Shown here piece by piece: positions 1 to 64,000 of a stretch of 64,000 nt of DNA; the stretch's first letter is position 1; the number at the start of each line of letters is the position of its first letter. This DNA is from Enorma burkinafasonensis (GTDB lineage Bacteria > Actinomycetota > Coriobacteriia > Coriobacteriales > Coriobacteriaceae), in the NCBI RefSeq assembly GCF_902150035.1, contig NZ_LR597509.1, positions 1 to 64,000 on the forward strand, written 5' to 3'. Below the pieces are notes generated by a model that had not been told where the DNA came from, searched no databases, and saw only the letters and a program-made list of their open reading frames with translations. Position numbers and translations under genes: made by a program.

Positions 1-489
1 CATCTCCACCATTCCTTCAACTGGGAAAATGCCGCCCCCGGGGCCCGGATAGGACCTCGGGGGCGTTCGGTTAACTGCGGGAGCGTGCCGTCAGCTCAAT
101 GTGTTCGGTTGGGATCGGAAATCAACCTCGTCTTCGGCTATGAGCACGGTTTTCGCCATGCGCTTCCTTCCCTTTGGCCTGGTTCGCGAACCCTTCCCCT
201 CTCTCGGATACCCGATTCCGCGTCGACGTGCCCGGGTGCCGCCCGGTCGCACGGGGTATCCACAGTGATGAAGGAAAACTTACGACTATGTGGACGAGAT
301 GCGGAGGTACGCCCGCCGGAGCGTTTCCGCATGCCGGTGGGACGCGGCGGCCGCACGCGGCGCCCTCTTCGCGGCGTCCCGTCACCTGCCACGCCGCTCC
401 CGGTGCCCGCGCGTTGTGTCCGCGCGGTCGGGTACGCTAGCATGCAGGTGGACATAAGAGCGCCGCGCGGCGCGGGGAGGAGCCAGGCG
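1..489. other. Intergenic leader, no gene recognised
   Basis: I see no convincing coding sequence here; open frames on both strands lack ribosome sites and protein-like composition. Positions 33-65 hold a GC-rich inverted repeat (CGCCCCCG paired with CGGGGGCG) that may be the terminator of a gene lying left of the window. The stretch just before 490 carries the GGGAGGAG ribosome site of the next gene. Confidence 0.4.
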
Positions 490-1962
490 ATGAACGAGAT
501 CAAGTGCCCCAAGTGCGGGACCGTATTCCAGGTGGACGAGAGCGGCTACGCCGACATCGTGCGGCAGGTGCGCGACGAGGAGTTCAAGCGCCAACTCGCC
601 GAGCGCGAGGAGCTCATGGAGCGCGAGCGTGCGCAGGCCGTGGCGCTTGCGCGCCAGCAGGCGGAGCAGTCGCTGCAGCAGGAGGTCGCCGGCCGCGACA
701 CGCGCATCGCCGAGCTCGAGGCGAAGCTCGCCTCGGCCGAGACCGAGCAGGGGCTCGTGCGCGAGAAGACCGCCGCCGAGGAGCGCGAGCGCGCCCGCGC
801 GGACATCGCCGAGCTCGAGCGCTCGCTCGACGCCCTGCGCGCCCAGCTCGCCGAGCGCGAGGCGGCCTCGAAGGTCGAGCTCGCCGAGGCCGCGTCGCGC
901 CACCAGCAGGACCTCTCGGATAAAGACGCCCAGATCACGGCCCTGAAGGAGCGGCTCGCCGCCGAGGAGGCCGGCCAGAAGCTCGCCGTGGCCCAGGCGG
1001 TGTCTGCCGTGGAGCGCGAGCGCGACGAGGCCCGCGCGGCGCTCACGAGCGAGAAGGCCCTGCACGAGAGCAAGGTCCAGCAGATCGAGGCGTCCCATTC
1101 GCTCGAGCTCGAGCAGAGCCGGCGCACCACCGCCGAGCTCATCCGCTACAAGGACGAGGAGATCGAGCGCCTGCGCGACATGAAGCTCAGGCTCTCCACC
1201 AAGATGGTCGGCGAGACGCTCGAGCAGCACTGCGAGACCGAGTTCAACCGCCTGCGCATGACGGCGTTCCCGCGCGCGTACTTCGAGAAGGACAACGACG
1301 CCATGGTGGGCGAGGACGGCAGCCGCGCCTCGAAGGGCGACTACATCTTCCGGGAGCGCGACGAGGCGGGCAACGAGATCGTCTCGATCATGTTCGAGAT
1401 GAAAAACGAGAACGACGCCACCGCGACCAAGCACAAGAACGAGGACTTCTTCAAGAAGCTCGACCAGGACCGCACCAAGAAGGGCTGCGAGTACGCGGTG
1501 CTCGTGAGCCTGCTCGAGCCCGAGAGCGAGCTCTACAACACGGGTATCGTCGACGTGAGCTACCGCTACCCCAAGATGTACGTGATCCGCCCGCAGTTCT
1601 TCATCCCACTCATCACGCTTCTGCGCAACGCCGCGCTGAACGCGCTCGCCTACAAGCAGGAGCTCGCGCTCATGCGCCAGCAGAACATCGACGTCACGAA
1701 CTTCGAGGCCAAGCTCGAGACGTTCCAGGACGGCTTCGCGCGCAACTTCGATCTGGCGAGCCGCAAGTTCCAGACCGCGATCGAGGAGATCGACAAGACC
1801 ATCAGCCACCTGCAGAAGACCAAGGAGGCGCTGCTGTCGAGCGACCGCAACCTCAGGCTCGCGAACGACAAGGCGCAGGGCCTCACCATCAAGAAGCTCA
1901 CGCGCGGCAACCCCACCATGAAGGCCGCGTTCGAGGAGGCGCGCCGCTCCGAGCTGGAGTAG
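490..1962 (+). CDS. DUF2130 family coiled-coil, nuclease-like protein
   Basis: 490-residue protein. The frame is open from 85, but ATG at 490 is chosen because GGGAGGAG lies just upstream and the family begins with a short zinc-ribbon-like motif (KCPKCGTVF). Residues about 25-240 are Glu/Arg/Ala-rich heptads typical of a long coiled coil. Residues about 280-305 read GDY, then about 20 residues later FEMKNE, the D...ExK pattern of PD-(D/E)xK nuclease folds; the domain continues to about 400, followed by a helical tail. DUF2130 proteins have no proven function; a DNA-cleaving or DNA-binding role is inference from the motif. The gene appears monocistronic, with a 440-base AT-rich gap after it. 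Confidence 0.85.
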
Positions 1963-2056
1963 CGGCGCTCGGGATGGGCTCGGGGCGCTCGCTCGGCGGC
2001 GCTTGCCGCCATGAATGCGTTGCGCGCATCGCCCACGCTGCTACTCGCTATTCTTT

Positions 2057-2258
2057 TGAACTTCGAATTGCAGGATTCGCGCAACTCGATATTCAAATGA
2101 ACTTCGAATTGCACGAACTACCATTCGATTGATAATTGAATAAAAGAAGGCAGAGAAGAAGATTAGCGACATGCCGATTACCTGCGGAAATATCAAGCAG
2201 ATGCAATTCGCGAACTTTATGAACCTCTTTTTTTATTCATTATTCAATCGAATTGCCT
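2057..2258. repeat. AT-rich repeat-bearing intergenic island
   Basis: The gap 1963-2404 has no supported gene. It contains an exact 16-bp direct repeat (TGAACTTCGAATTGCA) at 2057-2072 and 2098-2113. An imperfect inverted pair at about 2122-2146 and 2229-2255 is built on CGATTGA/TCAATCG with flanking A/T runs. GC content is far below the neighbours. A degraded miniature element is one reading; a regulatory region is another. A 36-codon open frame at 2171-2281 has no clear ribosome site. Confidence 0.45.
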
Positions 2259-2404
2259 TGGCGAGCCTTCTCTCCGCCTAAACGGGACCGATAGGCGCCA
2301 TCTCGACCGCACGATGGCGGCATTCCCCGTTGCTCGAGTGGCGATGGTCCCGCTTGTTTCCCCGAGCTGTCCCGACGGTCCCGTCACTCGAAAGCACGCG
2401 ATGG

Positions 2405-3343
2405 TTACGGCAGCGGCACCTCGTTGAGCAGCGGCTCGCCCGCCGCAAGGCGACGGAGGTTCTCGGCGGCGATGCGCGTGATGTTGTCGAGCACCGTGTA
2501 GAGGTGGAACTGGCCGGCGACATGCGGTGTGATGAGGATGTTTGGCGCGTCCCACAGCGGGTCGTCCGCGGGCAGGGGCTCGGGTACCGTCACGTCGAGC
2601 GCGGCGCCGGCGAGCCGGCCCGATTCGAGGGCCGCGATGAGGTCCGTCTGCACGACGAGGTCGCCGCGGCCGCCGTTCACGAAGTACGCGCCGCGCTTGC
2701 AGGAGCTAAGGAACCGCGCGTCCACAAGACCGCGGGTCTCGGGCGCGCTCGGCAGGATCGAGACGACCACATCGGCTTTGGGCAGCAGGTCGTGCAGCTC
2801 GTCCATGGTGCAGATGCGCTCGAAGCCCTGAGGGGCCGCGCCCGCGTGGCGCCGGACCCCCGTGACGTGCGCGCCGTGCGCGCTCGCGAGCTGCGCGAAA
2901 TGGCATCCGATGTCGCCTGCGCCGAGCACGAGCACCTGCGCGCCCGCCAGCGTGGCCACGGCCCCGCGGTCGGTCCACGCGTGCGCGCGCTGGTCGTCGC
3001 GGTAGCCGTCGAGGCGCTTCATGAGCATGAGGAGCATCGCGTACAGGTGCTCTGAGACCGCCTGCCCGTAGGCGCCCACGGCGCTCGCGAGCGCGACGCC
3101 GGCAGGCACCGCGCCCGGAGCCATATAGGCGTCGTATCCCGCGGAGTTGAGCTGCAGGAGGCGCAGCCGGCGCGCTTGTGCGAGCCGCTCCGCGGGGAGG
3201 TTCCCCACGATGACGTCGGCGGCGGCGACCTGCTCGTCCGTCACGTGGCGGGCCTCGGTGTAGGTGAAGGCGGCACCGGGCGCGCCCGCCTCGAGCACGG
3301 CCTACTGGGCGTCATTGAACGGCGGGATCACCAGGATGTTCAT
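2405..3343 (-). pseudogene. D-2-hydroxyacid dehydrogenase with in-frame amber stop
   Basis: Family of NAD-dependent reductases of 2-keto acids (phosphoglycerate dehydrogenase-like). The natural start is ATG at 3343 with a GGAGG site (ctggaggccc) in front and a typical N-terminus (MNILVIPPFNDAQ). Codon 14, at 3304-3302, is TAG; translation in the same frame then continues for about 297 codons with the whole enzyme. Visible motifs are the Rossmann region (VLVLGAGDIGCHFAQ), the conserved NGGRGDLV segment and the late ITPHVAG histidine region. Starting at GTG 3298 would avoid the stop but has no ribosome site and loses the first strand. The gene is probably inactivated recently, or is read through. 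Its substrate cannot be told. Confidence 0.65.
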
Positions 3344-3506
3344 TGGGCCTCCAGGATCTGCGGGCGGTCCCGCGCGGGGCGGGCCGGCGGTTCGTCGCCT
3401 TCTATCGTATCAAGAAAAACTCGCTAAACCTCGCGGTCCCGGTGCGTGGGCAAGGCGCACGCTTTATACTGGGGAACATCGAAAAGCGCCGATGGGAAGG
3501 CATGAT

Positions 3507-4937
3507 ATGGGTGGATTCTTTGGCGCGGCGTCCAAGCGCGACGTGGTCCTGGATGTGTTCTTCGGGGTCGACTACCATTCGCATCTGGGCACGCGCCGCG
3601 CGGGCATGGTGTTCTGCGACGGCACGGGCGGCTTCAACCGCGAGATCCATTCCATCGAGAACACCCCGTTCCGGTCGCGTTTCGACAAGGACCTCGAGAC
3701 GTTCCACGGCACGAGCGGCATCGGCTGCATCAGCGACACCGATCCCCAGCCGCTGCTCGTCCGCTCGCATCACGGCACGTTCGCCATCACCACGGTGGGC
3801 GCCATCAACAACGCGGACGAGCTGATCGAGGCGTACTTCGAGCAGGGCGGCGCGCAGTTCATGGCCATGAGCTCGTGCGCCGTGAACCACACCGAGCTCG
3901 TCGCGGCGCTCATCAACCAGAAGGACGACCTGGTCGAGGGCATCCTCTTCGCGCAGCGCGCCATCAAGGGCTCGCTCACGCTGCTCGTCATGACCGAGGA
4001 CGGCGTCATCTACGCCGCGCGCGACCGGATGGGCCGCCTGCCCGTGATCATCGGCCGCGACGTGAACGGCGACGGGTACTGCGTCTCGCTCGAGTCGTTC
4101 GTCTACCACAAGCTCGGTTACGAGGACGCCTACGAGCTGGGTTCCGGCGAGATCGTGTGCGTGACGCCCGAGGGCTTCGAGACCGTGGCCCCGCCGAGCG
4201 ACCAGATGAAGATCTGCGCCTTCCTCTGGGTGTACTACGGCTACCCCAACTCCAACTACGAGGGCGTGAACGTCGAGGTCATGCGCTACAAGAACGGGCA
4301 CGTCATGGCGCGCGATGAGGCGATGGCCGGCACCCTGCCCGAGGTCGACTATGTCGCCGGCGTGCCGGACTCGGGCACGCCGCACGCCATCGGCTACGCC
4401 AACGAGTGCGGCGCGACCTTCGCCCGCCCGTTCATCAAGTACACGCCCACGTGGTCGCGGTCGTTCATGCCCACCAACCAGAAGGTGCGCGACCGCATCG
4501 CCGAGATGAAACAGATCCCCGTGCCGGAGCTCATCCGCGACAAGCGCCTCCTTCTGGTCGACGACTCGATCGTGCGCGGCACGCAGCTCGGCAACACGGT
4601 CGACTTCCTGTACGAGACCGGCGCGGCCGAGGTCCACATGCGCTCCGCCTGCCCGCCCATCATGTTCAGCTGCCCGTACCTGTCGTTCTCGCGCGGCAAG
4701 TCCGATATGGACCTCATCGCGCGCCGCGTCGTGCGCGAGCTCGAGGGCCCCGAGGGGGACGAGCACCTCGACGAGTACGCCGACAGCTCGACCGAGCGCG
4801 GCAAGTGCCTGCTCAAGAGCATCTGCGAGCAGCTGGGTTTCGATTCTCTGGGCTACCAGAGCCTGCCGGGCATGCTCGAGGCGATCGGGCTGGATCCCAG
4901 CCAGGTGTGCACCTACTGCTGGGACGGCAAGGAATAG
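3507..4937 (+). CDS. PurF-like amidophosphoribosyltransferase paralogue lacking the N-terminal cysteine
   Basis: 476 residues, start ATG 3507 with GGGAAGG six bases upstream. The C-terminal half is a phosphoribosyltransferase domain with the PRPP loop LLLVDDSIVRGT at about residue 348, followed by an acidic/cysteine region as in PurF. The N-terminal Ntn-hydrolase domain begins MGGFFG, whereas active PurF begins MCG; the nucleophilic cysteine that hydrolyses glutamine is replaced by glycine. Proteins with this start and a DYHSHLGTRR segment are known to me as PurF-like paralogues in several anaerobes. Ammonia-dependent synthesis or a regulatory role is inference. The next gene follows within 100 bases and may be co-transcribed. 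Confidence 0.85.
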   Translation: MGGFFGAASKRDVVLDVFFGVDYHSHLGTRRAGMVFCDGTGGFNREIHSIENTPFRSRFDKDLETFHGTSGIGCISDTDPQPLLVRSHHGTFAITTVGAINNADELIEAYFEQGGAQFMAMSSCAVNHTELVAALINQKDDLVEGILFAQRAIKGSLTLLVMTEDGVIYAARDRMGRLPVIIGRDVNGDGYCVSLESFVYHKLGYEDAYELGSGEIVCVTPEGFETVAPPSDQMKICAFLWVYYGYPNSNYEGVNVEVMRYKNGHVMARDEAMAGTLPEVDYVAGVPDSGTPHAIGYANECGATFARPFIKYTPTWSRSFMPTNQKVRDRIAEMKQIPVPELIRDKRLLLVDDSIVRGTQLGNTVDFLYETGAAEVHMRSACPPIMFSCPYLSFSRGKSDMDLIARRVVRELEGPEGDEHLDEYADSSTERGKCLLKSICEQLGFDSLGYQSLPGMLEAIGLDPSQVCTYCWDGKE

Positions 4938-5036
4938 CCGATGCGGGCCCCGCCGCTCGCGCCCGAGGGCGCCGAGGCGGGGCCTGACCTTATGACCGAG
5001 CCGGCGCCTGTGCCGGATGATGACGAGGAGGACGAG

Positions 5037-6410
5037 ATGTTCTGCACGAGATGCGGCGCCCGCAACGACGACACCGCGAAGTTCTGCGTCACCTGCGGTG
5101 CCCCGCTCATGTCGGCCGAGCAGCTCGCGGGGACGGCGCCCGCCGCCCCGCAGCCCGCGGCGCCCGCGCCTGAAACGGTCGCGCCCGATGCCGCTCCCGA
5201 GCAGGCCGCGCCGGCCCCCGACTTCGCCGCCCCCGAGGGGATGCCCGCCGAGCCGCCCGCGGCCGAACCCGTTGCCGCCGAGCCCGCCGCCGAGCCCGTG
5301 AGCCCGGTCGTCGCGGAGGAGCCCGCCGCGGAGCCGGGGCCCGTTGTGGCCGAGGAACCCGCCTCCGAGCCCCAGCCCGCGACCGCGCCGGAGCCTGCCG
5401 CGGAGCCGGACCCCACGCCCTTCAATGCGCCCGAGCCCGAGCAGCCCGCACCCTGGGCCCCGCAGCCGAGCGAGGCCGTGCTGAGCCAGCCCGCCCCGTG
5501 GGCGCCGCAGCCCAGCCAGCCGGCATCGAGCCAGCCCGCGCCCCAGCAGCCGGCGCCGTGGGCCCCGCAGCCGGGGCAGGCGGCACCGCAGCAGCCGCCT
5601 GCGGCGTGGATCGGCCAGCCCCAGCAGCCGCCGACCTTCGAGCAGCCCGGGCGGAAGCGCCGCACCGGCCTCATCATCGGCATCGTCGCTGCCTTCCTCG
5701 TCATCTGCGCCATCGTCGGCGTCGTCATCGTGATGGGCGTCGTCAGGCCGTCCTCGGGCACGACCAGCTCGAATGTCGATACGGATGTGAGCACCTCCGC
5801 GGCAGCTGAGGTCACCATGCCCGACTACTGCGACCCTGCGTACTTCAGCGGCAAGTCGCTCGCCGACATCCGCGCGGCGCTCGAGGGCCAGGGCTTCGAG
5901 ATCGTGAGCGTGTTCGGCTACGAGTCCGGCAACTGCGACGTCTCCTTCTCGGGCACGCCCGCCTCGGTGCCCTCCAACTCCGAGGACGACGAGGTCTTCA
6001 TCTCGCTGTACCTCGACTCGGGGACCGGCGCGAGCATGACCGGCATCGAGAGCGTCGACCAGGTCCCCGCAGACGCGCGCGTCAACACCGTGAGCATCTC
6101 CTACACGGCAGATATCGAGCCCGACGACTACATCGTGCAGGCGAAGGGCATCGCCGATGCGTTCGGCCTCGGCAACGTCATGTACGGCGTCACAAACACG
6201 CAGGAGCAGCTCGAGGAGGCCGCGGAGACCTTCGATTTCGATGTCGACAGCGGCTGGATCAACGACGTCGAGGACTACGACTTCGACTTCTCGGAGTTCT
6301 CCGTCTCGGGTATGTGCGAGTTCTACGGCGAGGACGGCAGCTGGTACGTGAGCATCAGCGATTTCGGCTACGGGACGGATGTGTTCATCAGCTACGACGC
6401 GCCGTACTAG
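5037..6410 (+). CDS. Zinc-ribbon, Pro/Ala-rich single-pass membrane protein
   Basis: 457 residues from ATG 5037, chosen because GAGGAGG lies before it and the zinc ribbon normally opens the protein (MFCTRCG...FCVTCG, four cysteines). The frame is also open from 4941, three bases after the purF-like stop. Residues about 30-200 are a low-complexity Pro/Ala/Glu/Gln linker; residues about 210-235 are a hydrophobic helix (GLIIGIVAAFLVICAIVGVV). The remaining 215 residues are acidic and contain a segment resembling a PASTA-type fold (SLADIRAALEGQGFEIV). Probably the N-terminus is cytoplasmic and the C-domain outside. Function unknown. Confidence 0.8.
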   Translation: MFCTRCGARNDDTAKFCVTCGAPLMSAEQLAGTAPAAPQPAAPAPETVAPDAAPEQAAPAPDFAAPEGMPAEPPAAEPVAAEPAAEPVSPVVAEEPAAEPGPVVAEEPASEPQPATAPEPAAEPDPTPFNAPEPEQPAPWAPQPSEAVLSQPAPWAPQPSQPASSQPAPQQPAPWAPQPGQAAPQQPPAAWIGQPQQPPTFEQPGRKRRTGLIIGIVAAFLVICAIVGVVIVMGVVRPSSGTTSSNVDTDVSTSAAAEVTMPDYCDPAYFSGKSLADIRAALEGQGFEIVSVFGYESGNCDVSFSGTPASVPSNSEDDEVFISLYLDSGTGASMTGIESVDQVPADARVNTVSISYTADIEPDDYIVQAKGIADAFGLGNVMYGVTNTQEQLEEAAETFDFDVDSGWINDVEDYDFDFSEFSVSGMCEFYGEDGSWYVSISDFGYGTDVFISYDAPY

Positions 6411-6518
6411 CGCAGAACCCGGTGCCGTCCGGCAAGGGGACGTGCAGCCGATTCGACCGATTGAAGGCGGCGAGTGGCGCTCTGCCCTCGCCGCCTCGCG
6501 TATAGGGGGGTGGTGCCC

Positions 6519-7073
6519 ATGAGGACCTTCATCGCGTTGGAGCTGCCAGAGCGCATGGTCGACGAGGTCGCGGCGCTCGCGCGGGGCCTGGGCGCCTGCG
6601 TGCCCGGGCGCCTCATGAAGCCCGATACCTACCACTTGACGCTCGCGTTTCTGGGAGAGGTGAACGAGCGTCAGGCGCGCACGGCGATGGCGGCGATCGA
6701 TGCCGCCGCGGGCGGCAGGACCCCGGTGCGCCTCGCGCCGGACGGCCTCGGGAAGTTCGGCAAGCCGCATGACGCGACGCTCTGGCTGGGGATCGCGCCC
6801 GCGCCGGCGCTCCTCGAGCTCGCAGACGCCGTGCGCGCGGAGCTCGCGGAGCGCGGCGTGCCCTTCGACCACAAGGCGTTCAGGCCCCATATCACGCTCG
6901 CCCGCCGCGCCAAACTGCCGCGCGGCCCGTTGCCGGAGCTGCCGTTCCCCGAGCCCGCCGACGCCACGCGCGTGACGCTCTTCAGGAGTACGCTCGCCCC
7001 CGAGGGCGCGCGCTACAAGCCGCTGTACACCGTCGAGCTCGGTTCGGCGAACCGGTCAGCCGAGTCATTCTAG
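6519..7073 (+). CDS. thpR: RNA 2',3'-cyclic phosphodiesterase
   Basis: 184 residues from ATG 6519 (AGGGGGG upstream); the protein opens with the family's MRTFIALELP. Two HxTx motifs define the 2H phosphoesterase active site: HLTLAFLG near residue 45 and HITLARRA near residue 125. The family opens 2',3'-cyclic phosphate ends on RNA to 2'-phosphates. The length is normal for ThpR/LigT. It stands alone between the zinc-ribbon gene and the AbiE pair. Confidence 0.9.
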   Translation: MRTFIALELPERMVDEVAALARGLGACVPGRLMKPDTYHLTLAFLGEVNERQARTAMAAIDAAAGGRTPVRLAPDGLGKFGKPHDATLWLGIAPAPALLELADAVRAELAERGVPFDHKAFRPHITLARRAKLPRGPLPELPFPEPADATRVTLFRSTLAPEGARYKPLYTVELGSANRSAESF

Positions 7074-7094
7074 CGAACTCATTGCCATCGCTAT

Positions 7095-7137
7095 AGATTA
7101 ATAGACACAAAAAGTAGTAGAATGTGTCCAATAATCT
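7095..7137. promoter_or_regulatory. Inverted-repeat operator of the abiE operon
   Basis: Arms 7095-7109 (AGATTAATAGACACA) and 7123-7137 (TGTGTCCAATAATCT) pair at 13 of 15 positions around a 13-base spacer, and end nine bases before the abiEi start. TAGAAT at 7118-7123 is a candidate -10 box inside the spacer. AbiEi proteins repress their own operon by binding inverted repeats, so this is the expected autoregulatory site. Confidence 0.7.
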
Positions 7138-7145
7138 AAGAGGTG

Positions 7146-7751
7146 ATGATGAAGTCGATCGATATCTTGAAATTCATCGAAGAGCAGGGCGGCATCACGA
7201 CTGCCGCTCGGCTCAAGAAGGCGGGCTTCACGCCCGGCAGCATCGACTATGCGTACAAATGCGGTGATATCGACAAGCCGTCGCGCGGCGTGTATTGCTG
7301 CTTCGATTCGCTCGATGACGATTTCGTCACCGTGTGCCTGCGCTGGAAGAGATGCATCCTGTCTCATGGCAGCTCTCTCTACCTGCTAGGACTTTCCGAT
7401 AGGGTGCCGTCCGTGCTCGACGTCACCGTCCCGCATGGATATAACCCGAAAAGCTTGAAGGAAGAGAACCCTGGCATCCGCATCCACCGCGTGTCGCCCG
7501 CGCTGCACGGTCTGGGCCTCATCGAGGTGAAGACCCCTATGGGCAACACCACTAGATGCTATGACGCCGAGCGCTCAGTTGCCGACCTCATCAAGCAGAG
7601 ATCGAAAGGGGGTGTCGACGCTCAGCTCATCCGCGACGCCGTGGGCGGCTACTTCAGGATGGAGGGACGCGACCTTGCGCGCCTATCCCAGATGTGCGAA
7701 GCCCTGGGAGTCAGAGACGAACTTCAAACGTATCTGGAGGTGCTGACATGA
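7146..7751 (+). CDS. abiEi: Type IV toxin-antitoxin AbiEi-family antitoxin
   Basis: 201 residues starting at the second of two adjacent ATGs (7143, 7146), behind AAGAGGTG. The N-terminus (SIDILKFIEEQGGITTAARL) is the AbiEi winged helix-turn-helix, followed by the region typical of AbiEi C-terminal domains (GVYCCFDS, DVTVPHGY). The protein neutralises the paired nucleotidyltransferase toxin and represses the operon. Its stop overlaps the toxin start by ATGA, showing translational coupling. AbiE systems act in abortive infection against phage and in plasmid or island maintenance. Confidence 0.88.
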   Translation: MMKSIDILKFIEEQGGITTAARLKKAGFTPGSIDYAYKCGDIDKPSRGVYCCFDSLDDDFVTVCLRWKRCILSHGSSLYLLGLSDRVPSVLDVTVPHGYNPKSLKEENPGIRIHRVSPALHGLGLIEVKTPMGNTTRCYDAERSVADLIKQRSKGGVDAQLIRDAVGGYFRMEGRDLARLSQMCEALGVRDELQTYLEVLT

Positions 7752-8599
7752 CGACCGAGATCAGAAACGATGCAAGCCTACGGGGAAAGATCAGGGCGGT
7801 TTCCAAGAAGCACGGCCTCAGACCGCAAGAGGTGCTGAATATGTACCTCTTTGAACACTTGCTGCTGCGTCTTTCGAACAGTGACTACGCAGACAAATTC
7901 GTGCTCAAGGGAGGCCTGCTCATCGCTGCGATCACGGGTATGGCGCGCCGGACCACGATGGATATGGACACGACGGTCCATGGGATGGACATGGACGAGG
8001 AGAGCGTGAGCAGGGTGGTTCGCGACATATGCGCCGTCAAAGTCGGCGATGGCATGGAGTACGCATTCGAGCGCATCGCTCCCATCCGCGAGGATGACGA
8101 GTACGCGAATTGGCGCGCGCACATCAGGGTGCGCTACGGCCGCATAGACGCGCCTATCAAACTCGACATCACCACGGGCGACACCATCACGCCGAGAGAA
8201 GTGGAGTTCGCCTACCCGCTCATGTTCGACGGCGGAACCGTCAGCGTGCTGTCCTACCCCCTGGTAACCATCCTCGCCGAGAAGCTTGAGGCGGTAGTGA
8301 GCAGGGGTAGCGGTAATACCCGTGGAAGAGATTTCTACGACATATTCATGTTCATGAGGGCCAAACGGGATTCCATTGATGCCGAGCAGCTGAAGCTAGC
8401 GGTCAGCGCTACGGCGGGGCAGCGCGGGTCGACTGCCCTGTTGGCCGATTATGCCGCCCGTCTCGAGGAGGTCAGGAGATCAAAGGCCATGCTGCAGTCT
8501 TGGGAGCGCTATGTCGCCGATACGCCGTACGCGCAGGGTATCGGATTCGACGAGGTGGTCGACGCGGCATTGGAGCTGGGGGCTATCGCTATTGGCTAA
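7748..8599 (+). CDS. abiEii: Nucleotidyltransferase AbiEii/AbiGii toxin
   Basis: 283 residues from ATG 7748. The nucleotidyltransferase core is visible near residues 55-80: KGGLLI (the GG of the GS/GG motif) and RRTTMDMDTTV (the DxD metal-binding pair). A later ILAEKLEAVVSRG and GRDFYDIFMF match the conserved motifs III and IV of AbiEii. The toxin modifies a cellular target by nucleotide transfer (tRNA in studied homologues), halting growth. Length and order relative to abiEi are standard, so the module looks intact. Confidence 0.9.
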   Translation: MTTEIRNDASLRGKIRAVSKKHGLRPQEVLNMYLFEHLLLRLSNSDYADKFVLKGGLLIAAITGMARRTTMDMDTTVHGMDMDEESVSRVVRDICAVKVGDGMEYAFERIAPIREDDEYANWRAHIRVRYGRIDAPIKLDITTGDTITPREVEFAYPLMFDGGTVSVLSYPLVTILAEKLEAVVSRGSGNTRGRDFYDIFMFMRAKRDSIDAEQLKLAVSATAGQRGSTALLADYAARLEEVRRSKAMLQSWERYVADTPYAQGIGFDEVVDAALELGAIAIG

Positions 8600-8681
8600 G
8601 CGCGTTGAAGCGGGGGCGGCGGCATGGATCTTGAGCGCAGATCGTCTGAAATGTGAACCCCTGTCGAGGTCTCTTGTGTAG

Positions 8682-8759
8682 GTTCAATTTATCGATGAAA
8701 ATTGAACTATGGAATTGAACTCCTGCTACCATGTAGTTCAACGTGAGTTCAAATTGAAC
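8682..8759. promoter_or_regulatory. Array of GTTCAA/TTGAAC half-sites upstream of the HTH-aminotransferase
   Basis: Six GTTCAA-type hexamers, in both orientations, lie within 78 bases: 8682, 8702, 8715, 8736, and the perfect 13-bp palindrome GTTCAAATTGAAC at 8747-8759. The array ends 18 bases before the start codon of a protein with its own XRE DNA-binding domain. This is best read as an autoregulatory operator. The rest of the gap from 8600 shows no gene. Confidence 0.65.
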
Positions 8760-8777
8760 CGATGCAAGGCGGAGACC

Positions 8778-10370
8778 ATGGCAGACCAGCGATTCTCGAA
8801 ACGGTTGGCGAGTGCTCTCGAGCAGGCGGGCATGAAGCAGGCCGATCTGATCCACGCCGCCGCCGAGCAGGGCAAGAAGCTCGGCAAGAGCCAGGTGAGC
8901 CAGTACGTGAGCGGCAAGACGGTGCCGCGCCGCGACGTCATGGAGCTGCTCGCCTCCCTTTTGGGGGTGAGTGCCGCCTGGCTGTCGGGGGAGGAGGACG
9001 CGCCCCGCGCGGCTGCCGCCGCCCAGGTGCCGCACGGTCCGTCCCCGCAGGAGGGCGGCAAGGCGCCCACGACACCCGCGCGAGCTAGCGCGCGGCCTGC
9101 GACCGCGCCTCAGGCACCTGCGACCACCGTCTCGACCCCAGGGAGTACCACCATGCGCCAGTTCAACAAATCATCCAAGCTCGACAACGTCCTCTACGAC
9201 GTCCGCGGCCCCGTTGCCGACGAGGCCGCCCGCATGGAGAGCGAGGGCCTGCGCATCCTCAAGCTCAACATCGGCAACCCCGCGCCGTTCGGCTTCCGCA
9301 CTCCGGACGAGGTCGTGCAGGACATGCGCCAGCAGCTGCCCGACTGCGAGGGCTACTCCGACTCGCGCGGGCTCTTCTCCGCGCGCAAGGCCATCATGCA
9401 GTACGCCCAGATCAAGGGCCTGCCCAACGTCTCCATGGACGGCATCTACACGGGCAACGGCGTCTCGGAGCTCATCCAGCTGTGCATGAACGCGCTGCTC
9501 GACAACGGCGACGAGATCTTGATCCCGAGCCCGGACTACCCGCTCTGGACCGCGTGCGCCACGCTCGCCGGCGGCACGCCCGTGCACTATGTCTGCGACG
9601 AGGAGGCCGAGTGGAACCCTGATGTCGCCGACATCGAGAAGAAGGTCACCGCCCGCACGAAGGCCATCGTCATCATCAACCCCAACAACCCCACGGGCGC
9701 CGTCTACCCGCGCGAGATCCTGGAGCAGATCGTCGAGATCGCCCGGCGCCACCAGCTCATGATCTTCTCTGACGAGATCTACGACCGCCTGTGCATGGAC
9801 GGCGTCGAGCACATCTCGATCGCCTCGCTCGCGCCCGACCTGCCGTGCGTCACGTTCTCGGGCCTCTCGAAGTCGCACATGATCGCCGGCTACCGCATCG
9901 GCTGGATGGTCCTCTCGGGCGACAAGCGCTGCATGAGCGACTTCATCTACGGCATCAACATGCTCTCGAACATGCGTCTGTGCTCGAACGTGCCCGCGCA
10001 GTCAATCGTGCAGACCGCGCTCGGCGGGCACCAGAGCGTGAAGGGGTACGTCGCGCCCGGCGGCCGCGTGTATGAGCAGCGCAACTTCGTCTACGAGCGC
10101 CTGAACGCCATCGACGGCATCACCGCGGTGAAGCCCAAGGCCGCGTTCTACATCTTCCCCAAGATGGACGTCAAGAAGTTCAACATCACCGATGACGAGC
10201 AGTTCGCGCTCGACCTGCTGCACCAGAAGCGCATCCTCATCACGCGCGGCGGCGGCTTCAACTGGGGCGCGCCGGACCACTTCCGCATCGTGTACCTGCC
10301 GCGCATGGAGGTCCTGCGCGAGGCCATGGACGACCTCGCCGACTTCTTCGCGCACTACCGCCAGAGCTGA
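8778..10370 (+). CDS. XRE helix-turn-helix fused to AlaA-type alanine aminotransferase
   Basis: 530 residues from ATG 8778 (GGCGGAG upstream). Residues 1-70 are an XRE/Cro helix-turn-helix (KQADLIHAAAEQG, KSQVSQYVSGKTVP). Residues about 75-125 are a Pro/Ala linker. From about 130 the protein is a fold-type I PLP aminotransferase closely matching E. coli AlaA: KSSKLDNVLYDVRGP, LNIGNPAPFGF, NPNNPTGAVY, and SGLSKSHMIAGYRIGW with the PLP lysine. AlaA makes alanine from pyruvate using glutamate. The fusion suggests a regulator that senses PLP or substrate, or an enzyme that controls its own gene through the GTTCAA array. A 22-bp-arm hairpin follows the stop. Confidence 0.88.
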   Translation: MADQRFSKRLASALEQAGMKQADLIHAAAEQGKKLGKSQVSQYVSGKTVPRRDVMELLASLLGVSAAWLSGEEDAPRAAAAAQVPHGPSPQEGGKAPTTPARASARPATAPQAPATTVSTPGSTTMRQFNKSSKLDNVLYDVRGPVADEAARMESEGLRILKLNIGNPAPFGFRTPDEVVQDMRQQLPDCEGYSDSRGLFSARKAIMQYAQIKGLPNVSMDGIYTGNGVSELIQLCMNALLDNGDEILIPSPDYPLWTACATLAGGTPVHYVCDEEAEWNPDVADIEKKVTARTKAIVIINPNNPTGAVYPREILEQIVEIARRHQLMIFSDEIYDRLCMDGVEHISIASLAPDLPCVTFSGLSKSHMIAGYRIGWMVLSGDKRCMSDFIYGINMLSNMRLCSNVPAQSIVQTALGGHQSVKGYVAPGGRVYEQRNFVYERLNAIDGITAVKPKAAFYIFPKMDVKKFNITDDEQFALDLLHQKRILITRGGGFNWGAPDHFRIVYLPRMEVLREAMDDLADFFAHYRQS

Positions 10371-10421
10371 CGTCGCGACTGTAGCCGAGAGTCTGCCCCG
10401 TTATCGAGGCTGTAGGAAAAC

Positions 10422-10487
10422 CTGCGGGCAGGATTTAGCAGGAGAGGGGCCATATAGAAGCCGTTTCCTGCTAAAATCCGCCCGCAG
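10422..10487. repeat. REP-like palindromic element, copy 1
   Basis: Arms 10422-10443 and 10466-10487 match at 20 of 22 positions (CTGCGGGC...AGCAGGA with TCCTGCT...GCCCGCAG). The right arm and flank share over 20 of 29 bases with a second palindrome at 54274-54343, so this belongs to a dispersed repeat family. It lies 51 bases after the aminotransferase stop and could also act as its terminator. Confidence 0.6.
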
Positions 10488-10647
10488 ATTCGGTTCGGGT
10501 GAAATGCAGTGCCGTTCCCGCGAGGCGGAAGCTGCGATCGCCACCGTGCAGGTCGCAAACGCGAAAAAACCGGTGCTTGTTTCGCGGCCCTGCATGCGTC
10601 ATAGTTGACGCAACGCGGCAAGCGGCCGCTGGGAGCGAGGAGCAGCC

Positions 10648-11118
10648 ATGTCGGAGAAGCGCAACGACGTCATCACCTGGGACGAGTTCTTCATGCGGGT
10701 CGCCGTGGCGGCGAGCATGCGCAGCAAGGATCCCAACACGCAGGTGGGTGCCTGCATCGCCGACACCAACAACCGCATCCTCTCGGTGGGCTACAACGGC
10801 ACGCCCTCCGCGCTGAACGACGACGACTTCCCGTGGGGCGTCTCGGACGACCCGCTCCACGACAAGCACGGCTACGTGGTCCACGCCGAGGCGAACGCCG
10901 TCCTCAACTACCGCGGCTCGCTCAAGGACATGGGCGGCGCGACCATCTACGTGACGCTCTTCCCCTGCAACGAGTGCGCGAAGATCCTGGCGCAGGTGGG
11001 CATCGGCGAGGTGGTCTACCTCGACGACAAGTACGAGGGCACCGAGGACAACCTCATCTCCAAGCGCATCCTCGACTCGTGCGGGATCCATTTCCGGGGG
11101 ATGAGCCTCGCAGGCTAG
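10648..11118 (+). CDS. dCMP deaminase family protein
   Basis: 156 residues; ATG 10648 with GGAGCGAGGAG upstream. Zinc-dependent cytidine deaminase signatures are present: HAEANAVLNY (zinc-ligand His and catalytic Glu) near residue 80, and PCNECAK (two zinc-ligand cysteines) near 106. The opening TWDEFFMRVAVAASMRSKDP and the NTQVGACI segment are typical of dCMP deaminases (ComEB-like), which deaminate dCMP to dUMP for thymidylate synthesis. Length is standard. An unrelated ORF begins 34 bases downstream. Confidence 0.9.
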   Translation: MSEKRNDVITWDEFFMRVAVAASMRSKDPNTQVGACIADTNNRILSVGYNGTPSALNDDDFPWGVSDDPLHDKHGYVVHAEANAVLNYRGSLKDMGGATIYVTLFPCNECAKILAQVGIGEVVYLDDKYEGTEDNLISKRILDSCGIHFRGMSLAG

Positions 11119-11152
11119 GACCGTCTGCGCCGGCTTCGTGTTAGGGGGCGTG

Positions 11153-12325
11153 GTGCTCGAAAGCGATTTTTTCACCTATCTGGTGCGGGACAGGGGGCTT
11201 AGCCCGGCGTCGGCGGAATCCTCGCTCTCGCGCTGCAAGCGCCTTGAGCGATACGAGGGCGATCTTGACAAGCTTCATGAGCGCGACGGGCTCGGCTCGT
11301 TGATCGCGAGCCTGGTCTATTCGACTGAGGATGAGAGCCAGGGCCGGAAGCCGCGGCATCACGTTCCCATCAAGGGGAACGTGCGCACGGGCACGGCCTC
11401 GCTCAAGAATGCCGCCGTCCTCTACCGAGATTTCCGCAACGGGGTAACAGAATCTAGTCGGCCTCGGGCACGACGCCCGGCAGGCGTCTCCGGGAACCAT
11501 ACCATTCCAGGCAATGCTGAGAGCCGTCGCAACGAGCGGGCGGACTGGCCGGAGTGGCCCTTGCCATCGCATGACGACGCGCGGATCCTTGCATCCCTGG
11601 TCGCTCGGTACACGAGGTTTCTCGATCCGGAAATCGTGGAAGCGCTCGCCAAAGATAACGAGCGGCACGCGCCGGAATGGCGTTTCCGCTTGGAGGCGTG
11701 CGGGGTCGATCCCGACCTGTACCTCTGGGAGGGTTCCGCATGCGCCTTTCCAGGCGTCCGGCGTCATTCGGGAACTAAAGAAATCGAAGCGTTTCGCCAC
11801 GGATCCGTCGAGGCTGCATCGCTGAGCGATGCCGTGAAGCTCGATGACAACTCGTACCCTAAGCAGCTGTGGGCATTCCTCTTCACGGGATGGGCCTTTG
11901 GCAAGATAGGGCCGAACGGCTACGCGCTGGCACATCTTCTTGACCATAAGGGTGGCGAGCGATTCGGGCGCGAGGTCGTGGCCGCGAATGGATCGCCTTG
12001 CCTGCGCGCGGTTCCCGGGCTCTTCACCGCTCCGAGCAACACCGCTTATATTTGCAAGAGCCTCTTGGATCCAACCGATTTCTCGAGCAGCTTGCGTGCC
12101 CTGCTGCAACGAAGGGCGAGGAGCCTGTACGGGGATGTATGCGCCCTGCTGCCTCCGGGGTACGGTCTGGCGCCCTTCGAGCCAGACGAATGGGATGTCG
12201 GTGAGTTCGAGTGGTGCGAGCCGTTGGGTGATCTCGGCAGAATGGAGGAGTTCCTCGCCTGGCGTTCAATGGAGCTCGATCGGTTGTTCGACACATATTG
12301 CCGGACGAACGTATGGGATGTGTAG
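11153..12325 (+). CDS. Unrecognised protein with integrase-like N-terminal helices
   Basis: About 390 residues; GTG 11153 is preferred (TTAGGGGG upstream), though GTG 11138 and 11150 share the frame. Residues 1-95 (FFTYLVRDRGLSPASAES, then SLKNAAVLYRDF) resemble the SAM-like core-binding domain of tyrosine recombinases, but the catalytic R-H-R-Y domain is absent. The C-terminal half has YALAHLLDHK followed by GLFTAPSNTAYICK, a histidine-and-NT pattern reminiscent of some HNH nucleases; this is weak. Base composition is lower in GC than the flanking genes, suggesting transfer. The next small gene starts three bases after its stop. Confidence 0.6.
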   Translation: MLESDFFTYLVRDRGLSPASAESSLSRCKRLERYEGDLDKLHERDGLGSLIASLVYSTEDESQGRKPRHHVPIKGNVRTGTASLKNAAVLYRDFRNGVTESSRPRARRPAGVSGNHTIPGNAESRRNERADWPEWPLPSHDDARILASLVARYTRFLDPEIVEALAKDNERHAPEWRFRLEACGVDPDLYLWEGSACAFPGVRRHSGTKEIEAFRHGSVEAASLSDAVKLDDNSYPKQLWAFLFTGWAFGKIGPNGYALAHLLDHKGGERFGREVVAANGSPCLRAVPGLFTAPSNTAYICKSLLDPTDFSSSLRALLQRRARSLYGDVCALLPPGYGLAPFEPDEWDVGEFEWCEPLGDLGRMEEFLAWRSMELDRLFDTYCRTNVWDV

Positions 12326-12328
12326 CAT

Positions 12329-12511
12329 ATGAGATTCATAGACTGGAACGGTGACGGCTGCGTCGATGGGCGCGATGTCGCAATCGATGTTGCCCGAGGC
12401 GAGGAGCCCGTGCAGAGGCGGGGCCAAACCGGAGGACATCTCGGATGCACGGGAACAGCGGTCGCGCTGGCGCTCCCTATCGCAGGTTTCGTTCTGTATC
12501 TTCTGTTGTAA
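12329..12511 (+). CDS. Small EF-hand/dockerin-like membrane protein
   Basis: 60 residues, ATG three bases after the preceding stop. Residues 5-17 (DWNGDGCVDGRDV) fit the calcium-binding loop Dx[ND]xDGxxDxxD of dockerin-type EF hands. The last about 20 residues are a hydrophobic helix (TAVALALPIAGFVLYLLL). Reality as a gene is supported by the coherent loop, the terminal helix and coupling to the upstream ORF. The role is unknown; a membrane-anchored calcium-responsive peptide is speculation. The following gap to 12699 shows no gene. Confidence 0.5.
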   Translation: MRFIDWNGDGCVDGRDVAIDVARGEEPVQRRGQTGGHLGCTGTAVALALPIAGFVLYLLL

Positions 12512-12699
12512 ACCGCGGGCAGGACGCGGAGTCTGCGTCGGTCTATCTTTACCAATCCCTTACATGCCTTTAACACTCGTACGGTTTCGCGCGGGTAGAT
12601 TTGTGCCAACAGATGGGAAGCATGGGTTCCGCGGCGAGATGGCGTGATGGCCGATCTCGTGCGTCCATGGTATCGAGGTCTGGCGAAAGCGAGGTCGGT

Positions 12700-13212
12700 A
12701 TGGATGCGCTGAATGCGATTATCGGTCCGCGCGAGAGCGAGTTCACCGGGCTCAAGGGCCAGGTGCTCCGGTATGTGGGTGCGGCGTTCTTCCTCACGGT
12801 GTTCGGCCTGTTCGCCGTGGCCGCGGGCAATCGGCACGAGGGCATCGTCTTCATCACGGACCCGCTGTCCGATGTGCTCTTCGCCTGCGCGGTCGCGCTC
12901 TACCCGCTCGTCACCTGCTGGCGCCACCTCGCCAAGATGACGGCGGCCTACCGCGCCGGTGAGCCGTTCGAGCTCGCGGGCGTGGTGCTCGCGCTCTACG
13001 GCCGCGACGAGGCCGAGCGCGTGCAGGTCGAGCGTTCTGCGGTGCTCGAGCGCCATGAGCTCGTGGCGGCGATGCGCGCCGAGGGAACGGACGAGGTCAT
13101 CGCGCGGTTCGGCCGCGACGGGGCCTACCGGATGTGCCGCACGTTCTACGTGGCGGTCATCGCGGTCTCGGCGGCGGCGTTCGCGTTCATGCTCGTGGTG
13201 GCGCCGTTCTAG
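12700..13212 (+). CDS. Small two- or three-helix membrane protein, unknown
   Basis: 170 residues from ATG 12700; the frame is open from 12601 but lacks protein-like sequence before 12700. Hydrophobic helices lie at about residues 25-47 (YVGAAFFLTVFGLFAVAAG), 58-75 (VLFACAVALYPLV) and 150-168 (FYVAVIAVSAAAFAFMLVV). The soluble middle is charged and helical (VVLALYGRDEAERVQVERS). I do not recognise the family. Confidence 0.65.
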   Translation: MDALNAIIGPRESEFTGLKGQVLRYVGAAFFLTVFGLFAVAAGNRHEGIVFITDPLSDVLFACAVALYPLVTCWRHLAKMTAAYRAGEPFELAGVVLALYGRDEAERVQVERSAVLERHELVAAMRAEGTDEVIARFGRDGAYRMCRTFYVAVIAVSAAAFAFMLVVAPF

Positions 13213-13449
13213 CCCATCGCGTGCCGCAGCGCCCGCTGCCCTCGCCTCCGCGCGTGCCGTATCGCGGCCGGGCATGGGGGACGGCGCGGTGCGGATTGTC
13301 CAGCTTTCGTGGTCGCACAGATTGTGCAGCCCGTTGACGTGCGCGACCTCTACACTGAGGTGCGCACGTTTTCGTGCACGGCCGAGAGGCCTCAAGATGG
13401 CGGGGCGGTCGAGCCCCATGACAGACGCCGGAAGGCGCAGGAGGAACGC

Positions 13450-14457
13450 ATGTCTGAGTACAGCGAGATCGAGAACATGGAAGAGAACGACGCTATGGAG
13501 ACGGCCGCGGAAGCTGCCGTCGAGGTTGAGCTCGAGGGCGACGACATCGAGGTCGCCATCGAGGACGACGAGGACGGCATCGAGTCCGAGATCGAGGAGG
13601 GCGACGAGGAGGCAGAGCTTCCCGCCGAGGACCTCGATGAGGTGCTGTTCGACAAGGTGAACCGCGCGGCGCGCCTGCTGCGCAACCGCAAGGCGGCTCT
13701 CGCCGACGAGGCTGCCGAGGAGGCCGAGCGCACCAAGGATCTGGTCCGCGCCCTCAAGCTCCTCGACCTCAAGCCCCGTATGGAGGAGAAGGAGATGGCC
13801 GACCTTCTGGGCATGCGCCTGCGCCTGCTCAACGAGCTGCTGATCGAGGCCGAGAAGAACGATATCGTGGGCCGCATCGAGCCCGAGGACGGCGACATGC
13901 GCAAGATCGTCGTCTTCGCGAGCGAGGACGCGGTCGAGCTGGCCGAGGCCCGCGGCGACCGCCGCAAGAAGCTCGTGCCGCAGCTCTCGTCCGATTCCGC
14001 CCGCTCCATGATCGAGCTGCTCGATGAGATCATCGACCCGCTCGTCGAGATGGGCTGCGAGAAGGAGCGCGAGGAGCGCGGCGGCGACCGCGGCGGGCGT
14101 GGCGGCTTCGGCGGCCGTGACGACCGCGGCGGGCGCGGCGGCGACCGTGGCGGCCGTGGCTTCGGTGGCCGCGGCGGCGACCGCGGCGACCGTGGTGGCC
14201 GTGGCGGCTTCGGCGGGCGCGGCGGCGATCGCGGCGGCTTCGGCGGTCGTGGTGGCGACCGCGGTGGCCGTGGCGGCTTCGGTGGGCGTGACGACCGTGG
14301 TGGCCGCGGCGGTTACGGTGACCGCGGCGGGCGCGGTGGCTTCGGCGGCGACCGCGGCGGCCGTGGTGGCCGTGGCGGCTTCGGCGGCCGTGACGACCGC
14401 GGCGGGCGCGGCGGCTTCGGCGGCCGCGGCGGCGATCGCGGCGGCAACCGCTGGTAA
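13450..14457 (+). CDS. Acidic winged-helix protein with long C-terminal RGG repeat tail
   Basis: 335 residues from ATG 13450 (GGAGGAACGC upstream). Residues 1-60 are strongly acidic. Residues about 90-150 (LLDLKPRMEEKEMADLLGMRLRLLNELLIEAEKND is the region, 13757-13861) form a MarR-like winged helix, and the helices continue to about 205. From about 207 to the end the chain is repeats of RGG, RGGFGGR and GGRGGDRGG. Such RGG boxes bind RNA and promote condensates in eukaryotic and a few bacterial RNA-binding proteins. RNA binding or RNA-dependent regulation is therefore the likely role, by inference. A clear terminator follows at 14499. Confidence 0.8.
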   Translation: MSEYSEIENMEENDAMETAAEAAVEVELEGDDIEVAIEDDEDGIESEIEEGDEEAELPAEDLDEVLFDKVNRAARLLRNRKAALADEAAEEAERTKDLVRALKLLDLKPRMEEKEMADLLGMRLRLLNELLIEAEKNDIVGRIEPEDGDMRKIVVFASEDAVELAEARGDRRKKLVPQLSSDSARSMIELLDEIIDPLVEMGCEKEREERGGDRGGRGGFGGRDDRGGRGGDRGGRGFGGRGGDRGDRGGRGGFGGRGGDRGGFGGRGGDRGGRGGFGGRDDRGGRGGYGDRGGRGGFGGDRGGRGGRGGFGGRDDRGGRGGFGGRGGDRGGNRW

Positions 14458-14498
14458 GCCGACCCGCAGCCGGACCTGCGGCTACATAGCTCGATAGG

Positions 14499-14529
14499 GA
14501 AGGGCCGTTGCTCGCGCAGCGGCCCTTTC
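14499..14529 (+). terminator. Rho-independent terminator of the RGG protein gene
   Basis: GAAGGGCCG at 14499 pairs with CGGCCCTTT ending at 14528 around a short loop, 42 bases after the stop codon. Confidence 0.75.
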
Positions 14530-14550
14530 GCATAGCTACGGCAAGCGGCA

Positions 14551-14612
14551 CTGCCAAAAGTTCCGCCTTAAAAATGGCAACTCTGCCAGAAGTTCCACAT
14601 GAAAAATGGCAA
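14551..14612. repeat. Tandem 30-bp direct repeat, each copy TGCCA...TGGCA
   Basis: Copies at 14551-14580 and 14583-14612 share ctgcca[a/g]aagttcc and aaaaatggcaa. Each unit begins with TGCCA and ends with TGGCA, so each can also fold on itself. They lie between two convergent terminators. Confidence 0.6.
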
Positions 14613-14630
14613 ACCACCTGCTCAAGGCAC

Positions 14631-14669
14631 AAGAAAAGGGCGCACGTCCCAGCGGAACGCGCGCCCTTG
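14631..14669 (-). terminator. Rho-independent terminator of the rubrerythrin gene
   Basis: On the minus strand AAGGGCGCGCGT pairs with ACGTGCGCCCTT and is followed by TTCTTG, about 30 bases after the rubrerythrin stop. Confidence 0.7.
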
Positions 14670-14697
14670 CATACCAGAGGGGTATGTGCGCCGGAGC

Positions 14698-15258
14698 TTA
14701 GCCGAAGTAGCGCTTGAGCAGGCCGGCGAACGCCTTGCCGTGACGGGCCTCGTCGCGGGCCATCTCGTGCACGGTGTCGTGGATGGCATCGAGGCCGGCG
14801 GCCTTGGCACGCTTGGCGAGGTCGAACTTGCCGGCGGTGGCGCCGTTCTCGGCCTCGACGCGCATCTCGAGGTTCTTCTTGGTGGAGTCGGTCACGACCT
14901 CGCCGAGGAGCTCGGCGAACTTGGCGGCGTGCTCAGCCTCCTCATAGGCGGCCTTCTCCCAGTACAGGCCGATCTCGGGGTAGCCCTCGCGGTGCGCGAC
15001 GCGCGCCATGGCGAGGTACATGCCCACCTCGGAGCACTCGCCCTCGAAGTTGGCGCGCAGGTCGGCCACGATGTCCTCGGAGACCTCGGGGAGCTTGCCG
15101 ACGCCCACGACGTGCTCGGCGGCCCAGGTCATCTCGGTCTCGGACTGCTTGATGAAGCGGTCGCCGGAGACGCCGCACTGGGGGCACTTGAAATCGGCGG
15201 GCAGCTCCTCGCCGTCGAACTCCTCAACGTAACCGCAAACGGGGCAAACGAACTTCAT
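14698..15258 (-). CDS. Reverse rubrerythrin (rubredoxin-ferritin order)
   Basis: 186 residues. Residues 1-35 are a rubredoxin iron site ([10 protein letters not shown]...CPQCG); residues 45-186 are a ferritin-like four-helix di-iron domain ([30 protein letters not shown] carry the Glu/His ligands). Classical rubrerythrin has the rubredoxin domain at the C-terminus; here it is at the N-terminus, as in clostridial reverse rubrerythrins that reduce H2O2 and O2 to water in anaerobes. The ribosome site AAGGAGT precedes the ATG. Confidence 0.93.
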
Positions 15259-15360
15259 GGTGTACTCCTTCGTACGTGGGCGATGCGTCGCGTCGGTGCG
15301 TCCCGGGCGCGGCGCGCTGTGATGCCTATTATGCCGAAATGCTCCCTGTCAGATAGCATA

Positions 15361-15377
15361 TTAGGACAGATTCCTAA
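15361..15377. promoter_or_regulatory. Palindrome TTAGGA-N5-TCCTAA
   Basis: Perfect 6-bp inverted repeat 103 bases upstream of the divergent rubrerythrin start. It is placed where a redox repressor might bind, but no factor can be named from sequence. Confidence 0.35.
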
Positions 15378-15403
15378 AAGAGCGCAGTTCCTTCACAGTA
15401 AGT

Positions 15404-15535
15404 TTGCCGAGGAAAACTGCACGCGACGGCTTCGGCAAACCTGCCCGGGGCGCCTCCGGCACCGGCTGCTGCATCGTTGTCGGCGCGTTCGCCGGGCTGT
15501 TCCTCATGGCCCTATTAATCAGCTGCGGAGCATAG
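15404..15535 (+). CDS. Possible small membrane peptide
   Basis: A 43-codon frame from TTG 15404 ends with a hydrophobic helix (CIVVGAFAGLFLMALLI) after a basic Gly-rich segment. The frame is open from about 15367. There is no good ribosome site and no ATG, so this is a tentative call. It runs opposite to the two flanking genes. Confidence 0.25.
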   Translation: MPRKTARDGFGKPARGASGTGCCIVVGAFAGLFLMALLISCGA

Positions 15536-15553
15536 GCGGGTTGCGCTGCGGGT

Positions 15554-15964
15554 CTAGATGACGATCCCGTTGCAGTGGTCGACCTCGTGCTGGATGATCT
15601 GGGCGGTATATCCCGTGAACGACTGGGTCTGCGGCGCGAACGCGCCGTCGAGGTAGCGGACCTTGATGCGCCGGAAGCGCGTCGCCGCGCGCACGCCCGT
15701 GAGCGAGAGGCAGCCCTCCTCCGTCCGGTACTCCTGGGCGCCCTCGATGACCTCGGGGTTGTACATGAGCAGCTGCCGGTCGCCATCCTGAACGACGATG
15801 ATGCGCTTGCGCACGCCGATCATGTTGGCCGCCATGCCTACGCATTCGTGGCTGTGCGCGGTGAGGGTGTCGAGCAGGTCCTGCCCGATGGGGGCATCCT
15901 CAGGCGTCGCCTCCTCGCTGGGAAGCCGCAGCAGCAACGGTGAGGTGACGATCGGCCGTATCAT
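15554..15964 (-). CDS. def: Peptide deformylase family protein
   Basis: 136 residues from ATG 15964 (GGAG upstream); an upstream ATG at 15988 lacks a site. Deformylase motifs are present: VGMAANMIG (motif 1, with Asn where GxGxAAxQ has Gln), EGCLS (motif 2, metal cysteine) and HEVDH (motif 3, two metal histidines and catalytic Glu). The enzyme removes formyl from nascent protein N-termini. The Gln-to-Asn change is seen in a shorter deformylase-like branch, so activity is likely but not certain. Confidence 0.85.
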   Translation of the reverse strand: MIRPIVTSPLLLRLPSEEATPEDAPIGQDLLDTLTAHSHECVGMAANMIGVRKRIIVVQDGDRQLLMYNPEVIEGAQEYRTEEGCLSLTGVRAATRFRRIKVRYLDGAFAPQTQSFTGYTAQIIQHEVDHCNGIVI

Positions 15965-16082
15965 GCGCGCTCCAAACCACGGGTTCAATCGTCCGCATTA
16001 TGTCATATCGAGCGAGGCTGGTCTTCCCGACATAGTGCGTGCTTGCTTCGAGAGAGTTGGGTGGCGGAAAGTCTGCGATCCA

Positions 16083-16135
16083 CATAGAACATATGATCGA
16101 TCGATACAATGGGCCGATCGATCATATGTTCTATG
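16083..16135. promoter_or_regulatory. 21-bp perfect inverted repeat with four GATC sites before the R-M gene
   Basis: Arms 16083-16103 and 16115-16135 are perfect complements around an 11-base spacer. Each arm holds GATCGATC, i.e. two copies of the presumed recognition site of the enzyme encoded next. The right arm ends nine bases before the start codon, so it could be a methylation-sensitive operator and a translation-blocking RNA hairpin. Confidence 0.75.
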
Positions 16136-16144
16136 GAGTGGCCC

Positions 16145-18811
16145 ATGCATCTCGAGCGTACCGATTACGATGCCTCTTCACTGGCTTCGATCGTCGAGTA
16201 CGCAAAGCAGCTCGAGGGCAAGACCCTTCGCGAGGCGTGCGATCTTACCGATATCGAGGATTCGCATAAGCGCAAGGGCTCGTTCGGCGACGCGCTCGAG
16301 GAATACTACTTCCACTATGCCAACAACAGCGATCCGAACCCCGATTTCGCCGAGGTGTCGACCGAGCTCAAGTCAACGCCTCTCAAGGTGAAGCGCAACG
16401 GCGACCATTCCGCAAAGGAACGGCTGGTCATCAGCCTTATCAACTACATGAACGTTGTTGACGAGACCTGGGAGACGAGCTCGCTTCAGAAGAAGCTCCG
16501 GAAGATCCTGCTGGTCGCGTACCAGTACGACAAGGATCTCAATCCCGTCGACTTCCTCATCAAGATCGTCGAGCTGTGGGGGATCCCCCAAGAGGACCTG
16601 CCGACGTTCAAGCACGATTGGGATACCGTCGTGGACAAGATCCGTGCCGGTAAAGCGCATGAGCTCTCGGGCTCGGACACGTTGTATCTCGAGGCGGCGA
16701 CCAAGGCGGCTTCGGCGAAGGACCGCAGGCCGCAACCATTCTCGCCCATCCCTGCCAAGCCGCGTGCTTGGGCGATCAAGCAGTCCTACATGACCGCTAC
16801 CTTCAACCACCTACTGGACGTTCAGAGCATCCGCCGTGTTCGCGATGAGGGCACGCTCGACTTGCTTGAGCTTGTGAAGCGCCGCTTCGAACCGTACACG
16901 GGCCTTACGGAGGAGGAGCTCGCCGCCGTATGCGGGTATTCGTGGACTGGCCGTCGCAAGCCGAAGAACCTCTGTGCGCTCATTACCAAGCATATCTTAG
17001 GAGTCGACGAGAACCTCAAGATCGCCGAGTTCGAGAAGGCGGGGATCAAGGCGAAAACCATGAGGGTCAAACGCAACGGCGTCCCCAAGGAGTCGATCTC
17101 GTTCCCGGCGTTCAGCTATCTTGATCTTGCCGAGCGCAGCTTTGAGGAGAGCGACTTTCTGGGTTATCTGCGCCAGAAGTACCTCTTCGTCATCTATCGC
17201 GAGGACAGGCGCGAGAAGGGGCGCTTCCGCCTTGCCGAGGTGCTGTTCTGGCAGATGCCCGACGCCGATATCGTCGAGGCCAGGCGCTGCTATGAGGAGA
17301 TGCAACGGAGGGTGCGCGACGGTCATGCCGACCGTTCGGTGACCTCGAAGGAGAACCGCTGCTGCCATGTACGGCCCCATGGCAGGAACAAGGACGACAC
17401 CCTCCCGACACCATATGGATCTCAGGAGACGAAGAAGTGTTTTTGGATCAATGCGCGCTATATCGGCGAGGAGATCGATAGAGTAAAGCGGGCAGATTCG
17501 AGCAGTGCAAAGAAGCGCTGTGCTCATAGTTTAGGGGACGACGTGGCGAAGAATACGATCAAGGTTGCCGAGCTATTTGCAGGTGTCGGGGGATTCAGGC
17601 TTGGGTTAGAGGGATATCATGACCCGAAGCGCTTGGAGTTCGATATGCCTGCTGCAGGTCCCTTCACCACGGTTTGGGCCAACCAGTGGGAGCCGCCGGG
17701 AACGTTTACCAAGCAGTTTGCCGCCCGATGCTACCGGATGCGTTTCGGCGACGATGCCGTTGTGAACCAAGACATCCATGCGGTACTCGATGCGTACGAA
17801 GACGGCGCGATCGATATTCCCGACGTGGACATGGTCGTAGGCGGGTTCCCGTGTCAGGACTACTCCGTCGCGAAGCCGCTTGCCCATGCGAAGGGTATCG
17901 TCGGCAAGAAGGGCGTCCTGTGGTGGGACATCTACCGTTTCCTGCAGTTGAAGGGTTGTCCTCGATTCGTGTTGCTCGAGAACGTCGACCGCCTGCTCAA
18001 GAGCCCCGCATCGCAGCGAGGCCGCGATTTCGCCATCATCCTTTCCTGTCTCGCGACGCTCGGCTACGCCGTTGAATGGCGCGTGATCAACGGTGCCGAT
18101 TACGGGTTCCCGCAAAAGCGTCGCCGCGTCTACATCTATGCCGAGAAGACCGATGACGCATGGGACCTGGAGGAGCGTCTGGAGCGCGGCGTCATCGCCG
18201 TGGCGTTCCCGGCTCAGCCAGTTGGGAGTATCCGGCACATCGAGTTGTTTTCAGACCCGTACGAGAATTCCGAACACTTCGGTTGCGGTCTCAAGCAGTC
18301 GCCCTTCGAAAACGCCGGAGCAATGCAGGGCGGTAAAGTCTGCACGGTTGCGACGAAGGCGAGCTACGACGGGCCGATGATCACCCTTGGCGACGTGCTC
18401 GTTCCCGACGAGGAGGTTCCCGACGAGTATTACGTCGAGGACGAGAAGCTCGAGAAGTGGCGCTATTTCAAGGGAGGCAAGAAGGAGCCGCGCGTGAACA
18501 AGCAGACCGGCTTCGAGTACCTCTATTCGGAAGGCGCCATGGCGTTCCCGGATCCGGTCGACGCGCCCGCCCGTACCATCCTTACGAGTGAGGGGGGGGG
18601 TCTGCCTCACGCTCCAAACACATCGTGCAGGCTGCAGACGGCAGGTACCGACGGCTCGTTCCAGACGAGCTCGACCAGCTGCAGGGGTTCCCAAAGGGCT
18701 GGACAAACAGCGGCATGTCGGACAATCAGCGCGCCTTCTGCATGGGCAACGCGCTCATCGTGGGCATCCCGCACCGCATCGGCGAGGTCATCGCGCGGCG
18801 TGCGGCTGTAG
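16145..18811 (+). CDS. Sau3AI-type GATC endonuclease fused to C5-cytosine methyltransferase, frameshifted near the end
   Basis: Single ORF of about 888 codons from ATG 16145. Residues 1-460 match the Sau3AI/MutH endonuclease family: the catalytic region near residues 67-77 reads NPDFAEVSTELKSTP (D...ExK). From about residue 468 it is a cytosine-C5 methyltransferase: motif I ELFAGVGGF, motif IV GGFPCQDYS with the catalytic Cys, motif VI LLENVDR, motif VIII QKRRRVYIY. A GTG at 17542 with AGGGGAC upstream could start the methyltransferase alone. At 18592-18600 a run of nine G shifts frame; the correct ending with motif X (MGNALIVGIP) lies in another frame, ending at 18819. G7 or G10 would restore it. 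GATC specificity is inferred from the family. Confidence 0.82.
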   Translation: MHLERTDYDASSLASIVEYAKQLEGKTLREACDLTDIEDSHKRKGSFGDALEEYYFHYANNSDPNPDFAEVSTELKSTPLKVKRNGDHSAKERLVISLINYMNVVDETWETSSLQKKLRKILLVAYQYDKDLNPVDFLIKIVELWGIPQEDLPTFKHDWDTVVDKIRAGKAHELSGSDTLYLEAATKAASAKDRRPQPFSPIPAKPRAWAIKQSYMTATFNHLLDVQSIRRVRDEGTLDLLELVKRRFEPYTGLTEEELAAVCGYSWTGRRKPKNLCALITKHILGVDENLKIAEFEKAGIKAKTMRVKRNGVPKESISFPAFSYLDLAERSFEESDFLGYLRQKYLFVIYREDRREKGRFRLAEVLFWQMPDADIVEARRCYEEMQRRVRDGHADRSVTSKENRCCHVRPHGRNKDDTLPTPYGSQETKKCFWINARYIGEEIDRVKRADSSSAKKRCAHSLGDDVAKNTIKVAELFAGVGGFRLGLEGYHDPKRLEFDMPAAGPFTTVWANQWEPPGTFTKQFAARCYRMRFGDDAVVNQDIHAVLDAYEDGAIDIPDVDMVVGGFPCQDYSVAKPLAHAKGIVGKKGVLWWDIYRFLQLKGCPRFVLLENVDRLLKSPASQRGRDFAIILSCLATLGYAVEWRVINGADYGFPQKRRRVYIYAEKTDDAWDLEERLERGVIAVAFPAQPVGSIRHIELFSDPYENSEHFGCGLKQSPFENAGAMQGGKVCTVATKASYDGPMITLGDVLVPDEEVPDEYYVEDEKLEKWRYFKGGKKEPRVNKQTGFEYLYSEGAMAFPDPVDAPARTILTSEGGGLPHAPNTSCRLQTAGTDGSFQTSSTSCRGSQRAGQTAACRTISAPSAWATRSSWASRTASARSSRGVRL
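18592..18600. repeat. G9 homopolymer tract interrupting the methyltransferase
   Basis: After GAG the sequence has nine consecutive G (the first closes GAG). The frame before it gives TSEGGGLPHA; the frame two bases away gives GSASRSKHIV then QAADGRYRRLVP, the expected motif IX-X region. The tract is where the frame breaks, so slippage is the simplest cause. Confidence 0.85.
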
Positions 18812-18837
18812 AGAGATAGCATCGACCAAAAAAGCTC

Positions 18838-20565
18838 TTATGCCAAGAGGGTATCGATAGTGGACTTCGCAACTCGCTGTGCTCGGTTGTGAATGATGAG
18901 ATTTGCTTTGTCGAAGTCCTTCTCTCTGATTGCGATGATTGCTCCGTTGAGTTCCTCGGGAGTGAAATACATTGATTCCTGGATGAGCTTCGAATACCTG
19001 CCGTCCTGGTTTACGTCGTACAGCGTCTTGTCCTTCTTCTTGTTGTTGTCGAAGCGCGGCAAATACATGCAGTTTCCCAAAGAATTGCCAAACACCTTTT
19101 TCACTGGCTGGTTGTCCGAGGAAGAAATGAGTTTACGAGGGATGATGTGCTCAAGCTCGTAGCTTTCTCCATATGAGACTGTTTTGGCCAAGTAGGTAAG
19201 GTTGGCATGTATGGTAACGAGTGCGGTGATCTCCTTCGAGAAAATGATTCCGGGCGTGCAATCGGAAAGCCAGTGATTGAACGTGTCCTCAAATGACTTT
19301 TGGTCAAGCTTGGTAAGGTAATTTCGCGTCTGCATTGCGCCTGGATAGTAGCTCATAAGGCGCAGGTCACCTTTTGATTGCCAGGTTTTAGCAAGTGCAT
19401 CATACACGTAATACGCTTTGATGTTTTTCAGCGAGCGCTTGTACTCTGCAGATTCGGGATCAAGGTCCCAAAGGGCGGCGAAATAGGAAAGCGTTTTGAA
19501 TGTCGTCGAGATACCAAGCGCGTATTCATTATTCTTGGACGACTTGAACCGTTTGAGCAACTTGGAAAAGACGTCCTGCAGGTTCTTGCAAATCCTGTTG
19601 ACCTTATCAAGGACGACTTGGAGATTCGCATCGAGATAGGGAACGTGATTAATTAGGGTGCTGAGCTTGCGGTTATCCGTGCCGGTCGCAATGCCAAGTA
19701 CGCCAAACCCGATTTCAGCGACCGCGTTGTTCGTTTGCGGAACGAGCGCGCATAGGTTATCGCAGATATATTTTCCTAGAGCGATTCCAAGCTCGGAGAG
19801 GGTAATCGTTCGCTCTTGGGTTAATTGATCTTCGGAGAATCCGTCAAGTTCGAATTCCGTAGATTGGCCCATATCAAGGTAATGCTGTTTAACGTTCGAG
19901 AGTATCTCGTCCTGGATGGGGGAAATGGCAGCCGAGGCCAGATGGATCTTCGTATTGCTCCACGCTGCGCTAAAGATCTCATATTTCGACAAGGGAACGC
20001 CGCCTTGGTTTAGATTGGCGAAGACGTCGGCGATTCTCTCTTGATCCCCACGATACTCAATTGCGGGTATTTTCAGGCTTTCAAGGCTTACGTACTCACG
20101 CATCATCCTTCTTGTAGCCTTGATTAGCTTTCTTACTGTCTGGCGGTTTTCAATGGGATTAATTGGATCGAACCAATAATCGAGTTGATCATCGCTGCTA
20201 TTCAACAGATCGTCGAATCTCGTCTCATCGAGCTGCATGGTTTCGTCGAGATGCGCATTTACCATCTTCAGCTGCTCGAGGTACTTGTCATATTCCAACG
20301 ACTTCCAATAGGTGAGTGGATGCTGCTTGAATTCCCTGATTGTAGAAAGGCGTTGCTGTCCGTCAAGGATAAGAAGCGTGGAGTTAGCCTCTTTGGTCTT
20401 TGGATACACGAGAACAGCACCAAAAGGAAGGCCCTCATGAAGCGTTGTGATGAAGGCTTCTTTCTTCTTCGTGTTCCATACAAAGCGGCGTTGAAATAAA
20501 GGAAGATCGATGCGCTCGAGGTCGGATATGCTCATATTGATGATTTCGTATTGCGGCGCAGTCAT
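18838..20565 (-). CDS. GmrSD-like DUF262/DUF1524 protein
   Basis: 575 residues, convergent with the R-M gene and clearly lower in GC. The N-terminal DUF262 (ParB/Srx-like NTPase) domain shows PLFQRRFVWN and the signature LILDGQQRLSTI near residue 65. The C-terminal DUF1524 HNH-type nuclease domain shows YELEHIIPRKL, then FGNSLGNCMYLP, near residues 480-510. This is the fused architecture of type IV GmrSD enzymes, which cut modified (glucosylated hydroxymethylcytosine) phage DNA; many relatives have other or unknown targets. Next to a restriction-modification gene it makes a small defence island. Confidence 0.88.
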   Translation of the reverse strand: MTAPQYEIINMSISDLERIDLPLFQRRFVWNTKKKEAFITTLHEGLPFGAVLVYPKTKEANSTLLILDGQQRLSTIREFKQHPLTYWKSLEYDKYLEQLKMVNAHLDETMQLDETRFDDLLNSSDDQLDYWFDPINPIENRQTVRKLIKATRRMMREYVSLESLKIPAIEYRGDQERIADVFANLNQGGVPLSKYEIFSAAWSNTKIHLASAAISPIQDEILSNVKQHYLDMGQSTEFELDGFSEDQLTQERTITLSELGIALGKYICDNLCALVPQTNNAVAEIGFGVLGIATGTDNRKLSTLINHVPYLDANLQVVLDKVNRICKNLQDVFSKLLKRFKSSKNNEYALGISTTFKTLSYFAALWDLDPESAEYKRSLKNIKAYYVYDALAKTWQSKGDLRLMSYYPGAMQTRNYLTKLDQKSFEDTFNHWLSDCTPGIIFSKEITALVTIHANLTYLAKTVSYGESYELEHIIPRKLISSSDNQPVKKVFGNSLGNCMYLPRFDNNKKKDKTLYDVNQDGRYSKLIQESMYFTPEELNGAIIAIREKDFDKANLIIHNRAQRVAKSTIDTLLA

Positions 20566-20719
20566 GCTACATCCTTCCGAGAGCCTGAGATCATGATCTC
20601 ACACGCATCTCGAAATTCAAGATCTAGCAGCTATCCAGTTTTGTCCGGGCGGCGCGATACCTTGGCATCGTCAAAAGAAGCCGTCGGTTGGCCGGCGGCG
20701 CGGGGCCAAGGAGGCAACC

Positions 20720-21049
20720 ATGTTCGAGCCGTCACGCAATCTCATGTCGTTCCACATCGCCGGGTTCCAGTACTGGGACGGCGCGCTCGTCCTCGACCAG
20801 CTCAAGCCGGGCCAGCAGCTTGAGCTCGTTCCCGAGTTCGAGAACCCGCACGACCCCGAGGCGGTCGCAATCTACTTCCAGGGCGTGAAGCTTGGGTTCG
20901 TCCCCACGGAGATGAACGGCACCATCTCGCCGCTCCTCTACTTCGGACACGGTGACGCGCTCGAGTGCCGCGTGCAGCAGGTCGCGCCCGAGCGCAGCCC
21001 GTGGCACCAGGTGCGCGTTGGAATTTACGTCACCGATGCGCGTGGGTAG
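20720..21049 (+). CDS. HIRAN domain protein
   Basis: 109 residues; ATG 20720 with AAGGAGGCAACC upstream. The whole protein is a HIRAN domain: SFHIAGFQYWDGALVL, LVPEFENPHDPEAVAIYF, GVKLGFVP. HIRAN domains bind 3' single-stranded DNA ends in repair proteins such as HLTF; free-standing bacterial versions are common and mostly uncharacterised. It lies between the defence genes and fabG. Confidence 0.85.
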   Translation: MFEPSRNLMSFHIAGFQYWDGALVLDQLKPGQQLELVPEFENPHDPEAVAIYFQGVKLGFVPTEMNGTISPLLYFGHGDALECRVQQVAPERSPWHQVRVGIYVTDARG

Positions 21050-21104
21050 ATCTGAACATCGCCTAACGAGAAGGCCTCATAGCGGGAAGGCTCTATAACA
21101 AGAA

Positions 21105-21143
21105 GCTCCCTCCGTTGGGTTGCTGCCAAACTGGAGGGAGCTG
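21105..21143 (-). terminator. Terminator hairpin downstream of fabG
   Basis: AGCTCCCTCC (21105-21114) pairs perfectly with GGAGGGAGCT (21134-21143). Read on the minus strand it is followed by TCTTGTTAT, so it probably ends fabG transcription; it may also serve the HIRAN gene. Confidence 0.6.
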
Positions 21144-21221
21144 TCTGCTCGAAGAGTGCTTGAGCCTTGCGAGCCTACGCGGATCTTCTGCAAAGAGCTT
21201 TCGCGAGTGCGGGTTCGGGCG

Positions 21222-21962
21222 CTAGACCGTCATACCGCCGTCGACTGCGAGCACTTCGCCGGTGACGTACGAGGCAAGGTCGCTCGCCAGGTAGACGAAG
21301 GCGTTGGCAACGTCCTCGGGCTGGCCTACGCGGCGCAGGGGGATCCCGGCGGCGATGGGCTTGATCATCTCCTCGGGCAGGGCGGCGACCATGTCGGTTG
21401 CGGTGACGCCCGGGGCAACGGCGTTCACGCGGATGCCGCGCGGACCCAGCTCGCGCGCGAGTGAGATTGTAATGCCGTTCACGGCGAACTTGCTCATGGG
21501 GTACGCCACGCCGGAGGGCTGGCCCATCTTGGAGACCATGGAGCTCGTGTTGATGATCACGCCGCCCTCGCCGAGCACGCGCGATGCTGCCTGGCAGCCG
21601 TTGAGCACACCCTTGATGTTGATGTCGATAATCTTGCCGAATTCCTCGGGCGTGTAATCGCCAAGCGGGGTCGACTGCGAGATGCCCGCGTTGTTGACGA
21701 CGATGTCCAGCCCGCCAAAGCCCTCGGCGACGGCGCGGAATGCCTCTTCGAGCTCCGCCTCGTTGGCGAGGTTCGGCCAGATGCCCATGACGGGCGCGTC
21801 GGGCGTCTCAGCGAGGATGGCGTCGACGGCCTTCTTGGTGGTCTCTTCACGGCTGCCGCAAAGGGCCACGTTGGCGCCCTCTTCGAGGAAGCGCTTCACG
21901 ATCGCGAGGCCAATACCGCGCGAGCCTCCGGTCACAACGGCGGTCTTACCTTTGAGTAGCAT
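21222..21962 (-). CDS. fabG: 3-oxoacyl-ACP reductase / short-chain dehydrogenase
   Basis: 246 residues from ATG 21962 (GAAAGGAAC upstream); the frame is open farther but the family starts at LLKGKTAVVTGG. Short-chain dehydrogenase motifs are intact: TGGSRGIG (NADP binding), NNAGIS, catalytic Ser in INTSSM, and YPMSKF (Tyr/Lys). Similarity is to FabG, the NADPH-dependent ketoacyl-ACP reductase of fatty acid synthesis. No other fab gene is nearby, so another SDR substrate is possible. Confidence 0.8.
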   Translation of the reverse strand: MLLKGKTAVVTGGSRGIGLAIVKRFLEEGANVALCGSREETTKKAVDAILAETPDAPVMGIWPNLANEAELEEAFRAVAEGFGGLDIVVNNAGISQSTPLGDYTPEEFGKIIDINIKGVLNGCQAASRVLGEGGVIINTSSMVSKMGQPSGVAYPMSKFAVNGITISLARELGPRGIRVNAVAPGVTATDMVAALPEEMIKPIAAGIPLRRVGQPEDVANAFVYLASDLASYVTGEVLAVDGGMTV

Positions 21963-22172
21963 AACTGTTCCTTTCACTGCGCGAGCAGGGTGCCCGCGGC
22001 GTTTACTCATTGAACCAATGCTACCCAGGCGGCCGCGCGTTATGCCGCCGCATGCGGTTTGCTCGACATGCGGCGCACCGAGAATCGGCAACCGGGTTTA
22101 CGGTTGTCGGCTTGTGACACGCCTAGTCTCGTAAGACGAAACTCCTCATGCGGCTGTCTCGCACCTGCGTAT

Positions 22173-22281
22173 CGGAAGCGAAGTGAGATTCACTTCCGTA
22201 ATAGCGAAATAACGGAAGTGAAATACAGTTCGCTTCCGTTAACGACTATCTAGTGGAAGCGAAGTGCTGTTCACTTCCGTT
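22173..22281. repeat. Three tandem palindromes of the GGAAGYGAA/TTCRCTTCC type
   Basis: Imperfect inverted repeats at 22173-22198, 22211-22240 and 22254-22281 share CGGAAG[C/T]GAA and its complement. The middle one pairs 11 of 12 bases around ATACAG. They fill the gap between the fabG 5' side and the 3' end of the helicase gene; no gene is seen in 21963-22320. Confidence 0.65.
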
Positions 22282-22320
22282 GCGTTGACGAGAGCAAGGG
22301 GTAGGAAGGGAGAGCCGGGG

Positions 22321-25107
22321 TTATTCAGAGTCAAGCAGGTCCTCGATGAAGCCGACGCGGTAGTTCTTGAACACGGCCTCGCTCTCCTCCTGCGTGGCGT
22401 CCAGGTCGACATCGGCCATGATCCCGAAGTCGTGGTCGCCGTCGCCGTCGTGGAAGACCTGGTGCACGTGCCAGACGCGGCCGGTCTGCTCGTCTGCCTC
22501 GTCGATGCTGAAGAACGCCGTCGAGCGCGCATCGGCATCGGTGAGGAGCTCCTCGTGCGCTTCGTGGAACGCCTCGAGCGCGCGCCTCCACTTGAGCTCG
22601 CCCATGCCCCACGCGCCGTCGAGCTCGCCGAGCTCCTCGACCTTGCCCTGGGCGGCCAGGCGCACGCGCAGGAAGAGGGCGTTCCGCACGAGCAGCGTGC
22701 AGCCGCGCCGGTCGGCGACCACGGCCTCCGCGGCGGAGGGCGGCGCGGCGTCGAGGGCGGCCGGATCGCCCGCGGCGGCCCACTCGTCCACGAGGCTCGA
22801 GTCGACGCTGCGCACCACGAAACCGAGCCACGAGATGATGTCGTCCAGCTGCTCGTTGCGCTTGCTGGCGGGGATGGTGCGGTCGAGCGAGCGGAACGCC
22901 TCGGCGAGGTAGCGCAGCAGGATGCCCTCGGAGCGGGCGATGCCGTAGCGCTGGATGTAGCCCTTGAAGTCCGAGGCGCCCTCGAGCATGTCGCGCAGGA
23001 CGCTCTTGGGGCTGAGTGCGTAGTCGGCCGCCCAGGGCACCTTCACGCAGTACTGCTCGAACGCGGCGTCGAGCAGGTCCTCGAGCGGCTTGGGGTACGT
23101 CACCTCGGCGATGCGCTCCAGGCGCTCCTCGTACTCCACGCCGTCCGCCTTCATGGCGGCCATCGCGGCGTCGCGGGCCTGACGCTCCTGAGCGCGCAAG
23201 ACCTGCTTGGGGTCCTCAAGCGTGGCCTCCACCATAGAGATGAGGTCGAAGGTGTAGGTCTCGCTCTCCGGGTCGAGCAGCTCGAGCGCGGCGAGCAGGA
23301 AGGGCGAGAGCGGCTGGTCGAGGGCGAAGTCCTCGGGCAGGTCGACGGTGAGGGAGTACTCGACCCGGGTCTCGCCGTCGGCTGCGGCGGGGGTGGGCGC
23401 GGGCCCCTCGGCATCCGGCGCCGCGGCCGCGGTCCCCTCGGCGCCCGCCGCCGTGTATGCGCGATCGGCCTCCTCGGCATCTGCCGCCGGAAGCTCGCGA
23501 CGCACGACCACGCCGGTGTCGATGAGCGTGGCGAAGATCTCGGTCGCGCGGGCTTCGAGCTTGAGCTTCTCCTCGGGCGTCTGCAGGCTCGCCTCGATGA
23601 GCTCGCTCACGCGCGCCCGGGCGTCGCCGCCGCGCTCCACCATCGAGAGCACCATGGAGTTCGTGACGCGCAGGCGCGGCTTCAGGGTCTCGGGCGCGGC
23701 CTCGCAGAGCCGCTCGAAGGTCTGCTTGTTCCAGGTGACGAAGCCCTCGGGCGGTTTCTTCTTCTTGAGCTTGCGCAGCTTCTTGGGGTCGTCGCCGGCC
23801 TTGGCAACGAGCTTGGCGTTCTCGATGTCGTGCTCGGGCGCCTCGGCGATGACGAGGCCCTCGGTGTCGAAGCCCGCGCGCCCGGCGCGCCCGGCGATCT
23901 GGTGGAACTCGCGTGCCCGAAGGCGCCGCATGCGGTAGCCGTCGAACTTGGTGAGCGCGGTGAGCACCACGGTGTGGATGGGCACGTTGATGCCGACGCC
24001 CAGCGTGTCGGTGCCGCAGATGACCGGCAGGAGCCCCTGCTGGGCGAGCTTCTCCACGAGCAGGCGGTAGCGCGGCAGCATGCCCGCGTGGTGCACGCCC
24101 ACGCCGCAGCCGATGAGGCGCTTCAGGATCTTGCCGAAGGCCGTGGTGAAGCGCGTGCCGCGCGCGGCCTCCCTGATCCGCTCGCGCTGCTCTTTGGTGG
24201 CGATGCCGAAGTTGGCGAGCGACTGCGCGGTGGAGAGGGCCGCGTCCTGCGAGAAGTGGACGATGTAGAGCGGGGCCTCGCCGCGCCGGAGCGCGAGCTC
24301 GACCGTGCCCTCGAGCGCGGTGTCGACGTACTCGTAGGCGAGCGGCACCGGGCGCGGGGCGTCCGTCACGGCGTCGACCGTGCGGCCGGTGCGCTCCTCG
24401 AGGGCGCCGGCGATCTGCGTGACGTCGCCGAGCGTGGCGCTCATGAGCATGAACTGCGTGTGGGGCAGCGTGAGCAGTGGGACCTGCCAGGCCCAGCCGC
24501 GGTCGGGGTCGGCGAAGTAGTGGAACTCGTCCATGGCGACGACGCCCACGTCGGTGTCCTCGCCCTCGCGGAGCGCCTGGTTGACGAGGATCTCGGCCGT
24601 GCAGCAGATGACGGGCGCCTGGGTGTTGATGTGCGTGTCGCCGGTGATCATGCCGACGTTGTCGCGGCCGAGCACCTCGACGAGGTCGAAGAACTTCTCG
24701 GAGACGAGCGCCTTGATGGGGGCGGTGTAGTAGGCGCGGTGGCCCTGCGCCATGCCGAGGAAGAGCATCCCGAGCGCCACGAGCGACTTGCCCGAGCCGG
24801 TGGGCGTGCCCAGGATCACGTGGTCGCCGGCGGCGAGGTCCATGAGGGCCTCCTCCTGGTGGGGCCAGAGCTCTATGCCGCGCTCGTCGCACCAGCCGAG
24901 GAAGCGCTCGAAGGTCTCGTCAGGGCTGAGCCAGGGCTCGGGTTCCTCGCCCTCCTCCGGCTCCCACCAGCTGGGCGAGAGCGCGCCGAGCGAGCCGTGC
25001 TCGCCCGTGGTGCCCGTGCCCGCCGCGAACGAGCTGGAGCTGCCTGCGCCGTGCGCGGGGGTGCCGCCGGCGTCGATGTCCTGTGGGGTGCTGCCGCTGT
25101 GTGCCAT
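22321..25107 (-). CDS. DUF3516 DEAD/DEAH-box helicase
   Basis: 928 residues from ATG 25107, behind AAAAGGAGGCCCC; the open frame extends upstream but without coding character. Helicase motifs: GTPTGSGKS (motif I) near residue 98, MDEFHYF (DEFH box II), SATLGD (III), then GTDTLGVGINVP and QIAGRAGRAG (V, VI). A long C-terminal region after residue 500 corresponds to DUF3516. The domain order resembles Ski2-like RNA/DNA helicases of Actinobacteria. The specific substrate is unknown. The start is about 210 bases from the divergent transporter gene. Confidence 0.9.
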   Translation of the reverse strand: MAHSGSTPQDIDAGGTPAHGAGSSSSFAAGTGTTGEHGSLGALSPSWWEPEEGEEPEPWLSPDETFERFLGWCDERGIELWPHQEEALMDLAAGDHVILGTPTGSGKSLVALGMLFLGMAQGHRAYYTAPIKALVSEKFFDLVEVLGRDNVGMITGDTHINTQAPVICCTAEILVNQALREGEDTDVGVVAMDEFHYFADPDRGWAWQVPLLTLPHTQFMLMSATLGDVTQIAGALEERTGRTVDAVTDAPRPVPLAYEYVDTALEGTVELALRRGEAPLYIVHFSQDAALSTAQSLANFGIATKEQRERIREAARGTRFTTAFGKILKRLIGCGVGVHHAGMLPRYRLLVEKLAQQGLLPVICGTDTLGVGINVPIHTVVLTALTKFDGYRMRRLRAREFHQIAGRAGRAGFDTEGLVIAEAPEHDIENAKLVAKAGDDPKKLRKLKKKKPPEGFVTWNKQTFERLCEAAPETLKPRLRVTNSMVLSMVERGGDARARVSELIEASLQTPEEKLKLEARATEIFATLIDTGVVVRRELPAADAEEADRAYTAAGAEGTAAAAPDAEGPAPTPAAADGETRVEYSLTVDLPEDFALDQPLSPFLLAALELLDPESETYTFDLISMVEATLEDPKQVLRAQERQARDAAMAAMKADGVEYEERLERIAEVTYPKPLEDLLDAAFEQYCVKVPWAADYALSPKSVLRDMLEGASDFKGYIQRYGIARSEGILLRYLAEAFRSLDRTIPASKRNEQLDDIISWLGFVVRSVDSSLVDEWAAAGDPAALDAAPPSAAEAVVADRRGCTLLVRNALFLRVRLAAQGKVEELGELDGAWGMGELKWRRALEAFHEAHEELLTDADARSTAFFSIDEADEQTGRVWHVHQVFHDGDGDHDFGIMADVDLDATQEESEAVFKNYRVGFIEDLLDSE

Positions 25108-25320
25108 GGGGCCTCCTTTTCCGGCTCCCATTATCGCCGAAGCCGAGCCGCCGTGCCGCGCTGGCCCGTATCGATGGCGCGCTCCGGGAAAATGGCCGCC
25201 CAGTTTTGGCGGCACCATGTCGAAAACGTTGCGAGTGGGCGCATTTTCGCGATCGGGCGGGCGTCGGCGCGCTCGGGTGCTATAGGTAGAAGGACGCAAC
25301 CGACGGGGAGGGCATCGCAT

Positions 25321-26352
25321 ATGGGGATCATCAGGCGCGCGGGAGGGTTCGTGGGCTCGCACATGCCCGTCGTCGTGCCGTGCTGCGTGGTGCTCGGCGT
25401 GCTGCTGCCTGAGGTCTTCGGCGTCTTCAAGCCGGTGGTCCCGTTCCTGTTCGCCATCATCACGTTCCAGGGCTCGCTCAACACCTCGCTGCGCCAGATC
25501 GTGCGCACGTTCCGCCATCCGCACGAGCTCATCGCGATCCTCGTGGCGTCCATCGTGGTCATGCCCGCGCTGGCGCGCCTCGCGGGAGGGCTCGTCTTCC
25601 CGGATTTCGAGATCGTCGCGGGCATCGTGATCGAGTACAGCATCCCCGTAGCGGTGGTGAGTTTCATGTGGATTGACATGTACCGCGGCAACGCCTCGCT
25701 GGGGCTCGCCGCGATCCTTCTCTCCACGGTGCTCGCGCCCGTGACGCTGCCCGTCACGATCCAGCTCCTCATGGGCACCGCGGTCGAGGTCGACGTGGTC
25801 TCGATGGTGAAGGACCTCGCCGTGATGGTCGCCGTGCCCGCGCTCGCCGGCGTCGCGGTGAACGAGCTCACGGACGGCTGGGGACACGAGGCGCTCTCGC
25901 CGGCGATCTCGCCCGCGTGCCGGCTGCTCGCGGTGTTCGTGATCCTGTGCAACTCGACGGGGATGTCCGCCTACGTGCTCGCGTTCGACCCGGTCGTGGC
26001 GCAGGTGGCGCTCTTCATCCTGGTGTTCGCGCTCTTCGGCTTCATGCTGGGGCTCACCGTCGCCTGCCTCATGCACGTGCCGCCGGCCGACCTCTACTCG
26101 ATGGTCTTCTGCGTGGGGCTGCGCAACATCTCGTCCGGCGCGGTCATCGCGGCGGAGTTCTTCCCGGGGGCGGCGATCATCCCCGTGATGATGGGGACGC
26201 TCTTCCAGCAGGTGCTCGCCGCGCTGGTGAGCGCCGCGCTCCAGCGCCTCACGGACGAGGAGCGCGAGCGCGGCCGCAGGCGCGTGCTCATGGCGCGCTT
26301 CCTGCAGCGGCGCGGGGTGCGCGGTGGGGCACGTGACGGGGGCGTGCGGTAG
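25321..26352 (+). CDS. Bile acid:sodium symporter (BASS) family transporter
   Basis: 343 residues from ATG 25321. About ten hydrophobic segments are visible, starting with VVVPCCVVLGVLLPEVFGVF. Family-like features include FAIITFQGSLNTSL, IVIEYSIPVAVVSFMW and the late LRNISSGAVIAAEFFPG. BASS proteins carry organic anions with sodium; the substrate (bile salt, pantoate, keto acid) cannot be told. The C-terminus is basic. The gap 26353-26466 is GC-rich with no gene. Confidence 0.82.
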   Translation: MGIIRRAGGFVGSHMPVVVPCCVVLGVLLPEVFGVFKPVVPFLFAIITFQGSLNTSLRQIVRTFRHPHELIAILVASIVVMPALARLAGGLVFPDFEIVAGIVIEYSIPVAVVSFMWIDMYRGNASLGLAAILLSTVLAPVTLPVTIQLLMGTAVEVDVVSMVKDLAVMVAVPALAGVAVNELTDGWGHEALSPAISPACRLLAVFVILCNSTGMSAYVLAFDPVVAQVALFILVFALFGFMLGLTVACLMHVPPADLYSMVFCVGLRNISSGAVIAAEFFPGAAIIPVMMGTLFQQVLAALVSAALQRLTDEERERGRRRVLMARFLQRRGVRGGARDGGVR

Positions 26353-26466
26353 CGCGGTGCGCGGCGGCGCGGCGGGGCTCAGGCGCGGAGACGCGGCGGA
26401 GTGCGGGCGCGGTGCGCGGTAGTGCAGCGGGGCTCAGGAGCGGAGGCGCTACTCGCCGCGTACCGG

Positions 26467-27339
26467 TTAGGGGATGCGGCGGCGCCCCTTGCGCTCGCGG
26501 TTGCGCAGGTTGGTGACGGCGCCCTCCATGCCGAGCGGCACGTAGCCCAGGTTGTCGAGGTCGTCCGGCAGATAGGCGACGAGGCTCTGCTCGGCGGCGC
26601 GTGCCGCCCGGATGCGATCCTCGTGCGGCGCGGCGCCAGGTGTCGCGCAGATGCCAAAGATCGCCGCCCCGCGCTCGACGGTGCGGCGCTCGTACTCCGT
26701 CTCGGGGAAGCCGGGGTGCTCGGCGCGCACGTCGCGCGAGGTCCAGAGCAGCCGGTAGCCGGCTGCCTCGAACTGCGGGACCGAGTACTCGAAGAGCGGA
26801 GCGCTGTCCGTGCGCAGCGTGACGGTGCCGCCGGGCGCCAGCAGGGCGCGGTAGCGCAGCAGGTGGTCGATGTGCGTGAGCCGGCGCTCGGCGTGGCGGC
26901 TCTTGGGGTAGGGCGTGGGGAAGTTGAGCGTGATGGCGGCAAGCTCGCCCGCGGCGAAGACGCGCCCCGCCGCCGCGGCGCCGCGGGGCAGGACCACCGC
27001 GTTGGCAAGGCCCGCCTCGGTGATGTACTGCGCGCTGTAGGCGACGCAGATGGGCTCGGTGTCCATGCCGATGAAGAGCGCGTCCGGCTCGCGCCGGGCG
27101 CAGGCGATGAGGTAGGAGCCCTTGCCGCAGCCGAGGTCCAGGTGGACGGAGCGGAACGCGCCCGTCCGCCCGGCATCGCCTGCCGGAGCGGGCGCTCCCG
27201 CCGCATAGCCCAGCGGCCAGCAGGCGTGCGCCCAGTGCCCGCGGTAGCGCTCGGGCTCCTGCTCGATGACGGCGCCGTAGCGCTCGAGGCGCTCCTCGAG
27301 CACGAAGTTCTTGGGGGTGCGGATGTGCGTGAGGCCCAT
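26467..27339 (-). CDS. trmB: tRNA (guanine-N7)-methyltransferase
   Basis: 290 residues from ATG 27339 (AAAGGCGACC upstream). SAM-binding motif HLDLGCGKGSYLI near residue 70, and the TrmB signature NFPTPYPKSRHAERRL near residue 140 (bacterial TrmB has a PDPWPKxRHxKRRL-type motif here). It methylates G46 in the tRNA variable loop. The chain is longer than E. coli TrmB by a C-terminal extension ending in basic residues. It starts ten bases after the stop of the upstream methyltransferase, so the two are an operon. Confidence 0.83.
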   Translation of the reverse strand: MGLTHIRTPKNFVLEERLERYGAVIEQEPERYRGHWAHACWPLGYAAGAPAPAGDAGRTGAFRSVHLDLGCGKGSYLIACARREPDALFIGMDTEPICVAYSAQYITEAGLANAVVLPRGAAAAGRVFAAGELAAITLNFPTPYPKSRHAERRLTHIDHLLRYRALLAPGGTVTLRTDSAPLFEYSVPQFEAAGYRLLWTSRDVRAEHPGFPETEYERRTVERGAAIFGICATPGAAPHEDRIRAARAAEQSLVAYLPDDLDNLGYVPLGMEGAVTNLRNRERKGRRRIP

Positions 27340-27349
27340 GGTCGCCTTT

Positions 27350-28147
27350 CTAGCCGCGCGCGCAGCGCTCGAGGATGAGGTAGCGGTTGAGGTCGCCGGA
27401 TCGCCCGTCGGCGGAGAAGCGCGCGATCTCGCGCGCCGCGCCCGCGGGGAGGGTCGCGACGAGCCGGTCGATCTCCGCGTCATCGAAATGGTGGCAGTAG
27501 CGCAGGGCGCGCTCGCTGTCCTGCCAGGGGAGGAGGTAATCGCCGGCTTCGAGGGCCGCGCCGCCGGGGATGGGGGAACCGGGCCCGCCGTGCAGCGAGG
27601 CGGCATGGGCCTCCGTGATCGCGCGCGCCTTGCGGGCGAGCCGTTCGTCGTGCATGAACTGCCAGAACGATATCGCCACGACGCCTCCCGGCTCCGTATG
27701 GGCTAGGAGCGCGCCGAGCACGGCGCGGCGTAACTCGAAGCCGGGCACGTGGTGCATGAAGCCGAAGCAGACGGCCGCGTCGCAGCGGGGGATCCCCGCG
27801 AGCGGGTCCTTGCCTGTGAGGAGCTCACACAGGATGTCCGCGGTATGCAGGCGGACGGCGCTCTCCGCTGCGGGCGCATCGACGAGCTCCGGGCAGTTGT
27901 CGACGGCGTGGAAGGCGAGGGTGCAGCCGGCGAGCTCGGCCGAAAGGAAGCGCTCGAAGCGCAGGTTGCCGCAGGCGAGGTCGAGCACGGAGAGGGCGCC
28001 TGCCGTCCGCGCGCGGTCCCGCACCAGGCCGGCTACCTGCCGCCAGCCCTGCCAGGGGGCCTGGCGGGTGGCCGAGAAGCTCTCGGCGTGCGCGCGGTAG
28101 AACGCGGTGTCGAGCTCGATGAGCGCGCGTGCGGTCGCGGTGTCCAC
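27350..28147 (-). CDS. Class I SAM-dependent methyltransferase (Trm9-like)
   Basis: 265 residues from GTG 28147, behind AAGGAGGCCC. SAM site SVLDLACGNLRFERF near residue 53. The N-terminal YRAHAESFSATRQAPWQGW resembles the opening of Trm9/ALKBH8-type tRNA methyltransferases, and a late FCxFxHHVP-type segment (CFGFMHHVP) forms the catalytic pocket. Co-transcription with trmB supports a tRNA-modification role; this is inference. Confidence 0.75.
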   Translation of the reverse strand: MDTATARALIELDTAFYRAHAESFSATRQAPWQGWRQVAGLVRDRARTAGALSVLDLACGNLRFERFLSAELAGCTLAFHAVDNCPELVDAPAAESAVRLHTADILCELLTGKDPLAGIPRCDAAVCFGFMHHVPGFELRRAVLGALLAHTEPGGVVAISFWQFMHDERLARKARAITEAHAASLHGGPGSPIPGGAALEAGDYLLPWQDSERALRYCHHFDDAEIDRLVATLPAGAAREIARFSADGRSGDLNRYLILERCARG

Positions 28148-28411
28148 GGGCCTCCTTCAGGGTACCGGTTGGGTTCGGGTGATGCTCGGCGCGGGCGGCC
28201 GACGGTGGCTCGCCGCATGTGCCGGGGCCGCCGGCGTCGCCTGGCCGCTTTGCCCCACGTATCGTAGCGCGTCCGCCCCGCGCGAGCGCGCCGTGCGCAG
28301 AAACAGCATCGACCGCGTGGCGCGCCCGGAGCCCCGCGCATCTTGAACTCGCGGCGCGATGCGGGTATCGTGGTCGCGGTTCGTCGGCCACGGGGCTCGG
28401 GGAGGGGCGCC

Positions 28412-29632
28412 ATGCCAGCGGGATTGCTGCCCATCATCTACCTTGCGTTCATCAGCCTGGGGCTGCCCGACTCGGCGCTCGGCTCCGCGTGGCCGACCAT
28501 GGCGCCGGAGCTCGGCGCGGGGATCTCGTGGGTCGGCATCGTGACCATGCTCATCTCGGTGGGGACGATCGCGTCGAGCCTCATGTCGGTGCGCGTGGTG
28601 GAGCGCTTCGGCACGGGCGCGGTGACCGTGGCGAGCGTCGCCCTCACGGCGGCGGGCCTGGTGGGCTTCTCGGCATCCGACGCGTTCTGGCAGCTCTGCC
28701 TCTGGGCGATCCCCTACGGCCTCGGTGCCGGAGCGGTCGACGCGGCGCTCAACTCCTTCGTCGCCGTCCACTACGAGTCGCAGCACATGAGCTGGCTGCA
28801 CTGCATGTGGGGCGTCGGCGCGAGCGGCGGCCCCATGATCATGGCCCAGTGCCTGGGCGCGGGCAGCTGGTCGCTCGGCTTCTTCGTGCTCGGCGCCATC
28901 CAGGTCGCGATCGCGGTGGTGCTCACGCTCTCGCTACCGCTCTGGCGCGACCGCAAGCTCCCGCGCGGGGAGCGCGGCGCTGCGGGCGAGGGGGTCTCTC
29001 CCGAGGGACCTTCGTCCTCTGCGGCGGCAGTCGCCCACCTCTCGCGACGCGAGCTCTTGCGGCGCGACGGCGTCGTGGCGGTGCTCGTGTGCTTCTTTTG
29101 CTACTGCGCGCTCGAGTCCACCTGCGGCAACTGGGCGGCGACCTACTGCACGCTCGGTCGCGACGTCCCCGCCGGCACCGCGGCGAGCTGGGCGTCTTTG
29201 TTCTACATCGGCATCACGGTCGGTCGCGCGGCGAGCGGTTTCCTGTCGCTCAAGGTGTCCGACCACAACATGATCCGCCTGGGCCAGGTGCTCGTCGCCT
29301 TGGGTATCGCGCTCATCATGCTGCCGCTCGGCGGCGGGGCGCTCCTGGCGGGCCTCGTGCTCACGGGCGTGGGCTGCGCGCCCATCTACCCCTCGATCAT
29401 CCATGCGACGCCCGCGCGCTTCGGCGACGACGTGGCGCTCGCGCTCACCGGCATGCAGATGGCCTTCGCCTACGTGGGATCGCTCGCCATGTCGCCGCTC
29501 TTCGGCGCGCTGGCCGAGGCGCTTTCCGTCGAGCTGTACCCGCTGTACCTCGGTGCTCTGCTCCTCGTCATGGTCGCTTCGGGCGAGAAGCTCAACGCCG
29601 TGATGCGCCGCAAGGCGGTGCGGGCACGGTAG
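28412..29632 (+). CDS. Major facilitator superfamily transporter
   Basis: 406 residues from ATG 28412, after GGGGAGGGGCG; the frame is open from TTG 28343 but that extension is unlike an MFS N-terminus. Twelve hydrophobic segments are visible, with a charged loop near residue 190 between the two halves. LGLPDSALGSAWP in helix 1 and the overall shape resemble the fucose/sugar-type FucP-like and related MFS members; the substrate is not assignable. Confidence 0.85.
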   Translation: MPAGLLPIIYLAFISLGLPDSALGSAWPTMAPELGAGISWVGIVTMLISVGTIASSLMSVRVVERFGTGAVTVASVALTAAGLVGFSASDAFWQLCLWAIPYGLGAGAVDAALNSFVAVHYESQHMSWLHCMWGVGASGGPMIMAQCLGAGSWSLGFFVLGAIQVAIAVVLTLSLPLWRDRKLPRGERGAAGEGVSPEGPSSSAAAVAHLSRRELLRRDGVVAVLVCFFCYCALESTCGNWAATYCTLGRDVPAGTAASWASLFYIGITVGRAASGFLSLKVSDHNMIRLGQVLVALGIALIMLPLGGGALLAGLVLTGVGCAPIYPSIIHATPARFGDDVALALTGMQMAFAYVGSLAMSPLFGALAEALSVELYPLYLGALLLVMVASGEKLNAVMRRKAVRAR

Positions 29633-29982
29633 CCGAGTTCCCGTTGCGGCGTTATCGCAGGTAGTGGTGATTTATATATATAAATGGAATAAGCCCCATC
29701 GCGTTTTGAAATGATTTTGGCGACATTCGATCAAGAATACTGTGGGTAATTTGGAATCTGCCGTCGAGACGCGTGTCTGATACGCGGTTATCTGGGGTTT
29801 TATTAGCCGATCTTCCGGGTCTCGGCGGCCTGGCAACAACAAGGCACAGTATTCTTGTCTGAAGTGATTCGGGAGGGCTTCGTGGCCGGTCCGTTCGCGC
29901 CGCAAGCGCGCTCGAGGCATCCGGGCCGCCTACATTTGCTAGCTGGGCGGGTGCCGCCGCGCCTCGCGGTAGAATAGCTGCC
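29633..29982. repeat. AT-rich intergenic stretch with 13-bp inverted repeat
   Basis: No gene is seen. CAAGAATACTGTG at 29732-29744 is perfectly inverted at 29845-29857. Outside the arms, 29705-29721 and 29858-29871 carry similar TGAA[A/G]TGATT sequence. A TTTATATATATAAA palindrome sits at 29671-29684. The 100-base interior has no coding character. It may be a miniature element remnant or a structured RNA; the promoter of the next gene must also be here. Confidence 0.45.
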
Positions 29983-31995
29983 ATGGAAGACATCATCTTG
30001 CAGATAGCCGCGGCGCTGCGCCGCGGCGAGACCATGGGCGAGCGCGAGCTCGTGAAGCTGATCCACGCGCAGGCCAAGCGGGCCGGTGGGGACAAGCGCG
30101 CGTTCGCCAAGCGCAGGCTGCTGCCGTTCTACCAGCGCGTCAAGCGCGAGGAACCCGAGCGCTGGGCGAGCTGGGGTATCACGCCGGAGCTCGAGGAGCG
30201 GCTCGTGGCGGCGCTGCGCATCAAGCCGCGACGCTCGGCCTCGGGCGTGGCGACCATCACGGTCATCACCAAGCCGTGGCCGTGCTCAGGCTCGTGCGTC
30301 TTCTGCCCCAACGACATCCGCATGCCCAAGAGCTACCTGGCGGACGAGCCCGCCTGCGCGCGTGCCGAGCAGAACTTCTTCGACCCCTACCTGCAGGTAT
30401 CGGCGCGGCTCACGGCGCTTGCGCAGATGGGGCACGCGACCGACAAGATCGAGCTCATCGTGCTCGGCGGCACGTGGAGCGACTATCCGGTCGAGTACCA
30501 GACCTGGTTCGTGACCGAGCTCTTCCGGGCGCTCAACGACGACGCGGTGGCCGGCGTGGCGGCGAACCCCATGCTGCGCGGCTTCCCGGCGGAGGGGTCC
30601 GCGCTGGAGGAGGGTCCCGAGCCTGCGGAGGGGGCCGCGCTGGAAGATAGGGCCGCCTCCGCGGCCGCGCCTGCGGACCCGATCCCCGCGGGCGTGCGCG
30701 AGCGGCGGGACCACTACCGCGCCAGCGGCATCGAGCGCTGGCACACGGAGGAGGGCGCCGCCCAGGTGGACGCGCTCCAGCCGCTGGTCGATGCCGGCGA
30801 GCAGACCTACAACCAGGTGATCGGCCGGCTCTTCCGCACGGCGCCGGCGTGGCGCGACGCCGCGGCCTGGCAGCGCGCCACCATGGACGACCTCGAGCGC
30901 GAGCAGCGCCGCAACGAGGGCGCCCGCCACCGCGTCGTGGGCCTCGTGGTGGAGACCCGCCCGGACGCCATCACGCCCGCCGCCCTCACGCTCATCCGCC
31001 GCATGGGCGCCACCAAAATCCAGATGGGCGTCCAGAGCGTGGACCAGGAGACCCTCGACGCGAACGGCCGCGGCATCGCCACGGAGCGCATCGCCCGCTC
31101 GTTCGACCTGCTCAGGCTCTTCGGCTTCAAGATCCACGCGCACTTCATGGTGAACCTTCTCGGCGCCACGCCCGAGTCCGACAAGCGCGACTACCGCTCC
31201 TTCGTCACGGACCGCGCCTACCTGCCCGACGAGGTCAAGCTCTACCCGTGCGCGCTCATCGGCAGCTCGCGGCTGCGCGAGCGCTACGAGGCGGGGGAGT
31301 GGATGCCCTACACGGAGGACGAGCTCGTGGACGTGCTCGCCGCCGACGTGCTCGCCACGCCGGAGTTCTGCCGCGCGTCGCGCATGATCCGCGATTTCTC
31401 GTCGCTGGACATCGTGGCCGGCAACAAGAAGCCCAACCTGCGCCAGCTCGTGGAGCGGCGCGTCGCGGCGACGGGCATGCCGGTGCACGAGATTCGCTAC
31501 CGCGAGATCGCCCTTGACGCCGTGGACCCCGCCGAGCTTGAGCTCAAGGTCATGCCGTACGAGACGGCCGCCACGAGCGAGCGCTTCCTGCAGTGGGTGA
31601 CGCCCGCGGGCCGCATCGCCGGCTTCCTGCGCCTTTCGCTGCCGTACGAGGACGCCGTGCGCGCCCTCGCCGACGGGATGGCCGCCAGTGGGTCGAACGG
31701 CTCCGTTCCCACCGCGCCGGGCGGGACGAGCGTCCCCGTCCCCGCCTGCCCGATCGCGCCGGGCGAGGCCATGATCCGCGAGGTCCACGTGTACGGCAGC
31801 GCCGTGCCGGTCGGCGAGGAGGGCCACGCCGCGCAGCACCAGGGGCTCGGCCGCCGGCTCGTCGAGCGCGCCTGCGAGCTCGCGCGTGCGGCGGGCTACG
31901 CGCGCATCAACGTGATCAGCGCGGTGGGCACGCGGGAGTACTATCGGCGCCTGGGTTTTCACGACCACGGGCTTTACCAGCAGCGCGAGCTCTAA
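29983..31995 (+). CDS. Elp3-type tRNA U34 radical-SAM/GNAT enzyme
   Basis: 670 residues. The radical SAM cluster motif is CSGSCVFC near residue 105 (CxxxCxxC, within KPWPCSGSCVFCPNDIRMPK). LGGTWSDYP and the MGATKIQMGVQS segment match Elp3. The C-terminal GNAT domain has QHQGLGRRLVERA and REYYRRLGF. Elp3 adds a carboxymethyl group to wobble U34 using acetyl-CoA and radical chemistry. An acidic/Ala-rich insertion lies near residue 205 between the halves of the SAM domain. The next gene begins ten bases after the stop. Confidence 0.93.
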   Translation: MEDIILQIAAALRRGETMGERELVKLIHAQAKRAGGDKRAFAKRRLLPFYQRVKREEPERWASWGITPELEERLVAALRIKPRRSASGVATITVITKPWPCSGSCVFCPNDIRMPKSYLADEPACARAEQNFFDPYLQVSARLTALAQMGHATDKIELIVLGGTWSDYPVEYQTWFVTELFRALNDDAVAGVAANPMLRGFPAEGSALEEGPEPAEGAALEDRAASAAAPADPIPAGVRERRDHYRASGIERWHTEEGAAQVDALQPLVDAGEQTYNQVIGRLFRTAPAWRDAAAWQRATMDDLEREQRRNEGARHRVVGLVVETRPDAITPAALTLIRRMGATKIQMGVQSVDQETLDANGRGIATERIARSFDLLRLFGFKIHAHFMVNLLGATPESDKRDYRSFVTDRAYLPDEVKLYPCALIGSSRLRERYEAGEWMPYTEDELVDVLAADVLATPEFCRASRMIRDFSSLDIVAGNKKPNLRQLVERRVAATGMPVHEIRYREIALDAVDPAELELKVMPYETAATSERFLQWVTPAGRIAGFLRLSLPYEDAVRALADGMAASGSNGSVPTAPGGTSVPVPACPIAPGEAMIREVHVYGSAVPVGEEGHAAQHQGLGRRLVERACELARAAGYARINVISAVGTREYYRRLGFHDHGLYQQREL

Positions 31996-32004
31996 GGAGG
32001 CGGC

Positions 32005-33186
32005 ATGGCGAACGGCGGCATCACGCCCTCCCCGGGCGGCTCGGGCGAGGGCAACCCCCTCGAGTTCATCTACACCATCGCCGCGCTCGCGGTCGTGTGC
32101 ATCGTGGTGGTCCTGGTTGAGCTCTGGAAGTACCCGTGGCAGGTCTCGGCGTTCTTCGGCGGCTGCTTCTTTCTGGGCTACGTCTGCATGCGGTTCTGGC
32201 CGCATACCGTGAAGACCGGCCAGGGCCGCGCGTTCATCTACACGGTGCTCGTGGGGACCCGCCTCGTGCGCGTGCTCCGCCTGGGCGGCGTCTACCAGTC
32301 GGCCACCAACCTGGGCTTCCACTGGGCGGAGCCGGTCTTCGCCTATCACCGCGCGTTCGACGCGGTCTTCGAGGCCGACCGCGTGCTCACCTCGATGTAC
32401 GGCCACGGCGTGCGCCGCGTGCTCGCGCTCGGCGGCGGCGGGTTCGCCTGGCCCAAGCACGCGCTGCTCGCCCGGCCCGACCTGGTCATGGGCGTGGTCG
32501 AGCTCGACCCCAAGGTCATCGAGTGCGCCGAGGCGTGGTTCTACGTGGAGCGCCTGAAGAAGCTCGCGAAGCGGCGCCTGCATATCATCGAGGGCGACGG
32601 CCGCGCGTACCTGGAGGAGCGTGCCGAGCTGATCGCGCAGGCGGAGCGCCTGCTCCCGGAGGGCGACGCGGCAGGGGAGGCGCGTGCCGAGGAGCCGTGC
32701 GTCGAGAGCGCCCCGGCCGAAAGCGCACCCACCGGCATCGCCAAGCGCGCGCTGCACCGGGGCCGGAGCGCCCGGCCCCGCCGCACGCGCCGTTTCGACG
32801 CCATCGTGAACGACACCTTCACCGGAGACGAGCCGGTCCGTGCGCTCGCCACGGTCGAGTGCGCCCGCGCGGTCAAGGACTGCCTCGTGCCCGGCGGCGT
32901 CTACGCCATGAACGTGGTCTCGCGCGACGACGGGCAGGACCTCACCTTCCTGCGCGACGAGGTCGCCACGCTCGCCGAGGTCTTCGCGCACGTGCACGTG
33001 CTTCCCGTGGACGAGACGGTCTGGGCCGGCGAGGACAACTACATCGTGCTCGCCACGGACGCGCAGACCGTGTTCGACGGCACCATCCCCTACGACGAGA
33101 ACTTCTTGGGCACGCCGATGCACGACGAGGAGCATTCCTGCTGTTCAGTGCCAAGACGTTGTTTACGCCCGGAAGATGACAAATAG
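32005..33186 (+). CDS. Membrane-anchored spermidine-synthase-like protein, 3' end altered by IS481
   Basis: 393 codons, ATG 32005 behind TAAGGAGGCGGC. Two hydrophobic segments (FIYTIAALAVVCIVVVL; FFGGCFFLGYVC) precede a Rossmann fold like polyamine aminopropyltransferases: RVLALGGGGFAWP, VELDPKVIE, EGDGRAYL and DAIVNDTF. A low-complexity basic insert lies near residues 215-265. It is translationally close to the Elp3 gene. The IS481 left end begins at 33141, so the last about 15 residues are encoded by IS DNA; the true terminus was probably a few residues different. Actual polyamine synthesis is unproven. Confidence 0.78.
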   Translation: MANGGITPSPGGSGEGNPLEFIYTIAALAVVCIVVVLVELWKYPWQVSAFFGGCFFLGYVCMRFWPHTVKTGQGRAFIYTVLVGTRLVRVLRLGGVYQSATNLGFHWAEPVFAYHRAFDAVFEADRVLTSMYGHGVRRVLALGGGGFAWPKHALLARPDLVMGVVELDPKVIECAEAWFYVERLKKLAKRRLHIIEGDGRAYLEERAELIAQAERLLPEGDAAGEARAEEPCVESAPAESAPTGIAKRALHRGRSARPRRTRRFDAIVNDTFTGDEPVRALATVECARAVKDCLVPGGVYAMNVVSRDDGQDLTFLRDEVATLAEVFAHVHVLPVDETVWAGEDNYIVLATDAQTVFDGTIPYDENFLGTPMHDEEHSCCSVPRRCLRPEDDK

Positions 33187-34216
33187 GGATGGCTCCCGCA
33201 TGCTGCGAGTTGTTCAGGCTTGCAGCGAAGGGGGCCATCCCATGTCCCAACATCCTAACGCAAGGCTCGCGCCCAGGGGGCGGGAGACGCTCGTCTCCCG
33301 CATAGAGTCCGGGGCCGGCGTGGCGGAGGCCGCCCGCCAGATGGGCGTGAGCGGGCAGACCGCCTCGAAGTGGCTCGCGCGGGCGAGGCGCGGGGAGCCG
33401 ATGTCGGACCGCCCGAGCAGGCCGCGCAGGCTCGCGAGGCGGACGCCGGCCGAGGCCGAGGGGCGCGTCCTCGAGGCCAGGCGCGCGATGCTGCTCGCCC
33501 CGCTCGCGCTCGCCGCCGTCACGGGCGTCCCCGCGCGCACCTGCGCCAGGATCGTGACGCGCGCAGGGCATGCCCCGCCTCGCCGACGTCGACCGCGTGA
33601 CCGGGGAGGCCCGCCGCCGCGGCCCGGTCACGCCCGTGCGCTACGAGCGGGAGCGCCCCGGGGAGCTCCTGCACGTCGACGTCAAGAAGGTCGCGCGCGT
33701 GCCCGCGGGCGGCGGGTGGAGGGCGCGCGGCGAGTCCGTCCTCGCGCACCCGGACTCCGGCGCAGGCTACGCCTGCCTGCACGTGGCCGTGGACGACTTC
33801 TCCCGCGTCGCCTACGCCGAGCTCCTCCCCGACGAGCGCAAGGGGACCACCTGCGCCTTCATGTCGCGCTGCCTGGCCTTCTTCTCCGGGCTCGGGGTCG
33901 AGGTCGAGCGCGTGATGACCGACAACGGGAGCTGCTACCGCAGCCGCGAGTTCAACGGGATGCTGGCCTCCGGGGGGATCCGCCACGTGTACACGAGGCC
34001 CTACAGCCCCTGGCAGAACGGGAAGGTCGAGCGGATGAACAGGACGCTGGCGCAGGAGTGGCAGTACGGGCGGGCTTGGGACAGCGAGGAGGGCAGGGCC
34101 GAGGCCCTGCCCTCCTTCATCGACCGCTACAATAGGGAGCGTCCTCACAGCGCGTGCGGGGGCATCCCGCCCATGTCGCGCATCCCGGATGTAAACAACC
34201 CATTGGCACACAACAG
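33141..34216 (+). mobile_element. IS481-family insertion sequence
   Basis: Imperfect terminal inverted repeats of about 35 bp: left 33141-33175 (CTGTT..GTGCCAA...GTTGTTTAC..CCGG) and right ending 34216. The element is about 1.08 kb and encodes one IS481 transposase, split by a frameshift. No target duplication is apparent; with coding-like sequence cut on both flanks this suggests a deletion next to the element. Confidence 0.75.
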
Positions 34217-34274
34217 ACTTTTTAGAGGCTTCGTTTCGTTGGCAAGGGTTGGAGAATACTTCTCCAGCTTCTGA
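33242..34274 (+). pseudogene. IS481 family transposase, frameshifted
   Basis: The N-terminal part (ATG 33242) has the helix-turn-helix GVAEAARQMGVSGQTASKWL. The reading frame moves by +1 near 33568, where GCAGGGC-ATGCCCCGC follows: the DDE domain then continues from MPRLADVDRVTGEARRRG with HVDVKK, VMTDNGSCY and SPWQNGKVERMNR (catalytic D, D, E). IS481 transposases are normally one ORF, so this copy is probably inactive. The frame runs past the IS end into flanking DNA. Confidence 0.8.
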
Positions 34275-34309
34275 GAGAGATATCATCAGACAATCTTGAT
34301 ATTGTTCTC

Positions 34310-35086
34310 ATGTATGGGGGCAGCACTGCTATGAGATTGGTTAGCCGTTCCGATCTGGATAAAGAGTTCGATCCCTCTATGCAGGAGCCGTCTCGCGAGA
34401 ACGAGAGGGAATATCAACGGCTTTTACAAGTGCTCGCTACGGTCGAAAAAGCAACTAGACGGGGGATATTTACCTCGCGACATACAATTGGTGTTGACGA
34501 TAAGTGCGTGCTTGAAGACAGGTTTTTCGGAGCGCATCCAGGCTATATGGGTACCGAGCAAAGCATCAAAAGTGTGCATAATGACAGTGCTCCCGATATA
34601 TTAATTGCGCGGGATAACTTCGTCCTAGTTATCGATCATTTTTGCTTTGATTGCACGAAATGGTCGAGGAAGGGATCGCCTCTCCAGGCGCTCTTATCAA
34701 ATCATAATGCTCAAGTTAAGTCTTTTTCTGGTAATGAGCTCATCGAATTATTGAGAGGTAGGGACGTCAGGTGCTCCGAAAAAGAGCATATTGACAACTT
34801 AAGACAAATGATAAAAACAAAGTTGGAGAAAGCGAACGGATATTTTGATGCCATTGACCATTATTTGATTGAAAAGGACAGGATGAAGCAGAAAGAACTG
34901 TGGCTGTTCGCTGAGGATGTACTTCCAATCGGAGATATTGACCTTGTAATAGAAGAAGCGCTTAGACAGTTCGACGTATATCCGAAGCTGGCTGGGATGA
35001 TTTATGTTCGGGATGTAGTGCCTTTTACAATTAGTGAGAATATTGACGACATCAGATTTATCTACAACTGCAACAACGCGCAATGA
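34310..35086 (+). CDS. Unknown protein, probably 5'-truncated by IS481
   Basis: 258 codons from ATG 34310, which has no ribosome site. Coding-like sequence in the same frame continues upstream to TAG near 34224, just outside the IS end, so the true N-terminus was probably removed. Low GC. Visible segments: DSAPDILIARDNFVLVIDHF and a later YPKLAGMIYVRDVVPF. The PD...D arrangement hints at a nuclease-like fold but no ExK is clear. I do not recognise the family. It is followed within 14 bases by the pentapeptide-repeat genes, so likely part of that operon. Confidence 0.55.
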   Translation: MYGGSTAMRLVSRSDLDKEFDPSMQEPSRENEREYQRLLQVLATVEKATRRGIFTSRHTIGVDDKCVLEDRFFGAHPGYMGTEQSIKSVHNDSAPDILIARDNFVLVIDHFCFDCTKWSRKGSPLQALLSNHNAQVKSFSGNELIELLRGRDVRCSEKEHIDNLRQMIKTKLEKANGYFDAIDHYLIEKDRMKQKELWLFAEDVLPIGDIDLVIEEALRQFDVYPKLAGMIYVRDVVPFTISENIDDIRFIYNCNNAQ

Positions 35087-35099
35087 GCGGGGGCAAGCG

Positions 35100-36032
35100 A
35101 TGGGACTGATTAATTATATAACAGGAAGAGATGACCAAGGTTTCGACCGAGACGGTTACGACAGAGCCGGATATGACCGAGACGGCTATGACAGATTTGG
35201 GTTCAACGAGGCGGGCTACGACAGGGATGGCTACGACAGATTCGGAATTGACAAGATGGGCTACGACAAGGAGGGCTTCAACAAATCTGGTTTCAACCGA
35301 GAGGGATACGATAAGGATGGATTTGATTCTGAGGGTCTAGATTCAGATGGCTATGACCGCTCTGGCTATAATCGCCGCGGCTACGATAGGGATGGGTACG
35401 ACCGAAGAGGATTTGACCGCTCTGGCTATGACCGCTCTGGCTATGACCGCTTTGGTTATGATTGCGATGGATTTAATCGCCGCGGTTATAACAGGCAGGG
35501 TTTCAACCGTAAGGGGATTGATATAGATGGTTTTAATTGCCTCGGATACAATTCCCGCGGCTTTGCCCGAAGCGGTATCCATAAGAACGGAACGCGGTTT
35601 GATGAAATGGGCTATGACATCGATGGATTTAACCAGAATGGTTATGACTCGGATGGCTATGACAGGGATGGTTGGAACTCGGAAGGTAGAGACCGTGCCG
35701 GACTGGATATGACCGGTAGGGACATAGAGGGTCGATATCAGGTTTGGAGATTCTCGTATGAGAGAGAGCGTTTTGATGATAATGGTAGTTGGCGAACTAG
35801 CTTTAAAAAAATGATCGAACACGAAGTTGTAATAACGTCTTCATATGAGAACGACGATGGATTGCTCCATGCGCTATTGGGCTTTGTGTTTGAACACGGG
35901 GTAAAAAAGCCGATCAAGGAACCGACAAAAAATCTTCTTCCAACACGCTCTCAACGTCAAGCTTTTTTACGGCTTTCCCCCAATATCCCGATAACTATCG
36001 TGCAAAGCATTTTGCAGGCGCGTTTAGCTTGA
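35100..36032 (+). CDS. Pentapeptide G-[YF]-[DN]-x-x repeat protein 1
   Basis: 310 residues from ATG 35100. Residues about 10-215 are some 40 near-perfect 5-residue repeats (RDGYDRAGYDRDGYDRFG), with D/N at the third place and charged or small residues after. A non-repeat C-domain of about 95 residues follows (YERERFDDNGSW, then ALLGFVFEHGVKKP). The repeat recalls MORN-like and acidic ion-binding arrays, but I cannot assign it to a named family. The stop overlaps the next TTG start (TTGA). Low GC and IS flanks indicate acquired DNA. Confidence 0.75.
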   Translation: MGLINYITGRDDQGFDRDGYDRAGYDRDGYDRFGFNEAGYDRDGYDRFGIDKMGYDKEGFNKSGFNREGYDKDGFDSEGLDSDGYDRSGYNRRGYDRDGYDRRGFDRSGYDRSGYDRFGYDCDGFNRRGYNRQGFNRKGIDIDGFNCLGYNSRGFARSGIHKNGTRFDEMGYDIDGFNQNGYDSDGYDRDGWNSEGRDRAGLDMTGRDIEGRYQVWRFSYERERFDDNGSWRTSFKKMIEHEVVITSSYENDDGLLHALLGFVFEHGVKKPIKEPTKNLLPTRSQRQAFLRLSPNIPITIVQSILQARLA

Positions 36033-36694
36033 GTTTTCTAAAACGGGTCGATGCCGATGGATACGATGATGCCGGCTTTGATATAGATGGATATGATCGA
36101 GATGGATATAACGCAGACGGTGTAAACCGAATAGGTTTATTGAGGCATGGGTTTAACTCTAATGGAATATGGTCAAACGGAACCCTCTATGATGACGAGG
36201 GGTATGATGTTGACGGTTACAATTCAGATGGATATAACCGTCAGGGCTTTAATCGTGAGGGCTTTGATAGGCGCGGGTTTAATAAACAAGGTCTTCACCG
36301 AAACGGTACTCGAATCGATGGAGAAGGATACGATGCCGTCGGCTTCGATCAGCAGGGATTTGACAGGGATGGCTATGATTCCGATGGAAAAAACCGTTGG
36401 GGCGTAACACGTACCCAGATTGAAGCGCAAAAAAAAGAGGATAGTGCCCAGCGGATGAAGGAGCTTGGTGCGGCATCAATAAAGGAAAAGAGTGGAGAGG
36501 GGATGCAGGTAGAACATAAAAAGAGGGTCGTGGGAAAAGTAACTCAGTTTCGTGTGGGAGACACCGTTTTTCATCGCAGGTATGGTAAAGGGATTGTCTT
36601 ACGATTGAAAGGAGAATCGGCTGAGGTGGAGTTTGTTAGATCTGACAGCAAGAAAGAAATAATGATTGATAGTCTAACTCCTGTAACTGATTGA
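36029..36694 (+). CDS. Pentapeptide repeat protein 2 with C-terminal Tudor-like domain
   Basis: 221 residues from TTG 36029, coupled by TTGA to the previous gene. Residues 8-130 repeat G-[YF]-[DN]-x-[DE/Q/R] as in gene 1 and share its GIHKNGTRFDE-type interruption (here LHRNGTRIDGEGYD). Residues about 170-221 (FRVGDTVFHRRYGKGIVLRL, then AEVEFV) match the Tudor-like domain found at the C-terminus of PcrA/UvrD and of other RNA-polymerase-linked proteins. A nucleic-acid or RNA-polymerase link is inference. Confidence 0.72.
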   Translation: MSFLKRVDADGYDDAGFDIDGYDRDGYNADGVNRIGLLRHGFNSNGIWSNGTLYDDEGYDVDGYNSDGYNRQGFNREGFDRRGFNKQGLHRNGTRIDGEGYDAVGFDQQGFDRDGYDSDGKNRWGVTRTQIEAQKKEDSAQRMKELGAASIKEKSGEGMQVEHKKRVVGKVTQFRVGDTVFHRRYGKGIVLRLKGESAEVEFVRSDSKKEIMIDSLTPVTD

Positions 36695-36843
36695 TTTCCA
36701 ATACCTCATCGATGTCCTAGGACGGTTGGCGCATAGCAAGATAGCGGGAAGCGTGTATGGAAGCCTTTCCCGTGCCCTTATTATCTCTTTGATTCTCATG
36801 GAGGCTTATAGGACAAAATGTGTGTCCCGATAGAACACATGTC

Positions 36844-38010
36844 CTAGTCCAGCCAGAAGGGGTACGGGTCCCTGTGGTGCAGCTCCTCCCAGACGACCCG
36901 GTCGCCCCACTCCGGCCCGCCGTCCTCGCGCTTGGGCGACGCCGAGTAGGTCCTGTAGAGGAAGTCGATGTCGTCGTCGGTGGGCATGGAGCGGAGGACC
37001 TCCCTCGCCGGCCCCGGGCTCTCGGTGTGCATGTAGCACCACCAGAAGACCGCCTTGACCCTGCGCATGAGCGACAGCCCGCGATGGCTGCGCAGGACTT
37101 CCCTGAGCTGGGCGTTGACCCCTCCCTCGATCGCGTTGTCGGTGCGCGGCAGCGGCCCCTCCGCCGTGAGGGCGGGGTCCAGGCAGGTGAACAGCGTGCC
37201 GGCGCTCACGAGCCTCGAGAGCGACGAGCGCGCCTTCCTGAGCCTCTCGTGCGTGAACTGGCGCCTCCCGTCGACCACGCTCACGTCCTCAAGGAAGTCG
37301 GCCCAGAACGAGCACCACTGCAGGTAGCGCTCGACCCACCGGTCCGCCTGGCGGAGCGTCTCGAGGTGCATGAGCTCGATGGAGAGGGCGCAGGGCTCCC
37401 TGCCCGCCTGGAGCCTCGGGTGCGAGGTGGTGTAGCGCCTCACCTGCGAGAACGCGTGGAAGAGGCACCTCTGTACGCGAGTCCCCGGCCAGGCGCGGCG
37501 CCTCGCCCTCTCGAAGCCCGTCCCGCCGTCGCACACCACCACCTCCGGGGCCGGGATCGGCGCCATGAGCGCCTCCCAGGCCCTCGATGTCTCCGACTCG
37601 GCCATGTACTACGGGACCACGTGCTCCCCGTCGTAGGCTATCAGCACGACGAGGCTCCGGGCGAGCCAGATCCCGTCGACGAAGAGCACCCTGTGGACCT
37701 CGCCCGTGGGCTCCGGCATGGGCCAGATCGGCCAGAAGCCCGCGGCGAGCCTCCTGAACGTGCGCCCCTGCCCGGGCATGTCCGCCTGCGTCGCCTTCGA
37801 GAGCAGCCATGCCAGGAACTCGTCGAGCCTCGCCGCCGTGTCGTCGTAGGAGACCGTGGTCGAGGCGCCGCACGCCCCGCACCTCCACCTCTGCGCGCCC
37901 GCGCTCGTCTTCCCGTTCCTCTTCATCTCCGCCCCGCAGGAGGGGCACCTGACCGCCTTCATCCCCAGCTCCTCGGTAATCGGGGTTTTAACGGCCTGAT
38001 TTTCAGTCAT
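36844..38010 (-). pseudogene. IS256/IS1249-like transposase with amber stop
   Basis: From ATG 38010: a zinc ribbon (VRCPSCGAEM...WRCGACGAS), a helical domain, then FVDGIWLARSLVVLIAYDGEHVV. TAG at 37608-37606 interrupts the frame where homologues have tryptophan, then YMAESETSRAW continues. The second half carries VVCDGGTGFERAR, the FHAFSQVRR region and late EGGVNAQLREVLRSHRG, typical of the mutator-like DDE transposases. One point change (TGG to TAG) would explain it. The element is probably immobile unless complemented. Confidence 0.8.
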
Positions 38011-38092
38011 CTGCCTGCGGGACGGGTGCGAATCCGGACACACTATCTGTCCGAGTGGTTAAATTCCCCCCGCAGATTTAAGCGCGTGAAAA

Positions 38093-38120
38093 AGGGGCAT
38101 CGACCTGCGTCGATGCCCCT
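38093..38120 (-). terminator. Terminator hairpin inside the IS right end
   Basis: AGGGGCATCGAC pairs with GTCGATGCCCCT. On the minus strand it is followed by TTTTTCACG, so it would stop transcription entering the element from the right. Confidence 0.6.
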
Positions 38121-38318
38121 GATTCGGACACACATTTTGTCCTATAAGCCGGCGACGGCGGTGCCGGGCGCCACGCGCCCCTCCAGCTCGGCGTCGACTG
38201 CTCGTCCGTGCGGTGCTGTTACCGTCAATGTATTTTTCGCCAATCGCGGAAATCTATCGGCGCCGATCGCGCTAACGCATTCTCGCCGGTTCCGCTAACG
38301 CGCTTTCGCCGTTTTCGG

Positions 38319-38610
38319 CTACTCGGCGTCCCTCCTCTCGCGCGGCAGGTCCTTGAGCCGGTAGGACCTGCTCGCGGTCTTGATGACGCGGCAGCGGTGG
38401 CACACGCGGCCCGCGATCGCGCTCGCGGCACCGCCGTCGCCGAACACCTTTCCCCACCCGCCGATGTCGACGTCGGCGGTGATGGCCGTCGAGCGCCGCC
38501 CGTGGCGCGTCGAGATGAGCTGGAAGAGCGGATCGGTCCCTCTCTCACCCATGCCGAGGTACCCCAGCTCGTCGATGACGAGCAGCTTCGAGCACAGTCC
38601 ACGCCTCTGC
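38319..38610 (-). pseudogene. istB C-terminal remnant of an older IS21-family element
   Basis: About 95 residues survive, beginning at SKLLVIDELGYLGM (Walker B) and running through RGTDPLFQLISTRHGRRSTA and WGKVFGDGG to a stop. The Walker A half is missing; IS21 insertion at 38625 cuts the 5' side. The intervening 38151-38318 shows no gene. Confidence 0.7.
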
Positions 38611-38779
38611 TGCGGTGAGCGGTGTGTTTGATAGCCTCGAAGTTGCGGGCTTGAGCGTCGGAAAGTTTCGGGCCTGAGCACGAAAATCTTTCGGCTTTGA
38701 GCATGGGCACGCCGACCATCCGCAATCGGCCCAACAATGTCGTTGCTTCCGTTTACGACGTGAGGAGGGCCAGAGGGGA

Positions 38780-40300
38780 ATGATCGGCGTGGACAAGATA
38801 GAGGATATACGCAAGAGCGCCAGGGGCGGCGAGCCAATCGCCTCGATTGCGAGGGCGGTCGGCGCGTCGGAGCCGACGGTCAGGAAGTACGCCAGGATGG
38901 AGGACCTGTCGCCCGAGCCCCCGAGGCGGCGCGAGCCCGAGAGCGAGGTCCTCGCGCCATACGAGGAGACGATCGACTCCTGGCTCGACGACGACTGCAG
39001 GAACTGGCGCAAGCAGCGCCACACGGCGACGAGGGTCTACGTGAGGCTCCGCGACGAGGAGGGCTACACGGGCAGCTACTCCACCGTGCGGCGCTACGTC
39101 AAGCGCCGCCGCGAGGAGATGGCCCGCGAGCGCGACCGCAGGGACGCCGAGGGGTTCCTGACGCTGAGATGGCTGCCCGGCGAGGTCCAGGTCGACTTCG
39201 GCGAGGCGGACTTCAGGGTCCGCGGCGTTGTCACCAGGGGCGAGTACCTGACGGTCACCTTCCCGCACCCCGACGTCGGGCTCACCCAGGTCTTCTGGGG
39301 CGAGACGGCCGAGTGCGTCTGCCAGGGGCTCCGCAACGTCTTCGAGTTCGTCGGCGGCGTGCCCAGGAGGGCGGTCTTCGACAACGCCGCCGAGGTCGGC
39401 AGGCGCGTCGGCGGGGAGGCGAGGACGTCCGAGCTCTTCCGCCGCTTCGCGGCTCACCACGGGCTCGACCACACCTTCACCAACCCCTACCCGGGCAACG
39501 AGAAGGGCAACGTCGAGAACAAGGTCGGCTGCCACAGGAGGAACCTCTTCGTCCCCGTCCCGTCGTTCCACGACGTCCGCGCGCTCGACCGCAGGCTGCT
39601 CGAGGACTGCCTCGACCTGAGTGAGGGCAAGCGCCACTGAAGGCTCGGCACGCCCGAGTCCGAGCTGTTCGGAGGGGACAGGGAGGCGCTCTCGCCGCTG
39701 CCGCCGGCGGCGTTCTCGTGCGTGAGGTGGGAGGCCAGGAGGTGCAACAAGCAGGGCACGATCACGGTCGGCGGGGTGCACCGCTACTCGGCCGGCCCCG
39801 CCTACGCGCGCCGCGAGGTCGCCGTCGCGCTTGGCGCCTTCGACGTCGCGGTCTGCGACTGCGAGACCGGGGAGGTCGTTGCCGTCTACGAGCGCGAGCG
39901 GGGCGGGGCCCCGACCGACAGCTCGGGCCCGACGCTGCAGCTGAGGCTCCTGTGCATGAGGCCCGCCGGGTGGAGGGACTCGAGCGCGAGGGCGTCGCTG
40001 CCCGCCGGGCTCGTCGCCTTCCTCGACTCCGAGGCGCCCGCCGACCTCGCCGCCGACCTCAGGGTGCTGCGCGACGAGAGCGCGGGGGGGGGGTGGGGCG
40101 CCGCCGTGGAGGGCATGTCGCGCTCGCTCGCGGCGACCGGAGGCGTCGACCGCGCCTCGGTCGCCCTCTCGGCCGCCAGGGCCGCCTCGGGGGACGAGCG
40201 CGTCGAGTACGACGAGGAGGTCGACCTGGGCGTCTACGACAGGGCGCTGAGGCTGCTCGGGGGAGGTGGGCGGCGTGCCGCGGACGAGCTCGGAGCGTGA
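38780..40300 (+). pseudogene. istA: IS21 transposase IstA with opal stop
   Basis: ATG 38780 with GAGGGGA upstream. A helix-turn-helix (SIARAVGASEPTVRKYARM) precedes the DDE core: VDFGEADF, AVFDNAAEVGRR and the NEKGNVENKVGCHRR Glu region. TGA at 39638-39640 interrupts after LSEGKRH; the same frame continues (RLGTPESELFGG) for another 220 codons into the normal C-terminal domain, ending within the istB start. Homologues have an aromatic residue (Trp or Tyr) at this place, so a nonsense change is likely. Transposition from this copy is doubtful. Confidence 0.75.
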
Positions 40301-41039
40301 GGCCGCCCAGGCCGCCTTCCGCGGCGCCGCGAGGGCCCTCTTCATGTCCGGTGACACGATCGGCGCCTTCCTCGCCTCCGCGACGCCGGGCCAGGTGGCC
40401 GCGTGCACGGCGATGCTCGAGTCCGAGATCGCCCACCGCGACAGGGCGAAGCGGGCGCGCCTGCTCAGGCAGGCGAGGTTCCCCGTTCCCAAGTCGGCCG
40501 AGGGTTTCGACTGGTCCAACGTCGCGTTCCCCGACGGCTGGGGCCGCGACGAGATGCTCTCGCTGGCGTTCGTGCGCGACGCGGAGGACCTGGTCTTCTA
40601 CGGCCAGACGGGGCGCGGCAAGACCCACATGGCCACCGCCCTCGGGATCGCCGCGACCTCGGCGGGCTACCCCGTGAGGTTCTGGCAGACCGCGCAGCTG
40701 GTGCTGCGGCTCGGCAAGGCCAAGCGGGAGGGGACGCTCGACCGGCTGCTCGCCGACGTGGCCAAGGCGAGGCTCCTGGTCCTGGACGAGTTCGGCTACG
40801 TGCCCTTCGACGTGGACGGGGCGAGGCTCCTGGACCAGGTAATATCGGACAGCTACGAGAGGAGGAGCGTGATATTCACCACCAACGTCGAGTTCAGCAG
40901 GTGGGGCACGGTCTTCGCCGACGACAAGCTCGCGGCGGCCATCGTCGACCGCGTGGTGCACCACGGCAGGCTCGTGGAGTTCGGCGGACCCAGCCACAGG
41001 CTCGAGGAGTCCCTCATGCTGGGAAAGTCGGGAAGGTAG
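40266..41039 (+). CDS. istB: IS21 helper ATPase IstB
   Basis: 257 residues from GTG 40266, overlapping the end of istA by 35 bases. Walker A GQTGRGKTH near residue 113, Walker B LLVLDEFGYV near residue 170, then sensor segment FTTNVEFSRWGTVF and DRVVHHGRLVEF. IstB is the AAA+ partner that directs IstA to the target. Intact by sequence. Confidence 0.88.
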   Translation: MGGVPRTSSEREAAQAAFRGAARALFMSGDTIGAFLASATPGQVAACTAMLESEIAHRDRAKRARLLRQARFPVPKSAEGFDWSNVAFPDGWGRDEMLSLAFVRDAEDLVFYGQTGRGKTHMATALGIAATSAGYPVRFWQTAQLVLRLGKAKREGTLDRLLADVAKARLLVLDEFGYVPFDVDGARLLDQVISDSYERRSVIFTTNVEFSRWGTVFADDKLAAAIVDRVVHHGRLVEFGGPSHRLEESLMLGKSGR

Positions 41040-41358
41040 AGACGGCGGCGCGCCCGTGACGAAACCCGAAAAAGTTGCGTGCCGAAACCCGGAAGAAATC
41101 TGTGCTCAAAACCGAAAGTCAGGCTTGACTAAACACAAAGGCGTTCCGCGAGGGCGGGCGGGCGGTGTACGATACGATCCTGGGCCGCAGGGAGCGGCTC
41201 GGGCCGGCCGCCTAGGCCTGTCCAAGAATTCGTCCGCATCCCCATATTGGAACAAAGAAAAACCGAATGTAGATATTGAGAGAGCAGGAAGAGTGGTTAG
41301 GCTCAACCAATCAATATAATATCTACATCGAATCCAATTCCCAGTTAAGGGGAAGGCA

Positions 41359-43728
41359 ATGAAAGACATTTCTACAATCGCATCCCTAGAGCAACTTCGC
41401 GAAATCAGCTTCTCTGATCTCTACTATTCCTTAGAAAACAAAGAGAACAAGGCTGACGTTGTAAAACGCGTGATTGCCGCAATCGATTCCGGATTCATTC
41501 CGACGGTTCTACAGCAGCGGAGGCTCGTGATACTCCTTTCAATGATTCGCGATGCCGTTGAAGACAAAAGAATGCAATACCAAATAAAGCTTCAGAAGAA
41601 AGAAGAGGAGCTAGAAAAATACAAACAACTAGATGAGCTTTGCTCATCAGTTGGTCGAGTTAGCGGGCTTTACAGCATGGTGAAGCGCGCGGAAGAGCTT
41701 AAAGAGATTCAGAAGTCTATTGGTAACGGGAGAACAACAGCTGGCGGTCTTGGTATAAAAATCAAGTATTTGAATGACGATGAGCTATTTGATCAAATCA
41801 GAGATGATTTCATTAGCGCATCGGTCGAGCATATTGACGCCCTTGTGGCTGACGATGAACGATACTCGGCGTTCATGGCAAATCTCAACGATACAATCCA
41901 GCAGCAGTTGGTGATGAGCGGGAACAAGGTACTTAAGGGGCTCTATATGCTGCCTCTTCTCGGGGACGATCAAGAGCTAATCATCTTTTTCGTAAGTGCT
42001 TTTCATGCCACTTTTTCTAATACTGATGCATACACGGGGCTCCTGTATGCGTCGGAGTACTTCGAGCATGATGGATCATATTTAGGCGCAGCTTTTTTAC
42101 AATCCTCAGAAGAGGAGAAAACGCAAATTGTACGGGACGCCAGAAACGCACGGGATTATGAATATGCACTGAGGCTATTGAGTGAAGAGAGATATGACGA
42201 AGCTGCGAAAGCATTTGATGCTCTTGGGACATATAAAAACTCGAAGTCTATGTCGGATAAAGCTTTAGCAGCTCGAGACGAAGCCGCTAAAGCGAAAGTC
42301 TATCAACGGGCGATAGGCCTTCTGTCCGAAGAGGAGTTCGATAAAGCCGCAGAATTGTTCGAAGAGTTGGGCGATTACTCGGACTCACTTAGGATGCTCG
42401 AGAAAACTGTCAATTTGCGTGACATTAAGCAAAACGACTCACTTTATTCAGAGGCGGAAAGAGATCTTCAGGAATCAAGATACTTAGACGCGGAAAACAT
42501 TTTTCTCAGCCTAGGCGAATGGCGTGATGCACCAAGTAAGGCTCTCGCTGCGCGCGAGGCATTCAGCGAACAGCAATATAAGATGGCGTCCGAACTAAGA
42601 AAGCAAGGAGAGTACGACAAGGCCATTGAGCTATATTCCCAGATTATTGACTATTCAGATTCTAAGGAGCAACTAGCTCGAGTTAAGTTCGAAAAGGTTG
42701 AAGATGAGACATGGAGAGAACGAGAAGAGGAACAGCAGCTCAAACGCGTATACGATAGAGGAAAAAGCTACTTCGAGAAAGACCAATTTGAAAAAGCCGC
42801 CCGCCTATTCTGTGACCTTGGCGACTATGAAGATGCGCCACAGCTGATGAGGGCTGCACAGTGTTTGGCGATACAAGAAAAAGCTTATTCTGAGGCTTTG
42901 ACTCTCCAGTCCCAAGGAGATTATCAAGCTGCTGCAGCTGCTTTTTCTGCTCTAAAGGGGGAGGATGGAGCATGGTATCGGGATTCTCGTCAACGAGAGA
43001 GGGAATGCCAAGAAGCTTATGAGAAAGCGCTGGCGGCGTCTTACGAAGAGGCGAATCTCCTGATGGCTTCTGGAAAATACAGAAATGCGGAATTGCGGTA
43101 TAAAAAGTTATCCGGCTATCGGCAGTCTGATAAGAAGGCGGAACAGGCATCTCTATTGTTGGCTGCGACAAAAACGCTGCTTGCAGGGCAATACACAATA
43201 GTTCGGCAGATTATAAACAATCCAGCTATTGCAGCTCTAAAAGCGACGGACGAAATCGGCAGGGATATTCAGGAAATTGAAACTCTGCTTAAGCAAGTGT
43301 CAGACAAGCAAGAGGAATTGAATAACGTACATAAAGAGTTAACGAATGTACAGAGAAAGCTAGCTTGCAATGCGGGGAAGCAGCTCGATCTTGAAGAGGG
43401 GGCCGTGGCGATAGTTCCTTCTCAGAAGGAATATGAGACGACTTGTCAAGCAATTAAGCTTATCCGACTGGAGTTAGAGAAGCTAGGCCTGTTTGAGTTC
43501 AAGAAAAGGCGAGCGCTTGAGAGTGAATTACACCTCAAGATGGAAAAGCGAAACAGGTGCATCGTTGCAATCCCCGTCGAGAAAAAAGAATTGTTGGAAT
43601 CCCTACGTCGAGAGAGCGACCTTCTTAATGAGCAGAAGTTTCGCGCCGCGAGAAGCGAGAGTTTGCTAGAGGAACAAGTGAGGTCATGTGAAATGAAACT
43701 GTTGGAAATAAAGGGGAAGTACCAATAG
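41359..43728 (+). CDS. Large TPR-like repeat and coiled-coil protein, unknown
   Basis: 789 residues from ATG 41359 (AAGGGGAAGG upstream), low GC, isolated between IS21 and an istB remnant. The N-terminal 270 residues hold helices (SFSDLYYSLENKENKADVV) and a fold with TFSNTDAYTGLLYASEYFEHD. Residues about 275-600 are about eight TPR/Sel1-like helix pairs with the motif LL.E.RYDEAAKAFDALG.YK.S. The last 170 residues are a coiled coil (KQEELNNVHKELTNVQRK). The repeats suggest a protein-binding scaffold. No catalytic motif is visible. Confidence 0.72.
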   Translation: MKDISTIASLEQLREISFSDLYYSLENKENKADVVKRVIAAIDSGFIPTVLQQRRLVILLSMIRDAVEDKRMQYQIKLQKKEEELEKYKQLDELCSSVGRVSGLYSMVKRAEELKEIQKSIGNGRTTAGGLGIKIKYLNDDELFDQIRDDFISASVEHIDALVADDERYSAFMANLNDTIQQQLVMSGNKVLKGLYMLPLLGDDQELIIFFVSAFHATFSNTDAYTGLLYASEYFEHDGSYLGAAFLQSSEEEKTQIVRDARNARDYEYALRLLSEERYDEAAKAFDALGTYKNSKSMSDKALAARDEAAKAKVYQRAIGLLSEEEFDKAAELFEELGDYSDSLRMLEKTVNLRDIKQNDSLYSEAERDLQESRYLDAENIFLSLGEWRDAPSKALAAREAFSEQQYKMASELRKQGEYDKAIELYSQIIDYSDSKEQLARVKFEKVEDETWREREEEQQLKRVYDRGKSYFEKDQFEKAARLFCDLGDYEDAPQLMRAAQCLAIQEKAYSEALTLQSQGDYQAAAAAFSALKGEDGAWYRDSRQRERECQEAYEKALAASYEEANLLMASGKYRNAELRYKKLSGYRQSDKKAEQASLLLAATKTLLAGQYTIVRQIINNPAIAALKATDEIGRDIQEIETLLKQVSDKQEELNNVHKELTNVQRKLACNAGKQLDLEEGAVAIVPSQKEYETTCQAIKLIRLELEKLGLFEFKKRRALESELHLKMEKRNRCIVAIPVEKKELLESLRRESDLLNEQKFRAARSESLLEEQVRSCEMKLLEIKGKYQ

Positions 43729-44029
43729 GGATTCGATAGGCGATCAGCTTTGCGTCGCGTCTGCACCCAAGAGCGGTGAACAATCTCGCGCTCGGGCTCG
43801 TCCAGATGGATTCCCCAAGAAACAAATTACCCTGTCTTTGGCACTTCTTTGTCTTGATAACTCCAAAAATGACAGGCTAGGTCGAGTGTTCCCTTTCGTT
43901 GGCAATACGCGAGCTCTTGCTTGGCTTCCGCATATTTCGCACAGCCGTGAGCATATCAGGCGAGTTCTACTTTGGATAACAGTTTAAGCTTGGTATGGGG
44001 CGGGGCAGACTGCGGTTACTTTGTGCCTA

Positions 44030-44330
44030 ACAGGGTCGCGAGCGGGGGCTCCCGCCGCTACCTGGACGCGATGCTGCTGGAGGGGCGGCAGTACCGGAGG
44101 GCGGGCCTATGGGGCTGTCGGAAAGTGCGCAAGAATCTTGACGGCACCAGTACGCCGCCTTCCAGGTGTTCGTGCTCGACGAGTGGCTGCTTGACCGCTC
44201 GGACGAACTGTTCCGGGCCTTCCTGCTGGAGCTCATGGAGAACAGTTGCGGGTCGGCCTCGACCGTGTCCTTCACGCAGTTCCGGCAGGAGGATTGGCAC
44301 TATCGAGCTGTAGGGCTTCCCGCAATCTGA
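44030..44330 (+). pseudogene. istB-like remnant
   Basis: A degraded frame contains YQVFVLDEWLLDRSDELF (Walker B region) and SCGSASTVSFTQFRQEDWHY, which match IS21 IstB; the Walker A part and C-terminus are missing and frames are broken. Nothing else is recognisable in 43729-44529. Confidence 0.55.
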
Positions 44331-44529
44331 GACCGTTTCACCGTGTTCCTGTGCCCCAATGACTTGGATATCAAAAGGCAATGTCGAGCAAATCCGTGTG
44401 CGTTTATCGCGTGATTGATGACGCTCCTGTGGCGTATCGAGCGTTCTACGGACGGCAGGATTACGCCCGGCTTGGATGTAGGCTGCAAGTTGCAGGACTG
44501 ATATGCCTACATACGGCAAGGCGGAAGGG

Positions 44530-45132
44530 CTAGATTTCGGTTACCTTTGTGGGGCTCGAAAACGAGGCGAATTCATGCTGGCGCACTGGGCTCCAATCGT
44601 TTGATTTCTTATAGCTACAAGAACTAGGGACGTATGCAGTTACAAGTGAGGAGCAGCCTCGGAATGCGCTTGCCCCAAGCTGCTGCAGTGAACGAGGAAA
44701 ATCGATTTTCTGTAGCGAGACGCAGCCTTCGAACGCGCCAATCTCGATAGTAACTACGTTGTGCGACATGTCGATAGTGCATAGCGAAGTGCAGCCTCGG
44801 AATGAGTTGGTCTCGATAATCGTCACGCTGTCAGGGATAGTGACCGTTGAGATAAACTTGTTTCCCTGGAATGCTTCAGAAGAAATCGCTGTCACATGTG
44901 CCGGGACGATAACATGCGGCTTTGTGCCCTTGTATGCCGTGAGCGTGGTCCCAACGATAATGAAGTCGGATAGATCGGCGTCGCCTGTGGCCATCTCGGG
45001 CATCGCGGCGAACGCATAAGCTGCGTCGCGCAGAAACTTGCTGCCGCAGTAGGGGCAGAAGAACTCGGTTTCCTCCGCCGGAATCTCAATGCTCTTGGCG
45101 CATGCGGGGCATTTTGCTGAAACGAATCCCAT
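44530..45132 (-). CDS. Zinc-ribbon and BspA-type leucine-rich repeat protein
   Basis: 200 residues from ATG 45132. N-terminal zinc ribbon (CPACAKS...FFCPYCGS). Then four BspA-type (LRR_5) repeats of about 22 residues: AISSEAFQGNKFISTVTIPD, IIETNSFRGCTSLCTID, IEIGAFEGCVSLQKIDFP, LGASAFRGCSSLVTAYVP. These fold as a solenoid for protein binding. The protein lacks a signal sequence, so it is cytoplasmic, unlike surface BspA. It is the last gene of a four-gene minus-strand cluster with gaps of about 84-95 bases. Confidence 0.8.
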   Translation of the reverse strand: MGFVSAKCPACAKSIEIPAEETEFFCPYCGSKFLRDAAYAFAAMPEMATGDADLSDFIIVGTTLTAYKGTKPHVIVPAHVTAISSEAFQGNKFISTVTIPDSVTIIETNSFRGCTSLCTIDMSHNVVTIEIGAFEGCVSLQKIDFPRSLQQLGASAFRGCSSLVTAYVPSSCSYKKSNDWSPVRQHEFASFSSPTKVTEI

Positions 45133-45216
45133 GATCGGCTTCTTTTCGTTAGTTAAGAGACTAGATAGCCGGCGTGGCCGCGATTCCCGTCGCGGCCACG
45201 CCGTAAACGTGGGCGG

Positions 45217-45414
45217 TTACTTGCGGTTCGAAGAGCCGCCTTTCATGTAGAAGTTGCCCGAGGTGCTGCTGCGCGTTTTAGTGAACCCGCCGAAGCTCTG
45301 TCCCACGTGCTGGTGGGCACGAGCCGCCGATACGTAGGTCCCGGTGCGGTGGTTCGTAAAGCCGCCGCCTGAGTAGCCGCTCCTGCCGCTTGAATAATGT
45401 CCGCGATACGCCAT
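45217..45414 (-). CDS. Small Gly/Ser/His-rich protein, twin A
   Basis: 65 residues from ATG 45414, behind AAAAGGAGACCATC. Basic, Gly/Ser-rich, with the block GGFTNHRTGTYVSAARAHQH, then GQSFGGF, SSTSGNFYMK. The same block is in the gene just upstream with different connecting residues, so selection acts on the protein. No family is recognised. No helix for membrane insertion. Confidence 0.7.
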   Translation of the reverse strand: MAYRGHYSSGRSGYSGGGFTNHRTGTYVSAARAHQHVGQSFGGFTKTRSSTSGNFYMKGGSSNRK

Positions 45415-45509
45415 GATGGTCTCCTTTTCTTCCGGGCATCCTTTTGATGCCGTGCCGTTGATTGGATTGTTGAGCGGATTTGTCATCTGTTATCTTCTGA
45501 GCTTTTCAA

Positions 45510-45701
45510 TCACCCCTTCTTCATGTAGTAGTTCCCGGTGGTGGAGCTCTTGGCCTTCGAGTAGCCGCCGAAGCTTTGGCCGGTGTGCTGGTGTGCGCGT
45601 ACCGCCGATACGTACCCGCCTGTCCGATGATTCGTGAACCCACCGAATCGGGCTCCTCGACCGTAAGAGCTTCCGCCGCGATAACTAGTCACCCTGCTCA
45701 T
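45510..45701 (-). CDS. Small Gly/Ser/His-rich protein, twin B
   Basis: 63 residues from ATG 45701, overlapping the end of the RHH gene by 17 bases. Paralogue of twin A: GGFTNHRTGGYVSAVRAHQH, GQSFGGY, SSTTGNYYMK, preceded by an Arg/Gly/Ser/Tyr-rich head. Roughly 60% identity with twin A over the shared part. Unknown function; coupling to the RHH gene suggests joint action. Confidence 0.7.
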   Translation of the reverse strand: MSRVTSYRGGSSYGRGARFGGFTNHRTGGYVSAVRAHQHTGQSFGGYSKAKSSTTGNYYMKKG

Positions 45702-46581
45702 CCCCCTTGTTCTTATCGAGGAGTGCGGGCGCGACGCCCGTGTTGTACTTGACGTCGAGATTGCATTTGGAAAGCATGTCCTGCGCAGCCGAGGCGGCGG
45801 AAAGGGCGATTGCGAGGGCGCTCCCGCCGACCTGTCCCGTGTACCGCAGGACGATGCTGTCGGGGTTTTCGCTGTAGGTCTCGACGGCGTATCCGAAGAG
45901 CTGATCCACGAGGAGAACGCTGTTCTCTCGGGTGATGGTGAAACCCTCGTCCTCCGTCGTATCGAGATCGAAGACGGTACCGAAAAGCTCGAGGATGTTG
46001 ACGTCGAGGTTTTCAGCTATCTCGAAACACCCGTCGAGAATCTTCCCGTCAATCGACTCGAGAGTTTCCCTATAGGCGGTGAAGGGCTTTACATCTTTGT
46101 CACCGGCGAACCGCTTCTCGATGCCGGAGACGCTTTCCAAGAGCATGGAGACCTTCACGTGAGTCGCGTTGAGCGACTTGTCGAACGTCACGTCGCCAAG
46201 CATGTCGTTTGCGAGCTCGATAACCGTGGGGCTGGTTCCGTCGATTTCGGCGACGAGCATTTTCGCCTCGATTTCACCGCTAATTCCAGTGATGAGCTTG
46301 CCGATTTCGGTATAGAGGTTGATGGCCGGTTGGATGATGCCGGAGTCGACGATTCGCTTCGTCTTGTACGCTCGGTACTCAGTCGCCCAGAACTCGGGAT
46401 CGGCTTTCTGGGTGAACGGGATCTCTCGGTCCTGCGCGAGCTGGCGCAGGCACATTCCGATGTAGGCGCTCATGTTGAGGCCCATGTTTGCTAGCACCGA
46501 CTCGGCCGACTCCTTCACCACGGGGTCGATCTTGAGGTTGACGTTCTGGATGGTGACCTGCGTGTCCTTGGTTGCCTTCAT
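45685..46581 (-). CDS. RelB/DinJ-like ribbon-helix-helix protein with large C-terminal domain
   Basis: 298 residues from ATG 46581 (GAAAGGAAACGGAA upstream). Residues 10-65 match RelB/DinJ antitoxins: VNLKIDPVVKESAESVL, LNMSAYIGMCLRQLAQDREIPF, then ADPEFW. Typical RelB proteins are 80-100 residues; here about 230 more follow, with mixed helix/strand and no motif I recognise (ILDGCFEIAENLDVNILELF; VDQLFGYAVETYSENPD). The RHH part probably binds DNA and controls the operon. It heads a cluster with two tiny paralogues and an LRR protein. Confidence 0.75.
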   Translation of the reverse strand: MKATKDTQVTIQNVNLKIDPVVKESAESVLANMGLNMSAYIGMCLRQLAQDREIPFTQKADPEFWATEYRAYKTKRIVDSGIIQPAINLYTEIGKLITGISGEIEAKMLVAEIDGTSPTVIELANDMLGDVTFDKSLNATHVKVSMLLESVSGIEKRFAGDKDVKPFTAYRETLESIDGKILDGCFEIAENLDVNILELFGTVFDLDTTEDEGFTITRENSVLLVDQLFGYAVETYSENPDSIVLRYTGQVGGSALAIALSAASAAQDMLSKCNLDVKYNTGVAPALLDKNKGDEQGD

Positions 46582-46634
46582 TTCCGTTTCCTTTCTCTTT
46601 GCGGGTTCCGCTTGTCGGCTCCCTTCGTTGATTC

Positions 46635-46665
46635 ATAGTAAAACACCGAGTAAAGAAGAAGTCAA
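46635..46665 (-). promoter_or_regulatory. Candidate promoter of the RHH operon
   Basis: On the minus strand TTGACT (46665-46660) is followed 17 bases later by TTTACT (46642-46637), with TACTAT two bases further. The surroundings are AT-rich and the start codon lies about 55 bases downstream. Confidence 0.45.
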
Positions 46666-47225
46666 GAAATAACTAAGAAATTTTCTTTGAAACAGATTTA
46701 ATTCTACTAACTCAATCAATCAGAGGGTGCTGCCTGCGCCTTTTCGAGCTATGGGGTGGGTAGAGATTGCATTCTTGCGAAGGGGAGCGCGAGGTGCAGG
46801 AACGTAAACTATAGCTTGCGTTCCGGAGTTGTCGGCACAGTCGACGGGATACATAAGACTTGTCTCATGTATCCTGTTTTCTAAGATAGGTCTTAGGAAA
46901 AAGGACCCTCAACGGGAGATTCGATTTCTTGGGTGAGGGGCCCATGGCCAGCTTGCAGGGTTTCTCGATGTCGGCAATTGGGAACATTCTCATCTGCTTC
47001 ACAGGGTATTCGAAGGATTGGGTCAGGATGCTATGACGGGGTTGCTATTCTTGGTCATGAGCCCACTCCTCGCGAGGAACTACGGTTGCGTCTTGTCATG
47101 TAAGATGCCCGCCGCGTTGATTGCTCATAACGTGGCAGGCATCTGCGCGCTTATCGCCATTCTGCGTTGCGTTCGGTATGCCTAAATCCTGACGGCAATT
47201 CAGAACGCTGAAGCCTGCTTGCGAG
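46666..47225. other. 560-base gap with palindromes and possible decayed ORF
   Basis: No firm gene. 46848-46873 is a near-perfect inverted repeat (GATACATAAGAC/GTCTCATGTATC, two-base loop) and 46881-46896 is CTAAGA-TAGG-TCTTAG. A coupled pair of short plus-strand frames, 46944-47036 and 47033-47185, encodes hydrophobic peptides (LLFLVMSPLLARNYG) and may be a decayed membrane protein. Confidence 0.35.
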
Positions 47226-47587
47226 CTACGCAAACTCCAGTGTGGACAGCGCGAACTCGAGGTCATCGCTCTACATGCCGGCATCGCTCGCCCGGTAGGA
47301 GATCGTCACGCGGACGAGCTGGTCGTTGCGGGGGAAGGCGTACACACGTTCACGCGGGTTGTCTCGCTATCTTCTCCGGCGCGGGAGTAGCTCATGTGCA
47401 GGCACGTGGTCCCGTTGAGCCGGAGGAACTCGAGCGGATACCAGTCGATAATCTCGATACCGCCATTCGCAAGTTGCGTGCGGGTCTCCCACTTGAAGTA
47501 GACGTCGAGCTCTTCGATGTCGTCCTCGGTGAAGTTGCCGGGATTCGCATGGTGCCGATGCCGGGGAGTGGCCTGGCGATTTGCCAA
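47226..47587 (-). pseudogene. Decayed unknown gene with frameshift and amber
   Basis: The minus-strand frame gives coherent protein (NFTEDDIEELDVYFKWE, IEIIDWYPLEFLRLNGTT, LHMSYSRAGEDSETTRVNV). At about 47345 a two-base (TG) excess shifts frame; the other frame then reads YAFPRNDQLVRVTISYRASD, hits TAG, and continues SDDLEFALSTLEFA to a stop at 47226. The family resembles small fatty-acid- or stress-type proteins I cannot name. The 5' end is unclear. Confidence 0.5.
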
Positions 47588-47611
47588 TCATTGCCGGTGG
47601 GAACAGCTGGG

Positions 47612-47640
47612 TGTCGTATACTGTAGACGCGTATACAACA
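47612..47640. promoter_or_regulatory. Operator of the plus-strand RHH/PIN toxin-antitoxin module
   Basis: TGTCGTATAC and GTATACAACA form an inverted repeat (9 of 10) separated by nine bases and end 12 bases before the antitoxin start. TATACT at 47617-47622 inside it is a good -10 box. RHH antitoxins bind such sites to repress their own operon. Confidence 0.65.
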
Positions 47641-47651
47641 AGGGGGTTGCC

Positions 47652-47942
47652 ATGGCGACGGCGGTGATTTCCGGCAGGGTCGACGAGCGGGTCAAGGCCC
47701 GGGCAGAGGTGTTCATCCATGCAGCCGGACTTTCGGCGGGCGATGTCATCCGCATGGTGTGGGAGCGTATCGCCCAGACCGGGGAGATTCCCGACGCGGC
47801 GGCCGCGTTGGAGGGAGCTTCGGATGCCGATGACCCGCTGGCGCGGCTCGGCGAACTCCGCGCGGCGTTCGGGTCTTCAGAGGAGCTCGTCAGCCTCACC
47901 GATGCCCAGATGCGAGAGATGATCGCGGGTCGCTATGCGTAA
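47652..47942 (+). CDS. RelB/DinJ-family antitoxin
   Basis: 96 residues from ATG 47652 (AAGGGGG upstream). The ribbon-helix-helix is ISGRVDERVKARAEVFIHAAGLSAGDVIRMVWERIAQ (47667-47777), followed by GEIP, as in RelB/DinJ. The C-terminal acidic half would bind the toxin. It overlaps the PIN toxin by eight bases, the usual TA coupling. Confidence 0.82.
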   Translation: MATAVISGRVDERVKARAEVFIHAAGLSAGDVIRMVWERIAQTGEIPDAAAALEGASDADDPLARLGELRAAFGSSEELVSLTDAQMREMIAGRYA

Positions 47943-48366
47943 CTTCAACGCGCGCCGCCTGCTGTTCGACACGAACGTGCTGCTTGATGCCCTCATCGAG
48001 GGGAGGCCGGAATCGGCTGAGGCGTGGGAGGTCCTCAAACGCTGCAATGGTGGCGGCGAGATGGGCCTCGTTACATCTGGATCACTCAAGGACGCGTACT
48101 ACGTGCTCGGCCGCGGCGGACGGGAGGCCGCGGCCCGCGAGGCCGTCGGCCTGCTCATGGGGCTACTCGTCATAGCGCCTGTTGGGGCGGAGGAGTGCGA
48201 GCTCTCCATGCGGTCGGGCGAGCCGGATTTCGAAGACGGTCTCGTGCGGGCGTGCGCTGAGCTGAACGATGTCGACTTCATCCTCACTCGCGACGAGCGG
48301 GCTTTCCGGACATCGCGCGTCCGTGCGCTTACGTGCGGGGAGTATCTGGAGCTGTTTCCACAGTAG
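47935..48366 (+). CDS. PIN domain toxin
   Basis: 143 residues. PIN ribonuclease acidic residues are visible: LLFDTNVLLDAL (first Asp), FEDGLVRACAE (Asp/Glu) and VDFILTRDERAF (late Asp). Paired with an RHH antitoxin rather than the RelE-fold toxin that usually accompanies RelB. PIN toxins cleave RNA; the target is unknown. Confidence 0.85.
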   Translation: MRNFNARRLLFDTNVLLDALIEGRPESAEAWEVLKRCNGGGEMGLVTSGSLKDAYYVLGRGGREAAAREAVGLLMGLLVIAPVGAEECELSMRSGEPDFEDGLVRACAELNDVDFILTRDERAFRTSRVRALTCGEYLELFPQ

Positions 48367-48443
48367 GCACTGGATGGAGACCGCGTATGAGGGTGCGGCA
48401 ATATGCGTTTCGGCACGTCGGACCGTGAGCCAACGGGTTCACG

Positions 48444-48968
48444 CTACATCGCGTCAAGTTCATCCAGCAGCTGGAGCCCCTCTTCTGCCGTGATGCAAGA
48501 CTCTCCAATATGCCGCGCAAGTTTGGTGTCATGCGTCATGAGCAAGTGGCCGTCTGCCGCATCGAGTGCCGCGAGAACGAGATCGTCCTCGAAATCGTCG
48601 TGCATGCGCTTGTAGGTGAATGCGCCCAGCACCTCCGCCGCTCCCGTTGGAGCGACTAAGGCCTTTTCGAGCACATTCCGAACGCAGCCCCATGCTGTTT
48701 CTCTCGCTGCCGCGGCGATATCCGGCGTGATTTCCCTCCCAGCGCGCCTCGCGTCGAGCTTCATGAGGTTGGCGATCTGATACGCGAGGTCCTTGAGGGA
48801 GAGCGGTGATACGTACAGCACGATATCCTCACGTTCGAACGCTCTCGCAACGAAAGTGCTGACAGCGCGGTGGTGGTCGCCGCGCGCGAGATAATAGTCG
48901 AGCAGGATATTGGTATCGACCATGATCTTGATAGGTGAGATGCGCTCGTTGGGGTGAATGCCCGTCAT
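48444..48968 (-). CDS. PIN domain toxin
   Basis: 174 residues from ATG 48968, overlapping its antitoxin by ATGA. PIN signatures: IMVDTNILLDYY near residue 16, DDFEDDLVLAALDAADG and HLLMTHDTKL. The protein differs from the plus-strand PIN toxin in its middle region, so the two modules are not a recent duplication. Likely an RNase toxin. Confidence 0.85.
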   Translation of the reverse strand: MTGIHPNERISPIKIMVDTNILLDYYLARGDHHRAVSTFVARAFEREDIVLYVSPLSLKDLAYQIANLMKLDARRAGREITPDIAAAARETAWGCVRNVLEKALVAPTGAAEVLGAFTYKRMHDDFEDDLVLAALDAADGHLLMTHDTKLARHIGESCITAEEGLQLLDELDAM

Positions 48969-49315
48969 GCGAGCCCCCACTTCTCCAACTGCTCGGCGGC
49001 GGCAAGCTCGCGGAGCTCGTTGTAGTCGACGATGCCTTCCGTGGGCTCCTCGATTCCGATCCGCTCGTAGAACGATGACACGATTCTGGTGCCTTCCGCC
49101 GCCTTCCCAGACTCACCATCGATGTCTGATGCGGCGGTGGTTTTCGCGCCCTGCAGAATGTGCGTGAGTGCTGCGGGGAGGGTTCCCTGTACAGTTGCAA
49201 ACTCCCACAACGCGCGCACGACCTGCGACGGTGTGTATCCGAGCTCGGCGATGACGGCGTTGCCCGATGCCTTGAGCGCGGAATCCAAGCGGATGTTCAT
49301 CTGAGCGGCAGGCAT
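48965..49315 (-). CDS. RelB/DinJ-family antitoxin
   Basis: 116 residues from ATG 49315, with AAGGAG upstream. RHH segment: MNIRLDSALKASGNAVIAEL, GYTPSQVVRALWEFATVQGTLP. The C-terminal half (IDGESGKAAEGTRIVSSFYERIG) would contact the PIN toxin. It forms a module convergent with the one at 47652-48366. Confidence 0.82.
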   Translation of the reverse strand: MPAAQMNIRLDSALKASGNAVIAELGYTPSQVVRALWEFATVQGTLPAALTHILQGAKTTAASDIDGESGKAAEGTRIVSSFYERIGIEEPTEGIVDYNELRELAAAEQLEKWGLA

Positions 49316-49325
49316 ATCGACTCCT

Positions 49326-49355
49326 TGCTATACGTATCTGAGATTTAGTATAGCA
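49326..49355. promoter_or_regulatory. Operator of the minus-strand RHH/PIN module
   Basis: TGCTATAC and GTATAGCA are a perfect 8-bp inverted repeat with a 14-base spacer, ending 11 bases upstream of the antitoxin start. The minus-strand copy contains TATACT, a -10 match, as in the other module's operator. Confidence 0.65.
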
Positions 49356-49413
49356 CCTTAAATCGAGATACAAGGTGCCTGGGACTTGAGGAGGTGGTTT
49401 TGCTTCATCGTGG

Positions 49414-51855
49414 CTAGCGCCGCTCCGCGCACCACTGGCGCACGCGCTCGCGCATGCCCTCGATATCGAGCACGCCCTCGGCGAAGCCCTTGCGCACGAG
49501 CTCGGCGGGCAGCAGCTCGTCGTACTTGTTGAAGTACGGGACCTCGCTCGGATACACGAGCTCGATGGGATCGAAGTCGGCCTCTGCCTCTGCTGCCAGC
49601 ACGCTCCAGAACGTGTCCTCGTCCGCGCGCATCCTGAACTGCATGTAGTACGGGCGCGCGGGATCGAGCCCCTTAAGCCCCAGCTCGCCGGCGCATTTGA
49701 TCTTGAGCAGGCGCTCGAGCGCGAGGAAGGCGTAGCTCCCGAGCCACGGGAAGAGCACCCAGGTGTCGCCGCCAAGGTTCACGAGGGGGCGCTTTGCGGC
49801 ACCGCTCTGCTCGGCCGTCCAGCGCGCCTGGCGCAGACGCGCCCGCGCGTTGCCCAAGAGGTAGGGGTAGGGCGCGTGCTCGCGGAGCACCTGGCGCATG
49901 CGCTCGAGCACGTGCGTGTCGATGTCGCCCGCGCAGTCGCCGAAGTACGCCGGCACGCGGCCCTTGACCTGCGTGCAGTACACGAGGTGCCGTTTCCAGT
50001 CGACCTCCTCCACAAGCCAGCAGGCACCTGCGATGGCGATGCGCTCGCCCGGGGGCGGCGGGTTCACGATGGTGCCGAGCTCCGCGCTCTCGCAGCGCAC
50101 CGTGAACTCCTCGTTCTCCTGGAAGACGGCGTAGAACTTGAACGAGTTGGTCACACGCTCGCCGGCGAGCCCCACGATGAGGCCGCCACCCTCGGTGAGC
50201 TGCACCTGCTCGGTCTCGATTAGGTGGCGCAGCAGCACGCGCAGGTCGTCGGCGGAGACGCGGCGGAAGTACGAGAGCGTGAGCACGCGGCCCGCGAGCT
50301 CGGCGGGCGAGAGCTCCCCGCACGAGGCGAGCGTGGCCATGGTCTGGTGGTAGAGCAGGCTGTAGGGCAGGCGGTCGAGCCGCGGAGGCTCCACCCAGCG
50401 TTCCTCATGGTAGAGCTGGACGAGCGCGATGCCCTGCAGGAGCTTCCAGGGGATGGTCTCGGGCATGGTGGTGCGGGGCTCGGGCTGCTCCTCGCGCATG
50501 ACGAAGTGCATCTCGGGCGGGCCGCCGCGCCGGCCGGTGCGGCCCATGCGCTGCAGGAAGCTCGACACGGTGAAGGGCGCGTCAATCTGGAAGGCGCGCT
50601 CGAGCCGGCCGATGTCGATGCCGAGCTCCAGCGTGGCGGTGGTGACGGTGGTGTCGAGCCGCTCGTCGTCGCGCATGATCTCCTCGGCAGACTCGCGCAG
50701 GCTCGCCGAGAGGTTGCCGTGGTGGATGAGGAAGCGGTCCGGCTCGCGGTTGGCCTCGCAGTAGGAGCGGAGCATCGTGCAGACCGCCTCCGCCTCCTCG
50801 CGCGAGTTCACGAAGACGAGGCACTTGCGGCCGCGTGTGCGCTCGAAGATGTAGGCGATGCCGGGGTCGGCGTTCTCGGGCGCGCGGTCGGTGGGCGAGA
50901 GCAGCGCCTGCTCGCCGACCGCTTCCGTCGCCTCGGAACTCGCAAGCACTTTTTCGACGGTGAGGGCCTCCGGAGAGGCCGGTTCAGTCGATTTCCTGCT
51001 TGCGAATGCGCCGGTGGCGGAAGCGGTCGGATTGTCGACGGGAGCGGTCTCGGCGGTCGGCGCGGCGGCCACGGGCTCCACGGCGAGGACGTCCGCCTCG
51101 ACGGTGCCGTCCGCGCGCATGCGCTCGGCGACCTCGCGCGATGCCGCCTGCGGGCCCGCTACGTAGAAGTGCTCCATCGAGAGGCGCCAGACGCGGCCGG
51201 GCTCCTCGAAGCGCGGGATCACGCAGCCGCGCCCGGTGCCGCTCGAGAGGAACGCGCCCGTTCGATCCGGCTCGCCGATGGTGGCCGAGAGCCCGATGCG
51301 CCGAGGGTTCACGCCCGCCATGCGCGAGAGGCGCTCGATGAGGCAGAGCGTCTGCCCGCCGCGGTCGCCGCGCAGTAGCGAGTGGACCTCGTCGATCACG
51401 ACGAAGCGCAGGTCGCAGAAGAGCCGGGGCACCGCGGCGTGCCGGTGCATGAGGAGCGCCTCCAGGGACTCCGGCGTGATCTGGAGGATGCCGCTCGGGT
51501 GCTTGAGCAGCTTTCGCTTGTGCGATGCTGCGACGTCGCCGTGCCAGTGCCACACGGGGATGTCGGCCTCGGCGCAGAGGTCGTTCAGGCGCAGGAACTG
51601 GTCGTTGATGAGCGCCTTGAGCGGGCCTATGTAGAGGGCGCCCACGCTCGCGGGCGGGTCCTCCCAGAAGAGCGAGAGGATGGGGAAGAACGCCGCCTCG
51701 GTCTTGCCGGATGCCGTGGAGGCCGTGAGCAGCACGTTCTCGTCGGTGTTGAAGATGGCGTCGCCGGCGGCCACCTGGATGCCGCGCAGGTTCTCCCAGG
51801 CGTGGTCGTAGATGAAGTCCTGCACGAAGGGTGCGTAGCGCTCGAAGATGCCCAT
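49414..51855 (-). CDS. Lhr-like DEAD/DEAH helicase (BREX BrxHI-like)
   Basis: 813 residues from ATG 51855; the LytTR gene stops two bases upstream. Helicase motifs: LTASTASGKTEAAF (I) near residue 42, VVIDEVHSLL (DEVH, II), LSATIG (III), TTATLELGIDIG and FLQRMGRTGRRG (V, VI). A low-complexity linker at residues about 245-310 lies between the lobes. This class accompanies BrxD-type ATPases in BREX and related defence systems. The C-terminal 200 residues (YAVFQENEEFTVRCES; PPPPGERIAIAG) match the conserved end of such helicases. Intact. Confidence 0.83.
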   Translation of the reverse strand: MGIFERYAPFVQDFIYDHAWENLRGIQVAAGDAIFNTDENVLLTASTASGKTEAAFFPILSLFWEDPPASVGALYIGPLKALINDQFLRLNDLCAEADIPVWHWHGDVAASHKRKLLKHPSGILQITPESLEALLMHRHAAVPRLFCDLRFVVIDEVHSLLRGDRGGQTLCLIERLSRMAGVNPRRIGLSATIGEPDRTGAFLSSGTGRGCVIPRFEEPGRVWRLSMEHFYVAGPQAASREVAERMRADGTVEADVLAVEPVAAAPTAETAPVDNPTASATGAFASRKSTEPASPEALTVEKVLASSEATEAVGEQALLSPTDRAPENADPGIAYIFERTRGRKCLVFVNSREEAEAVCTMLRSYCEANREPDRFLIHHGNLSASLRESAEEIMRDDERLDTTVTTATLELGIDIGRLERAFQIDAPFTVSSFLQRMGRTGRRGGPPEMHFVMREEQPEPRTTMPETIPWKLLQGIALVQLYHEERWVEPPRLDRLPYSLLYHQTMATLASCGELSPAELAGRVLTLSYFRRVSADDLRVLLRHLIETEQVQLTEGGGLIVGLAGERVTNSFKFYAVFQENEEFTVRCESAELGTIVNPPPPGERIAIAGACWLVEEVDWKRHLVYCTQVKGRVPAYFGDCAGDIDTHVLERMRQVLREHAPYPYLLGNARARLRQARWTAEQSGAAKRPLVNLGGDTWVLFPWLGSYAFLALERLLKIKCAGELGLKGLDPARPYYMQFRMRADEDTFWSVLAAEAEADFDPIELVYPSEVPYFNKYDELLPAELVRKGFAEGVLDIEGMRERVRQWCAERR

Positions 51856-51857
51856 GG

Positions 51858-53030
51858 CTACCCCAGCTTGGCCACGGCGTCGCGCAGCTCGGGCAGGCGC
51901 CGGCGGCTCACGGGGAGCAGCTCGCCCGTGTCGAGCTCGACGCCCCGCGCGGTGACCTGCCGCACGTGGTTGAGGTTGACCATGATGGAGCGATGGCAGT
52001 AGGCGAAGCAGTCGCCGGGCAGCTCCTCGGCGATCGCGGAGAGCGTCATGTCGATCTGGACGGACTGGCCGTTCGCGAAATGGATGCTGCGCACGCGGTT
52101 GAGCGAGTCCACGTGCGTCACCTCGTCGGGCAGGAAGCTCATCGCGCGGGTCGGCGTGGCGAGCACGATGGGCTGCGCCTCCTCGGTGGGCGCGGGCGCG
52201 TCGTCGCGGCCCATCTGCCGCTCGAGCTCGTCCACGCGCTCGCGCGCCGCGCGGAGCTCGCTGGCGAGGGCGTTCTGCGCGGTCGTGCGCTCGCGCAGCG
52301 CCCGCTCGAGCTTGGCTTGGCGGTTCGTCTGCTCCACGGCGAGGCGCACCATGCGCAGCATCCACCACACGAGGATCACGCTGTCGAGCGCCAGCACGAA
52401 ACTCAGCGTGATGAAGAGCCCCGAGTTGTCGAGGGGCGGCAGCCAGCCGCCGACCACGAGCGTGAGCACCAAGATGAGCGGGAGCACCGCCATGCGCCAC
52501 CAGATCCCCGGGGCGACGTGGGCGGCGAGCAGGCGCCTGACGGAACGCGCCACGGGCGCCAGCGCGAGGAAGAAGACCGCGTTGGCCGCCGCGAGCACGG
52601 CGAGGCGCGGCGGGTGGTACAGAAAGCCGTCGCTCCCCTCCGCAAGGCCCATGAGCAGCGAGACATGCGACGAGAGGAACGTGACGAAGAAGCCGTAGAG
52701 CATGGCGACCGAGAACACGAACGTCTTCTGCGCGGGCCCGGCATCGACCACGTGGATGTAGAGGGCGAAGAGCGCCCCGACGTCGGCGAGGAAGATGAGG
52801 TTCTGGAGCGTCTTCAGGGTCTCGCTCGGCTCGCCGCCCGAGGCGACGTAGAAGCCGACGAGGACGCCGATGAAGAGCGCGAGCCCCGCCGTCATGATGC
52901 CCGCGGCGGCGAGCCAGGCGCGGTGCGTGCTCGTGCGGAACCTGCCGCGGAACGGCAGGAGGCAGAGCACGGCGCAGGGCAGGATCTGCACGAGGTAGCC
53001 GATGATGCTGCGCGCGACTATCGCCTCCAC
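51858..53030 (-). CDS. Membrane-bound LytTR transcription regulator
   Basis: 390 residues from GTG 53030 (GGAGGGCGCC upstream). Residues 1-230 hold seven hydrophobic segments (YLVQILPCAVLCLLPF; IMTAGLALFIGVLVGFYV; ALFALYIHVV; others). A coiled linker (LERALRERTTAQNALASELR) follows, then a C-terminal LytTR DNA-binding domain at about 295-390: FLPDEVTHVDSLNRVRSIHF, CFAYCHRSIMVNLNHV. The plan is a one-component receptor-regulator. It sits between the ATPase and helicase genes with gaps of 53 and 2 bases, so it is likely co-transcribed with them. Confidence 0.85.
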   Translation of the reverse strand: MEAIVARSIIGYLVQILPCAVLCLLPFRGRFRTSTHRAWLAAAGIMTAGLALFIGVLVGFYVASGGEPSETLKTLQNLIFLADVGALFALYIHVVDAGPAQKTFVFSVAMLYGFFVTFLSSHVSLLMGLAEGSDGFLYHPPRLAVLAAANAVFFLALAPVARSVRRLLAAHVAPGIWWRMAVLPLILVLTLVVGGWLPPLDNSGLFITLSFVLALDSVILVWWMLRMVRLAVEQTNRQAKLERALRERTTAQNALASELRAARERVDELERQMGRDDAPAPTEEAQPIVLATPTRAMSFLPDEVTHVDSLNRVRSIHFANGQSVQIDMTLSAIAEELPGDCFAYCHRSIMVNLNHVRQVTARGVELDTGELLPVSRRRLPELRDAVAKLG

Positions 53031-53083
53031 GGCGCCCTCCTCTCTGCAGACGGAACGTACGGCTCGCGTTTCAGGTTACCACG

Positions 53084-54155
53084 CTAGATGGTGAACTCGG
53101 CGAACTCCGCCGAATCGCGCCCGGCGGTGGCAGGGGGTGTGGGGGGTACTGCATGTTCGCCGGGCGCGCCCTGCCCGCCCGCGTCACCGCTCCCGGCGAC
53201 ACCGCTCAGCAGGGTCTCCACCGGCGCGTCGGGGTTCTGGTACGCGATGTCCAGAAGCTCGATGAAGTCACGGATCACCTCGCGCGGCGTGAGGTGCGTG
53301 TCCGCGCCCACGCGCCCGAACTCGATCTTCAGGAACTCCACCAGGTGCGCCGTCTCGAGGCGCGGCCGGTAGCCGAAGTAGCCCGCGTGGATCTGCTGCA
53401 GCTTCTCGATGAGCACGAGCAGCTCCTCGTAGGTGAGCGGGTGCAGGTGGATGATGGGCGCGAGCATGTCGCGCATGCCCTCCGTGGCGAAGCGGCCCTG
53501 CGTGAGGCGGCTCCGCAGCGCCTCGTAGGAAAAGACGCCGCGTCGCCGGTCCTCGATGCTCTGAGGCGTCCCGCCCATGATGATCCCCAGGTGGCGCGCC
53601 TTGCCCTGCAGCGTATCGTTGTACATCGTGAGGATCTTCTCGTAGTTGTACTGGCGCGTGATGCTGTTGGGGATCTTGAACAGGTTTACCAGCTCGTCGA
53701 TGAGGACGAGAAGCCCCTTGTAACCGGCACCGGTGAGGAACGCCGCGAAGAGCTTCACGTAGTCGTACCAATCGTCGTCGCCGATGATGGTCGAGCAGCC
53801 CAGCTCCGCCCTGGCCTCGGTCTTGGTGCGGTACTCGCCGCGAAGCCATTTGAGCACGTACGACTTTCGCTCGTCGTCGCCCTCGAGGCTGGCCTCGCGG
53901 TAGGCGCGGAGCATCCGCGTGAAGTCGAAGCCGTGGACGAGCTCCTCGAGCGGGGTGAGGGCGCGGCGCATGACGTCGTCGGGGCCTGCGCCCCCGTCCT
54001 CCGCGTCGCCCGTGGTGGCGGCGACCCAGCGGTCGAGCACGAGGCCGAGCGCGCCGCCCTCGGGCCGCGTCTTGGTCGAGAGGTTGCGGATGAGCTCGCG
54101 GTATGTGGCGAGGCCCTGGCCCTGGCCGCCCTGCAGGCGCCGCTCGGTCGCCGGC
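53084..54155 (-). pseudogene. BrxD-like (DUF2791) ATPase, N-terminal part missing
   Basis: The frame starting near 54155 gives ERRLQGGQGQGLATYRELIRNL is the region (54090-54155), then LVLDRWVAA and the P-loop family Walker B GLLVLIDELVNLFKIP near 53690, plus GIIMGGTPQSIEDRRRG and the LHPLTYEELLVLIEKL segment typical of BrxD/DUF2791. No G-x4-GK-[ST] Walker A occurs anywhere upstream, and the normal first about 130 residues are absent. The upstream DNA is TerB coding in another frame. This looks like a deletion fusion, so the ATPase is probably inactive. Confidence 0.68.
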
Positions 54156-55886
54156 GAGGAGCGCCGCGAGGTAGGCGCGCTCGGCGGCGTCGAGTGCGGC
54201 GGCGGGTCCGGCATCGGGTGCGGTGCCGGTCCTGTCGGCTCCTCCTTCCCCACCCGCCGCGGCGCTTTCCGCATCTGCGGGCGGAATGGAGCAGGAAACC
54301 GCCTTCTGTGCGCCCGGTTCCTGCTTTTTCTCGCCCGCAGATTGGGGCGCTGCGAGTTGGGGCGCCGCGGTTTGGGGTGCCGATGCCGGGGCCTGGAGCG
54401 GGGCCGGCGCCGCGACAGGCACCGCAGCGGGTCCCGCCGTCGCGACCTCTTCAGCGGTGCCTCCGTCCCCGCGCTCCTCGTCCGTGAGCAGCGCGTCGCG
54501 CGCCCACGCCGCGGCGCTGCGGATGCCCGCGAGCTGCGAGAGGTCGATCTCGACCGCGCGGCGCGCGTGCTCGGCCTTCCAGGCGGTCCAGGCCGCGACC
54601 TCCTTGTCGATCAGCTCGTTGAGGTACTTGGGGAGGTCCTGCTCCTTGAGCGGATGCGGGTAGCCCAGAGCGTCGCGCAGCTTGCGGTCGACCGCGCGCA
54701 TGACCTTGCCCAGAACGGGGCTCTTCTCGCGCGCGCCGTACACGCGGATGCAGCGCCAGGTGCCGCGGCGGCACTGGTACCAGTGGATGGCGTCGAGCCG
54801 GTAGTCGACGGAGGGGTGCTGGCGCGGCTCGAAGAACACCGCGCTCGAGAACATGGTGTAGCTCATGTTCAGCTCCTCCCCGAAGAGCGTCTCGACGAAG
54901 CCGCTTCTGCGGTAGCGCCTATAGTACCGGAGCAGCCGGACATACACGGCGCAGGCGACGTGGCGCAGGTCGTCCGGCGTGTCCTTGTACAGGCGCGAGA
55001 GGCGGATGCGGTACGACGACAGCGCATCGATCGCCGCGAGGAGCGCCGCCTCGTGGGCGGCGTCCGCCGGGAGGGGGAGCGCCGAGGCCTGCACCCGCCG
55101 TCCGCGCCAGCATCCTCCCGAGCCGCCCTGCTGCGTCCCCTCGGCGACCTGCGCCCAGGAGGCATCGAGCGAGATCGCCTCGACCTCGTCGTCATCGTTC
55201 GCGACGATGATATCGATGTTCTCCAGGAGGTCGGGGTCGAAGGGTGCGCTCTGGCTGACCAGCTCGAGCAGCGCCCGGTCGAAGACGATGTCGGCGCACT
55301 CGCCCAGAAGCGCGGGGTCGAGCCCGTGGTAGACCACGTAGTCGCGCAGCCAGGTGCGCGCGTAGCGGTCGATGCCCGGCGCGATCTCGCGGTACGCCCG
55401 CCAGAAGGCATCGAGCTTGCGGAAGCCGTCGAGCGCGTCGGTGGCGCCGACGCCGTTGATGAGCTCGTAAAGGTACACGTACGCGTAGGCGAGCGGGCCC
55501 TCCTGGATGTCGCCGCGGCGCACCGCCGCGCGCCACGTGAAGTAGCCGCGCAGCTGCCGGTCGCTCATCGCGTTGTAGGTGGGGTAGTACGAGTCGAAGG
55601 CGCCGTGGTAGGGGCAGTCGTCCTCAAAGTCCTCCATGAAGCGCGCCTGCCGGTAGAACAGCTCGGCCTCGCTGAGCCAGCGCCCGCGCGGCGACCCCTC
55701 CTGCCAGCGCGAGATCTTGCGCATCTCGCGGTAGCGCTCGGGCAGGTAGCCGGCCATCTGGCGCCCGGTGGTGATGATGGGCTCGTTGCGGTAGACGGCG
55801 CTGGAGAAGTGCGAGCTGCCGCGTAGCCGCTCGCTCGCGTTGATGCGCTCTATGAGTTCATGCACGTCATGCACGATGCCATCCAT
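54150..55886 (-). pseudogene. TerB_N/TerB_C domain protein, 3' truncated
   Basis: ATG 55886 follows GGAGGAGGTGG. Residues about 30-200 match TerB_N: NEPIITTGRQMAGYLPERY, LYELINGVG, then helices to about 350. A Pro/Ala linker holding a REP-like palindrome follows at 54274-54343. The TerB_C domain begins (LDAAERAYLAALLAGDRAA) and is cut at about 54150, after which the frame is antisense-like sequence in the brxD-like region. Homologous loci have TerB_N protein, DUF2791 ATPase and helicase in this order. Probably nonfunctional in the C-domain; the N-domain could still be made. Confidence 0.66.
54274..54343. repeat. REP-like palindromic element, copy 2 (inside terB)
   Basis: ATCTGCGGGCGGAA...AGCAGGAAACCG at 54274-54302 pairs with CGGTTCCTGCT...CGCCCGCAGAT ending 54342. 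The right arm matches the palindrome at 10466-10490. The element is read in frame by the terB ORF, within a low-complexity linker. Confidence 0.65.
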
Positions 55887-56298
55887 GCGGCCACCTCCTC
55901 CGCGTGCCCGCCGGTCGCTTTGGGGGCGGCGGACGGTTTTCGCTTCGATTGACCTTCCATTGTACTACAGGTACAAACACCTGTTCGTATGAATGCTGTG
56001 GCGCGTCACTGTGCTGCGCTCGCGGGTCACGGCCATGGGCTTCTCGCGAGATCCTGCAGGCTCAGGCTCGGCAATCGGGCATCTCGAGGTGCGTTCGGAG
56101 CCGATTTGGGGGTTCTTATTTATATAAAAATCAAGTAGTAGGTACCTTTATTCCAACCGGGCGAGTATACGGGCGGTGCACGGAAGCAAAACCGCAGGGA
56201 CACCGACTTCCATGTTTCGCGCTACTTCGCCATGAGGCGAAAAGGTACCGACTATCGAAAAAAGTTGGCGGCCGCACCCGCGATGGGGCGGTTTTCAG
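55887..56298. promoter_or_regulatory. Upstream region of the terB operon with LexA-like box and palindrome
   Basis: TTGTAC-TACAG-GTACAA at 55960-55976 is a perfect 6-bp inverted repeat. Overlapping it, 55974-55987 reads CAAACACCTGTTCG, one mismatch from the CGAAC-N4-GTTCG form of actinobacterial LexA sites. The start codon of terB is about 75 bases away on the minus strand. The rest of the gap, including AT-rich 56110-56150, shows no gene; GGTACC-TTT and AAA-GGTACC at 56140 and 56245 form a distant inverted pair. Confidence 0.4.
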
Positions 56299-57012
56299 CT
56301 ACACGAAGGCGAGCGCGACGGCGACGACCACCGCGGGCAGCATGTTCGCCGGCTTGAACGTCCGCTCCCAGATGAGGTTCACGCCCACGCAGAAGATGAG
56401 GATGGAGCCCACGAGCGAGAGGTTCGCGAGCGCCGCATCGGTCATGATGGGCTGGATGAGGCGCGCGAGCAGGGTGATGCTCCCCTGGAACACGGCGACG
56501 GGCAGCGCGGAGAAGATGGCGCCGCGTCCGAGCGAGGCGGCCATCGTGCAGACGATGAGCGCGTCGAGCGCGCCCTTGAGCGCGAGGGTGGACCAGTCGC
56601 CCAAAATGCCGTCCTGGATCGAGCCGACGATTGCCATCGCGCCGATGCAGACCGTGAGCGACGTGCTCACGAACGCCTTGACGAAATCGCGGTCGCCCTC
56701 GCCGCCCACCTTGCGCTTGAGCCATTCGCCCAGGGTGACGAAGTGGCGGTCGATGTCGATGAGCTCGCCCACGAGCGAGCCGATGGCGAGCGACGCGACC
56801 ATCATCATGCTCCCGCCGCTCACGAGCCTGCCGTCCTGGATCGAGAGCATGCCGCTGAGCGCGCCGGCGAGCCCGACGAAGATCACGCTCACGCCGGCTG
56901 CCTTCATGAGGGTGTCTTGGACCTTGGGCGTGAAGAGTCGGCCGCCGGCGAGTCCCACGACGCCGCCGACGATGATGAGCGCCACGTTGATGACCGTCCC
57001 GAGCCCGACCAC
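56299..57012 (-). CDS. DUF554 membrane protein
   Basis: 237 residues from GTG 57012 behind GGGAGGCATC. The family opening GLGTVINVALIIVGGVVG is followed by about seven hydrophobic helices, GSLVGELIDIDR, and the conserved FVSTSLTVCIGAMAIVGSIQDG. DUF554 (YdfK/YqgA) proteins have been proposed as transporters, but no substrate is established. It stands alone. Confidence 0.85.
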   Translation of the reverse strand: MVGLGTVINVALIIVGGVVGLAGGRLFTPKVQDTLMKAAGVSVIFVGLAGALSGMLSIQDGRLVSGGSMMMVASLAIGSLVGELIDIDRHFVTLGEWLKRKVGGEGDRDFVKAFVSTSLTVCIGAMAIVGSIQDGILGDWSTLALKGALDALIVCTMAASLGRGAIFSALPVAVFQGSITLLARLIQPIMTDAALANLSLVGSILIFCVGVNLIWERTFKPANMLPAVVVAVALAFV

Positions 57013-57210
57013 GATGCCTCCCGTGCGTGCGGGCCCCGCCGCTCGCACGGCAGGGCCGAAGGTTCCGCTGCGCCCGCGCTCCCGCCCTTGGGGCGGAGCA
57101 CCGGGCCTATCGCATCGTAGCAGATGGCGCGGGAGGCTGTGGGGTGCGGGCTGGGTCTGGGCGAAGGCCTGCGGGCGACCGGGCGCGGGCCGCGGGCGCG
57201 GTGCGCGAGG

Positions 57211-57549
57211 CTAGGCGGCGGGCTGCGCGCCGCCACCGCCCGCGGGCGCGGTGGGGACGAGCGAGATGCCCATGGCGCGCGCGTACTCGGCGAGGTGCAG
57301 GTCCTTGTCGAGGCGCCGCATCAGGCGCTTGCGGGCGGCGATCGCCTCGGGCGTGTCGGGCGGCACCGGTACGCCGGCGGCGGCGCCGACGCGCTCGGCC
57401 ACGCGATGGAACGCGACTGGGTCGCAGACCTCGGCGCTGGTCACGGTCACGATCGTGTAGCCGGGAAAGGCGTCCAGGTCCGCGGGGAGGCTCAGGGGAT
57501 CGTCGACGATCTCGATAGCCACCTTCGCGTCGGGTAGGTAAACGGCCAT
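57211..57549 (-). CDS. Small conserved-looking protein, unknown
   Basis: 112 residues from ATG 57549, with GGAGGACGT upstream. The first half (YLPDAKVAIEIVDDPLSLP; YTIVTVTSAEVCDPVAFHRV) has the alternating strand-helix layout and the IEI acidic strand of a minimal PD-(D/E)xK or VSR-like fold, without a clear lysine motif. The end is Gly/Ala-rich. Not assignable. Confidence 0.6.
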   Translation of the reverse strand: MAVYLPDAKVAIEIVDDPLSLPADLDAFPGYTIVTVTSAEVCDPVAFHRVAERVGAAAGVPVPPDTPEAIAARKRLMRRLDKDLHLAEYARAMGISLVPTAPAGGGGAQPAA

Positions 57550-58001
57550 ACGTCCTCCTCTTCCTCGCGCCCGCGGGCGGATCGGGCGCCGCGTTTCCGC
57601 AAGCGGCCAGGGCGCCGCGCATCTGCAGGAGCCGCCGAGTGCCCCGCCTCCCGCGGGCATCTCTCGTGCCATGGAGGCTAGCAGGCGAATCAAACGGATT
57701 TGGCAGCGGTTCTTACCGGTTTCTCACCGCCGCAGCGCCACGGGTGCGAAAAATCGATTGTGTGAAAGCCGTGGACGTCTGGCCAGCAAACCGTTTGCGC
57801 ATCGTGCCGGGATGGCGCACTCGGCGCCGTTGCGGCGCGGCATCTGGCAGGCGAGGGCTTGCCGCGCCCCGCATCCCGTTCGCCGAACCGCGCCGCCCGC
57901 CGCCCCGATTGTTTCCAAACCGAAATCGGAAGCCGGGGCGCAAGGTAGCGGCGATGCCCGGGGATACAATGGCAGCAGATGCATCAAGGGGAGGTGGGGT
58001 C
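57550..58001. other. Intergenic, no gene recognised
   Basis: Open frames here lack ribosome sites and coding character. The 3' end carries the AAGGGGAGGTGGGG ribosome site of the dehydrogenase gene; its promoter must lie in this gap but no confident -35/-10 pair was found. Confidence 0.4.
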
Positions 58002-59696
58002 ATGGGCAGCTCCCAGGCCCGTATCGATGCGATCGGTCCCGCGTTCGGGGACTACCTGCACGATGAATCGAGGAACACCGGCTTCGCGGACACGATCTCG
58101 TTCCCGCGAAGCGAGGACGAGGTCCGCGCGGTGCTGCGTGCGCTGCACGGGCGGCGCGTCCCCGTGACGGTCCAGGGCGCCCGGACGGGTCTCGCCGCCG
58201 GCGCGGTGCCCCACGGCGGGCACATCATGAACCTCTCGCGCATGAACCGCGTGCTGGGCCTGAGCCGCGACGGGGCGGGTGCGTTCGCCGTGCGCGTCGA
58301 GCCGGGCGTGGTCCTCTCGGAGCTGCGCAAGCACCTCGCCGCGAAGCGCTTTCCTGAGGACGGCTGGGACGAGGCCTCCCGCGCCGCCGCCCGCGCGCTC
58401 GCCGAGGCCTCCGAGCAGATGTTTCCCACCGACCCCACCGAGTCGACAGCCTGCCTGGGCGGCATGGCGGCGTGCAACGCGTCGGGCGCGCGCAGCTACC
58501 GCTACGGGCCCATGCGCCCGCACGTCCGGGCGCTCCGCATGGTGCTCGCTGACGGCGACGTGCTCGCGCTGCGCCGCGGCGAGGCGCGCTCGCGCGGCCG
58601 GTCGCTCGAGGTCGTCACGGAGGCGGGACGCACGATCGCGGTCGAGCTGCCGACCTACACCATGCCGCACGCGAAGAACGCCTCGGGCTACTACGTCGCC
58701 GACGACATGGACGCGATCGACCTGGCGATCGGCTCGGACGGCACGCTCGGCGTCATCACCGAGCTCGAGCTCGCGCTCATGCCCGCGCCGCCGGTGATCT
58801 GGGGCGCGAGCTGCTTTCTTCCCGACGAGGAGGCGGCGCTCGACGCGACGGTCGCCGCGCGCGAGGGGCTCCGCCATGTGGCGGCCCTCGAGTACTTTGA
58901 TCCGGCGTCCCTCGACATCCTGCGGCGCGCCAAGGCGGGCGGTGCGGCGTTCGCGGCGCTCCCCGAGCTGCCCGCGGATGCGGCATGCTGCCTCTACGTC
59001 GAGCTCCACAGCGCGAGCGAGGACGAGGCGGCAGACGACCTCGCGCGGCTCGCGGGGCTTCTCGGGCGCGTGGGCGGCGACGCGAGCCGCACGTGGGTCG
59101 CGCGCACCGCGCTCGACCGCGAGACGCTCACGTTCTTCAGGCATGCCGTGCCGGAGAGCGTCAACATGCTCATCGACGAGCGCCGCCGCACCGACCCCGC
59201 GATCACCAAGCTGGGCAGCGACATGTCCGTGCCCGACGAGCGCCTGCGCGACGTCGTGGCCATGTACCGCGCGACGCTCGCCGAGGCCGGGCTCGAGTCG
59301 GCCGCGTGGGGGCATATCGGCGACAACCACCTGCACGTGAACGTGCTTCCGCGCTCGCAGGGCGACTACCTGCGCGGCAAGGAGCTCTTCGAGCGCTGGG
59401 CGCGCACCGTCACCGAGCTGGGCGGCGCCGTCTCGGCCGAGCACGGCGTGGGCAAGGTCAAGCGGGATTTCCTGGCGGTCATGTACGGTGAGGCGCACGT
59501 GCGCGAGATGGCGCGCGTGAAGCGCGCGTTCGACCCCTTCTGCCAGCTGGGGCGCGGCAACCTGTTCGACGAGGAGTTGCTGGAAGATAGTGCGCTCGAC
59601 GGGGCGCCGGGCGAAGCCGCCTGCGCGGTCGCGCCGGATGGCGGCGCCTGCGCGGGCCCCTCGGCATCCGCCGCCTGCGGGGAGGTGCGTGCCTGA
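58002..59696 (+). CDS. FAD-linked lactate/glycolate dehydrogenase (GlcD/LctD-like)
   Basis: 564 residues from ATG 58002 (GGGGAGGTGGGG upstream). The FAD-binding type 4 domain is at residues about 40-260 (PVTVQGARTGLAAGAVPHGG; GSDGTLGVITELELAL). The FAD-oxidase C domain is at about 265-525 (WGHIGDNHLHVN and VSAEHGVGKVKR carry the metal-binding and substrate residues). It overlaps etfB by one base (TGATG) and etfA follows, the order of the electron-confurcating lactate dehydrogenase of Acetobacterium (LctD with LctBC). That system couples lactate oxidation by NAD+ to oxidation of reduced ferredoxin. Substrate could also be another 2-hydroxy acid. Confidence 0.88.
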   Translation: MGSSQARIDAIGPAFGDYLHDESRNTGFADTISFPRSEDEVRAVLRALHGRRVPVTVQGARTGLAAGAVPHGGHIMNLSRMNRVLGLSRDGAGAFAVRVEPGVVLSELRKHLAAKRFPEDGWDEASRAAARALAEASEQMFPTDPTESTACLGGMAACNASGARSYRYGPMRPHVRALRMVLADGDVLALRRGEARSRGRSLEVVTEAGRTIAVELPTYTMPHAKNASGYYVADDMDAIDLAIGSDGTLGVITELELALMPAPPVIWGASCFLPDEEAALDATVAAREGLRHVAALEYFDPASLDILRRAKAGGAAFAALPELPADAACCLYVELHSASEDEAADDLARLAGLLGRVGGDASRTWVARTALDRETLTFFRHAVPESVNMLIDERRRTDPAITKLGSDMSVPDERLRDVVAMYRATLAEAGLESAAWGHIGDNHLHVNVLPRSQGDYLRGKELFERWARTVTELGGAVSAEHGVGKVKRDFLAVMYGEAHVREMARVKRAFDPFCQLGRGNLFDEELLEDSALDGAPGEAACAVAPDGGACAGPSASAACGEVRA

Positions 59697-60502
59697 TGCA
59701 TATCGTGGTCTGCGTGAAGGCGGTGCCGGGAAGCACCGAGGTGCGGATGGACCCCATCACTCACACGATCGTCCGCGACGGCGCTGCCGCGGTGGTGAAC
59801 CCCTTTGACGCGACGGCGCTCGAGGTCGCGCTGCGCATCAAGGACGAGCGGGCGGCCCGCGGCGCCTCGACGCGGGTGAGCGCGCTCTCGATGGGGATCC
59901 CCGTCACCGAGGCCCTGCTGCGCGACTGCATCGCCCGCGGGGCCGACGATGCGCTCCTGCTTTCCGACCGGGCGTTCGCGGGGGCGGACACGCTCGCGAC
60001 GAGCTACGCGCTCTCCTGCAGCCTGCGCGAGCTCGCCCGCGGCGCCGCGCCCGACCTCATCCTCTGCGGCAAGATGGCCGTCGACGGCGACACGGCCCAG
60101 ATCGGGCCCGAGCTCGCGGGCCTTCTGGGCCTCGCCTGCGCGACCGACGTGCGCGCGGTCGAGTCCTGCACAGACGGCGCGGTCATTGTGCGGCGCGCCA
60201 CCGACTCGGGCCTCGAGCGGGCGGAGGTGCCGCTGCCGGCGGTCCTCACCATGGCGAAGGACGCAGCCCAGCCCCGCATGCCGAGCATCCTGGGCGTGCT
60301 CGCCGCCCGCGGCGCCGCGGTGCGCGTGCTCGGCGCGCGCGAGGCCGGTGCCGACCCGGCGCGCATCGGGCTTGCGGGTTCGCCCACGCAGGTGGTCCGT
60401 TCCTTCGTGCCCGAGCGCGCGGCCGAGGCCGAGGATATCGCGGGCGGCGTCGCCGAGCAGGCGGCGCGTGTGCTCGAGCTGATGGGAGGTGCCGGCGCAT
60501 GA
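59696..60502 (+). CDS. etfB: Electron transfer flavoprotein beta subunit
   Basis: 268 residues. EtfB features: HIVVCVKAVPGSTEVRMDP at the start, NPFDATALEVALRIKDE, and LILCGKMAVDGDTAQIGPELAGLLG (60055-60129), the AMP/FAD-binding segment. In bifurcating Etfs this subunit holds the electron-bifurcating FAD. Its stop overlaps the etfA start (ATGA). The module passes electrons from the dehydrogenase to NAD and ferredoxin. Confidence 0.92.
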   Translation: MHIVVCVKAVPGSTEVRMDPITHTIVRDGAAAVVNPFDATALEVALRIKDERAARGASTRVSALSMGIPVTEALLRDCIARGADDALLLSDRAFAGADTLATSYALSCSLRELARGAAPDLILCGKMAVDGDTAQIGPELAGLLGLACATDVRAVESCTDGAVIVRRATDSGLERAEVPLPAVLTMAKDAAQPRMPSILGVLAARGAAVRVLGAREAGADPARIGLAGSPTQVVRSFVPERAAEAEDIAGGVAEQAARVLELMGGAGA

Positions 60503-61728
60503 GCGGGCTTGCGGTCGATACCGAGCGCTGCGTCGGGTGCGCCCGCTGCGTGCGGGCATGCGCGTTCGGCGGGATCGAGGTGCGCGACCGGCTCGCGCGC
60601 CCCACCGACGCCTGCACGCTGTGCGGCGCCTGCGTCGAGGCCTGCCCGACGGCTGCGCTCGCCGTCGGGCGCGACGTTGCCGGTGCTGCGCCGGGGCGGC
60701 TCGATGCTCAGGGCCTCGCGGGCTTCCGGGACATCTGGGTCGTCGCGCAGCGGGATGCCGCCGGCGCCGTGCTGCCGGTGACCTTCGAGCTCGTCGCCAA
60801 GGCGCGCGAGCTCGCCGCCGCGCGCGGTTGCCGCGTCGTGGCGGTGCTCGCCGAGGGCGCGCAGGGGCCGTCCTGCGCCAAGGCGCTTCTCGCCGCGGGT
60901 GCGGACGCGGTGCTCAGGTGCCGCGACGGGCGCCTCGCGGAGCAGGATGCCGAGGTCCTCGCCTCGCTGCTCGTCGCGCTCGCGCGCGACCGCAGGCCCG
61001 AGGTCGTGCTCTTCGGGGCGACGGCGCTCGGCCGCGAGGTCGCGCCGCGCGCGGCGGTGCAGCTCGCAAGCGGCCTCACGGCGGATTGCACCGCGCTTTC
61101 CATCGACCCTGTGACCGATCTTCTGCAGCAGACGCGCCCTGCCTTTGGCGGCAACCTCATGGCGACGATCGAGTGCCCCGCGCACCGTCCCCAGATGGCG
61201 ACGGTCCGTCCCGGCGTGTTCGCCGGCCCGCATGACGCCGGCACTCCGCGCGGCGCCGCGCCCGCTTCCGGCCCTGTCGAGGACGTCGTGCTCGACGCCG
61301 CGGTGGCGCCCCGCGTGCGCGTGATCGAGCGCGTCGCCGCAGCAGGCGGCCCCTCGATCGCGCAGGCCAAGCGGCTCGTCGTCGTGGGGCGCGGCATCGG
61401 AGGCAAGAAGAACCTCCCGCTCATGGAGCACCTCGCCTACCTGCTCGGCGCCGAGCTGGGCTGCACGCGGCCGCTCGTGGAGGCGGGCTGGCTCGACTAT
61501 GCGCACCAGGTGGGGCAGACGGGCGTCGCGGTGGCGCCGGAGCTTATGCTCAGCCTCGGGGTCTCCGGCGCGGTCCAGCACCTGGCGGGCATCGGCGGCG
61601 CCCGCACCGTCATCGCCGTGAACGAGGACCCGTCCGCGCCGATCTTCGGCGCCGCGCGCTACCGCGTCGTGGCCGACTGTATGGAGCTCACCCGCGAGCT
61701 CGTGCGCCGTCTCGAGGCCCGCCGTTAG
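60499..61728 (+). CDS. etfA: Electron transfer flavoprotein alpha subunit with N-terminal 2[4Fe-4S] ferredoxin
   Basis: 409 residues. Residues 11-21 (CVGCARCVRAC) and 39-49 (CTLCGACVEAC) are two classic CxxCxxCxxxC cluster motifs. The EtfA body follows, with the C-terminal FAD-binding domain: VGRGIGGKKNLPLMEHLAYL, GQTGVAVAPEL and GVSGAVQHLAGI near 320-375, NEDPSAPIF. The fused ferredoxin is found in confurcating lactate and caffeyl-CoA Etfs and supports direct ferredoxin contact. Confidence 0.93.
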   Translation: MSGLAVDTERCVGCARCVRACAFGGIEVRDRLARPTDACTLCGACVEACPTAALAVGRDVAGAAPGRLDAQGLAGFRDIWVVAQRDAAGAVLPVTFELVAKARELAAARGCRVVAVLAEGAQGPSCAKALLAAGADAVLRCRDGRLAEQDAEVLASLLVALARDRRPEVVLFGATALGREVAPRAAVQLASGLTADCTALSIDPVTDLLQQTRPAFGGNLMATIECPAHRPQMATVRPGVFAGPHDAGTPRGAAPASGPVEDVVLDAAVAPRVRVIERVAAAGGPSIAQAKRLVVVGRGIGGKKNLPLMEHLAYLLGAELGCTRPLVEAGWLDYAHQVGQTGVAVAPELMLSLGVSGAVQHLAGIGGARTVIAVNEDPSAPIFGAARYRVVADCMELTRELVRRLEARR

Positions 61729-61730
61729 GC

Positions 61731-62060
61731 CTACAGGAACACCAGGTTCACGAGCGTCATGTAGAGCCCCGTGCCCGCGAAGATCGAGAGCAGCATGTTG
61801 CGGCGCCACAGGTAGAGCGCGCCGGTCACGAGGATGCAGATGAGCTCGGGTGCCGCGTGGTGCCCGGTGAAGAGGCTCACGTCCTTCAGGCAGTAGACCA
61901 CGAGCAGCCCGAAGACCGCGCCGGGGAGCGCGCGCCCCAGGTAGCGGATGTAGCGCGGCGCCTCGCGCCCGGAGGGGAAGGCGAAAAACGGCAGCGCGCG
62001 CGTGAGCACGGTCGCGGCCGCGGCGACGGCGATGGTGGCGATCATCTGGGGCGTCGTCAT
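61731..62060 (-). CDS. azlD: AzlD family branched-chain amino acid exporter subunit
   Basis: 109 residues, ATG 62060 overlapping the azlC stop (ATGA). Hydrophobic segments IATIAVAAAATVLTRALPFF, AVFGLLVVYCLKDV and ICILVTGALYLW with TRALPFF match AzlD, the small partner of AzlC. It ends two bases from the convergent etfA stop. Confidence 0.88.
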   Translation of the reverse strand: MTTPQMIATIAVAAAATVLTRALPFFAFPSGREAPRYIRYLGRALPGAVFGLLVVYCLKDVSLFTGHHAAPELICILVTGALYLWRRNMLLSIFAGTGLYMTLVNLVFL

Positions 62061-62842
62061 CGCGCATCGCCTCCGGCGGCGTCGTCCGCGGCGGCATGGC
62101 CCCCATCGCCGGCGCCGTTGCCCCCGGCACGCTCGGCCTGCTCGCTCCCCGACACCCCGAGCACCGGCTCGAGCCGCCCGCGTGCGAGCGTGACGGCCGC
62201 CAGGATGATGAGCATCGCCGGAATCATGAAGAGGTCGGCCCCGAACGCCCAGAGCGCGACGAGTGCCGCGCCGACGCCGATGATCTCGCTTGCGGGCACG
62301 GGGTCCTTCTGCCACTGGTCGATGAAGATCACCGTGAAGAGCGCCGTCATCGCGAACGACACGCCCTCGACCTCGAGCGCGACCATGCTGCCGAAGAGGC
62401 TCCCCAGCGTGCAGCCCACGACCCAGTAGAGCTGGTCGAGCAGGCTCACGAAGGTCATGAACCAACCCTCGTCCACGCCTGCGGGCACGCGGGCCGAGAA
62501 GTTGATCGAGAACGACTCGTCGCACATCGCGAAGATGAGGTAGGGCCGCTTGGCGCCCTGCCCGCGGAACCGCTCGAGCATCGAGAGGCCGTAGAACAGG
62601 TGCCGCGCGTTGATGACGAGCACCGTGAGGAACACCTGCACGGGGTTGAACGGCGCCGTGAGCATGGACGCGACGACGAACTCGGCCGAGCCGGCGAAGA
62701 TGAGGCACGCCATGAGCGGCGGCACCCACCAGGGGAGGCCGAGCGACGTCGCGTAGATGCCGCAGGTGATTCCCAGGAACAGGAAGCCGGCGAGGATGGG
62801 TATGGTCGGCGGGAACGCCGCCTTGAGGGCGGCGAGGCGCAC
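62057..62842 (-). CDS. azlC: AzlC family branched-chain amino acid exporter subunit
   Basis: 261 residues from GTG 62842; no strong ribosome site, and no better start exists before the preceding stop. AzlC features: LGITCGIYATSLGLPWW, FAGSAEFVVASML, INARHLFYGLSML and CDESFSI. The pair exports branched-chain amino acids such as leucine. A Gly/Ala/Asp-rich tail of about 35 residues follows the last helix. The upstream cyclase gene ends 39 bases before it. Confidence 0.9.
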   Translation of the reverse strand: MRLAALKAAFPPTIPILAGFLFLGITCGIYATSLGLPWWVPPLMACLIFAGSAEFVVASMLTAPFNPVQVFLTVLVINARHLFYGLSMLERFRGQGAKRPYLIFAMCDESFSINFSARVPAGVDEGWFMTFVSLLDQLYWVVGCTLGSLFGSMVALEVEGVSFAMTALFTVIFIDQWQKDPVPASEIIGVGAALVALWAFGADLFMIPAMLIILAAVTLARGRLEPVLGVSGSEQAERAGGNGAGDGGHAAADDAAGGDAR

Positions 62843-62881
62843 GGATGCGCCGGTACGCGGGGCGGACAGGGCGGCTCGCCT

Positions 62882-63634
62882 CTATTCGAACACAGCGACC
62901 ACGCGCGCGGGCAGGCCCGTGGCCCCCTCGATGTGCGGCCAGCTCACGAACACGATGGCGCCGGTGGCAGGCACCTGGTCGAGGTTCGCCATGACTTCGA
63001 CCTGCAGGTGGCCGTTATCGAGGATCCAGCGCTCGCAGGCGAGGTCGCCGGCCTCGGCGGCGAGGAAGGAGGCGTCGGTGTCGAACGTCTCGTGGCCGTT
63101 CATCTTGATGTCGCGCTCCTCGTAGAGGAAGCGCACGGCCTCCATGGACCAGCCGGGACAGTGCTCGCCGCCGTTTTTGTCGAAGTTGTTGAGGGCGTCG
63201 TTGTCGGGCCAGCGGTGGGACCAGTCGGTGCGCAGGGCCACGAAGGCGCCCGCGGGGATGCGGCCGTGCTCGGCCTCCCACGCCTCGATGTCGGCGACGG
63301 TGACGGCGGTGTCGGGGCCCTTGGCGGCGATCTTGGGCGTGAGGTCGATCACGCAGAGCGGCATCGCCATGTGCTCGGGGCCGTAGGCCTCGGCGCCGAC
63401 CTTGCCCGGGGTGAAGTGGCTCGGGAAGTCGACGTGCGTGCCGAACTGTCCGGGGAACTTGTAGGTGTGGATACGGCAGGAGAGCATCTCCTCGTCGTAG
63501 TCGAACACGGTGCGGCACAGCTCGACCGAGCCGGCGGGGATGCCCGCCCAGTAAGGGCTCTCGTTGGTGAGGGGGTGGGAGAGCTCGACCCACGTGCAGT
63601 CGTTCAGATGCTCGAGTTCTTGCCACAGGCTCAT
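62882..63634 (-). CDS. Cyclase family protein (metal-dependent hydrolase, kynurenine-formamidase-like)
   Basis: 250 residues from ATG 63634, behind AAGGAGGTCCCC. Cyclase-family motif FGTHVDFPSHF (HxxxD..x3H metal ligands) near residue 65, and later LRTDWSHRW and HETFDTDAS. Family members hydrolyse N-formylkynurenine or isatin and cyclise polyketides; the exact substrate is unknown. Sharing an operon with azlCD hints at amino-acid-derivative metabolism, as inference. Confidence 0.82.
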   Translation of the reverse strand: MSLWQELEHLNDCTWVELSHPLTNESPYWAGIPAGSVELCRTVFDYDEEMLSCRIHTYKFPGQFGTHVDFPSHFTPGKVGAEAYGPEHMAMPLCVIDLTPKIAAKGPDTAVTVADIEAWEAEHGRIPAGAFVALRTDWSHRWPDNDALNNFDKNGGEHCPGWSMEAVRFLYEERDIKMNGHETFDTDASFLAAEAGDLACERWILDNGHLQVEVMANLDQVPATGAIVFVSWPHIEGATGLPARVVAVFE

Positions 63635-63724
63635 GGGGACCTCCTTGCTCGTGCCGGTGCGGGCGCGCCCGCGTGCTCGCCCCATCATACCAAGCGCGCT
63701 GCCCGTGTCGGCGCGCCGGCGCTC

Positions 63725-63845
63725 GCCGTTCGCCGGTCGAAACATACCGTTGACCGGTCGTGAACGATTCTGGGCGGTTGTGACCGTTCATGGGCGTATA
63801 GTCATGGTGACCGGAAAAGACCGTTTGTGAGTGGTTGTGACGGGA
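63725..63845. promoter_or_regulatory. Repeat-rich divergent control region
   Basis: GACCG and TTGTGA motifs recur: GGTTGTGACCG at 63777, GGTTGTGACGG at 63833, GTTTGTGA at 63823, TGACCGG at 63751 and 63808; TGAACG (63761) and CGTTCA (63785) form an inverted pair. It lies between the cyclase operon and a DeoR-type regulator, which probably acts here. Confidence 0.45.
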
Positions 63846-63914
63846 AGGCGGCCGCAGGACAGCGCGCGCCACCGCCGACCGGAGCGCCGTCGCAGGTACC
63901 AGGGAGGAAGCGCC

Positions 63915-64000
63915 ATGCTCGCCGAGGATCGACTCGACCGGATCGTCCAGATGGTGAACGACCGCGGCTCGGTGACCGCCACCGAGCTCATGGAGGCGCT
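63915..64000 (+). CDS. DeoR/GlpR-family transcription regulator, N-terminus (cut by window edge)
   Basis: ATG 63915 with GGGAGGAAGCG upstream. The 28 visible codons read MLAEDRLDRIVQMVNDRG then SVTATELMEAL, the start of a DeoR-type winged helix-turn-helix. The remainder lies beyond the window. Divergent from the cyclase-azlCD operon, it may control it or a downstream sugar operon. Confidence 0.7.
   Translation, partial: MLAEDRLDRIVQMVNDRGSVTATELMEA

Follow-up and report, generated by a model that had tools for sequence, protein, structure and literature searches.

A previously unnamed gene unit of gut Coriobacteria that pairs a long RHH protein with a small basic protein

The window, a stretch of 64,000 nucleotides, corresponds to contig C32 in a genome of 2.23 Mb (G000 in our comparisons). 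Its relatives among named records are all Coriobacteriia: an uncultured Collinsella, Adlercreutzia sp. ZJ141 and two MAGs. Four ORFs, which we term RHH-long, s1, s2 and the LRR gene, are all carried by the minus strand; a reading of the sequence alone had placed them here, and their location agrees with it. The features of the locus are as follows.

45685..46581, minus strand: RHH-long, 298 aa; a RelB/DinJ-type RHH DNA-binding domain (residues ~1-62) followed by an acidic domain of ~236 aa, predicted to be all-helical
45510..45701, minus strand: s1, 63 aa, basic and Gly/Ser/Tyr-rich; overlaps RHH-long by 17 nt
45217..45414, minus strand: s2, 65 aa; paralogous to s1 and preceded by a ribosome-binding site of its own, AAGGAGA
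44530..45132, minus strand: LRR gene, 200 aa; CxxC..CxxC N-terminus and BspA-type LRR; a neighbour, probably outside the module
46635..46665, minus strand: candidate RHH-long promoter/operator, TTGACT-N19-TACTAT, with two TTTACT repeats 12 bp apart
45171..45202, minus strand: hairpin between s2 and the LRR gene, 13-bp perfect and GC-rich; a possible transcription end, with no T tract
44315..44467, plus strand: remnant of a ParE-family toxin gene, with an internal stop
33187..49413, no strand assigned: variable island, bounded by conserved genes at 32005-33186 and a DEAD-box helicase at 49414-~51840

RHH-long had been described as a RelB/DinJ-like domain with some 230 extra residues, and this description holds. 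Residues ~12-62 match both RelB (PF04221; 30.5 bits against a cut-off of 22.4) and RelB_DinJ (TIGR02384; 49.2 bits against a cut-off of 45.65), and ~236 amino acids lie beyond. This C-domain, which carries a charge of -20 in G000 and is poorly conserved between G000 and G217, matched no library family. It is all-helical in an AlphaFold (AF2) model of moderate confidence (pLDDT 73.5, pTM 0.69, from four sequences only). The top fold matches were 14-3-3 proteins, but at E 0.17 and TM 0.18-0.19 a 14-3-3-like fold was not accepted. A HEPN domain was likewise rejected: the four C-domains share no Rx4-6H motif, and no HEPN profile of Pfam matched. Pfam detected no PIN domain in RHH-long, s1 or s2, and neither RelE nor PIN as a partner of RHH-long. 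Matches to plasmid records were restricted to the RHH domain, RHH-long had no match in IMG/VR, and its homologue in genome G038 had none among phages. A first scan of genome contigs with RHH-long alone as query was also without a match. The region 5' of the gene is almost identical in G000 and G217, and the two TTTACT repeats lie beside the promoter-like sequence in two genomes. The candidate at 46635-46665, which a consensus promoter scan did not call, may serve as the RHH-long operator.

The two small ORFs are, on comparative evidence, genuine genes: they have homologues across Coriobacteriales, the third codon position is the most variable between these homologues, with many identical residues encoded by different codons, and a Shine-Dalgarno-like sequence lies ahead of s1, s2 and most of their relatives. 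The proposed paralogy of s1 and s2 is confirmed, since 40 of the 59 aligned codons specify the same residue; 22 of these 40 identical residues are encoded by a different codon. Strong matches to the family occur in about 16 of the 399 Coriobacteriales genomes, across genera and families. A first three-row profile had returned 13 genomes at E 0.001, one of which (G225) was apparently spurious. Matches beyond Coriobacteriales are weak (E 0.0009 to 0.003), with internal stops in two of three, and no match was found in IMG/VR, phage or plasmid records. Neither s1 nor s2 matches Pfam, NCBIfam, PHROGs or PADLOC, or has a significant PDB-profile match; the family that they define is missing from the first four of these.

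These proteins are strongly basic (s1: pI 10.8, charge +9.8). They have a Gly/Ser/Tyr-rich N-terminus and a motif of the type GGFTN.RTG.YVS..RAHQH.GQSFGGYTK..S.TGN.YM, the two halves of which look alike by eye. The structure model is weak (pLDDT 66.5), with a hairpin at residues 47-62, a short helix and bridge residues only in the first half; at this low confidence it had no match in a fold search. Profile and fold searches together detected no toxin fold. A WW domain was suggested in one of 12 members (E 0.0099, 16.3 bits against a cut-off of 26.9) and is not significant; nor is a resemblance to SH3, Tudor or Cren7. Twin small genes are seen in G000 only. A recent tandem duplication is unsupported, as s2 is nearer to the small protein of G229, a member of another genus (81% identity), than to s1 (68%), in a poorly resolved tree.

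Full-length RHH-long is present in four of the 399 genomes (G000, G217, G038 and G353). In G000, G217 and G353, the start of a small gene lies no more than about 20 nt from the stop of RHH-long: G000 shows an overlap, already noted by the sequence-only reading, of 17 nt, G353 shows an overlap of the same length, and G217 has a 17-nt gap, its small gene lying on a 3.3 kb contig separate from that of the helicase. The genome-level co-occurrence of RHH-long with the 16 small-gene genomes (three of four) has P = 2e-4 with adjacency uncounted, a value weakened by the shared family of G000 and G217; G353 belongs to another family. Because of this proximity in three of four genomes and this probability, a two-gene unit of RHH-long and a small gene is supported by the sequence comparison. 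Furthermore, in all three pairs the charge is about +9 to +10 on the small protein and -14 to -24 on the C-domain of RHH-long, beyond the mean +/- 1 sd of the window genes. As acidic proteins are common, we take this charge complementarity as weak evidence. Literature searches returned no description of an RHH-long/small unit. We conclude that this gene unit of gut Coriobacteria is real and previously unnamed.

The initial proposal was larger: a four-gene operon in which a zinc-ribbon LRR protein would follow the small genes, perhaps as a toxin-antitoxin-derived or stress system. Shared strand and close spacing agree with a single stress or surface operon of all four genes, and the small gene of G215 has a BspA/DUF285 gene downstream. 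The LRR half of the protein description is sound (LRR_5, BspA-type, PF13306, E 2e-23), but the zinc ribbon stands only as a visible CxxC..CxxC pattern, every zinc-ribbon Pfam match falling below cut-off. The recurrence check likewise gave a divided answer: the RHH-long/small pair recurs in three of four genomes, but the four genes do not recur as one conserved operon. In G217 and G353 the LRR gene is without a counterpart; other genomes give general LRR matches only. In addition, the 13-bp GC hairpin separates it from s2; the 81-nt fold reaches -37.1 kcal/mol (z -4.5), a terminator scan did not call it, and no Rfam element matched at the locus. As the gene lies behind this strong hairpin and is missing from the other two RHH-long/small genomes, we place it outside the unit, probably as a bystander, and regard a four-gene operon as very improbable.

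The cassette lies in an island whose contents differ among genomes. The predicted presence of two genuine RHH/PIN modules nearby is correct (PF04221 and PF13470). The flanking helicase (49414-51840) is of the DEAD-box/Cas3-like-C type, and several Coriobacteriaceae have an insertion hotspot on its downstream side. About 45 bp replace the island in G107, and a single RHH/PIN pair occupies the hotspot in G071. The island of G143 shares a TPR gene (87%) and contains a DUF6273 protein and toxin-antitoxin genes; RHH-long, the small gene and the LRR gene are all missing from it. In G229 the island is a different one and has a small gene next to the helicase, and G217, whose helicase contig was read in part, also has different cargo. 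At 35034-36694 of the window, two ORFs that overlap each other consist of G[YF][DN]xx pentapeptides in tandem, with a 15-nt period in part; G143 encodes a single 861-aa protein with such repeats and DUF6273 domains. The ParE remnant at 44315-44467 is 55% identical over 51 aa, with an in-frame stop, to a ParE-like toxin of G174 that also lies near a small gene.

Such surroundings raise the question of whether the cassette is an inactive or purely selfish passenger, assembled by chance from toxin-antitoxin leftovers. A degenerate ParE remnant does adjoin it, its GC content is low relative to the flanks, and no such cassette turned up in the part downstream that was read for G143, G071 and G107. 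These observations are set against the third-position bias and purifying pattern of the small genes, intact reading frames and the presence of the gene pair in two families, and we consider a passenger improbable.

RHH-long is absent from the vicinity of most small genes, whose neighbours are varied. In G174, the small gene lies beside TIR-beta-propeller, FHA-like and kinase-RyR genes; in G158, beside a PD-T4-6-like kinase; in G251, beside a TIR gene; and in G215 and G124, beside ORFs judged ankyrin-like by eye. The G229 gene neighbours a coiled-coil protein, an ORF that appears PIN-like by eye (no Pfam match) and a kinase below the Pfam cut-off. In G097, the small gene is beside E1-E2 (PADLOC E 1.6e-92), JAB (6e-38) and radical-SAM genes; the segment L055:7983-11444 reads, in order, small gene, short E2-like ORF (by eye), a radical-SAM gene that looks RlmN-like, E1-E2 and JAB, a possible defence operon. 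Two similar ORFs near the small genes of G174 and G361 (L053:6052-6576 and L107:6975-7409) share an ..AYAxAxGEYxxx.. pattern and have no Pfam match. In two larger proteins of G345 (L109:7030-7368 and L059:4646-5731), the small-protein motif is flanked by a zinc ribbon on one side and a topoisomerase-type zinc finger on the other.

The small protein is coupled elsewhere to TIR, kinase, ankyrin and E1-E2/JAB genes, which makes a role as an exchangeable effector or adaptor in conflict systems probable; its link with defence is one of guilt by association. One alternative to a toxin is a small adaptor or nucleic-acid-binding accessory serving many immune and signalling systems, with RHH-long as a sensing transcriptional regulator only, setting the time of its synthesis. 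The adjacency of small genes to at least five kinds of signalling or defence genes, the basic Gly/Ser/Tyr-rich N-terminus and the G345 fusions are consistent with such a role. It would require action in trans, as the RHH-long unit contains no other effector gene in G000, G217 (on a contig of 3.3 kb) or G353. Since other partners are the rule among small genes, this explanation is almost as likely as our preferred one. We are more doubtful of a broader proposal, that the small proteins form a new exchangeable effector or adaptor family in the immune systems of Coriobacteriales. Here an RHH repressor with a dedicated binding domain would restrain them; in other genomes, kinases, TIR or genes of ubiquitin-like conjugation would do so.

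Our preferred reading, to which we give a probability of about 0.38, is that RHH-long and the small gene form a compact, autoregulated module, either toxin-antitoxin-like or accessory to defence. Through its RHH domain, RHH-long would bind to an operator within the promoter of its own gene and repress the unit. Its acidic helical C-domain would bind the basic small protein and keep it inactive, as opposite charge and gene overlap suggest. Upon loss of binding or repression, for example during infection or stress, the small protein would be freed or overmade and might act on nucleic acid or another cell component. Such a pair would follow type II toxin-antitoxin or defence-accessory logic, except that its effector would not be of the RelE kind and its antitoxin would be enlarged. 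RHH/PIN and ParE-type genes in the same hotspot count in favor of the module. Counting against it is G038, where RHH-long has an NYN-domain gene upstream and no small gene; that so few small genes have RHH-long nearby would be odd for an addictive toxin. The failure to detect a toxin fold and the single occurrence of twin small genes also speak against it. If the interpretation is true, a family of proteins of ~60 residues, invisible to current annotation libraries, ties regulators of the antitoxin type to defence genes of the kinase, TIR and ubiquitin-like kinds in common gut bacteria, and this family offers a short test case for small-protein action.

Several known systems invite comparison. 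Small proteins elsewhere adjoin domains similar to the TIR, FHA and PIN effectors of regulated conflict systems (Kaur et al. 2020, PMC7159879), but the unit of the window cassette itself has no TIR, FHA or PIN; in a text search, that article mentioned neither Coriobacteria nor ribbon-helix-helix. RHH-HEPN fusions of the paREP1 family (Makarova 2009, PMC2701414) also join an RHH to a helical domain, but the RHH-long C-domains have neither the conserved Rx4-6H motif nor a HEPN profile match. The two RHH-PIN (VapBC-like) pairs flanking the locus share its island and place an RHH regulator gene directly before its partner, but s1, s2 and the RHH-long C-domain are without PIN. Unlike the second genes of RelBE and DinJ-YafQ modules, s1 and s2 are not RelE/YafQ-like (BECR) and match no known toxin fold. 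RHH-long is about three times longer than the antitoxin of those modules, and in place of the short flexible toxin-binding tail of RelB/DinJ it has the ~236-aa predicted helical C-domain. The resemblance to RelBE and DinJ-YafQ lies in the RelB/DinJ-type RHH domain of the first gene, the small overlapping second gene and the hotspot setting; the antitoxin-first order, with genes overlapping or abutting, is the one seen in the RHH-long/small pairs.
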